The position numbers and the translations under genes are program-made. A stretch of 36,684 nucleotides of DNA. Source: Gemmatimonadota bacterium. Its GTDB lineage: Bacteria; Gemmatimonadota; Gemmatimonadetes; Longimicrobiales; Gaopeijiaceae. The DNA lies in NCBI GenBank assembly GCA_028874985.1, contig JAPPGI010000067.1, positions 1 to 36,684 on the forward strand, in the 5' to 3' direction. The notes under the pieces were generated by a model. It saw only the letters and a program-made list of their open reading frames with translations, was not told the origin of the DNA and did no database searches. This document shows positions 1 through 36,684 of the stretch, piece by piece (the stretch's first letter is position 1; each line of letters opens with the position of its first letter).

Positions 1-38
1 AAACCATTGCAGTATATGCAACTTACGAAATATCTGCC

Positions 39-55
39 GAATAGCGCTGCTATTC
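39..55. promoter_or_regulatory. Perfect 7-bp dyad near left edge
   Basis: GAATAGC at 39-45 and GCTATTC at 49-55 form a perfect inverted repeat with a 3-base centre, in an AT-richer stretch just before the first gene. A smaller dyad (TTGCA/TGCAA, 7-21) lies just upstream. The site could be an operator for the gene starting at 132 or the terminator stem of a gene outside the window. No T-run follows it, so an operator is slightly favoured. Confidence 0.35.
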
Positions 56-131
56 ACCTTTCGTCGCGCCTTGCCGGCCCGGCGCCTCGCCGCTCTCGGT
101 GCTCGGGCGGCCCTGCCCACGGGCTGCTAGG

Positions 132-482
132 ATGGCGCGCCACAACCGCATTGGCCGGGGTGTGGACCAGTGCGGGTTCAGCTACCGGATCAGCTACCAG
201 CCCGACTGGTTGGACCGGATCCGGGTTACACGCCGGCTCCCGTCGGGAAGACAGTCCACGAGAACCCTCTTCCGGAACCCCGCCAGGAAGCCGGGGGGGG
301 ACGCGGGAGACCTGGTGCGGATCAGGATCGAAAGCCCGGCGCAGGGTCTGGTGATCGAGACGTCGTTCCGTACGCCGTCCGGAGCCGTGGGCGAGGTCGA
401 AGTCCAATGGCGGGGGAATGCGGCACCGGCTCACGAGGGGGACCACGTTCGCTTCAGGCTCACCGCCTTCCCTCCGGCTTGA
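132..482 (+). CDS. Small conserved-looking protein of unknown function
   Basis: A 116-residue protein that I cannot assign to a family. ATG 132 is chosen because the residues before it (possible start at 99) look like random translation, whereas from MARHNRIG onward the composition is protein-like. It has no signal peptide, membrane segment or Cys cluster. The N-terminal half is basic and rich in Arg (motifs RISYQPDWL, SGRQSTRTLFRNP), and the C-terminal half looks like alternating beta strands (IRIESPAQGLVIETSF, GEVEVQW). It lies 64 bp upstream of mlaE on the same strand, but a functional link is not shown. A long minus-strand frame over it (54-779) is an antisense shadow. Confidence 0.55.
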   Translation: MARHNRIGRGVDQCGFSYRISYQPDWLDRIRVTRRLPSGRQSTRTLFRNPARKPGGDAGDLVRIRIESPAQGLVIETSFRTPSGAVGEVEVQWRGNAAPAHEGDHVRFRLTAFPPA

Positions 483-546
483 GGGGTAGCCTTCGGGCAT
501 CCGCCGGGTCCGGTACGGGCCGGGATCGATTCGGTTACTTTTTCCC

Positions 547-1344
547 ATGGTGCTCTTTCCGGTTACGGTCCCCCTGTCAAGGCCGCTTGCCGCCTCGGGG
601 AGGTCCACGCTCGCGGCCCTCGGATCCATCGGCCAAGCCTCGGCGCTCTTCGCGGGGTCGGTTCGTGCGCTGCGCGACATCGGCGTGTGGGGTCCGCTCC
701 TCCTTCCCCAGATGGCCCGGGTGGGGGTCGCGTCGGTACCCATCGCTCTCTTCATCGCCATGTTCACGGGTATCGTCATGTCTCTGCAGGCGTCCTATAC
801 GCTGACCGGGACGATTCCGCTGTACTTTGTCGGCACCATGGTGGGCAAGACCATGATCCTCGAGTTGGGGCCCGTGCTCACGGGGCTGACCCTGGCGGGA
901 CGGGTCGGAGCCAACATCTCGGCCGAGCTGGGGACGATGCGCGTCACCGAGCAGGTGGACGCCCTGGAGACGCTCGCCTACAACCCGATTGCGTACCTGG
1001 TGGTTCCCCGGACCCTGGCCGGAATCCTCATGTTCCCCTTCGTGGTCCTGCTGGCGATCGCCATGGGCATCATGTCCGGTTGGCTGACCGCGCTCCAGCT
1101 GCTGGACATGTCATCGCCGGAGTTCATCAAGGGCCTGCGGCTCTTCTTTGAGCCGTGGGACGTGTGGTTCGCGGTCGTCAAGTCCGTTTCCTTCGGGGCC
1201 GTGGTGACCGGGATCGGGTGCTTCTGCGGACTCCAGACCGACCAGGGGGCCGAAGGTGTCGGACGGAGCGCGACCCGGACGGTGGTGGTCTCGAGCATGA
1301 TCATCCTCTGCCTGGACGCCTTCTGGGCGGCGGTCCTGCTGTGA
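547..1344 (+). CDS. mlaE: MlaE-type ABC transporter permease
   Basis: A 265-residue inner-membrane permease of the MlaE/YrbE family. In the family it works with an MlaF ATPase and MCE (MlaD) proteins to move phospholipids between inner and outer membranes. Visible: an amphipathic N-terminus, a first hydrophobic segment at about 62-80 (VASVPIALFIAMFTGIVMSL), and the conserved core at 107-155 with LAGRVGANISAELGTM, then further hydrophobic segments at about 158-180 and 205-225, and a last one at 245-264. Length is normal for the family. The stop overlaps the GTG of mlaF by 3 bases, so the genes are probably translationally coupled. No strong Shine-Dalgarno precedes ATG 547, so the exact start is less certain than the identity. 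Confidence 0.93.
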   Translation: MVLFPVTVPLSRPLAASGRSTLAALGSIGQASALFAGSVRALRDIGVWGPLLLPQMARVGVASVPIALFIAMFTGIVMSLQASYTLTGTIPLYFVGTMVGKTMILELGPVLTGLTLAGRVGANISAELGTMRVTEQVDALETLAYNPIAYLVVPRTLAGILMFPFVVLLAIAMGIMSGWLTALQLLDMSSPEFIKGLRLFFEPWDVWFAVVKSVSFGAVVTGIGCFCGLQTDQGAEGVGRSATRTVVVSSMIILCLDAFWAAVLL

Positions 1345-2087
1345 GCATCCAACTCGCCGGCGTGCACAAGGCGTTCGGGCCGAAGAAGGTGCTGCGAGGG
1401 TTCACGCTGACCCTGCGCGAGGGGGAGACCGCCGCCATCGTCGGCCCTTCCGGTTGCGGCAAGTCGGTCCTGTTGAAGCACCTGGTGGGGCTGCTCCGCC
1501 CCGATGCGGGAACGGTCTTCGTCGACGGGCGGTCGGTGGGCGATCTGCGCAGGCGGGAACTGGTGGAGCTGCGGCGCAAGATCGGATTCGTCTTTCAGTT
1601 CGCGGCGCTCTTCGATTCCATGACGGTCGCGGCCAACGTGAGCATGGGGCTGCGGCGACTCCCGGGCTGGGACCGGAAGCGCATCGCGGAGCGCGTCGGG
1701 GAGTGCCTCGGGCTGGTCGACCTGAACGGGCTGGGCGAACGCTTTCCGGCCGAGTTGAGCGGTGGCCAGCGCAAGCGCGCCGGACTGGCCCGGGCCATTG
1801 CCGCCTCGCCCAAGTACCTGCTCTACGACGAACCCACCACCGGCCTCGACCCCGTCACGACTTCGGTGATCGACCGGCTCATACTCAGAATGCGCGACGA
1901 GCTGGGGGTAACCGCGCTGGTGGTCACGCACGACATGACCAGCGCCTTCCGGGTGGCCGACCGCATCACCTTTCTCCACGGCGGAAAGGCACGCTTCACC
2001 GGAACCCCGGCGGAGGTTCGCACCGCCGGCGATGACGTACTGCGGGGCTTCGTGGAGGGGGACCCCGCGCTTTACTATGGACTCTAG
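1341..2087 (+). CDS. mlaF: MlaF-type ABC transporter ATP-binding protein
   Basis: A 248-residue ABC ATPase. Visible motifs: Walker A GPSGCGKS at 35-42, Q-loop around FVFQ at 83-86, signature LSGGQRKR at 139-146, Walker B LLYDEP around 160-165 and the H-loop in VVTHD. The signature with RKR rather than RQR is typical of the MlaF/organic-solvent-resistance branch. GTG 1341 is the start because it overlaps the mlaE stop and lies about 10 residues before the first conserved strand; the longer open frame upstream is antisense to nothing but runs inside mlaE. It would power the MlaE permease for MlaD-mediated lipid transport. The next gene, mlaD, follows after 13 bases. Confidence 0.94.
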   Translation: MSIQLAGVHKAFGPKKVLRGFTLTLREGETAAIVGPSGCGKSVLLKHLVGLLRPDAGTVFVDGRSVGDLRRRELVELRRKIGFVFQFAALFDSMTVAANVSMGLRRLPGWDRKRIAERVGECLGLVDLNGLGERFPAELSGGQRKRAGLARAIAASPKYLLYDEPTTGLDPVTTSVIDRLILRMRDELGVTALVVTHDMTSAFRVADRITFLHGGKARFTGTPAEVRTAGDDVLRGFVEGDPALYYGL

Positions 2088-2100
2088 GGAGGACAGGACG

Positions 2101-3087
2101 ATGGAGCGTAGACGAGAAATCCTGGTGGGGCTCGTGGTGGTGCTGGGGATCGCCGTGGGGGTGGTGGGGACCATATGGCTGCAGGGGGGATGGAGAGGTG
2201 ACCAGCTGATGCTGCGGGCCGCGTCACCCAGCGCGGGACAGCTCGTGGCCGGCGCGTCGGTGAAGTTCCGCGGCGTCGCGGTGGGGCGCGTCGAGTCGGT
2301 TGCCGTGGTGCCGAGCGGCGAGGCCGTCATGATCGAGATGAGCGTGCGTCCGGACCTGGCGATTCCTCCGGACGCGGCGGTGCTGGTGGCGCCCGAGTCG
2401 TTCTTCGGGGACTGGCAGGCGGAGATCATCGCGCGGGACGAATACCAGGTGCATCCATTCCTGGAATTCCCGGAGGAAGGGGTTCTTCCGGGGGTCGCGC
2501 TACCCGACTTCTCCCGGCTCACGGCCACCGCCGACCAGATCGCCGGGAGACTTACGACGATTTCCGAGAGGTTCGAGGTCGCCTTCACCGAGGAGACGGC
2601 GATGAACCTCAAGAACCTGATCGACAACCTCGGACTGATCAGCGACGATCTGTCGAAGATGATATCGCAGCAGGCCGCCCGCTTCGACGAGCTGGCCGTG
2701 GGTGTGAGCGAGTCGGCTCGGGAGCTTGCGGGCGCTGCGAGGACGGCTCGCACGATGCTCGAGAACGCGGACAGCCTTCTGACGGATGCGGGCGTGGGAA
2801 CCATGCTGGGCGATGCGGGCGAGAGCATGCGCAACCTCAGGACCCTCACGGGGGACATGAGGGAGGCCATGGCCGAAATGCGTGCCGCCGCGCAACAGGG
2901 CGTCACCACCATGAACCGCCTCGAGGGCCTGATGGCCAGGGCCGAGTCGGGGGAGGGGTTGATGGGGCGTCTTCTCGCCGATCAGGAGCTGGCCGAGGGA
3001 GTCACGACGGCGGTGGCGAACCTGAACACGCTCCTTGCCGACATCAAGGACAACCCGACGCGCTATCTGAGCTTCTCCATCTTCTGA
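2101..3087 (+). CDS. mlaD: MlaD/MCE-family substrate-binding protein
   Basis: A 328-residue membrane-anchored MCE protein that would bind and channel lipid in the periplasm for the MlaE-MlaF complex. One N-terminal transmembrane anchor (about 8-28: ILVGLVVVLGIAVGVVGTIW) is followed by an MCE domain at roughly 38-115 (SAGQLVAGASVKFRGVAVG is the typical start of the domain), then a long helical Ala/Glu-rich tail to the C-terminus, as in MlaD/Ttg2C relatives with extended tails. ATG 2101 is preceded by GGGAGG at a good distance; an in-frame ATG at 2077 is possible but overlaps mlaF. No mlaC or mlaB is seen next to it, so either the system is minimal or those genes are elsewhere. Confidence 0.92.
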   Translation: MERRREILVGLVVVLGIAVGVVGTIWLQGGWRGDQLMLRAASPSAGQLVAGASVKFRGVAVGRVESVAVVPSGEAVMIEMSVRPDLAIPPDAAVLVAPESFFGDWQAEIIARDEYQVHPFLEFPEEGVLPGVALPDFSRLTATADQIAGRLTTISERFEVAFTEETAMNLKNLIDNLGLISDDLSKMISQQAARFDELAVGVSESARELAGAARTARTMLENADSLLTDAGVGTMLGDAGESMRNLRTLTGDMREAMAEMRAAAQQGVTTMNRLEGLMARAESGEGLMGRLLADQELAEGVTTAVANLNTLLADIKDNPTRYLSFSIF

Positions 3088-3098
3088 GGTTGCGTCAA

Positions 3099-3551
3099 TT
3101 GGCTGATCACGACGCTCAAACGCCCCCCCGTATCGAACGCAGCGCGGGAGGAGTGGTGGTCCGCCCGCTGGCCGGTAGGTGGCACGCGTTGCTGATCAGG
3201 GATCCCTACGGCAAGTGGTCTCTGCCGAAGGGACACATGGAGGGTGGCGAGAGCCTGCGGGAGGCGGCCGTCCGCGAAGTGGAGGAGGAGACCGGGATCC
3301 GGCCGGAGGTGGTGGGTCCCAGGATCGACACCGTCGACTGGACGTTCCGGGATGGGGACCAGACCGTCCACAAGTACTGCACCTTCTTCCTGATGCGGAG
3401 CCGTGCGGGCGAGGCTGTGCCCCGGTCCGAGGAAGGAATCACGGCGTGCGTGTGGCTTCCCGTCCGGGATGCCGCTTCCCGGGTGGCTTACGCCGACACG
3501 CGGGAGGTGGTGCTCCGCGCGGACGAGAAGATAGCAGAGGCCGGGTGGTGA
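3099..3551 (+). CDS. Nudix (NUDIX) hydrolase
   Basis: A 150-residue Nudix-fold pyrophosphohydrolase. The Nudix box is complete: G45 x5 E51 x7 R59-E60-V-E-E63-E64-T-G66-I, so the Mg-binding glutamates are present. The family hydrolyses nucleoside diphosphates linked to another moiety; the phrase GKWSLPKGHMEGGE resembles the diadenosine polyphosphate (Ap4A)/MutT-like branch, but the substrate cannot be read from sequence. TTG 3099 is chosen because GAGG lies 9 bases upstream; TTG 3090 is an alternative that would start 3 bases after the mlaD stop. Its stop overlaps the GTG of the next gene, so it belongs to the same transcript as the membrane protein downstream. Confidence 0.88.
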   Translation: MADHDAQTPPRIERSAGGVVVRPLAGRWHALLIRDPYGKWSLPKGHMEGGESLREAAVREVEEETGIRPEVVGPRIDTVDWTFRDGDQTVHKYCTFFLMRSRAGEAVPRSEEGITACVWLPVRDAASRVAYADTREVVLRADEKIAEAGW

Positions 3552-4792
3552 AGGCGTCGGCGGACGACCGGAACGACCGTTCCTGGCGCATCGCTCAGGG
3601 GGCGGTGCTGGTCCTGGTGGCCGGCTTCTTCCTCTACAGTCTGCGGGACCTCCTCAACCCGTTCCTGCTGTACTGGGCGTTCATCGCGCTGCTGGTGCCC
3701 TTCCGCGGGGTCCGCGGGCACGCGCTCCTGGTTGCCGTCGCCACGCTCCTGGCCGGGGTGTGGGTGCTCGATACGGCGGGCTCGCTGCTGGCACCGTTCT
3801 TCCTCGCATTCGTCCTCGCCTACATCCTGGATCCCGTTGCGGACCGCGTCTCCGCGTCTCCGCGCATCAACCGCACGGCGGCGATCTTCCTGATCCTCGT
3901 CCCGGTGCTGGCGGCGGGCGCGGCGGTGCTGTGGGTGGGGTTACCGGAGGTGGTGCGCCAGGCGGGTGATTTGGTTGCGTATCTGACGGACTGGGTCAGG
4001 GGGCTGGACCCGGCGGACCTGGAGTTCGACATCCCCTTCGTGGACGAGGCGGCGCTGCTGGCCACGCTCCAAACCCTCGACGCCGAGACGGTGGGAGCCT
4101 TCCTGGAGGAACGGAAGGCCACCATCGCGCGCGGCGCCTGGGACACCTTCCTCGGACTCGGGCGCGGCGTCGGCGCCCTGTTCACGGTGCTCGGCTACCT
4201 GGTGCTCACCCCCGTGCTGATGTTCTACCTGCTGCGGGACTACGACCGGATCGTGGCCCGGGCCGACGATCTCCTGCCGGGAAGGGTCCGGGAAGGCGCG
4301 CGCGGTTTCTTCCGCGAATTCGACGACCTCCTCTCCCGCTACCTGCGCGGACAGGTGGCGACGGCGCTGCTGACCGGGGCGATCACCTGGATCGGCCTTC
4401 TCATCGTCGGGTTCCCCTATGCGTTCATGCTCGGCGTGACGGTGGCGGTGCTGGGGGTCGTCCCCTACCTGGGGGTGGTCGTTTCGCTGATCCCCGCGGT
4501 GATCCTCGCGCTGGTCAGCGACGAAGCCGGCGTGTCGCTCCTGAAGGTGGGCATCGTCTACGGGGTTGCCCAGGGGCTGGAGAGCGCCGTGATCAGCCCG
4601 CGCATCGTGGGCGAATCGGTGGGACTGCACCCGGTGTGGATCCTGCTGGCGCTCTCGCTGGGCGGCTTCTTCTTCGGCTTCGTGGGGCTGCTGATCGGGG
4701 TGCCGCTGGCCGTCGCCGTCAAGCTGCTTCTGGTGCGAACCCTGGAACGGTACCGGAGTTCGGCGCTATATCGGGACGAGGCGGCCGGGTAG
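3548..4792 (+). CDS. AI-2E/PerM-family transporter
   Basis: A 414-residue polytopic inner-membrane protein of the AI-2E family (PF01594). Members include the autoinducer-2 exporter TqsA and sodium-proton antiporters, so the transported species is unknown here. Visible: paired N-terminal hydrophobic segments, the FLLAFVLAYILDP-like motif (here FFLAFVLAYILDPVADRV, about 79-96), a soluble helical middle, and C-terminal hairpins with GVVPYLGVVVSLIPA and the conserved ISPRIVGESVGLHPV stretch that marks the family. GTG 3548 overlaps the Nudix stop, which fits the start of the hydrophobic core about 15 residues later. The open frame extends upstream into the Nudix gene, but that part is its shadow. 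Confidence 0.9.
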   Translation: MKASADDRNDRSWRIAQGAVLVLVAGFFLYSLRDLLNPFLLYWAFIALLVPFRGVRGHALLVAVATLLAGVWVLDTAGSLLAPFFLAFVLAYILDPVADRVSASPRINRTAAIFLILVPVLAAGAAVLWVGLPEVVRQAGDLVAYLTDWVRGLDPADLEFDIPFVDEAALLATLQTLDAETVGAFLEERKATIARGAWDTFLGLGRGVGALFTVLGYLVLTPVLMFYLLRDYDRIVARADDLLPGRVREGARGFFREFDDLLSRYLRGQVATALLTGAITWIGLLIVGFPYAFMLGVTVAVLGVVPYLGVVVSLIPAVILALVSDEAGVSLLKVGIVYGVAQGLESAVISPRIVGESVGLHPVWILLALSLGGFFFGFVGLLIGVPLAVAVKLLLVRTLERYRSSALYRDEAAG

Positions 4793-4825
4793 CGACTCAA
4801 ACCACGACAGACCCGACCAATACAG

Positions 4826-5791
4826 ATGAGCGACAACCACATCGAGAACCTGGTGATCGTCGGTTCCGGCCCCGCCGGATGGACCGCCGCCATCTACGGG
4901 GCGCGCGCGAACCTGAACCCCCTCGTCTACGAGGGCGCCGGCAGCCGGACCATGATCCCCGGGGGGCAGCTCATGTTCACCACCGACGTGGAGAACTACC
5001 CGGGCTTCGCCGAGGGCATCGGCGGCATCGAGATGATGACGGAGTTCAAGAAGCAGGCGATGCGGTTCGACACGCGGGTCGTGACGGAGAACATCGTCGA
5101 GGTGGACTTCTCGCGCCGGCCGTTCAGGATGAGATCGTCGGGGGGGGACGAGGTGCTGGCCAGGACGGTGGTGGTGGCTACGGGCGCCAACGCGCGCTGG
5201 CTGGGGGTGCCCGGAGAGGAGCGGCTGGCGCAGAGCGGGGGCGGGGTGTCGGCGTGTGCCGTGTGCGACGGGGCGCTGCCGTTCTTTCGCGGCAAGGTGA
5301 TCGCGGTGGTGGGAGGGGGGGACAGCGCGATGGAGGAGGCGCTGTACATGACCAAGTTTGCCGGTCAGGTTCTGGTGATTCACCGCCGCGACGAACTCAG
5401 GGCCTCGCGGATCATGCAGGAGCGGGCGCTGGCCAGCGAGAAGATCACCTTCCTGTGGAACAGCGTGGTGGAGGAGGTGCTGGGGGACGAGGTGATCGCG
5501 GGGCTCAGGCTGCGTGATACGGTGACGGGCGAAGAGTCGGAGATCGCCGTCGGCGGGATGTTCGTCGCGATCGGGCACGATCCGAACACGGCGTTCCTGC
5601 GCGGGCAGATCGACCTGAAGGAGAACGGGTACGTGCGCCTGCCGAAGCCGTGGCGGACCGAGACGAACGTGCCGGGCGTGTACGCGGCGGGGGACGTGAT
5701 GGACGACTTCTACAGGCAGGCGGTGTCGGCGGCGGGGACGGGGTGCATGGCGGCGCTGGAGGCGGAGCGGTTTCTGGCGCACGGGGGGTGA
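4826..5791 (+). CDS. trxB: Thioredoxin-disulfide reductase
   Basis: A 321-residue flavoprotein that reduces thioredoxin with NADPH. It shows the N-terminal FAD motif GSGPAG (13-18), the redox pair C144-A-V-C147 followed by DGALPFF, the NADPH-binding motif GGGDSA at 163-168, and the C-terminal FAD-contact motif AAGDVMDDFYRQAV. Length and motif order match low-molecular-weight bacterial TrxB. ATG 4826 has no clear Shine-Dalgarno but starts 7 residues before the first beta strand. It is 33 bases after the AI-2E gene and may be cotranscribed. It ends tail-to-tail with sbcC; the 38-bp gap has a short direct repeat (TTTGACCA twice) and no obvious terminator. Confidence 0.95.
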   Translation: MSDNHIENLVIVGSGPAGWTAAIYGARANLNPLVYEGAGSRTMIPGGQLMFTTDVENYPGFAEGIGGIEMMTEFKKQAMRFDTRVVTENIVEVDFSRRPFRMRSSGGDEVLARTVVVATGANARWLGVPGEERLAQSGGGVSACAVCDGALPFFRGKVIAVVGGGDSAMEEALYMTKFAGQVLVIHRRDELRASRIMQERALASEKITFLWNSVVEEVLGDEVIAGLRLRDTVTGEESEIAVGGMFVAIGHDPNTAFLRGQIDLKENGYVRLPKPWRTETNVPGVYAAGDVMDDFYRQAVSAAGTGCMAALEAERFLAHGG

Positions 5792-5829
5792 GGCCCGGCG
5801 ATTTGACCATTTTGACCAATTTCTGACTT

Positions 5830-8800
5830 CTAATCGAGCAGCCCGGCCAGCGCCGAGGCTCCCTCAAGACCCGTGTCGGAGCGTGCGAGCTCCTGCCGCT
5901 GGGCGCGTGAGAGCCATGTCACCCGGCTGCCCGTCGCGCCCCGCGTGACGGCGAGCACGTCGTCGATCTGCTCGGCTACGGCGCCGACATGCGAGATCAC
6001 CCCCACCATCCGGCCCCTCCCGGCCACCTGCGAGAGCGCCTCGATGGCGCAGTCCAGGTTGTTGCGGTCCAGCGACCCGAAGCCCTCGTCGAGGAAGAGC
6101 GACTCGAGGCGGCCGCCGCTCCGGGCCATCATCTCCACCATCCCGAGCGCTAGCGCCAGCGACCCGATGAACTGTTCCCCGCCCGAGAGGCTGGCGGGGG
6201 AGCGCGCCTGGCCGGAGTCGTTGTCGACCACGAGCCACTGCCGGTCCTCCAGGTCGCCCGGGTCGGCGAAGCTGTAGCGGTCGGCGGTCATCTTCCCGAG
6301 CATCCTGGACGCGTAGACCAGCAGGTCCCGCGACCGCCGCAGCGTGAGCCACTTGAGGAAGGCGCCGGGCTTGAGCGCGGCGTCGAGGTCGCCCAGGGCG
6401 AGCTCCAGTGCGGCAACCTCGTCGGCGGTCCGCCGGAGCTTCAGGAGGTCGCCGAGGATGGCGGCGAAGGCGGCGCGGGCATGCGCGGTGTTCCGGGCGG
6501 CGTAGCGCGCGTTTTCGGCCACCGTCCCGGTGGCCACCACCAACGGGTCGAGCGCGGCCTTCCAGTCGTTCAGTGTCCGCGGGAGGGCGTCCGTGTCAAC
6601 GACCAGCAGCGGAGCGAGGCCGTCCGTTGTGGCAACCTCGCAGAAGGCGTAGAAGCGGTCCACAAGGATGCGTGCGACGGCCACCGCCTCCGCACAGGCC
6701 TCCTGGCCGGCTGCGTGTGCTTCGTGGCGCCGGCCCGCCGCCAGTTCCACTACATCGGCCATCGCCCGGCGAAGCCGGCCGATCCCTTCCCGGAGCGTAT
6801 TCGCGTCCACCGGGTAGTGGATGGCCGCGGGGACCGCGGTCTCGGCGGCCAGCTCCCGGACGGCCTCCGCGAGAGCGGTCCGGTGGTCGGCCAGCGCACG
6901 CACCATGGCCTGCAGAGGTTCCTCGACCCGGGTCCTGCGGGTCCCGTCGAGACGCTTGAGCGCGGTCCTGGTCTCTTCGATCCCGGCGCGCAGGCGTTCC
7001 CGTTCCCGGCTGCGCAGCTGGAGGATCTTCTCGCGCTCCCGGGCCGTGTACGAGGCGCGGTCGACGGGTGCGGTGTCGACCGTTTCCAGTTGCAGGGGGT
7101 CGGGGGGAAGGACGAGTCGGGGGCGGAACGGAGACGGGATGGAGTGAATACTCCGGTTCAGAGCGTCGAGGGCCTCGCGGGCGGTGTTGCGGGTTCTATC
7201 GAGGTCGTTGCGCGAGTGCGCGAGTGCCTGCCGGGCCGATGTCTCGCCCACCTGGGCACCGGTATGCGCTTCGCGCAGCTCTCGGGCCTCGGTGATGTGC
7301 CGGTCCAGCTTCGCCTCGGCTTCGCGGAATCGCTGGCGAGCCGGGGCGAGGACCTCTTCCCGGTCCGGTAGGGGCGCGTCGCCTGCGAGCGGGAGGGCGT
7401 CGTCCAGCGCGGCTGCGCCGCCGAGTCGGCCGAGCGCGTCGGCCATTCCGGAACGGAGATCCCCCAGATCCCTCCGGGTTTCCCCTATCCGCTCCCGGCC
7501 CGATTGCCGTTGCGCTTCGGCTTCGGCCACGACCTTGCCGGCCGCGTTCGCCCGCGACCCCGCGTGCCGGTGCGCTTCGCGCGCCGCGTCCAGACCCATG
7601 TCGCGCGGCGGGACCCAGTCCTCGGGGAGCTCGCTCCGGCAGACGGGACACTCGTCGCCCGGACAGAGGCCGTGGGCGGCGGCGGCGGCGGCGTTGGTGC
7701 GCCTCGCCTCGCCAAGCTCCCGCTCGGTGCGCTGCAGATCCTCCTGCGCCCCCTGCAGTTCACGCCGCGCGGTGCCGAGCCCTGCGGTGACTTCGGCGGT
7801 CTCCCGCTCCCGCCTGGCCAACCCGTCCTCCGTCGAACGGATGCGCTCCTGCAGGTCGCTGCACTTCTCGAACCAGCGCTCGCTCCGTGCCAGGAGCTCG
7901 CGCGCGGAACCGACGGCTTCCGCGAGGGGCGGCTCCCGCGCCTGGTGCCGGGCCACCCGGTCACTTGCCGATTCGAGGGCCCGCGTCGCCCGGACATGTT
8001 GCCGCGCCGCCGCCTCCTCGGCGGCGATCGCCCCCCGCAGCGCCTCCGCGGCTTCGACCGCCTTCGCCACCTGTGCCGGGAGCGCGTCCAGCGCGGCCAG
8101 GGTGCGCGCGACCTCGCGATCGTCGGGGCCGTCGTCGGTGGGAATGCCGTCGAGGTCGCGCTTCAGCCCGGCCTCCCGCCCCTCCAGCTCGGTCGCTTCG
8201 GCCTCCATCCGGCGCTGCAGACTCTCCAGCGGCGCCAGCCGGCCGGCCAGTTCGTCCATCGCCGACGGGGTCACGCGCTCGTCCGCCCGACGGGCCGCCG
8301 CGGTCGCCGCCTCGGACCGGCGCAGGGTATCGGCGGCCCGTTCGGACCGGTCGCGGAGATCGGCCAGAGCGATCGCCCGACGGCTCGCCGCGTCGGCCCG
8401 GGAGGTCAGATCGGCCAGGTGCGCCTCGGGGTCGTCCGGATGGCGCTCCACCTCGTCCCGCAGCCGCGCCGCCAGCGTCCTGACCTCCGCCAGGCGCCGC
8501 CTCGCGACCTCGCCCGCCGCCTCGAGATCGCGGGTCTGCCAGACCTGGCGCAGGATCTCGGTGCGGGCCGACGGCGCGTCCTCCACCAGGAGGCGGGCGA
8601 AGCGTCCCTGCGGCAGGATCACGGTGCGCAGGAAGGCGTCGCTGTCGAGCCCGATCAGCGCCTGCACCCGCTCGTTGACCGGCCTGACCTGCTCGACCTT
8701 CTCGAGCGTCTCGCCTCCGGGCCCGTAGCGGACCAGCTGCGCCTGCGGAGGCCGGAGTCCCCCCGCGCCCGCGCGCCGGTCCACCCTGGCGACCTCCCAC

Positions 8801-9048
8801 TCCTCGCCGGACACCCGGAAGCGCAGCACCACGCGCATCACGTCCGAGGTGTCGTTCATGAGCTCCCGCTTGGACTTGCTCCCGAGCGAGGTCTGTCCGT
8901 ACAGGGCGTAGGTCATCGCCTCCAGGATCGAGGACTTCCCGGCGCCGGTGTCGCCGATCACGGCGATCCGGGTGCGGCCGCCGAAGTCGATCCCGACCTC
9001 GGCCCGGAAGGACCGCAGTCCCTCGATGCTGATCCGAAGCGGGCGCAT
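5830..9048 (-). CDS. sbcC: Exonuclease SbcC (Rad50-like ATPase)
   Basis: A 1072-residue SMC/Rad50-type ATPase, the partner of SbcD. The complex cleaves DNA hairpins and processes blocked double-strand ends. Visible: N-terminal Walker A GDTGAGKSS (32-40), two long coiled-coil arms very rich in Arg/Ala/Glu, the zinc hook C467-P-V-C470 near the middle, ABC signature SLSGGEQ and Walker B LFLDEGFGSLD close to the C-terminus (about 955-990). All catalytic parts are present and the length is normal. ATG 9048 lies 4 bases downstream of the sbcD stop. Dense plus-strand open frames over the gene are compositional shadows. Confidence 0.95.
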   Translation of the reverse strand: MRPLRISIEGLRSFRAEVGIDFGGRTRIAVIGDTGAGKSSILEAMTYALYGQTSLGSKSKRELMNDTSDVMRVVLRFRVSGEEWEVARVDRRAGAGGLRPPQAQLVRYGPGGETLEKVEQVRPVNERVQALIGLDSDAFLRTVILPQGRFARLLVEDAPSARTEILRQVWQTRDLEAAGEVARRRLAEVRTLAARLRDEVERHPDDPEAHLADLTSRADAASRRAIALADLRDRSERAADTLRRSEAATAAARRADERVTPSAMDELAGRLAPLESLQRRMEAEATELEGREAGLKRDLDGIPTDDGPDDREVARTLAALDALPAQVAKAVEAAEALRGAIAAEEAAARQHVRATRALESASDRVARHQAREPPLAEAVGSARELLARSERWFEKCSDLQERIRSTEDGLARRERETAEVTAGLGTARRELQGAQEDLQRTERELGEARRTNAAAAAAHGLCPGDECPVCRSELPEDWVPPRDMGLDAAREAHRHAGSRANAAGKVVAEAEAQRQSGRERIGETRRDLGDLRSGMADALGRLGGAAALDDALPLAGDAPLPDREEVLAPARQRFREAEAKLDRHITEARELREAHTGAQVGETSARQALAHSRNDLDRTRNTAREALDALNRSIHSIPSPFRPRLVLPPDPLQLETVDTAPVDRASYTAREREKILQLRSRERERLRAGIEETRTALKRLDGTRRTRVEEPLQAMVRALADHRTALAEAVRELAAETAVPAAIHYPVDANTLREGIGRLRRAMADVVELAAGRRHEAHAAGQEACAEAVAVARILVDRFYAFCEVATTDGLAPLLVVDTDALPRTLNDWKAALDPLVVATGTVAENARYAARNTAHARAAFAAILGDLLKLRRTADEVAALELALGDLDAALKPGAFLKWLTLRRSRDLLVYASRMLGKMTADRYSFADPGDLEDRQWLVVDNDSGQARSPASLSGGEQFIGSLALALGMVEMMARSGGRLESLFLDEGFGSLDRNNLDCAIEALSQVAGRGRMVGVISHVGAVAEQIDDVLAVTRGATGSRVTWLSRAQRQELARSDTGLEGASALAGLLD

Positions 9049-9052
9049 CCGG

Positions 9053-10360
9053 TCAGGCGTCCGCTTGGTGGCCCGGTTCGCACGTGTGCGGTCCGTCGCG
9101 GCGCGTCGTCGCGCCGCCCACCCCTCCCCCGCGCAGTGCGGCGAGGACCCCCTCGGCGCGCACCGTCAGCCCGGTCAACCCGAAGTCCGGCCCCTCCTCG
9201 TCCCCCGGTCCGGCCACCGCCTCGCGAAGGAGCGCCCGGACCGCGTCGCGGGGCGCCTTCGTCGCCCTCCCGGTCGCCGCCGTGCTCCGCCACTCGACGA
9301 AGAGGTCATCGATGGACGGCTCCTCGCCGTCCTCCGTCCCGGCGATCGCCTTGACCGGCCGGTTGGCCACCTCGTTGACCAGGTTGAAGATCACGCACTC
9401 CGGCGACCACTCGGCCACCCGATCCGCCAGGTCGGGGACCGGGTCGTCGGACCTGACCACCGCCTTGAGAAAACAGCCGTCCAGCGCCCCGTTCGCCGCG
9501 CGCGCCTCCAGCTCCTGGAACGTCCCGGCGAAGCTCTCCAACGGCCGCCCCGGGGGCAGCTCCCGTTCACCTACCCTGACATCGTCGCCGATCGTGACCA
9601 CGACCGCGTGCTTGCTCTGGCGGCTCTCGCCGTAGTCGAGCGGGACGAGCGACCCCGCATACCGGCCGCGCGCGCTTCCCGGAAGCTGCTGCGGGTCGTG
9701 GATGTGTCCGAAGGCGCAGTAGAGGGCCCGGTGCAGCCCCTTCGTGTGCGTGGCGTGGTCCTCGCCGACGGTGAACCGGCGCTCGGAGTTGCCGGGCCGC
9801 GCCCCGTCGACGTGCAGGTGCGCCGTGTAGAGGACGATCCCGTGAGGGCCCGCGGCCTCCCGTGCGCGGCCGATCACGCGGTCGTTGAGGGCGCGGATGC
9901 CGTCGGCGTAGTCGCCCTCGAAGCGCAGGGCGTCGGCTGTGGCGTAGTCGGTGATCGCGCCGGGCGGAATGAAGGGGACGCACGCAAGCGCGACGGGGAC
10001 CTCCGCCAGGTCGTCGAACTCCAGGACGCGCGGCCTGGTGACGAACCGGAGGCGCCGGGGCGAGGCCATGCGCGCCATGTCGTCGAGGACATCGAAGAGG
10101 GCGCCCGAGTCGTGGTTGCCGCTGATCACGACGGTCGGCGCGATCCGCGCAAGCTGCTGCAGGGCGGTGACGCCGAGCCGGAGGGCGGGGTAGGGGGGGC
10201 GGTAGGCGTCGAAGAGGTCGCCCGCGTGGACGATCAGGTCGGGGCGTTCGGCGGCGGCGATCGCCAGGAGCGCGCGGAGGGCCGTGCGGTGGTCCTCGGT
10301 GCGGTCGTGGCGTCCGAGCTTCGCGCCGAGGTGCCAGTCGGCGGTGTGGAGGAGTTTCAA
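9053..10360 (-). CDS. sbcD: Exonuclease subunit SbcD (Mre11-like)
   Basis: A 435-residue metallophosphoesterase, the nuclease partner of SbcC. Metal-binding motifs are in order: D8-x-H10, GDLFD around 47-51 (D48), GNHD 81-84, then a later AHLH and GHIHDPQ. The C-terminal part after about residue 290 is the SbcD capping and SbcC-contact region. TTG 10360 is the start: GGAG lies 8 bases upstream (10369-10372) and the protein begins directly with the conserved KLLHTADWHLG strand. It forms an operon with sbcC (4-base gap). A promoter is readable upstream (see 10401-10429). Confidence 0.94.
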   Translation of the reverse strand: MKLLHTADWHLGAKLGRHDRTEDHRTALRALLAIAAAERPDLIVHAGDLFDAYRPPYPALRLGVTALQQLARIAPTVVISGNHDSGALFDVLDDMARMASPRRLRFVTRPRVLEFDDLAEVPVALACVPFIPPGAITDYATADALRFEGDYADGIRALNDRVIGRAREAAGPHGIVLYTAHLHVDGARPGNSERRFTVGEDHATHTKGLHRALYCAFGHIHDPQQLPGSARGRYAGSLVPLDYGESRQSKHAVVVTIGDDVRVGERELPPGRPLESFAGTFQELEARAANGALDGCFLKAVVRSDDPVPDLADRVAEWSPECVIFNLVNEVANRPVKAIAGTEDGEEPSIDDLFVEWRSTAATGRATKAPRDAVRALLREAVAGPGDEEGPDFGLTGLTVRAEGVLAALRGGGVGGATTRRDGPHTCEPGHQADA

Positions 10361-10400
10361 GGGGGTTGCTCCGCGACCGATCTGCGTTGCTTCCGTTCAA

Positions 10401-10429
10401 AATGTAAAGGTGACATTACATTATGTCAG
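10401..10429 (-). promoter_or_regulatory. Promoter of sbcDC with overlapping dyads
   Basis: Read on the minus strand, CTGACA (10429-10424; 5 of 6 to the -35 consensus) and TACATT (10406-10401; 4 of 6 to the -10 consensus) are 17 bases apart, ending about 40 bases before the sbcD start. Two inverted repeats overlap the promoter: AATGTAA/TTACATT (10401-10407, 10416-10422) and TGACAT/ATGTCA (10411-10416, 10423-10428). This is one of the few AT-rich islands in the window. The dyads are candidate repressor sites; they do not match a LexA-type CTG-N10-CAG box. Confidence 0.5.
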
Positions 10430-10470
10430 GTAAAATATATATTTCTTGCTCTTTCTTTCGTTGCGCTCTG

Positions 10471-11363
10471 TTATCCCGGCCCCACGCAGCTCCCCGGCCC
10501 TTGGGGCGGCCATGTCCGAAGGGGGCGGGGTCCGTGGGGAGATTTGGAGGAGAATGGCCCAAGATTCGGGGCGTTCGGGCTTACCGCAAGCTGAAGGAAG
10601 GGCTGACGGTCGGAGGAGCTCCGCAGTTTGGTCCGGACCGGATCTTCTATGGTCGGTCCGAACCGATCCCTCCAGAGTCGTCTTCGGGAAGCTCCAGCTG
10701 CTCCGCCGGTGAAGTGCCCCAGAAGCTGTCGTACCAACGCATGGTCGCGCCTCTCATACAACAGCCAAGTTGCGTGCGCGATGAAGTCGGCGGCCTGGAG
10801 CAATCGTGATTCCTTCATCGGGGCGAAATACGGAATGTCGACAAGATTGTTGATCGAGCCCCACCGGGTCCCACGGCTCCGGAACTCCCTCACCCAGAGC
10901 TTGGCGCGGGCATCGAACCGGCCTTCCGAGAAGATCAGCAGCCCGCGCTGCGGATCGCTGCGCTCATGGAAGCGCCTCGCCAGAAGGTATCGAAACGCTT
11001 GCAGACCTGTTCGGTGGCAGCCTCCACGGCGTGCTCCCCGTAGAGCTCCGAGTCCTTCTCGATTGCCGCCGCGTAGAGCTTCAATCCGCGGTTGTCGGTG
11101 GCGGTGATTGCGGCGATCACGTCGTCCAGAATCGCCTGTCGCTTTTCTTCGCCCACGCGACGCCAGAATTTGCGTCCCGCCCTGATCGCCGATGCGTGAA
11201 ATGGGATTGGCTGCCGGTTGGGGAAGTGTTTTTCCTGAACCCGTTCGAGCCGCTCATTCAGGTAGTGGATCTGGCGCTCGAAGAGTGCCAGGCCGGCCAG
11301 GACGAAATAGCGGTCATCCGGATCGTTTTCGTTTCCCGACTCGTCCAGGTAGAGCAGGTACAT
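10471..11363 (-). pseudogene. DUF3800-domain protein broken by a frameshift
   Basis: Two minus-strand frames together make one DUF3800 protein. The first (from ATG 11363) starts MYLLYLDESGNENDPDD, the acidic DES signature of the family, and continues to KRFDTF. The second contains ARRFHERSDPQRGLLIFSEG and then ESRLLQAADFIAHATWLLYE, the conserved C-terminal QAADF motif. Joining them needs one extra base at about 10983, so a single-base deletion is likely. DUF3800 proteins are RNase H-fold-like and often sit in defence or mobile islands; function unproven. The C-terminal tail after about 10640 looks random, so the real end may have been earlier. A sequencing error is possible, but neighbouring genes are also broken. 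Confidence 0.7.
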
Positions 11364-11819
11364 GGCAGGACTCCAGATTCCGAACTGCAGATTCCAGTTG
11401 ACGAGTTGCGGCACTCGCCGGTAAGTTACGTGTGACGCGACCGGCGCGGTTGCCTTAGCGACCGGAATGAACGGTTGCCTTTTGGGGCGGCGGTTCTCTC
11501 ATACGGTGAGAGGCCGCCGCCCCTCTTGCTTTACAACATGGTGAATCCGAACCGGGTGGTGAAGCCCGGATCCGGTCTCCGATGGAGGTCATCCTCCGGG
11601 CGCATCGATGGCGGTTTCCGGGAGGCCATCGGAGCAAGCCGAAGGAGCAGCTGACGCTCGGAGCCCGGTTGGCGGTACGTCGCGAGAGGTCGCGGCATCG
11701 CGTTAGGTTTCCGGCATGGTCGCTTCCTCGGGTACTCGGTCCACCCCCAAGGTCAGCCGCATGCCTCCAGTCGGACACATGCGGGGGCGCACGGGCTCCG
11801 CGCTGACTCCAAGCCCGCC
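11364..11819. other. Intergenic stretch without a supported gene
   Basis: I see no protein-like frame here on either strand. It holds a tandem pair of GCGACCGG...GGTTGCCTT units (11437-11456 and 11458-11481), differing only in spacer length, followed directly by the strong hairpin at 11484-11523. The rest, to the start of the helicase remnant at 11820, is GC-rich with no recognisable signal. Confidence 0.5.
11484..11523 (+). terminator. Strong two-part hairpin, terminator-like
   Basis: GGGGCGGCGG (11484-11493) pairs perfectly with CCGCCGCCCC (11514-11523), and inside it CTCTCA pairs with TGAGAG around a 5-base loop. On the plus strand it is followed by CTCTTGCTTT, a weak pyrimidine tail; on the minus strand A-rich sequence follows, so termination of plus-strand transcripts is the better reading. 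No intact plus-strand gene lies just before it, so it may be left over from a lost gene. Confidence 0.5.
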
Positions 11820-12474
11820 ATGAGCACCACCGGATTCCAGCACGCCCTCGATCACATCCGTTCCATCTCGGAGACCGAAGCCCGGAAGGGCCGCCTGTTC
11901 GAGCGGCTCATGCAGGCGTACTTCCGCGAGGATCCGCTGTACCAGGAGCGGTTCTCCCAAGTATGGCTCTGGCAGGAGTGGGTTCCGCACTTCAACGAAG
12001 AGGGGGCTCGCCGAGCTGCCCGGCAACCGGACTCCGGGCCGCCCCTACGGTTCGACCTGAACGACACCGGCATCGACCTCGTGGCCCGGGAGCGCGATGG
12101 AGGCTGGTGCGCGATCCAGTGCAAGTGCTACGCGCCGCGATCCCTTCACTTCCCGCATCTTCGTAGACACCGGAGACAGCTGGGGCCCGAACGCCCTCAA
12201 GACTCTCCGCGGATTGAAGCCCGCCTGCATCGTTCTCCGGTTCGGCGACTTGGCCAGCCGCCCGTTCGACTGGCCGGACTTGGTGTCGAGGGATCCGGAG
12301 GATCTCCGTTATGTCGGCGAGCCGTTAGAGCTGCGGCCTCGCCAGCGCGAGGCACTGGAAGATGTGCTGGTGGGGTTCCGGGACCACGACCGGGGCAAGC
12401 TCGTCATGGCCTGCGGCACCGGGAAGACCTTCACGGCGCTCGTTCACGGCGCTCCGCATCGTATTCCTTCATGA
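11820..12474 (+). pseudogene. Remnant of restriction-type helicase (Mrr-like nuclease plus DEAD/DEAH)
   Basis: The first frame (11820 on) starts MSTTGFQHALDHI and contains an Mrr-like nuclease motif with DTGIDLVAR and the IQCKCY core (D, Q-x-K). After CYAP the frame changes: the rest of the protein reads in another frame from about 12133 (RDPFTSRIFVDTGDSW, then FELRPRQREAL-like LELRPRQREALED, then helicase motif I KLVMACGTGKTFTAL). The linker expected between the parts is missing, so there was an internal deletion. At motif I a 12-base block is duplicated with period 13 (12430-12454), shifting frame, and the remaining helicase domain is absent. Similar proteins are type ISP/III-like restriction enzymes; this copy cannot be functional. 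Confidence 0.7.
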
Positions 12475-12616
12475 CCATCGGGCCGGTGAGTCCGCTTTCG
12501 TTCTCCGGTAGCCCGCTGTTTCTGAACGCTTTCAACACCGTGGCAGCGTTCCTCGAGTCGAACGGTCTGGACAGGGTTCTTGGCGGGACCCAACGCGGAG
12601 CTTGACGAGGCCACCC

Positions 12617-13918
12617 ATGACCACCCCCTACTCCGACTCGGCCCTCGAGGCCCTCATGGCCGACCTCGAATCCGAGCTCGTCGAGCGCAAGGAGTCGCTC
12701 AGAAGGGCCCCACCGGGCAAGGACGGCCCCGTCGAGCGCATTCGCCAGGCGGTGTGCGCTTTCGCCAACGATCTTCCGAGCCACAACCGGCCCGGCGTGG
12801 TGTTCGTCGGAGTGCGCGACGACGGCACGCCATCGGGCTTCCCCATCACCGACCGCCTCCTCCAGCGCTTGGCCGACATCAAGACCGACGGGCACACCCT
12901 TCCGCCTCCGACCATGTCGGTGGAGAAGCGGGTGCTCGCCGGGCACGACGTGGCCGTCGTCACCGTCCACCCTTCCGACGCGCCGCCCGTGCGGGCCCGA
13001 GGCCGAATCTGGATCCGGGTGGGACCGCGTCGCGCCATCGCCACCGCGCAGGACGAGCGCATCCTCAACGAGCGCCGCCGCTACCGCGACACGCCGTTCG
13101 ACCTTCGCCCTCTCTACCGCGCCACCCTCTCCGATCTCCACATCCGCCGCTTCGAGGAGGACTACCTGCCGGGCGCCCTTGACCCGGAGGCACTCGCCGC
13201 GAACGACCGCACCACGGAGGAGCGCCTGGCCGCCGCACGAATGATCCTCTCCGTCGAAGACCCCGTTCCCACCGTCGTAGGAATGCTCGCGCTCGGCCGC
13301 ACTCCCCAGGACTTTCTTCCGGGCGCGTACATCCAGTTCCTGAGGATCGAGGGCACCGGGCTGGCCGACCCGATCCGCGATGAGGCACGCTGCACCGGCG
13401 ACGTCAAGAAGCAGCTCGAGAGGCTCATCCTCAAGCTCGACGCGCACAACCGCACCTCGGTGGATATCACGTCGGGTCCCCGGGAGATCCGACGCCACCT
13501 CCATGCCCCGGACGCGCTCCGGCAGATCGCCTACAACGCGGTCATGCACCGTACCTACGAGGGGACAAACGCGCCGGTCCGCGTCACCTGGTTCGACGAT
13601 CGAGTGGAGATCATCAGCCCGGGCGGGGCGTACGGCGCGGTCACGGCGGAGGAGTTCGGGCGGTCGGGGCTGGCCGACTACCGCAACCCCAGCTTGGCCG
13701 AGGCGATGCGCGTTCTGGGGATCGTCCAGCGGTTCGGCGTCGGAATCGGCATCGCTCGCGACGCGCTGCACCGAAACGCGCAGCCGGAGCCCGTCTTCGA
13801 TGTGCAGCCCAACTGGATGCGATGCGTCATCCGGGCCAGAACGAATGTGGAGGACGGCGTCCAATCAGCGAGGGACAGCGCCCCGAGTGGAAGGCCGCCT
13901 GGCGCGACGACCACCTGA
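12617..13918 (+). CDS. AlbA_2 (Schlafen-type) ATP-binding protein, C-terminus frameshifted
   Basis: A 433-residue protein with an N-terminal AlbA_2/Schlafen AAA-4-like domain (about 17-150; ESELVERKESL, GVVFVGVRDDG, IWIRVGPRRAIA) and a C-terminal GHKL-type HATPase_c_4-like region (ALRQIAYNAVMHRTY, DRVEIISPGG, GVGIGIARDAL). Such proteins are annotated as transcriptional regulators or RecG-like and often occur in accessory islands. ATG 12617 follows GAGG by about 6 bases. The frame runs out in low-quality sequence after RARTNV; the true C-terminal winged helix continues in another frame (next entry). The core may still fold, but the DNA-binding end is lost unless the shift is a sequencing error. 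Confidence 0.75.
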   Translation: MTTPYSDSALEALMADLESELVERKESLRRAPPGKDGPVERIRQAVCAFANDLPSHNRPGVVFVGVRDDGTPSGFPITDRLLQRLADIKTDGHTLPPPTMSVEKRVLAGHDVAVVTVHPSDAPPVRARGRIWIRVGPRRAIATAQDERILNERRRYRDTPFDLRPLYRATLSDLHIRRFEEDYLPGALDPEALAANDRTTEERLAAARMILSVEDPVPTVVGMLALGRTPQDFLPGAYIQFLRIEGTGLADPIRDEARCTGDVKKQLERLILKLDAHNRTSVDITSGPREIRRHLHAPDALRQIAYNAVMHRTYEGTNAPVRVTWFDDRVEIISPGGAYGAVTAEEFGRSGLADYRNPSLAEAMRVLGIVQRFGVGIGIARDALHRNAQPEPVFDVQPNWMRCVIRARTNVEDGVQSARDSAPSGRPPGATTT

Positions 13919-14082
13919 CGTTGCTTCGGGCGAACCCCGCGCTCACCCACGCGGCCTTGGCGGAAGAGCTGAACACATCTCGCTACAGCGTCCGGCATCA
14001 CCTCGACGGGCTGCGGAAGGCTGGACGGATTCGGCGCCTCGGTTCGAGGAAGGCTGGCGTATGGGAAGTGATGGACGGATAA
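13846..14082 (+). pseudogene. Out-of-frame winged-helix C-terminus of the AlbA_2 protein
   Basis: This frame reads ISEGQRPEWKAAWRDDHL, then ALTHAALAEELNTSRYSVRHH-type helix-turn-helix and GLRKAGRIRRLGSRKAG-type wing, ending at TAA 14080-14082. That is the winged-helix domain expected at the end of AlbA_2/HATPase_c_4 proteins. It is one base out of phase with the upstream gene, consistent with loss of one base around 13845-13865. It has no start of its own that looks convincing (ATG 13822 lies inside the AlbA_2 frame). Confidence 0.6.
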
Positions 14083-14110
14083 ACCACAGATAAACCACAG
14101 ATAAACCGCA
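14078..14110. repeat. Three tandem 11-bp repeats
   Basis: GATAAACCACA occurs at 14078-14088 and 14089-14099, then GATAAACCGCA at 14100-14110, and a fourth decayed GATAACC at 14122. The array overlaps the stop codon of the AlbA_2 winged-helix frame and fills the gap to the convergent Fic gene. CACAGATAAAC-type repeats are common in intergenic DNA of several bacterial groups; role unknown. Confidence 0.7.
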
Positions 14111-14135
14111 CAAAGCCCACAGATAACCGGCCGCC

Positions 14136-15305
14136 TCAGCCCTCGGTCACCTCCGTGCCCTCGTTCAGGATCGCGACGTACCGGTCGTAGACGAACAGTC
14201 GGCCTCGCCGCCTTCCGGTCGTCTCGCGAGCGACCCCCAGGTCGACCAGCACCTTCATTCCGGCCGACGCACCCGAGAAGGAGAGACCCGCGCGCTCCGC
14301 AGCCGCTGTGATGGACAGAATCGGTCTCTCGCGCAGCGCGGCGTACACGCGCAGGGCCGATCCGGCGCGCCGCCCGGACTGCTCGATGATGCTCCGGTCG
14401 TTCGCGAACAGTTCCAGGAGTCGCCTGGTCGTGTGCACGGCTCCGTCGGCCACCACGCGCATGCCCTCCAGGAAGAAGGCGACCCAGGCCTCCCAGTCGC
14501 CCGAGGTCCGCACCTGGTCCAGGAGGTCGTAGTAGGTGGGCCTGTGTTGCTTGAGATACAGACTCAGGTACAGGAGCGGCTCCCGGAGCACTCCGGCGTG
14601 AAGAAGCAGAAGGGTCACCAGCAGTCGCCCGACTCTCCCGTTGCCGTCCAGGAAGGGGTGGATGGTCTCGAACTGGACGTGTGCCAGCGCGATTCGGACC
14701 AAGGTGGGCAGATCGCCGCCTTCGTCGTGGAGAAATAGCTCCAGGTCGCCCATGCAGCTCCGGACGGCCGTGTGCGGCGGGGGCACGAACGTGGCGTTGC
14801 CCGGCCTGGACCCACCGCTCCAGTTCTGCGACCGACGGAATTCCCCGGGGTCCTTCGTGCTCCCGCGTCCCCTCGAGAGCAGCACGCCATGAATCTCTCG
14901 GATGAGGCGGTTCGACAGAGGGAAGTCGTCCCTGAGCCGACGGTGTCCGTGTTCCATCGCCGCCACGTAGTTCGCGGTCTCGACCACATCGTCCAAGGGG
15001 ACTCCGGGAGCTTCCTCGATCTCGTGAAGCAGCAGGTCCGACAGCGACGACTGCGTTCCTTCGATCTGGGAGGAGAGCACCGCCTCCTTTCGGATGTAGA
15101 CGTAGGTCAGGAGAGTGTGGTCGGGAAGCAGGCTGGACATGCCGTCGAGGCGGCCGAGGCTCATCGCAGCGGCTTCCAGCGTCGAGCGAAGAGGTCCGTC
15201 CAGCACCAGCGGAGGGTCCGGCGGGAGCGGTGCGGGCACGAACGCGTTCACTCGTTCGCCGCCGGTCACGGTGAGCTCGTATCTTCCGGTAGGTCCTCGA
15301 AGCAT
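14136..15305 (-). CDS. Fic family protein (probable AMPylase), apparently intact
   Basis: A 389-residue Fic protein. A Fic_N domain at about 25-100 carries the inhibitory-helix motif S78-S-Q-I-E82-G83 ([S/T]xxxE[G/N]), so self-inhibition by an N-terminal helix is expected (class II). The catalytic motif H216-P-F-L-D-G-N222-G-R-V-G-R227 is complete. After about residue 310 a winged helix follows (ISITAAAERAGLSFSGAS). The family transfers AMP to target hydroxyls and can act as a regulator or toxin. ATG 15305 gives the canonical N-terminus. It is the only plainly intact gene in the 10.5-17.7 kb region. A dyad 44 bp upstream (15349-15383) is a candidate site for autoregulation. Confidence 0.9.
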   Translation of the reverse strand: MLRGPTGRYELTVTGGERVNAFVPAPLPPDPPLVLDGPLRSTLEAAAMSLGRLDGMSSLLPDHTLLTYVYIRKEAVLSSQIEGTQSSLSDLLLHEIEEAPGVPLDDVVETANYVAAMEHGHRRLRDDFPLSNRLIREIHGVLLSRGRGSTKDPGEFRRSQNWSGGSRPGNATFVPPPHTAVRSCMGDLELFLHDEGGDLPTLVRIALAHVQFETIHPFLDGNGRVGRLLVTLLLLHAGVLREPLLYLSLYLKQHRPTYYDLLDQVRTSGDWEAWVAFFLEGMRVVADGAVHTTRRLLELFANDRSIIEQSGRRAGSALRVYAALRERPILSITAAAERAGLSFSGASAGMKVLVDLGVARETTGRRRGRLFVYDRYVAILNEGTEVTEG

Positions 15306-15348
15306 CGGGGGGGGGCGCTCTTATTCCGAGTAGGCGAATGAAGGGTTA

Positions 15349-15383
15349 CGCTATTCTACATTTCCATCCATTACAGAATAACG
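15349..15383 (-). promoter_or_regulatory. Imperfect dyad upstream of the Fic gene
   Basis: CGCTATTCTACA (15349-15360) and TACAGAATAACG (15372-15383) are inverted copies matching at 10 of 12 positions, separated by 11 bases. On the minus strand the left arm includes TAGAAT, which could serve as a -10 box for the Fic gene. The position, 44 bases before its start, suits an operator bound by a dimer, perhaps the winged helix of the Fic protein itself (inference). Confidence 0.45.
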
Positions 15384-15521
15384 AGGGTGGCAACGCTGCT
15401 CAAGAGGGCCCCGCGACCACGCTGCCCGGGTGGTTACACCCCGCCGCTCACCCGCTATTCGTCGTTTCGCGATAACGCGAATCATTGTTCCGTTTTGGAA
15501 GCGTACTCGTAATAGTGGTGG

Positions 15522-15556
15522 GAGTCCCACCGGGTGCGATGCGTCATCCGGGCCAG
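15522..15556 (+). repeat. Short remnant resembling the 3' part of the AlbA_2 gene
   Basis: TGCGATGCGTCATCCGGGCC is shared exactly between this site and the AlbA_2 gene (13817-13841 region), and flanking bases match partly. In the AlbA_2 frame it would read SHRVRCVIRA versus NWMRCVIRA. Upstream in-frame stops show it is not coding. It is probably a scrap of a lost paralogue. Confidence 0.4.
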
Positions 15557-15573
15557 TCGGCGGTGATTTCCCC

Positions 15574-16658
15574 TCACACCCCTCCGATCCGCTCGCGGAG
15601 CGTGCCGGTCTCCCACAACGGGACCACCGTGATCCGCTCGCTCACCCGGTATGTCCGCGGGGCGGGGCACACCACGAACAGGTGATCCACCCCCAGCGCA
15701 TCCGCCGAGGCGCGAGTCTTGCGCGACACGGACGGCGACTCGCTGAACTTGATCTCGAACCCCGTCCAGCGACCCTCGACGGTGGCCAGCAAGTCCAGCT
15801 CGCCGCCCCCGTGCGTGGCCCAGAACCATGCATCCGCCGGACGCAGGACGTGTAGTAGCTGCTCGATCACGAACCCCTCCCAGGAAGCTCCGACGCACGG
15901 ATGCGAAAGCAGCGCCGTGTGGTGCGGGATACCCAGCAGGGTATGAAGCAGGCCCGTGTCGCGCAGGTAGACCTTGGGTGCCTTGACCTGGCGCTTGGCG
16001 ATGTTGTGGAACCACGGCTGCAGCTGCCGGACCATGAAGGTGCCGGTCAGCAGATCCAGGTACCGGCGCACGGTCTTGTCCGACAGCGACAGCGCGCGTC
16101 CCAGGTTGGAGGCGTTCCACGTCTGGCCGTGCGAATGCGCCAGCATGGTCCAGAAGCGCCGCATCGCCGCGGCGGGAATGGAAATCCCGAGCTGCGGCAC
16201 GTCGCGCTCCAGGAAGGTGCTCACGAACGAGTCCCGCCAGGCCCGGCTGTCGTCGTCGGAGGCCGCCAGATAGGAGCGGGGGAAGCCTCCGCGCACCCAT
16301 AGGTCGCGCCACTTGCGGCGCACCGGTTTCGTCGAGGCCGAAGCCGCTCATTTCGATCTGTTCCACCGGCCCGGCCAGCGTTTGAGACTCCCCGCACCAG
16401 GTCCGGCGACGCGCTGCCCAGGATCAGAAACCGCGTCCGGGAACCCGGCCGGTCCACAAGCACCCGAAGAGCCGGGAAGAGCTTCGGCATCCGCTGCACC
16501 TCGTCCAGCACCACCAGTCCATCCAGGGATCCCAGAACGAGCTCGGGATTGGCGAGTGCGCGGACGTCCGGTTCCGACTCCAGATCGAAGCGCGTGACCT
16601 TCCGTTTGAAAACTCGGAGTTCGCATCCGAGTTTTCGTGTGAACGGAGAAGGTCCCAC
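15574..16658 (-). pseudogene. AAA/DUF4143 ATPase, broken (first of two)
   Basis: Three minus-strand frames line up as one AAA_14/DUF4143 protein. 16658 to about 16395 reads LVVLDEVQRMPKLFPALR (Walker B) and FLILGSASPDLVRG (sensor I). Then SQTLAGPVEQIEMSGFGLDE follows in a second frame to about 16305, then WRDLWVRGGFPRSYLA and the DUF4143 domain (KTVRRYLDLLTGTFMVRQL, KVYLRDTGLLHTLLG, ELDLL, GFEIKFSESP) in a third. So there are two frameshifts, and the Walker A segment is missing at the 5' end. Intact relatives are P-loop ATPases with a nuclease-like C-terminal domain, common in archaea and bacteria, of uncertain function. Confidence 0.75.
16608..16636. promoter_or_regulatory. Perfect 11-bp inverted repeat
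   Basis: GAAAACTCGGA (16608-16618) and TCCGAGTTTTC (16626-16636) pair perfectly around a 7-base loop. On the plus strand the right arm ends in TTTTC, on the minus strand in TTTTC as well, so it could act as a bidirectional terminator or an operator. It sits where the N-terminal coding part of the broken minus-strand ATPase should be, so it probably marks a rearrangement end. Confidence 0.5.
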
Positions 16659-16712
16659 CTAATCTTGACCCGCCAAGACATGCAGCTCACATTTCGGAAT
16701 CGCAGTTTCCAC

Positions 16713-16725
16713 TTTGCGACGCAAA
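16713..16725 (+). promoter_or_regulatory. 13-bp palindrome directly before the second ATPase start
   Basis: TTTGCG-A-CGCAAA is a perfect palindrome ending one base before ATG 16727. Its position would put a bound protein over the ribosome-binding region, so autoregulation is possible. There is no Shine-Dalgarno sequence between it and the ATG. Confidence 0.35.
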
Positions 16726-16726
16726 A

Positions 16727-17705
16727 ATGGCGCTACTCACACGATTCTTCCAGATACCGGAGCAGAGCTTCTTCCTTCTGGGGCCGCGTGGCACCGGCAA
16801 GTCGACCTGGTTGCGGGCGCGCCTGCCCGACGCGTTCTGGCTCGACCTCCTCGACCCGGAGCTGCACCGGCGGCTGGTGGCGCGCCCGGAGCGGCTGCGG
16901 GCGGCGCTGGCCGGGGCTCCCGCCGCCCGGACGGTCGTGATCGACGAGATCCAGCGGGCCCCGGAACTGCTGTCGGTGGTCCATGCGGTGCTGGAGGAAC
17001 CGTCGCCGCCGCGCTTCGTGCTCACCGGTTCCAGCGCGCGCAAGCTTCGCCGCGGCGAGGTCAACCTTCTCGGGGGGCGGGCCCTGAACCGGACTCTGCA
17101 CCCGTTCATGGCCGCGGAGCTCCCGCGCTTCGACCTCGCGCGAGCCCTCGAGGTCGGCCTGGTGCCTCTGGTCGTGGACTCGCCCGACCCGGAGGGGACC
17201 CTTGGGGCCTACGCCAGCCTCTACATCGACCAGGAAGTGCGTGCGGAGCGTCTCCCGCGCGACGGTGGCGCGCGACAAGCTCTACCTGTTCGACGCCGGC
17301 GTCTTCCGCTCGCTGCGCCCGACCGGACCGCTTGACCGGCCCGGCGACATCGACGGCCAGGCGCTGAAGGGGCTGGTGGCCCAGCACCTGCGTGCGTGGG
17401 CGGCCTACTCGGGGGGCGACGCCTCGATCTTCTACTGGCGCACGCGGGGCGGAAGCGAGGTCGACTTCGTTGTCTACGGGCCGAACTGCTTCCACGCGTT
17501 CGAAGTCAAGAACGCTCGGGCCGTGCACTCCGCCGACCTGCGGGCGCTGCGTACCTTCCGAAGCGACTACCCCGAAGCGGACGCCGCCATGCTGCACCGG
17601 GGACGGGAACGGATGAGGATGCACGGGATCTGGTGTCTCCCGGTGGAGGACTTCCTGCGGGAGATGGTTCCGGGGCAGGGGCTGCTGGAGTGGGTGGACG
17701 CGTGA
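16727..17705 (+). pseudogene. AAA/DUF4143 ATPase, internally deleted (second of two)
   Basis: The first frame starts MALLTRFFQIPEQ and has Walker A LLGPRGTGKSTWL, Walker B TVVIDEIQRAPELL and sensor FVLTGSSARKLRRG, then reaches LYIDQEVRAE near 17245. There the protein jumps to another frame that starts meaningfully at RATVARDKLYLFDAGVFRSL (about 17255) and runs through the DUF4143 nuclease-like part (YWRTRGGSEVDFVVY, FEVKNARAV) to TGA 17705. In relatives about 65-70 residues of helical DUF4143 lie between those points, so roughly 200 bp were lost with a change of frame. The two halves could only be made as separate fragments. It is head-to-head with the other broken DUF4143 ATPase. Confidence 0.75.
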
Positions 17706-17715
17706 CCCCTCGCCC

Positions 17716-17932
17716 TCACAGCCCCCCCTCCCCCCCTCCCATCGCCCCCAGATTCGCCATGATCGTCTCCGTCCGCTCCCGGTCCCGCGCCTCGTCCGCC
17801 ACCGCCTCGTCCGGATTGGTCGCGAACGGCGGAAACGGGAACCGCAACGGGATCGGCTCGAGCACGATCGGCTGGGACAGCACCATCGTCCCGGGCATGA
17901 AGCGCGACGCCCGCTCGCGCAGTGCGGACGAC
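17716..17932 (-). repeat. Duplicated 3' end of herA (copy A)
   Basis: This stretch is a second copy of the last part of herA (19696-19912), at a constant offset of 1980 bases. Between 17741 and 17932 I count 11 mismatches in 192 positions. The frame is open and ends at TGA 17716-17718. From the shared MPGTMVLSQPIV Met it encodes 60 residues, the same length as the real herA tail, with 5 substitutions. It has no start region of its own. It lies 24 bases beyond the stop of the OLD-like gene, so that gene is bracketed by two herA tails. Confidence 0.85.
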
Positions 17933-17956
17933 TCCGGCCGACGGCCCGTTCGGTGT

Positions 17957-19693
17957 TTACGAAGCCGCCCCGCCCCGGTTTCCCCGGTTCAGCACCTCCG
18001 CCATGCGGTCAAGCTTCCGAACGACCTCGGGGTGAATCTCCTCCGGCTTCATCGCCTCGGCGATCAGGTACAGGTCGCTCTTGTTGGTGGAGTGGCCAAC
18101 CGCCTTGAGCAGCGGCATGAGCAGTTCCGTGCTGCCCTTTGACCGGACGAACACGACCGAATCTCCAAAAAGCTCGGCACCCGGCGGAACCATACCCCGG
18201 AATTCCCGTTGCACACTCTCCACGCTCAGCGGGAATCTCAGGAAGCGGGCGATCGGGCCGGGGTGGAAGAGGTAGTTCTCGATCTCGTAACGCTTCCAGC
18301 GAAATACCTCCATCCCGAGCCTCGTCGTCTCGCGTTCGGGCGCCTCCCGGTTGTCCCCGTCGAGCAGGCACACAGCAGGGATTCCCGGAAAGGCCCCGTG
18401 GAGCGCGAAGTGGTGTTCCTTGGCGTGCTCCAGCCGACGTCCCCGCAGCCAGTGGACGTAGGCGTGGGAGAAGAACTCTTGGAGCGGGTGACCCAGAACC
18501 CCGGCCCATGCCCGAAGAATCCGCTCGTCGGTCTGGTCTTCCACGTAGAGCACCGCCCCCACGTCCTGGCCGAGAAGGAGATCGGTGGTGTTGAGCTGCC
18601 TCAGTGCCTCGATGGTCCGGTCTCGTTCCGTGTCGGTGCGTAGCGCGCGTGGAGAATCCCCCGCGAATGACAGGACGCGTTCCGGCTCGGTGGCATCCAG
18701 GATCGTGGGAGAGTGCGTCGCCATGATCACCTGGCCGTCGCGCTCGCGGGCGATCTTCCGCAGGAGCGCGTACACGTCCAGCTGCAGGATGATGTGCTGG
18801 TGGGCGTCGGGTTCGTCCAGGAGCATCACCGTGCCGGGCCTGGCATAGAGGAAGCCGAGCAGCAGAAGCACCTGGAGCGTGCCGCTGCCTACACTGGCAA
18901 GGTCGAGGGGGCGGTAGCGGGGCGACTTGCGGCCGAGGGAGGACTCGGCCGACCATTCGCGGTACTGACAGGTGATGTATGGCTGCCCCGCCCCGTAGGA
19001 AGGGCGAATGAGGTCGATCCTGAAGAGGTCCCTCATGTGCCCAGTCAGGGACTCCCAAGCCGACTCCCGGGCATTGTCGCCGGCGGTGCGGTCGCCAACC
19101 TCCAGGAGCAAGTTCCGCAGGATGTCGCCGCTTCGGCCCTGGCCAATGAGGAGGTCCTGCATTCCGCGTTCGTGCCTGGGCTCATCGCGCTGTATTCCGA
19201 ACAGAGCCGGGACATGCACGACTCGAAGATCCTTGGACGCCCGTGGAGGAAACGCGTTGATCTCCTCCGCCCCCATGTGCTTCGCACCGAGCGGTCGCAC
19301 GTACACCATCTCGCGGTTGGCGTACTGGAACTCCAACCCGCACTCCCAGTGCTCGTCGTTCGACTGCCCCTCTACTACGATCTCAAGGAGTCGAGAAGCA
19401 CCCGGCCCCTCGCCTCCCGACACCACGCGGTCCTTCCACAACAGGTTCATCTCGCGAATCGGAACCGCAGTGAAGTCCCTCCTGGTAAGCGCCACCCCCG
19501 TCCGCTTGACACCCCTGCTTCCACCCTCGCGCTGCGCGAGCCAGTGGCCGAGACCGAACTTCCAGGTCGCAATCGCCTGCAGCAGGGTCGACTTCCCCGC
19601 ATTGTTGGGTCCGGCCAGAACCACCGAGTCGGCCAGCTCGAAGGACTGGTCGCGGAAGCGTTTGAAGCTGCCGAGGCGGACGCGGTGGATCAT
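17957..19693 (-). CDS. OLD-like ATP-dependent endonuclease (AAA ATPase plus TOPRIM)
   Basis: A 578-residue protein. An ABC/SMC-like ATPase comes first: Walker A GPNNAGKST at 28-36, Walker B VMLLDEPDAHQH at about 290-298, and the following H-containing MATHSPTIL. Then a TOPRIM-like region shows VLYVEDQTDERIL (acidic E at about 383) and CLLDGDNRE (D-x-D at about 442). This is the layout of the OLD family, whose members are DNA nucleases and, in the Gabija system (GajA), phage-defence proteins. ATG 19693 lies 2 bases after the herA stop, so it is very likely cotranslated with herA. The longer open frame upstream of ATG 19693 is a herA shadow. No UvrD-like GajB gene is next to it, so it is not a standard Gabija pair. 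Confidence 0.85.
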   Translation of the reverse strand: MIHRVRLGSFKRFRDQSFELADSVVLAGPNNAGKSTLLQAIATWKFGLGHWLAQREGGSRGVKRTGVALTRRDFTAVPIREMNLLWKDRVVSGGEGPGASRLLEIVVEGQSNDEHWECGLEFQYANREMVYVRPLGAKHMGAEEINAFPPRASKDLRVVHVPALFGIQRDEPRHERGMQDLLIGQGRSGDILRNLLLEVGDRTAGDNARESAWESLTGHMRDLFRIDLIRPSYGAGQPYITCQYREWSAESSLGRKSPRYRPLDLASVGSGTLQVLLLLGFLYARPGTVMLLDEPDAHQHIILQLDVYALLRKIARERDGQVIMATHSPTILDATEPERVLSFAGDSPRALRTDTERDRTIEALRQLNTTDLLLGQDVGAVLYVEDQTDERILRAWAGVLGHPLQEFFSHAYVHWLRGRRLEHAKEHHFALHGAFPGIPAVCLLDGDNREAPERETTRLGMEVFRWKRYEIENYLFHPGPIARFLRFPLSVESVQREFRGMVPPGAELFGDSVVFVRSKGSTELLMPLLKAVGHSTNKSDLYLIAEAMKPEEIHPEVVRKLDRMAEVLNRGNRGGAAS

Positions 19694-19695
19694 GG

Positions 19696-21534
19696 CTACA
19701 ACCCCGCCTCCCCCCCCGACATCGCCCCCAGATTCGCCATGATCGCGTCCGTCCGTTCCCGGTCCCGCGCCTCGTCCGCCACCGCCTCGTCCGGATTGGT
19801 CGCGAACGGTGGGAACGGAAACCGCAACGGGATCGGCTCGGGCACGATCGGCTGCGACAGCACCATCGTCCCGGGCATGAACCGCGACGCCCGCTCGCGC
19901 AACGCGGACGACAGGAAGCGGTAGGCGTCGGCCTCGCTGGCGTCGAGCCGCCCGGCCACCTTGAGCGACGCGTTGCGGGGGAGCGCCGGAGCGACCGCCG
20001 ATGCGGCCTGCTGCGCCCCCACCAGGAGCACGCCCAGGGAGCGTCCGCGCTCGGCGATGTCGACCAGAAGCTCGCGAAGCGGCGAGAACCCCTTGGCCGG
20101 CGCGTACTTGTTGAGCTCGTCCAGGACCACGAACCGCAGCGGAACGCGCCCCGTCCCCTGCTTCTCGCGCCACACGCCGTCCAGCAGCGAGCCCACCACG
20201 AAGCGCTGCGCGTCGTCGTGCAGGGTGGAGATGTCGACCACGTGCAGGCGGGCGTTCTCGGACGACACGGGCCTGAGTCCGCAGCCGATCAGCGGCCCGA
20301 CGTGCTTGCGCAGCCGCAGCAGCCGCCGCAGGTAGGCCTGCCGCGTCCCCGACTGGGTGCGCCCGAACCAGGCCCTGATCGTCTCCTCATCGTCCCGGTT
20401 GGCCATCTTCTCGGTGAAGTCGACGAAGTCCCCGAAGTCCTCGATCACGTGGCCGGCGCCCGCGCGCACCGGCTCGGGTTCCTTCGCCGCCAGCCTGTCC
20501 GGGTCGAAGCTCGTGTCCTCGGGGACGGCCGGGAGGATCACCACCGCACCCGACTCTCCGCCTTCGAGCCGACGAAGGTGGCGCAGGAGCTGGATGCGGA
20601 ACTGCTGCTCGATGAACCCGACCTGGGTGGAGCGGTCGTCCTCCGCGGTGAAGCAGAACTGCAGCAGCTGGTCGCGGATGAACTGTTCCGGGGTCCATCC
20701 GTAGGCGTGCACGTCGCCGGTGTCGCGGGACTTGACGCCCGGCACCCTCCCCGAGACGCCGGGCCGCCGGGGGGCGTACAGGCGCACCGAGCGGAAGGGG
20801 CCGGGATCGCCGACGCCCAGGGCGCGCCACTGCGTGCGTGCGTCCGGCCTGCCCGGGAACTCGGAGTTCGGGCGATCGAGGTGGAGCAGGTCCTCGCCCT
20901 TGGTGTTGAAGACGAGCGCCCGCACGTTCTCGCGTTCGGCGCGGCCTCCGAGCAGCGCCATCCCGGCATCGGTCTCCAGGAGCTGGTAGAGGACGTACAG
21001 CGCGTACGAGGTCTTGGTCGCGACCCCCGAGATCCCCGAGATCGAGAAGTGCCCGCCGGAGCGGCCGTCCACGAAGCGCATGTCAGCGTACACGGGCTCG
21101 CCCCCCATGTCCACGCCGACCGGGAGCCTGCCGCGCTTCATCTCGTCCTCGAAGAGGGCGACCGTGCGGTCCCGGCCGACGGCGCGCATGGCCACCGAAC
21201 CCGCGTTCGGCGCCACGAAGAGCTCGGGGACGACGCGCAGCACCCGCACCTCGGCCAGCCTGACGTGCTCGGCGGGCATGACGCGGTCGACGACCCGGGC
21301 CGTGTCGGAGGGCAGGTCGGCGCCCTCGAAACGGCTGCGCAGCTCGGTGACGATCCCGTAGTGGGTGACCTGCGTCCCGTCGGGGAGCTCGTTGCGGACG
21401 GCGACCAGCTGGTCGAGCTGGACGTTCGCGTTCGCGTCGAGGACCACCTGGAAGTCGCGCGAATTGCTGCCGTGCGAGCCGTCCACGAGTCCGATTCGGG
21501 GGTCCGGCGCGGTGTTTCCGTCCTGGTCGCTCAC
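19696..21534 (-). CDS. herA: HerA-like ATPase/DNA translocase
   Basis: A 612-residue HerA/FtsK-superfamily ATPase that would form a hexameric pump for a NurA nuclease. The N-terminal HAS-barrel is visible at about 28-110 (VQLDQLVAVRNELPDG, THYGIVTELRS). The P-loop is the variant GISGVATKTS at 167-176, typical of bacterial HerA-like proteins, and Walker B is VVLDELNKYAP at about 465-475; SLGVLLVGAQQAASAV follows as the sensor/arginine region. GTG 21534 is chosen because it overlaps the nurA stop (GTGA). The last 192 bp are duplicated at 17741-17932. Confidence 0.88.
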   Translation of the reverse strand: MSDQDGNTAPDPRIGLVDGSHGSNSRDFQVVLDANANVQLDQLVAVRNELPDGTQVTHYGIVTELRSRFEGADLPSDTARVVDRVMPAEHVRLAEVRVLRVVPELFVAPNAGSVAMRAVGRDRTVALFEDEMKRGRLPVGVDMGGEPVYADMRFVDGRSGGHFSISGISGVATKTSYALYVLYQLLETDAGMALLGGRAERENVRALVFNTKGEDLLHLDRPNSEFPGRPDARTQWRALGVGDPGPFRSVRLYAPRRPGVSGRVPGVKSRDTGDVHAYGWTPEQFIRDQLLQFCFTAEDDRSTQVGFIEQQFRIQLLRHLRRLEGGESGAVVILPAVPEDTSFDPDRLAAKEPEPVRAGAGHVIEDFGDFVDFTEKMANRDDEETIRAWFGRTQSGTRQAYLRRLLRLRKHVGPLIGCGLRPVSSENARLHVVDISTLHDDAQRFVVGSLLDGVWREKQGTGRVPLRFVVLDELNKYAPAKGFSPLRELLVDIAERGRSLGVLLVGAQQAASAVAPALPRNASLKVAGRLDASEADAYRFLSSALRERASRFMPGTMVLSQPIVPEPIPLRFPFPPFATNPDEAVADEARDRERTDAIMANLGAMSGGEAGL

Positions 21535-22523
21535 GCGGCCTCCTCGTCGCGGTTGTGCTGCATGATGGCTTCGCGAACGGCGCGCAGGGCCAGCCGCGAG
21601 TCGCCGAGCAGGTGGTGAAGGTGCTGTTCCAACCGTGCCACGGGGGCGAGGTTGACCGGCGCGCGGGCATCGCGGTGCGGCGCCGACGCGAAGGCGGGCA
21701 GCCAGCGCGCGGCCCGGTCCACTGTCACGACGGCCTGGCCGCTGCCCGAACTCGCGGGCACCTCCAGGCGCGCGATCCCCGCCCACGGCCCCGCCCAGGG
21801 ACCGGGGTCGCCCACCCGGATGTAGCATGCGTAGCGGTCGTCCTTCATGGCGAACAGGCTGGTCCGCTCTCCCACACCGAGCCCCGGCACGGTCTGCCAG
21901 TGCTCGACCGCGAGGGTGCGCCGGTGATGGGTCTTCACATACCCCACGACGGGCGTCCTGCGGCTGCGGCGGATGTTGTGAAGCGGTCCGTCGAAGACGA
22001 CCATCCAGCCGTCCGCGGACAGGCGGTCGGCGATCTCGGCCTCGGTGTCCCGCATGAGGCGCTGGAGGTGTTGCGGCACCGCCCTCAGTTCCTCGCTCTC
22101 GACGGAAAGGGACATCCAGCGCCATCCGCCCGGATGACGGCGCAGCCGCACCTGGTGCCCGCCGGAGAAGATCACTGCGCGACCGATCTCGGCATGGCGG
22201 ATGGCCGCCGGGCCGTCCGGGCCGATCAGGACGGCTCCCGCTCCCCAGGCACCCGCGAGTCCCGTAACCGTGTCACCTTCCGAATTCGTGCGCGTGAGGT
22301 GAGCCTCGGTTCGGCGCACCCCGTCCACGAAGCAGAGCCGTGCCGGGGGACCCGCGTCGCGGGGTCGGCGAATGCGGAAGTGTCCCCCGTCCTCCACGAC
22401 TCGGCATTCGACGGTATGGTCATCCTCTTCGTCGGCGCGGAAGCCGGCACCGTGGGACGCGTCGAAGGGTTCGACTCCGATGAAGGGGCGGTTCGCGGCG
22501 GTGTCGGCTTTGGGGACGGCCAT
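21531..22523 (-). CDS. nurA: NurA-like nuclease
   Basis: A 330-residue protein whose position and motifs point to the NurA family, RNase H-like DNA end-resection nucleases that work with HerA. The candidate catalytic Asp is D67 in CFVDGVRR, a second is D178 in WMVVFDGPL, and K197 in VVGYVKTHHRR matches the conserved basic position. The C-terminal YIRVGDPGPW and GIARLEVP strands fit the fold. The stop overlaps the start of herA by 4 bases. ATG 22523 is supported by conserved-looking sequence from the first residues, though no strong Shine-Dalgarno is seen. NurA is divergent and assignment rests partly on the HerA neighbour. Confidence 0.8.
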   Translation of the reverse strand: MAVPKADTAANRPFIGVEPFDASHGAGFRADEEDDHTVECRVVEDGGHFRIRRPRDAGPPARLCFVDGVRRTEAHLTRTNSEGDTVTGLAGAWGAGAVLIGPDGPAAIRHAEIGRAVIFSGGHQVRLRRHPGGWRWMSLSVESEELRAVPQHLQRLMRDTEAEIADRLSADGWMVVFDGPLHNIRRSRRTPVVGYVKTHHRRTLAVEHWQTVPGLGVGERTSLFAMKDDRYACYIRVGDPGPWAGPWAGIARLEVPASSGSGQAVVTVDRAARWLPAFASAPHRDARAPVNLAPVARLEQHLHHLLGDSRLALRAVREAIMQHNRDEEAA

Positions 22524-22662
22524 GCGGGGGGGTTGGAGGGGATGGTTCTCAAGCGCGCGGAACCTCGCGGAAACGCATCGCGAGTGCCATGAAAGCTAGC
22601 AAAGCCGTGGACACCGGGCGACGAGGGCGGGGTGCTGCGCGGTCATCGGCCGGTCGCCCGGG

Positions 22663-22683
22663 GGAAGACCGGGATGGTCTTCC
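22663..22683. promoter_or_regulatory. 8-bp hairpin upstream of the toxin-antitoxin promoter
   Basis: GGAAGACC (22663-22670) and GGTCTTCC (22676-22683) pair perfectly around the loop GGGAT. The right arm overlaps the place of the -35 box of the antitoxin promoter. It could be the terminator of a lost gene or a second regulatory site. No T-run follows. Confidence 0.35.
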
Positions 22684-22697
22684 AAGGGTGCGGACGT

Positions 22698-22722
22698 TAT
22701 ACTACTAGTTTATCCAACTAGT
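22698..22722 (+). promoter_or_regulatory. Promoter -10 and operator of the antitoxin-toxin operon
   Basis: TATACT (22698-22703; 5 of 6 to consensus) is a good -10 box. Immediately after it, ACTAGTT (22704-22710) and AACTAGT (22716-22722) form a perfect 7-bp inverted repeat with a 5-base spacer, just where a repressor would block transcription start. Phd/VapB antitoxins bind such dyads to autoregulate. GGGGG at 22728-22732 serves as ribosome-binding site for ATG 22737. The -35 is weak. Confidence 0.65.
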
Positions 22723-22736
22723 CGATAGGGGGAAAC

Positions 22737-22976
22737 ATGCTCAAGGTCGGCGCCTTCGAGGCGAAGACGCACCTGTCGTCGCTGCTCGCCAGGGTCGCCC
22801 GCGGTGAGGAGGTGCTCATCACCAAGCGGGGGAAACCGATGGCTCGCCTGGTTCCCGCCGGGCAGGGAGACCGGGGCGGCGTAGCGGAGGCCATCCGCGA
22901 GCTCCGCGGTCTGGACGACGGGCTGCGGCTGGGCGGTCTCGACTGGAAGGAATTGCGCGACGAGGGACGGCGGTGA
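22737..22976 (+). CDS. vapB: Phd/YefM-VapB-type antitoxin
   Basis: A 79-residue antitoxin of the Phd/YefM family. MLKVGAFEAKTHLSSLLARV and the following GEEVLITKRGKPMARLVP are the classic DNA-binding and dimerisation part (residues 1-42). The C-terminal acidic tail (RELRGLDDGLRLGGLDW) would wrap the toxin. The stop overlaps the GTG of the toxin by 4 bases. Promoter and operator are readable upstream. Intact as far as sequence shows, although its partner looks inactive. Confidence 0.9.
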   Translation: MLKVGAFEAKTHLSSLLARVARGEEVLITKRGKPMARLVPAGQGDRGGVAEAIRELRGLDDGLRLGGLDWKELRDEGRR

Positions 22977-23392
22977 GCTCCTTCGTACTCGGTTGCTCCG
23001 TCGCCGTCGCCTGGTTGCTCGAGGACGAACGGGTGCCCGGGGCCGACGCGTTGCTCGACCGGCTGGAACGCGGCGGTCAGGCGGTCGTGCCCGGCCTGTG
23101 GCGCCTGGAACTCGGCAATGTTCTGGCGGGTGCCGAACGACGCGGCCGCATCGGCGCGACGGGGATCGCAAGGTGTCTCGGCCTCCTGGCCAGATTGCCT
23201 ATCGCCACGGACCGGCACACCGAAGAGCGGGCACTGAGGGAGATTCTGGAACTCGCTCGCCGTGATTACCTCACCACCTACGACGCAGTCTACCTCGAAC
23301 TGGCGATGAGGCGGGGACTGCCGCTCGCGACGCTCGGCCGGTCGCTCGCCCGGGCGGCGCGGCGGGCGGGGGTGGAGGTTCTGCCAGGGTGA
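22973..23392 (+). CDS. vapC: VapC-type PIN-domain protein with two catalytic acids missing
   Basis: A 139-residue PIN-domain protein, normally a Mg-dependent RNase toxin. Family members need four acidic residues. Here the glutamate (WRLELGNVL) and the third-position Asp (TYDAVYLELA) are present. The first, expected in VLDxSVxVAW, is Gly at residue 7 (GGT, 22991-22993). The last, expected in ATLDxxLA, is Gly at residue 122 (GGC, 23336-23338). Both changes are one transition away from Asp codons. The rest of the fold is conserved and the frame is intact, so this looks like a dead toxin that may still bind the antitoxin. Start GTG 22973 overlaps vapB. Confidence 0.88.
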   Translation: MSSFVLGCSVAVAWLLEDERVPGADALLDRLERGGQAVVPGLWRLELGNVLAGAERRGRIGATGIARCLGLLARLPIATDRHTEERALREILELARRDYLTTYDAVYLELAMRRGLPLATLGRSLARAARRAGVEVLPG

Positions 23393-23416
23393 CCGGCGGA
23401 GCCATGTACCCGCCGG
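23393..23416 (+). terminator. Hairpin just after vapC, weak terminator
   Basis: CCGGCGG (23393-23399) and CCGCCGG (23410-23416) pair perfectly around a 10-base loop, beginning directly at the vapC stop, and are followed by CTTCCTTG rather than a true T-run. The remaining 130 bases to the SDR stop at 23546 contain no convincing gene. Confidence 0.4.
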
Positions 23417-23545
23417 CTTCCTTGAGCTGTTCAGGCCTGCGCTTTCGAGACATCGATCACGAGTGGGTTCCCCGTCCGGCGAGGTCCGGTGACGATGATG
23501 AGCCCGCGCGGCACTTTGGCGCAGACGCGCCAGGAATCGCCCCCC

Positions 23546-24277
23546 CTACCCCCACCGCAGCCCCCCGTCCACCACGATCACCTCGCCCGTCACGTATTCG
23601 GCCCCCACCAGGTAGCGCACCGCCCCCACCACATCGCCCGGCGTCCCGATCCGCCCCAGCGGCACCTGCTCACGCGCACGCTCGGTCATGGCCTCGTCGA
23701 AGTACGCCGGCGGGAGCACGTGGCCCGGCGCGATCGCGTTGACCCGCACCTCGGGCGCGAGGCGGCGCGCCATCACGCGGGTGAGGTGGAGCAGCCCCGC
23801 CTTGGCCACAGAGTGGGCCGGGTGGCTCGTCCAGGGTTGCAGCGCGGCGAGGTCGACGATGTTCACGACCGATCCCCCCGCGGCCCTGAGCAGCCCGGCG
23901 GTCTCCCGCACCAGGAGGAACGGCGCACGTACGTTCACCGCCATGACCATGTCCCATTCCTCGGTCGTGGCCGCCAGCAGATCGCCCCGCACGAAGGGCG
24001 ACGCCGAGTTGACGAGGAGGTCGAGCCTGCCGAAGTGATCGGCGGCGGCCCGGGCCAGGCGCACCGTGTCCGCCTCGCGCGCGAGGTCCGCCTGAACCGT
24101 GAGGACACTCCGCCCCATCCGGCCGGCCGCCTCCGCGACCTCCGCGGCCCCAGCTTCCGAGGTATGGTAGTTCACGACCAGGTCGTACCCGTCTTCGGCC
24201 AGCCCGAGGGCGATGGCCCTGCCGACCCGGATCCCTCCGCCGGTCACCAGCGCGACGGGATTGTCCCTGCTTTGCAT
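23546..24277 (-). CDS. SDR oxidoreductase, pteridine-reductase-like, catalytic Tyr replaced by His
   Basis: A 243-residue short-chain dehydrogenase. The cofactor motif TGGGIRVG resembles the TGxxxRxG form of pteridine reductase/FolM relatives, which prefer NADPH. NSAS matches the NNAG position, and [11 protein letters not shown] holds the place of the catalytic Ser region. The expected YxxxK reads H155-S-V-A-K159 (His codon at 23813-23815), so the proton-donating Tyr is lost by a single T-to-C change. The C-terminal [13 protein letters not shown] is intact. ATG 24277 is preferred; a GTG at 24301 would add 8 residues. It is divergent from fumC. Activity is doubtful unless His substitutes. Confidence 0.85.
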
Positions 24278-24373
24278 CCGACCCCTGGGCCCTTCCGCCA
24301 CCGTTCCGCGGCGGCTCGCTTATGTTTGATCGGCACTCCAGCATCGCACACCCACGACCACCAGCATATCACA

Positions 24374-25771
<1,398 letters not shown>

Positions 25772-25907
25772 ACCGGAAAGGCCTGAAAGGGCACTTCGAT
25801 TCGGGCGTATGGTATGGGTTGAGCAATGCGATCCGGCATGACACGTACCTGGGGTGACAGGACATTCGTGGTGGGTGGACGTCAGGTGGCACCAGAAAGG
25901 CGGCGAC

Positions 25908-27755
25908 ATGGGAGACGCGAGTACCAAAGTGCGCAAGGGAACCTTCCTGAGCTCCATCCCGGCGGGGGCCGTGCTCCTGTGGGGCTGCGCCGACCTGGCC
26001 CTGGAAGCGGACCGCATTCCGACGGAGATGACGCTCTCTCCCGATACCGGCATGCTCACGGTGGGGGAGCCGACCAAGCTGCGGTTCACCGTAAGGGACC
26101 AGAACGGGGAGGTCATACCGGTTCCAGGCTGGGCACCACCGCGCTGGTGGGTATCGGACACGGTTGTCGCGGAAATCAGCCGGGACGGTACGCTGACAGG
26201 GAAGTGGGGAGGCCGGGTCGGCGTCACGGCCCGGTCGGCCAACGTGATCACGCATGCGCGCTTCCGCATGAATCCCAAAGAGATAATTCTGACCGCGCCG
26301 GTGATCTATCTGAACCAGGTCGCGCAGAACAGGAACGGAACCGTACCTCTCATCGCGGGCCGGCCGGCGCTCCTCCGGGTCTTCGTGGTGGGGGACCAGA
26401 TCAACTGGCTGGAGCCCCCCGCGGTTCGGGTCACTCTGCTGCAGGACGACGACGCGGTCTTCGAGCGGCTCATCCCGCCGGAGACGGACCACATTCTCAC
26501 CGACGTCGACGAGTCGGGCCTGGAATGGTCGTACGACGCTGAAGTTCCGGGGTCCGTCATTCAGCCGGGCGTCCGCATGGTGGTGGAGCTCGATCCGGGG
26601 GGCGTGGTTCCGCTAGCGCCGGGCAGCCAGGTCCGGTACCCGGCCGAGGGTTCGATGGAACTCGACGTGGTGGAGCCGCCCCTGTACCGGATCGTCCTGG
26701 TTCCGACCATCTCGCGCCCGGCGCCGGACTCGTCGGTCTTCAAATGGACGGACGGAGTGAACCCCGACAGCGAGCAGATGCGCATGTCCAGGACGTTACT
26801 GCCGGTGGCGGAAATGGAGGTGGAGGTCCACGAGACCTACACCACCAGCCTCGATCTGCGATTCTTCCCCGACTGGAGGCGGTTGCGCGACGAAATCGGG
26901 GTGCTGTACGAGCAGGAGGGCAGACGCGGCTACTACTACGGGGTCGTGAGCCGGCGGCTGCTGGGCGACGTCGGGATCGCCAACATCGCCTACCCGGTGA
27001 GCGTGGGGGCGGACATCGACTACGTCTACACTCACGAAGTGGGGCACACCATGAACCTGTGGCACGCCCCCTGCGGTGGCGCCGTCTCGCCCCCGGAATA
27101 CGAATACCCCTACAGGTACGGATCAATTGGAGTCTGGGGATACGACATCGCGAGGAGCGAGCTCCTGGACCCGGGGCCCTACAGGGACGTGATGGGCTAC
27201 TGCGACGACGACATCTGGATCAGCGACTTCCACTTCAGCCGGGCGACGGACCACCGGCTCGACGGAGATGGCGGGATCGACCACGATGCGCAACCGGCGG
27301 CTGCCGGCGGTCAGGGCCGGGGTGAAATGCTTGTGGTGTGGGGCGGGGTCCGGGATGGGCGCCTGATGCTCGAACCGGCGTTCGTGCTGGACGGTCCGGT
27401 GGTGCTTCCCGAGGCGGGCGGTCCCTACCGGGTCGAGGGACTCGGCGCGGGCGGTGAGGCCCGGTTCTCCCTCTCGTTCACGCCGACTCCGCTGGCGGAC
27501 GGGGGAGGCAGCTTCGTCTTCTTCGTTCCCTACGAGTCCGAGTGGGCCGACGACCTGGACCGGATCGTGCTCACCGGGCCGGAGGGAGAACACACGGTGA
27601 CGCGCGGCAGCGAGCCCCTCATGGCCGTGGTGACCGATCGGTTCACCGGAAGAATCCAGGCGATCATCAGGGACTGGGACGGAGGTCCGCTGCCGGGAGA
27701 AGCGACCGCGGACGTGACGATCACCCGGGGGATACCGGCGGGTGGGTTGCGGTAG
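25908..27755 (+). CDS. Secreted metzincin-like metalloprotease, copy 1
   Basis: A 615-residue exported protein. The N-terminus has basic residues and a hydrophobic stretch ending in LLWGC, an imperfect lipobox. A Big_2/Ig-like domain follows at about 40-115 (TVGEPTKLRFTV, SRDGTLTGKWGG). The protease core has the zinc motif H376-E-V-G-H380-T-M-N-L-W-H386, i.e. HExxHxxNxxH with Asn where metzincins usually have Gly, and a Met-turn M429-G-Y-C. The C-terminal 150 residues (LMLEPAFVLDGPVVLPEAGGPY) look like a beta-rich domain. ATG 25908 has AAAGGCGG upstream. It may belong near family M66, but I cannot assign it firmly. Substrate unknown. Two further copies follow directly. Confidence 0.8.
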   Translation: MGDASTKVRKGTFLSSIPAGAVLLWGCADLALEADRIPTEMTLSPDTGMLTVGEPTKLRFTVRDQNGEVIPVPGWAPPRWWVSDTVVAEISRDGTLTGKWGGRVGVTARSANVITHARFRMNPKEIILTAPVIYLNQVAQNRNGTVPLIAGRPALLRVFVVGDQINWLEPPAVRVTLLQDDDAVFERLIPPETDHILTDVDESGLEWSYDAEVPGSVIQPGVRMVVELDPGGVVPLAPGSQVRYPAEGSMELDVVEPPLYRIVLVPTISRPAPDSSVFKWTDGVNPDSEQMRMSRTLLPVAEMEVEVHETYTTSLDLRFFPDWRRLRDEIGVLYEQEGRRGYYYGVVSRRLLGDVGIANIAYPVSVGADIDYVYTHEVGHTMNLWHAPCGGAVSPPEYEYPYRYGSIGVWGYDIARSELLDPGPYRDVMGYCDDDIWISDFHFSRATDHRLDGDGGIDHDAQPAAAGGQGRGEMLVVWGGVRDGRLMLEPAFVLDGPVVLPEAGGPYRVEGLGAGGEARFSLSFTPTPLADGGGSFVFFVPYESEWADDLDRIVLTGPEGEHTVTRGSEPLMAVVTDRFTGRIQAIIRDWDGGPLPGEATADVTITRGIPAGGLR

Positions 27756-27756
27756 C

Positions 27757-29568
27757 GTGGCAAGAGTGCTGGCGGGGGCCGCGCTTCTGTGCGGCTGCGC
27801 CGACCTGGCCCTCGAATCGGACCGCGTCCCGACGGAGATGACACTCTCCCCCGATCGCGTCCTGCTCACGGTGGGGGAGCCGACGAAGCTGCAGTTCGTC
27901 GTGACAGACCAGAACGGCGAGGAAATGCCGGTTCCGAGCTGGGTGGGGCCCCCGGTCTGGGAACTGTCGGATTCGATTGTCGCGGAGATCAGCCCGGACG
28001 GAACGCTGATGGGTAAGTGGGGAGGCCGGGTGGACGTCACGGCCCGGTTGGCCAACCCGGAGACGCGTGCGCACTTCCGCATGAATCCCAAGGAGATCAT
28101 CCTGACCGCGCCGGTGATCTATCTGAACCAGGTCACGCAGAACCGGAGCGGAACCGTACCTCTCATCGCGGGCCGGTCGGCGCTCCTCAGGGTCTTCGTG
28201 GTGGGCGACCAGATCAACTGGCTGGAGTCCCCCGCGGTTCGGGTCACACTGCTGCAAGACGACGAGGTGGTCTTCGAGCGGCTCCTCCCTCCGTTGGGCC
28301 ACATTCCCGATTCCGTCAATGAGTCGAGCCTGGGGTGGTCTCTCAACGCAGAAGTTCCGGGGTCCGTGATTCGGCCCGGCGTCCGCATGGTGGTGGAGCT
28401 CGATCCGGAGGGCGTGGTTCCGCTCGCACCGGGCAGCCGGCTCCGGTATCCGGCCGAGGGTTCGATGGAACTCGAGGTGGTGGAGCCGCCCGTGTACCGG
28501 CTCATCCTGGTTCCGACCATATCGCGCCCGGCGCCGGACTCGTCGGTCTTCGACTGGACGGACGGAGTGAACCCCGGCAGCGAGCAGATGCGCATGTCCA
28601 GGACCATACTGCCGGTGGCGGAGATGGAGGTCGAGGTCCGCGAGACCTATTACACCAACCTCGACTTGGGAAACTGGAGCACCTGGATTCTCTGGCGCAG
28701 CGAGATCGGGATCTTGTACCATCAGGAGGGCAAACGCGGCTACTACTACGGGGTCGCGAGCCAGCGGCTGCTGGGCGCCGGCGGGATCGCCAACATTGCC
28801 TACCCGGTGAGCGTGGGGGCGGACATCGACTACGTCTACACGCACGAAGTGGGCCACACCATGAACCTGTGGCACGCCCCCTGCGGTGGCGCCCTCTCGC
28901 CCCGGGAGTACGAATATCCCTACGACGACGGATCGATCGGAGTCTGGGGATACGACATCGCGGAGAGCCGGTTGCTCGATCCGGGGGGCCCCTACAGGGA
29001 CGTGATGGGCTACTGCTTCGACGACATCTGGATCAGCGACTTCCACTTCAAACGGGCGATGGACCACCGACTCCACAGGGATGGCGGGATCAACCACCAT
29101 CCGCAACCGGCGGCTGCCGAAGGGCCGGGCCGGGGTGATGTGCTCGTGGTGTGGGGCGGGGTGTGGGATGGGCGCCTGATGCTCGAACCGGCGTTCGTGC
29201 TGGACGGTCCGGTGGTGCTTCCCGAGGCGGGCGGTCCCTACCGGGTCGAGGGACTCGGCGCGGGCGGTGAGGCCCGGTTCTCCCTCTCGTTCACGCCGAC
29301 TCCGCTGGCGGACGGGGGAGGCAGCTTCGTCTTCTTCGTTCCCTACGAGTCCGAGTGGGCCGACGACCTGGACCGGATCGTGCTCACCGGGCCGGAGGGG
29401 GAACACACGGTGACGCGCGGCAGCGAGCCCCTGATGGCCGTGGTGACCGATCGGTCCACCGGAAGAATCCAGGCGATCATCAGGGACTGGGACGGGGGTC
29501 CGCTGCCGGGAGAAGCGACCGCGGATGTGACGGTAACCCGGGGGATTCCGGCGGGTGGGTTGCGGTAG
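27757..29568 (+). CDS. Secreted metzincin-like metalloprotease, copy 2
   Basis: A 603-residue paralogue, starting one base after the stop of copy 1. GTG 27757 gives a compact signal sequence (MARVLAGAALLCGC) with a better lipobox than copy 1; GTG 27742 inside copy 1 is an alternative. Same layout: Ig-like domain, zinc motif H363-E-V-G-H367...H373, Met-turn M417-G-Y-C. It differs from copy 1 over the first three quarters and is almost identical to copy 3 there. After WISDFHF it has its own segment (KRAMDHRLHRDGGINHH), more basic than in copies 1 and 3. The last about 125 residues match both others. Confidence 0.8.
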   Translation: MARVLAGAALLCGCADLALESDRVPTEMTLSPDRVLLTVGEPTKLQFVVTDQNGEEMPVPSWVGPPVWELSDSIVAEISPDGTLMGKWGGRVDVTARLANPETRAHFRMNPKEIILTAPVIYLNQVTQNRSGTVPLIAGRSALLRVFVVGDQINWLESPAVRVTLLQDDEVVFERLLPPLGHIPDSVNESSLGWSLNAEVPGSVIRPGVRMVVELDPEGVVPLAPGSRLRYPAEGSMELEVVEPPVYRLILVPTISRPAPDSSVFDWTDGVNPGSEQMRMSRTILPVAEMEVEVRETYYTNLDLGNWSTWILWRSEIGILYHQEGKRGYYYGVASQRLLGAGGIANIAYPVSVGADIDYVYTHEVGHTMNLWHAPCGGALSPREYEYPYDDGSIGVWGYDIAESRLLDPGGPYRDVMGYCFDDIWISDFHFKRAMDHRLHRDGGINHHPQPAAAEGPGRGDVLVVWGGVWDGRLMLEPAFVLDGPVVLPEAGGPYRVEGLGAGGEARFSLSFTPTPLADGGGSFVFFVPYESEWADDLDRIVLTGPEGEHTVTRGSEPLMAVVTDRSTGRIQAIIRDWDGGPLPGEATADVTVTRGIPAGGLR

Positions 29569-29569
29569 C

Positions 29570-31381
29570 GTGGCAAGAGCGCTGGCGGGGGTCGTGCTTC
29601 TGTGCGGCTGCGCCGACCTGGCCCTGGAATCGGACCGCGTCCCGACGGAGATGACACTCTCCCCCGATCGCGTCCTGCTCACGGTGGGGGAGCCGACGAA
29701 GCTGCAGTTCGTCGTGACAGACCAGAACGGCGAGGAAATGCCGGTTCCGAGCTGGGTGGGGCCCCCGGTCTGGGAACTGTCGGATTCGATTGTCGCGGAG
29801 ATCAGCCCGGACGGAACGCTGATGGGTAAGTGGGGAGGCCGGGTGGACGTCACGGCCCGGTTGGCCAACCCGGAGACGCGTGCGCACTTCCGCATGAATC
29901 CCAAGGAGATCATCCTGACCGCGCCGGTGATCTATCTGAACCAGGTCACGCAGAACCGGAGCGGAACCGTACCTCTCATCGCGGGCCGGTCGGCGCTCCT
30001 CAGGGTCTTCGTGGTGGGCGACCAGATCAACTGGCTGGAGTCCCCCGCGGTTCGGGTCACACTGCTGCAAGACGACGAGGTGGTCTTCGAGCGGCTCCTC
30101 CCTCCGTTGGGCCACATTCCCGATTCCGTCAATGAGTCGAGCCTGGGGTGGTCTCTCAACGCAGAAGTTCCGGGGTCCGTGATTCGGCCCGGCGTCCGCA
30201 TGGTGGTGGAGCTCGATCCGGAGGGCGTGGTTCCGCTCGCACCGGGCAGCCGGCTCCGGTATCCGGCCGAGGGTTCGATGGAACTCGAGGTGGTGGAGCC
30301 GCCCGTGTACCGGCTCATCCTGGTTCCGACCATATCGCGCCCGGCGCCGGACTCGTCGGTCTTCGACTGGACGGACGGAGTGAACCCCGGCAGCGAGCAG
30401 ATGCGCATGTCCAGGACCATACTGCCGGTGGCGGAGATGGAGGTCGAGGTCCGCGAGACCTATTACACCAACCTCGACTTGGGAAACTGGAGCACCTGGA
30501 TTCTCTGGCGCAGCGAGATCGGGATCTTGTACCATCAGGAGGGCAAACGCGGCTACTACTACGGGGTCGCGAGCCAGCGGCTGCTGGGCGCCGGCGGGAT
30601 CGCCAACATTGCCTACCCGGTGAGCGTGGGGGCGGACATCGACTACGTCTACACGCACGAAGTGGGCCACACCATGAACCTGTGGCACGCCCCCTGCGGT
30701 GGCGCCCTCTCGCCCCGGGAGTACGAATATCCCTACGACGACGGATCGATCGGAGTCTGGGGATACGACATCGCGGAGAGCCGGTTGCTCGATCCGGGGG
30801 GCCCCTACCGGGACGTGATGGGCTACTGCTTCGACGACATCTGGATCAGCGACTTCCACTTCGACCGGGCGACGGACCACCGGCTCGACGGAGATGGCGG
30901 GATCGAACACGATGCTCAACCAGCGACGCCCGGCGGTCCGGGCCGGGGTGAAATGCTCGTGGTGTGGGGTGGGGTGTGGGACGGGCGCCTGATGCTCGAA
31001 CCGGCGTTCGTGCTGGACGCGCCGGTGGTGCTTCCCGAGGCGGGCGGTCCCTACCGGGTCGAGGGACTCGGCGCGGGCGGTGAGGCCCGGTTCTCCCTCT
31101 CGTTCACGCCGACTCCGCTGGCGGACGGGGGAGGCAGCTTCGTCTTCTTCGTTCCCTACGAGTCCGAGTGGGCCGACGACCTGGACCGGATCGTGCTCAC
31201 CGGGCCGGAGGGAGAACACACGGTGACGCGCGGCAGCGAGCCCCGGATGGCCGTGGTGACCGATCGGTCCACCGGAAGAATCCAGGCGATGATCAGGGAC
31301 TGGGACGGAGGTCCGCTGCCGGGAGAAGCGACCGCGGATGTGACGATCACCAGGGGGATTCCGGCGGGTGGGTTGCGGTAG
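29570..31381 (+). CDS. Secreted metzincin-like metalloprotease, copy 3
   Basis: A 603-residue paralogue, again starting one base after the previous stop, exactly 1813 bases after copy 2. From residue 18 to about 430 the protein is identical to copy 2 as far as I can compare, and DNA differences are very few. From about 30860 to 30960 it instead follows copy 1 (RATDHRLDGDGGIEHDAQ), then rejoins the C-terminal part shared by all three. Signal peptide MARALAGVVLLCGC with lipobox-like end; zinc motif and Met-turn at the same positions as copy 2. The pattern indicates recent duplication with gene conversion. Confidence 0.8.
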   Translation: MARALAGVVLLCGCADLALESDRVPTEMTLSPDRVLLTVGEPTKLQFVVTDQNGEEMPVPSWVGPPVWELSDSIVAEISPDGTLMGKWGGRVDVTARLANPETRAHFRMNPKEIILTAPVIYLNQVTQNRSGTVPLIAGRSALLRVFVVGDQINWLESPAVRVTLLQDDEVVFERLLPPLGHIPDSVNESSLGWSLNAEVPGSVIRPGVRMVVELDPEGVVPLAPGSRLRYPAEGSMELEVVEPPVYRLILVPTISRPAPDSSVFDWTDGVNPGSEQMRMSRTILPVAEMEVEVRETYYTNLDLGNWSTWILWRSEIGILYHQEGKRGYYYGVASQRLLGAGGIANIAYPVSVGADIDYVYTHEVGHTMNLWHAPCGGALSPREYEYPYDDGSIGVWGYDIAESRLLDPGGPYRDVMGYCFDDIWISDFHFDRATDHRLDGDGGIEHDAQPATPGGPGRGEMLVVWGGVWDGRLMLEPAFVLDAPVVLPEAGGPYRVEGLGAGGEARFSLSFTPTPLADGGGSFVFFVPYESEWADDLDRIVLTGPEGEHTVTRGSEPRMAVVTDRSTGRIQAMIRDWDGGPLPGEATADVTITRGIPAGGLR

Positions 31382-31688
31382 CGAGCGCGACGGAATACCG
31401 GGCCGATATTGCGGCGGAAGGAGCGAGTCCCCATATTCGCCTCGTGCTGGAGGGCTTCGTATTTGAGCCAACATTAGAAGAGCCGGGACTGCCTCCCGCC
31501 GTGGACGTCATGCCCTGGAGACGGGGACGGCGAAGCCGGCGGGGAAGTCACCACGAGTTGACCCCGGGCTTCAGCTTACTCCCTTCGGCACAACGGCGGT
31601 CTCGGCCGCCGAAGGCCGGCGCTCCTTCACGGGACGCCGGCCTTCGCCATTGATGGGTCCGGCACCGACACCGAGCAGGGGAGCACCA
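31382..31688. other. Intergenic stretch after the protease array
   Basis: No protein-like frame on either strand. The first 200 bases have no recognisable signal; the second part holds the 12-bp hairpin at 31610-31646. GGGGAGC just before 31689 is the ribosome-binding site of queD. Confidence 0.5.
31610..31646. terminator. Perfect 12-bp hairpin between protease array and queD
   Basis: CGAAGGCCGGCG (31610-31621) and CGCCGGCCTTCG (31635-31646) pair without mismatch around a 13-base loop. It is the most stable stem in this gap and probably ends the protease transcript, but no T-run follows, so a factor-dependent terminator or a repeat-type element is also possible. Confidence 0.45.
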
Positions 31689-32105
31689 ATGCCACGCGTC
31701 CGCATCACCCGGCGGCTGCACTTCAGCGCCGCGCACCGCCTGGCCCGCCCGGACTGGAGCGACGAGGAGAACCGGCGCGTCTTCGGCGACTGCGCCAACC
31801 CCAACTGGCACGGCCACAACTACGAGCTGGAGGTGACCGTGGCCGGCCCGGTCGACCCGGAGACCGGCTACGTGATGGACCTGAAGGCGCTCAAGGACCT
31901 GGTGAACCGGCGTGTCGTGGACGACCTGGACCACCGCAATCTCAACCTGGAGGTGGCCTGGCTGGAGGGGGTGATCCCGTCGACCGAGAATCTGGCGGTG
32001 CGGATCTGGCAGCGGATCGCGCCGCACATCCCGCCGCCGGCGGAGCTCGAGCAGGTGTTGTTGAGGGAGACACGCCGCCACTGGGTGGAGTACACCGGTG
32101 GGTGA
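31689..32105 (+). CDS. queD: 6-pyruvoyl/6-carboxytetrahydropterin synthase
   Basis: A 138-residue enzyme of the QueD/PTPS family, making 6-carboxy-5,6,7,8-tetrahydropterin from dihydroneopterin triphosphate for queuosine and other 7-deazapurines. Zinc ligands H16 (HFSAAHRL), H41 and H43 (WHGHNYELEV) are present, with C35 as the catalytic Cys, H84 in DLDHRNLN and E102 in PSTENLA. ATG 31689 follows GGGGAGC at a proper distance. No queC or queE is seen nearby. The stop overlaps the start of the next SDR by 8 bases. Confidence 0.93.
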   Translation: MPRVRITRRLHFSAAHRLARPDWSDEENRRVFGDCANPNWHGHNYELEVTVAGPVDPETGYVMDLKALKDLVNRRVVDDLDHRNLNLEVAWLEGVIPSTENLAVRIWQRIAPHIPPPAELEQVLLRETRRHWVEYTGG

Positions 32106-32799
32106 CACCCGCGTCGCCCTGGTCACGGGAGCGACGGGGGGAATAGGCGCGGCGGTCGCCCGGCGGCTGGCTGCGGACGGGTTCGTGGTGTACGCAGGCG
32201 GCCGCCGCCGCAGGCGGTTGGGGCTCCTGGCCGGGGAGCTGAACGGGGTGGCGCTGCCCTTCGACGTGACGGTCGAGGAGGAGGTGGCGGGGGCGCGGGC
32301 GGTGGTGGAGACCGGGGACGGCCGGATCGACGTGCTGGTCAACGCCGCGGGCGTCTTCGACCTGGCACCGGTCGTCGAGACGCGGGGCGAGGTCCTCGGC
32401 CGCAACCTGGGCGTAAACCTGGCGGGCGTCGTGAATGTGACCCGGGCCTTTCTGCCGGGCATGCTGGCGGCGGGATCCGGGCTCGTCGTCAACGTGGGGT
32501 CGGTGGCCGGGTGGCGGGCGTTTCCCGAAAACGCCGCCTATTCCGCGTCGAAGTACGGCCTGCGCGGGTTTCACGACGTGCTGCTGGAGGAGCTGCAAGG
32601 AACCGGTGTGCGGGCCTGTCTGTTGGAACCGGGGGCCGTCGACACCGCGATCTGGGACCCGCTCGACCCGGACTCTGCGCCGCATCTGCCCGACCGGGCC
32701 CGGATGCTGCGCCCCGAAGACGTTGCCCGCGCGGCGGGGTTCGTGGCCGGGTTGCCGGACTCCGTCGCCGTGCCGCTGCTGAGGATCGAGCGCGCGTGA
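32098..32799 (+). CDS. SDR family oxidoreductase
   Basis: A 233-residue classical short-chain dehydrogenase. NAD(P)-binding TGATGGIG at 11-18, NAAG in VLVNAAGVFDL, catalytic Ser in VNVGSVAGW and the active-site Y148-S-A-S-K152. All catalytic residues are present, unlike the SDR at 23.5-24.3 kb. GTG 32098 overlaps queD by 8 bases, so translation is probably coupled. Substrate unknown; pterin reduction would fit the neighbour but is only inference. Confidence 0.9.
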   Translation: MGDTRVALVTGATGGIGAAVARRLAADGFVVYAGGRRRRRLGLLAGELNGVALPFDVTVEEEVAGARAVVETGDGRIDVLVNAAGVFDLAPVVETRGEVLGRNLGVNLAGVVNVTRAFLPGMLAAGSGLVVNVGSVAGWRAFPENAAYSASKYGLRGFHDVLLEELQGTGVRACLLEPGAVDTAIWDPLDPDSAPHLPDRARMLRPEDVARAAGFVAGLPDSVAVPLLRIERA

Positions 32800-33491
32800 A
32801 CGTCACCCTCACCGACCATCTGGTCTGTCCGCGCTGTGGGCCGCCGTTCGGGCTCGTGCTGCTGGCCCGGGACGTGCGGGATCGAAGGGTGTACGAGGGT
32901 GAATTCGGGTGTCCGAACTGCCGGGACCGGTTCCCGGTGGAGGGGGGGTTCGGGGACTTGCGGCCGCCTCCGCGGGGGGTGGGGGCGGGTGAGGGAGGTG
33001 GTGGTCGGCGTCGGCGGGCTGCAAGCGCAGGCGGGATCGACGTGGGAGAGGCCGCGCTGCGCCTGGCCGCGGCGCTGGGAGCCACGTCCGGACCGGGGCT
33101 GGTGGTGGTTTCCGACGGTCACCGCGACGAGGCGGCTCCGCTCGCGCGGCTGGTGCGCGGCATCGAGGTGGTGGTGGTGGGGTGGGGGGGGCGGGGGCTG
33201 GTGGGCGAGGGGGTGAGCGCGTTCGTGACCGGGCCGAAGCTGCCGCTGCGTGACCGGGTGGCGCGGGGGGTCGTGGCGGAGGGGGAGGGTGGGGTGGGGT
33301 GGTGGGGGGAGTGTCTCCGCGTGGTCATGCCGGGAGGACGGATCGTGATCACCGGGGCGACGGGGGAAGCCCGTGAGTGGGTGGTGACGGCCGGGCTGGT
33401 GAGGCTGCTGGACGAGGGTGGGGTGGTGGTGGTGGGGGTGGCCGCGCCGGGTACGGGGCCGCGCATGGGGCGGTGGGTGGGGCGGGGGTAG
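32796..33491 (+). CDS. Zinc-ribbon protein with Rossmann-like domain
   Basis: A 231-residue protein of unknown function. The N-terminus carries a four-Cys zinc ribbon, C11-P-R-C14 and C39-P-N-C42, similar to Trm112-like ribbons. A Gly/Arg-rich linker (about 60-75) leads to a Rossmann-like alpha/beta region (GPGLVVVSDGHRDEAAPLARL, RVVMPGGRIVITGATG) reminiscent of methyltransferase or dehydrogenase folds, without a clear SAM motif. GTG 32796 overlaps the SDR stop by 4 bases. Codon usage is extremely G-rich, with long GGG runs, so a frameshift in the second half would be hard to exclude. Confidence 0.65.
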   Translation: MNVTLTDHLVCPRCGPPFGLVLLARDVRDRRVYEGEFGCPNCRDRFPVEGGFGDLRPPPRGVGAGEGGGGRRRRAASAGGIDVGEAALRLAAALGATSGPGLVVVSDGHRDEAAPLARLVRGIEVVVVGWGGRGLVGEGVSAFVTGPKLPLRDRVARGVVAEGEGGVGWWGECLRVVMPGGRIVITGATGEAREWVVTAGLVRLLDEGGVVVVGVAAPGTGPRMGRWVGRG

Positions 33492-33502
33492 CGGCGTGGC
33501 CC

Positions 33503-33531
33503 TTGAAGCCGTGACGGGGTGGTTCTAGCTT
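33503..33531 (+). promoter_or_regulatory. Possible promoter of tRNA-Ile
   Basis: TTGAAG (33503-33508) and TAGCTT (33526-33531) are 17 bases apart and end 16 bases before the tRNA. The -35 is fair (4 of 6), the -10 poor (3 of 6). There is no other candidate between the preceding stop and the tRNA. Confidence 0.35.
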
Positions 33532-33547
33532 TTCTGGCCTTCAGTCG

Positions 33548-33599
<52 letters not shown>

Positions 33600-33621
<22 letters not shown>

Positions 33622-33681
33622 TAACGACTTACGGGATGCCGTGGGTCCGATGCTCTCCAATTATGCTCTCCAATTGGAGCG
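33600..33681. other. Probable attachment-site region of the integrated element
   Basis: The tRNA-Ile 3' end (T-arm and acceptor, 33600-33621) is the usual crossover site for tyrosine integrases. Behind it, GCTCTCCAATT occurs twice (33652-33662, 33665-33675), and CTCCAATTGGAG (33668-33679) is a perfect 12-bp palindrome ending 2 bases before the integrase stop. The repeats may be integrase arm sites or the int terminator. The other att site is outside the window. Confidence 0.5.
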
Positions 33682-34851
33682 CTAGTTGGACGCGGAGCTG
33701 ACCTCACGGTACGCTTCGAGAGCCTTCCTGAGCCGTTCCTCATCGGGTCTCTGGTAGCACTGGAGGACCGTCTGGGCGGTCTTCCAGCCGCCCAGGTCAC
33801 AGAGGACTTTGAGCGGCAGATCCATGAGGTCGGAAGCGAATTTCCGCCTGAGTGAATGCCAACCCCGTCCCCGCTTGGGATCGAGTCCTGCGCGCCTCTC
33901 GGCCCTCTTCCACCAGTCGCGTGCCAGCGAGCGGCTCATGCACGCGAACGGGTCCTTCGGCGCTGGCATCACGGGCGCATCCCCGATGCCGGGGTTATGC
34001 CTCCGCGCCTCGACCAGCACCGCCTGCGCCATGGCGGTGATCGGCGTCCGGTGCTCGTACCCAGTCTTCTCGTGCTCGCCACGCCACCGGATCGTCCGGG
34101 AATCGAGGTCGACGTCAGACCAGCGGAGCTGGCGGATTGCCCCGATCCGGTGGCCCGTCTCGTGCGCGAGCACGAGCGCCACCCGGAACCGCCATTCCAC
34201 TTCCCCGGCCACGCGTAGCAATGCCTCGTACTCGGCCTGGGTGAGCATCACCCGGGTCGGGTTCTTCTCGGACGGAGCCTTGAGACCCCGGAGCGGGTTC
34301 GACTCAAGCAGGAGGCGACCGGCCTCGTCCCGCGACTTCGCGGCCCAGTTGAGGATCGCGAGCAAGAGCTTCAGGTCCTGCTGGATGGTCCGGTTGGCGG
34401 CGGGTTTGCCGCTCCGCCCCGCCCTGCCCGCGCGGCGTGCTCGGATGAAGCGATCCCAGTCGCGTTGCGAGAGCGTCTTGGCCTTGCGGTGTTTCCCGAA
34501 GAACCGGAGGAACATCTTCATCGCGGCCCGGTCGTACTTCCGCGATCCTTTCGCCTTGGTGGGCGTCACCTCCTCACCGTAAATGTCAAACAGCGCCTTG
34601 AGGGTGAGTGGTTCGGGCTCAGCGTCCGTCGCGTCCGTGGCCACCGGCTCTGCGAGCCCGGCGGCGATCTCGTCGGCTTGCTTCTTGGCCTTGGCCCAGT
34701 CGCGGTGCCTCAGCGACCTGCGCAGCTTGCGTCCGTCTTCGCGCCACTCCACCTGCATGATGCCGGTCCTGGGATCAGGGAAGACCCGGACCCGGTTCCG
34801 GCCCCACTCGCCGGCGCTATAGCTGCGCCAGCCACGTCTCGTGTTGGCCAT
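33682..34851 (-). CDS. Tyrosine-type site-specific integrase
   Basis: A 389-residue phage-type integrase. After an N-terminal arm-binding-like region and a SAM-like core-binding part (about 84-185, with TIQQDLKLLLAILNWA), the catalytic domain shows R235 (HETGHRIGAIRQL), H332-S-L-R335 (GWHSLRRKFASDL), W356 in the position of the second His/Trp (GGWKTAQTVLQCY) and nucleophile Y366. All expected residues are present, so it is probably active. It points toward tRNA-Ile, and its start overlaps the stop of the HTH gene by one base. Confidence 0.92.
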   Translation of the reverse strand: MANTRRGWRSYSAGEWGRNRVRVFPDPRTGIMQVEWREDGRKLRRSLRHRDWAKAKKQADEIAAGLAEPVATDATDAEPEPLTLKALFDIYGEEVTPTKAKGSRKYDRAAMKMFLRFFGKHRKAKTLSQRDWDRFIRARRAGRAGRSGKPAANRTIQQDLKLLLAILNWAAKSRDEAGRLLLESNPLRGLKAPSEKNPTRVMLTQAEYEALLRVAGEVEWRFRVALVLAHETGHRIGAIRQLRWSDVDLDSRTIRWRGEHEKTGYEHRTPITAMAQAVLVEARRHNPGIGDAPVMPAPKDPFACMSRSLARDWWKRAERRAGLDPKRGRGWHSLRRKFASDLMDLPLKVLCDLGGWKTAQTVLQCYQRPDEERLRKALEAYREVSSASN

Positions 34852-35288
34852 CAGTCGATTCCTTTCTCGATGATGGACTCCACGATCTGCCTATTGAAAA
34901 CCTCACGCCGATCTCGCTTTCGCGCCAGTCGAGCGCCAGACAGCGACCCTTGGCCCCGGTGCTTCTGGGGTAAGTATCTGCGAGCGATTCTGGGTGCGCC
35001 GGGCCGTCCGGCGTTCGGGATCTTGCCGTCGCGGACGAGCCGTCCGAGGTGTTCCCGGGTGTAGCCGCTTTCCCGGGCCGCGTCGGTTAGTGTGAGGGTA
35101 GTCTCGTCGCGCTCCCGGAGGGTGGCCTCAAGTTCGTCGGCGCATCTCTCAAGTACGACAGCCAGGTTTCCGCCCCCGTAGCGGCGGAGCGCCTCCGCCT
35201 GCTTCAGCCAAGTGTCGAGCAACGACTGAACGGAGGTGTTAACGATCGGCCTCCGCGTTCCCCCGATCCGTTGTCTACTCCCAGTCAC
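34851..35288 (-). CDS. Small helix-turn-helix protein (excisionase-like)
   Basis: About 145 residues. A helical N-terminal part (LLDTWLKQAEALRRYGG) is followed by a MerR/excisionase-type HTH: LTLTDAARESGYTREHLGRL then VRDGKIPNAGRPGAPRI, and a basic tail. In this place, coupled to the integrase by a one-base overlap, a role as excisionase or regulator of the element is likely. The start is uncertain: GTG 35288 overlaps the upstream gene by 14 bases; a TTG about 60 bases further in is possible. The frame is open to 35450 but earlier codons look like antisense shadow. Confidence 0.65.
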   Translation of the reverse strand: MTGSRQRIGGTRRPIVNTSVQSLLDTWLKQAEALRRYGGGNLAVVLERCADELEATLRERDETTLTLTDAARESGYTREHLGRLVRDGKIPNAGRPGAPRIARRYLPQKHRGQGSLSGARLARKRDRREVFNRQIVESIIEKGID

Positions 35289-35589
35289 CGTCGGCGTCCC
35301 TGCGGAGCGCGTCTTCGAGGCCCGCATCTCCCTCGCCCCGCCGTACGGATCGCTCGGCGAGATCGACGCGGCGCCCGAGGTCGGCGAGCCCGGTGGTGCG
35401 GGCGATGGCGTAGATCGTGGCCGCGATGGCGGTGAGCGCGAGCGCGGCATGGAGGAGGAGCGCGACTGCGTGCCCGGCGAGGATCGCGGGCCAATGGGGA
35501 GCGAGATAATCGAGGCGGGATCCGCCGAGCAGGAACGCCGATCCGGCGAGTGCGGCGGTGAGTCCCGCGCTGATCTTCCATGGCTGCAT
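35275..35589 (-). CDS. Small membrane protein of the element
   Basis: A 104-residue protein with two hydrophobic segments (about 8-25, SAGLTAALAGSAFLLGG, and 37-62, ILAGHAVALLLHAALALTAI) and a charged C-terminal tail (DLGRRVDLAERSVRRGEGDA). ATG 35589 is chosen because the residues before it in the open frame (to 35892) are low-complexity shadow of the next gene. No family recognised. It lies 19 bases after the replication-relaxation gene and overlaps the HTH gene. Confidence 0.6.
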   Translation of the reverse strand: MQPWKISAGLTAALAGSAFLLGGSRLDYLAPHWPAILAGHAVALLLHAALALTAIAATIYAIARTTGLADLGRRVDLAERSVRRGEGDAGLEDALRRDADGDWE

Positions 35590-35608
35590 CGTGTCTCTCT
35601 TTCCGGAG

Positions 35609-36676
35609 TCAGAGTTCGACTGAGGCGGGGTCGCGGTCGGCCGGTCCCTTGAGCCAGGAGCCCTTTTCGCTTCCTCCGAGCCCGAGCTTGCGGAGCAGAC
35701 CTGCAGCGGCCGGGCCATTGGCGTGCATGGCGAACCCGGCGGCGGCCTTCGCGCGCAGTGCCGGTTCGCGGTAGTTGCCGGACGCGACCTCGATGTTGAC
35801 GCGGCCGGTCCGCCCCTCGGCGTCCGCGTACTCGATCTGCGCGTCCGGATAGAGCACCTTGCCGGTGTCGTCGAGTGGAAGCCCGAGTTCACCGGCGATG
35901 CGGTGACGCTCGGCGTCGGCGGCCTCCATGCCGTGCTTGAGCCGAACCGCCTCGCTGCCGCGCGCGACGGCGCTCTTGAGTTCGGCGTCGAGCCGGACGC
36001 GCCTGACGGTGGCGCCTCGTTCGGCGAGGCGCTGCCGTTCCTTTCGGAAGGCGCGGTAGATGGCAGTGTCGTGCCCGGCCTCGGCGGGCTTCATGCGGTG
36101 GAACCGGATCCGCTGTGCGGGATCCATCCCGCGCCGGGCGGCTTTCCTCCGGGCCTCGACGACACCCTCGCGAGTGAGCGATAGGATCTTGAACGGATTG
36201 CCCTTCGGTCCGGTGGCACGGTGCTCCTCGACCCATCCCTTCCGGATCCAGGCGTTGACGGCCCTCCGGGTGGTGTGGGGGTGGCCGCCGAAGCGCGCCT
36301 CGGCGAGGTCGCGGTAGGAGACCGCGCCGAAGACACCGAGGTCGGTCAGCGCCCCGTCGCAGCGTTCGGAGAAGGAGATGGACCCGCGCTCCCGGCTCGC
36401 GGCGTATTCTCGGCGATGGCCGTCCCGCAAGCGGTGTTTGTTGCGGCTGGGTGGCGCGGCGGGGCGCGGGTCCGGGTGGGGGGGGGGGGCGCCCCGGGGC
36501 CGCCCCCCCCCCGGGGCGCGGGGCGGCCCCCCGCCCCCCCCGGGGGGCGGGGGCCGGGGGCCCCGGGCCCGGGGCCCCGGGCGGGGCGGGGGGCCGCCGG
36601 CGGGGGGCGTGGGGGGGGGCGGCGGGGCGCCGCCGCTCGAGGCGCGGCAGATCAGCGCCCGCGGCGGTACCCTCAT
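35609..36676 (-). CDS. Replication-relaxation-like protein, N-terminus unreliable
   Basis: From about 36450 downward the minus strand encodes a basic protein with a winged helix (ALTDLGVFGAVSYRDLAEAR, HTTRRAVNAWIRKGWVEE, LSLTREGV) followed by RRGMDPAQRIRFHRMKPAE, HDTAIYRAFRKERQRL and a region with IEYADAEGRTGRVNIEVASG, resembling Replic_Relax proteins of integrative elements and plasmids. The N-terminal about 75 residues come from the G/C-only stretch at 36478-36609 and are mostly Pro/Gly/Arg; they are probably not real protein. The true start is therefore unknown; nothing in the reliable part gives a strong start codon. Confidence 0.6.
   Translation of the reverse strand: MRVPPRALICRASSGGAPPPPPTPPAGGPPPRPGPRARGPRPPPPGGGGGPPRAPGGGRPRGAPPPHPDPRPAAPPSRNKHRLRDGHRREYAASRERGSISFSERCDGALTDLGVFGAVSYRDLAEARFGGHPHTTRRAVNAWIRKGWVEEHRATGPKGNPFKILSLTREGVVEARRKAARRGMDPAQRIRFHRMKPAEAGHDTAIYRAFRKERQRLAERGATVRRVRLDAELKSAVARGSEAVRLKHGMEAADAERHRIAGELGLPLDDTGKVLYPDAQIEYADAEGRTGRVNIEVASGNYREPALRAKAAAGFAMHANGPAAAGLLRKLGLGGSEKGSWLKGPADRDPASVEL
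36478..36609. repeat. 132-bp stretch with no A or T
   Basis: Every base from 36478 to 36609 is G or C, in long homopolymer runs (up to about 12 G). The surroundings are also extreme, with only a few T between 36440 and 36645. This is unlike any other part of the window and looks like a sequencing or assembly artefact near the contig edge, though a real G-quadruplex-prone tract cannot be excluded. Confidence 0.8.
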
Positions 36677-36684
36677 CTGTCGCC

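What the first reader, a model, noticed from the sequence alone, without database searches (positions are those of the whole stretch)
17716..19912. OLD-like gene bracketed by two copies of the herA 3' end
The last 192 bp of herA (19721-19912) recur at 17741-17932 with 11 mismatches by my count and a constant offset of 1980, including an intact stop and a 60-codon open tail. The OLD-like nuclease gene lies exactly between the copies. This is what single-crossover insertion of a circle carrying a herA tail plus an OLD gene would leave, or an element that rebuilds the 3' end of its target gene, as tRNA-targeting elements do. I know of no element described as using herA this way.
Basis: partly seen in the sequence, partly recalled or inferred. 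Interest (0 to 1): 0.75.

Follow-up and report, generated by a model that had tools for sequence, protein, structure and literature searches.

The report
Displaced herA tail behind OLD gene
In a Gemmatimonadota bacterium, related to genomes from marine sponges, an OLD-like, probably anti-phage gene was joined to the end of the DNA-repair gene herA, apparently by ordinary recombination, and the gene's original last 217 bases were left stranded behind it as a scar; it is real and readable but looks like known processes, not a new mobile element.

Summary
Relatives explain it. The ancestral operon is nurA-herA-sbcD-sbcC; in the window 9.3 kb of cargo sits between herA and sbcD. All three genomes with OLD directly behind herA carry tail A or a shortened remnant. 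They form one clade in the nurA-herA tree (98/99), so this was one event followed by inheritance and decay, not a recurrent element. Tail A is the displaced native 3' end: in G018 it is followed by the native TGA-GGGGGGG flank seen after herA in OLD-less relatives, while tail B (TAG-CC-ATG-OLD) belongs to the arriving segment. The last ~140 nt of herA have a different history from the gene body in several lineages, so homologous exchange near the herA 3' end has moved downstream cargo around. Best reading: homology-anchored, one-sided (illegitimate at the right end) acquisition of OLD, as proposed for Vibrio effector arrays. No integrase, no evidence for a circle or tRNA-like element. New instance of a known kind, modest interest.

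The parts
21531..22523 (-). nurA-like gene, first gene of the operon
   Evidence: Pfam NurA PF09376 24.9 bits, above cut-off; 70-88% identical in genus herA loci
19696..21534 (-). herA (612 aa, TAG stop 19698-19696)
   Evidence: 355 bits to solved HerA 7f6d; 96% identical in G014
19698..19912 (-). tail B, the 3' end of intact herA, joined TAG-CC-ATG to OLD
   Evidence: direct repeat D1
17957..19693 (-). OLD/PtuA-like ABC ATPase with a Toprim-like C-terminal half, 578 aa
   Evidence: AAA_15/AAA_21; PADLOC NsnB/AriA/GajA/Old weak-to-moderate matches; Foldseek to PtuA and OLD 6p74, E ~2e-11; dN/dS 0.15-0.20
17933..17956 (-). 24-nt junction between OLD stop and tail A; partly shared with G018
17716..17932 (-). 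tail A, displaced native herA 3' end with TGA stop; no gene start
   Evidence: right flank matches the native herA flank through G018/G010/G007
16727..17705 (+). AAA_14-DUF4143 gene 'b', convergent, frameshifted here, intact (391 aa) in G014
15577..16730 (-). AAA_14-DUF4143 gene 'a', frameshifted; the older cargo next to the native herA end
   Evidence: intact in G007, G010, G013, G002, G015
14136..15305 (-). Fic-family gene; window DNA covering AAA14a and this gene is 94% identical to the block behind AAA14a in G007
11820..13918 (+). further cargo: Mrr_cat_2 gene (11820-12605) and SLFN_AlbA_2 gene (12602-13918)
9125..10360 (-). sbcD (Mre11-like), ancestral neighbour of herA
   Evidence: tblastn 85.5% to G001 SbcD; Metallophos and weak SbcD_C
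5830..9048 (-). sbcC (Rad50-like)
   Evidence: tblastn 61%; AAA_23 and SbcC_Walker_B

Best explanation
A recombination scar. The operon nurA-herA-sbcD-sbcC had already taken up cargo (spacer-AAA14a-Fic) behind herA. DNA carrying a herA 3' part directly followed by an OLD-like gene then recombined into it. Its left side paired with the resident herA (homologous), and its right side was joined by end-joining or microhomology inside the resident herA, 217 nt before its stop. The product is one intact herA with the donor's last codons, OLD 2 nt behind it (so probably co-expressed), and the resident's own last 217 nt stranded behind OLD as a functionless tail. Shown: the order, one clade, the native flank of tail A, shortening of tail A in two sister genomes, and tail/body incongruence of herA. 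Inferred: the one-sided join, the donor, co-expression and a defence role of OLD.
For: (1) OLD-less relatives: herA-sbcD directly in G001, G003-G005, G017, G019, or herA-spacer-AAA14a-Fic-sbcD in G007. (2) G018's tail A continues TTG-TGA-GGGGGGGAGCGAAC; the herA remnant of G010, which precedes AAA14a, continues TTG-TGA-GGGGGGGAGTGAAC, and the G007 contig that carries the spacer opens with ...GGGGGGGGGCGCGAACGAG. OLD-linked herA ends TTG-TAG-CC-ATG in all three OLD genomes. (3) {G000, G014, G018} are one clade on nurA plus the herA body, 98/99. The window and G018 share sequence across the OLD/tail A junction, and tail A shrinks to 138 nt in G014 and 28 nt in G018. (4) G018's tail B is of the other type (LTAMSGPNVEL) than its tail A (AMSGREVGL), as expected if B came from another lineage. 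(5) The last 140 nt of herA disagree with the body: G007/G011 92.9% body, 78.6% tail (p = 7.5e-7); G013/jk6 89.2%, 77.9% (p = 3e-4), while G013 and the window are 90.5%, 95.7%. (6) The same one-sided mechanism was proposed for displaced 3' ends in Vibrio (PMC5361080).
Against: No donor with herA-OLD and a single tail was found in 23 genus genomes. Synonymous divergence of tails A and B in the window (0.20) is no larger than between sister species (0.19-0.23), which also fits a local duplication at the root of the clade. An OLD 91% identical already lies in the same herA-sbcD interval in G010, behind GmrSD, so it may have come from close by. Tail comparisons rest on about 18 variable sites and are blurred by apparent conversion between the tails: G014's tail B carries alleles of the window's tail A at sites 94, 100 and 103.
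Confidence: 0.58

Rival explanations
1. Local rearrangement: OLD was already resident in the same cargo block (as in G010: herA tail-AAA14a-...-GmrSD-OLD-sbcD). A tandem duplication or template switch copied [herA tail ... OLD], and later deletions left herA-OLD-tail-AAA14a. Both tails would then come from the same herA.
For: G010 carries a 91% identical OLD in the remains of the same interval, between a herA-tail remnant and an sbcD remnant. The herA/OLD junction TTG-T|AGCC-ATG can be made by fusing the T of the native TGA with the AGCC that precedes OLD in G010. Tail A/B dS 0.20 equals the clade's age.
Against: Needs at least three steps; no GmrSD or second OLD remnant was found in the window. 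G018's two tails are of different type.
Confidence: 0.22
2. Single-crossover insertion of a circle carrying a herA tail plus OLD.
For: The final arrangement is identical to what a single crossover would leave.
Against: No circle, replicon or recombinase in the 1980 bp; OLD has no relatives in viral contigs or plasmids; the event is not repeated with other cargo. A linear fragment explains it equally well.
Confidence: 0.12
3. A dedicated site-specific element that targets the herA 3' end and rebuilds it, as tRNA- or guaA-targeting islands do.
For: Different genes follow herA in different genomes.
Against: No integrase between the tails; only one lineage has two tails; tail A shrinks and decays rather than being kept as an attachment site; the different cargoes share no common boundary.
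Confidence: 0.03
4. Tail A is the stump of an older complete second herA copy (paralogue) rather than of the resident gene.
For: G010 shows that a herA tail can survive as a stump after loss of the rest of nurA-herA.
Against: No genome of the genus has two herA genes of this type; tail A sits where the native end sits relative to AAA14a.
Confidence: 0.05

Closest known systems
Homology-facilitated illegitimate recombination (HFIR), and displaced 3' ends or orphan genes in Vibrio cholerae T6SS and Rhs loci (PMC5361080; PMC3240628)
   Same: A conserved upstream gene is the homologous anchor, the other end of the incoming DNA joins illegitimately, and the resident gene's 3' part is shifted downstream behind the new gene.
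   Different: The anchor here is a DNA end-resection gene (herA), the gain is an OLD-like ATPase, and the displaced piece is only a tail with no immunity function. HFIR is inferred from anatomy only.
nurA-herA-mre11-rad50 operon of archaea and some bacteria (Oceanithermus, PMC5448004)
   Same: Same gene order nurA-herA-sbcD-sbcC in most relatives.
   Different: Split by cargo behind herA in several Gemmatimonadota species.
OLD / PtuA / GajA family of ABC ATPases and nucleases
   Same: Walker A GPNNAGKST, SxGSG, LLLDEPDAH and ATHS motifs, a Toprim-like C-terminal half, and a fold match to PtuA and OLD.
   Different: Low identity (10-18%) to solved members, no constant partner gene; GmrSD precedes it in G010 only; activity untested.
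tRNA- or gene-3'-end-targeting integrative elements
   Same: The target's 3' end is present twice around cargo.
   Different: No integrase, no att core, one event only, the distal copy decays.

Membership tests
Homology-facilitated illegitimate recombination product | homologous anchor on one side | tested here: met
   continuous herA through tail B to OLD; herA tail/body incongruence shows crossovers near the 3' end
Homology-facilitated illegitimate recombination product | non-homologous join on the other side, resident sequence kept beyond it | tested here: met
   24-nt junction, then the resident tail with native flank; the anatomy alone does not exclude the rivals
Homology-facilitated illegitimate recombination product | donor and pre-event recipient known, RecA-dependent event | tested here: inconclusive
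   pre-event state like G007 found, across a contig break; donor not found; RecA dependence not testable here
Integrative element targeting a gene 3' end | integrase and att core in the element | tested here: not met
   only OLD and 24 nt lie between the tails
Integrative element targeting a gene 3' end | repeated insertions with different cargo between target-end copies | tested here: not met
   no other locus with two tails
OLD family nuclease | ABC ATPase motifs and fold | tested here: met
OLD family nuclease | Toprim domain with catalytic acidic residues | tested here: inconclusive
   YVED (E385) and LLDGD (D445, D447) present; of these only D445 is invariant in 16 homologues
OLD family nuclease | nuclease or anti-phage activity | not testable with these tools
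   needs bench work
nurA-herA-sbcD-sbcC operon | gene order in relatives | tested here: met
   sbcD follows herA in 26 of 32 loci, within about 40 bp in most; four of the other six contigs end first

The most novel reading that the evidence does not exclude
The herA 3' end is a standing exchange point in this genus: cassettes of defence-type genes (OLD, GmrSD, AAA14-DUF4143, Fic, Mrr) enter and leave between herA and sbcD, each travelling with its own herA tail as homologous anchor, so that a DNA end-resection operon serves as an integrase-free defence island.
Probability: 0.3. Interest if true: 0.5.

Novelty: new member of a known kind. Interest (0 to 1): 0.34.

Why it matters
It is a readable fossil of how a single probable defence gene enters a core repair operon without an integrase: pre-event, post-event and decayed states can all be seen in sister genomes. 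If the exchange of herA tails together with cargo is general, conserved operon genes would act as landing anchors for defence genes, and displaced gene tails could be searched for as a signature of such gains.

Tried and rejected
Assembly artefact: rejected, three genomes with different sequence. Repeat-caused contig breaks in G002, G007 and G015: at first they looked like extra tails, but the contigs G002:C144, G015:C228 and G007:C86 look like continuations of the same locus that break at the G-run behind herA. Orphan tail matches in G008:C46, G004:C58 and G022:C79 (24-40 nt) are chance-level. Search of viral contigs and plasmids for OLD: nothing. Selection on tail A: dN/dS A/B 0.20 on 16 differences cannot separate functional history from decay. 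Self-duplicated herA tails in the other herA loci: none. GmrSD as regular partner of OLD: no match beside any of the 20-odd other OLD relatives checked (only about 1.5 kb of flank was held for most).

Full report
1. The observation. On the minus strand the window reads nurA-like (22523-21531), herA (21534-19696), OLD-like (19693-17957), a second copy of the herA 3' end (17932-17716). The repeat is 215 nt at 93%, constant offset 1980, E = 7e-87 in its genome and without a third copy. herA is HerA by 355 bits to 7f6d. OLD starts 2 nt behind the herA stop.

2. What the neighbourhood is. Related loci were fetched from 98 relative genomes and from the GTDB-wide contig set. Named records are metagenome-assembled Gemmatimonadota and other phyla; that several come from sponges is my own reading of the sample names. 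In 26 of 32 loci, from several phyla, herA is followed on the same strand by sbcD, usually within 40 bp, then sbcC. The window has sbcD and sbcC too, but at 10360-5830. So 9.3 kb of cargo lies between herA and sbcD: OLD, tail A, AAA14-DUF4143 b (convergent, frameshifted), AAA14-DUF4143 a (frameshifted), Fic, an SLFN/AlbA gene and an Mrr-like gene. PADLOC lists the AAA14-DUF4143 type as candidate system PDC-S01; OLD matches NsnB, AriA, GajA and Old models weakly to moderately.

3. States in the genus (23 genomes). (a) herA-sbcD direct: G001, G003, G004, G005, G017, G019 and two further records. (b) herA-spacer-sbcD: G011. (c) herA-spacer-AAA14a-Fic-sbcD: G007, across a contig break at the G-run (C256 + C86; the link is inferred from the shared spacer and operon order). 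(d) herA-OLD-tail A-AAA14b-AAA14a...-sbcD: the window and G014; G018 has OLD, a 28-nt tail remnant, other genes and AAA14 remnants before its contig ends. (e) herA-TAGC-[28 nt resembling the OLD 5' end]-AAA14a-sbcD: G013, G002, G015; the scar scores above all 2000 shuffles for G013 but is weaker in the other two, and no such sequence precedes AAA14a in G007, G010, G014 or the window, so these probably once had OLD. (f) G010: stumps of nurA (65 nt), herA (58 nt) and sbcD (55 nt) around AAA14a...GmrSD-OLD. Eight other genomes have a different, 41-44% identical herA.

4. Which tail is native. In G018 tail A runs on into TTG-TGA-GGGGGGGAGCGAAC. The herA stump of G010, which precedes spacer and AAA14a, runs on into TTG-TGA-GGGGGGGAGTGAAC; G008 and G011 also end herA with TGA-GGGGGG, and the G007 continuation contig opens with a G-run and CGAACGAG. 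OLD-linked herA always ends TTG-TAG-CC-ATG. Hence tail A is the displaced resident 3' end, and tail B arrived with, or was made together with, the OLD junction.

5. One event. The tree of nurA plus the herA body (tail left out) puts the window, G014 and G018 in one clade, 98/99. The window and G018 share recognisable sequence across the OLD/tail A junction, and G014's and G018's shorter tails follow by deletion. OLD is intact and constrained in the window, G018 and G010 (dN/dS 0.15-0.20), broken in G014 and gone in group (e).

6. Recombination at the herA end. Over the last 140 nt, herA identities depart from the body: G007 against its sister G011 drops from 92.9 to 78.6% (p = 7.5e-7), G013 against jk6 from 89.2 to 77.9% (p = 3e-4), while G013 against the window rises from 90.5 to 95.7%. 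Tails with the LGAMSG ending occur with cargo, and tails with the SGPKVEL ending mostly with direct sbcD; G018's tail B and G011 are exceptions. Sites 94, 100 and 103 show the window's tail A alleles in G014's tail B, so the two tails seem also to convert each other. The p-values treat sites as independent and should be read as descriptive.

7. Mechanism. The anatomy fits one-sided homologous recombination anchored in herA with an illegitimate right-hand join inside the resident herA, as proposed for Vibrio effector displacement (PMC5361080). A local duplication from a resident GmrSD-OLD arrangement, as in G010, is the main rival: the herA/OLD junction could have been made by TTG-T|AGCC-ATG fusion. 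A circle is possible but adds nothing, and an integrase-driven element is nearly excluded.

8. The OLD-like protein. The alignment shows Walker A, signature, Walker B and H-loop motifs, and Toprim-like YVED and LLDGD motifs. The model (mean pLDDT 79) matches PtuA and OLD structures (E about 2e-11, TM below 0.6). No activity was tested; a defence role is inference from family.

9. Verdict. A real, well-resolved scar of gene acquisition in a repair operon; a known kind of process; moderate interest for the possible general use of herA as an anchor.

Noticed in passing
window 26100-31400: Tandem array of Peptidase_M66-like genes (25854-27755, 27742-29568, 29555-31381, +). The second and third units differ at 37 of 1813 positions, with a central ~1.1 kb nearly identical, so recent duplication or conversion.
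   Followed up: partly
L127 (G010:C5:124000-140079): An eroded nurA-herA-sbcD locus: only 65, 58 and 55 nt stumps remain around intact cargo (AAA14a, GmrSD, OLD); GmrSD and OLD overlap (CCATGA).
   Followed up: yes
genus genomes: Two very different nurA-herA types (41-44% identical) seem to exclude each other: 15 genomes have one, 8 the other.
   Followed up: no
G002:C28, G007:C256, G015:C217 contig ends (L036, L044, L038): Three assemblies break at the same place, in the G-run at the herA stop; a sequencing-hard spot that can mimic repeats.
   Followed up: yes
window 14078-14126: 11-bp tandem repeat GATAAACCACA, 4.5 copies, AT-richer than its surroundings, next to the Fic gene.
   Followed up: no
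L144 (G019:C70:3915-5060): AAA14a (91%) sits at an unrelated locus there, with homology starting about 50 nt before its ATG as at herA, so this gene may move as a unit.
   Followed up: partly
L063 4088-5130: About 1 kb separates sbcD and sbcC in one record, so insertions may also occur at the next operon junction.
   Followed up: no
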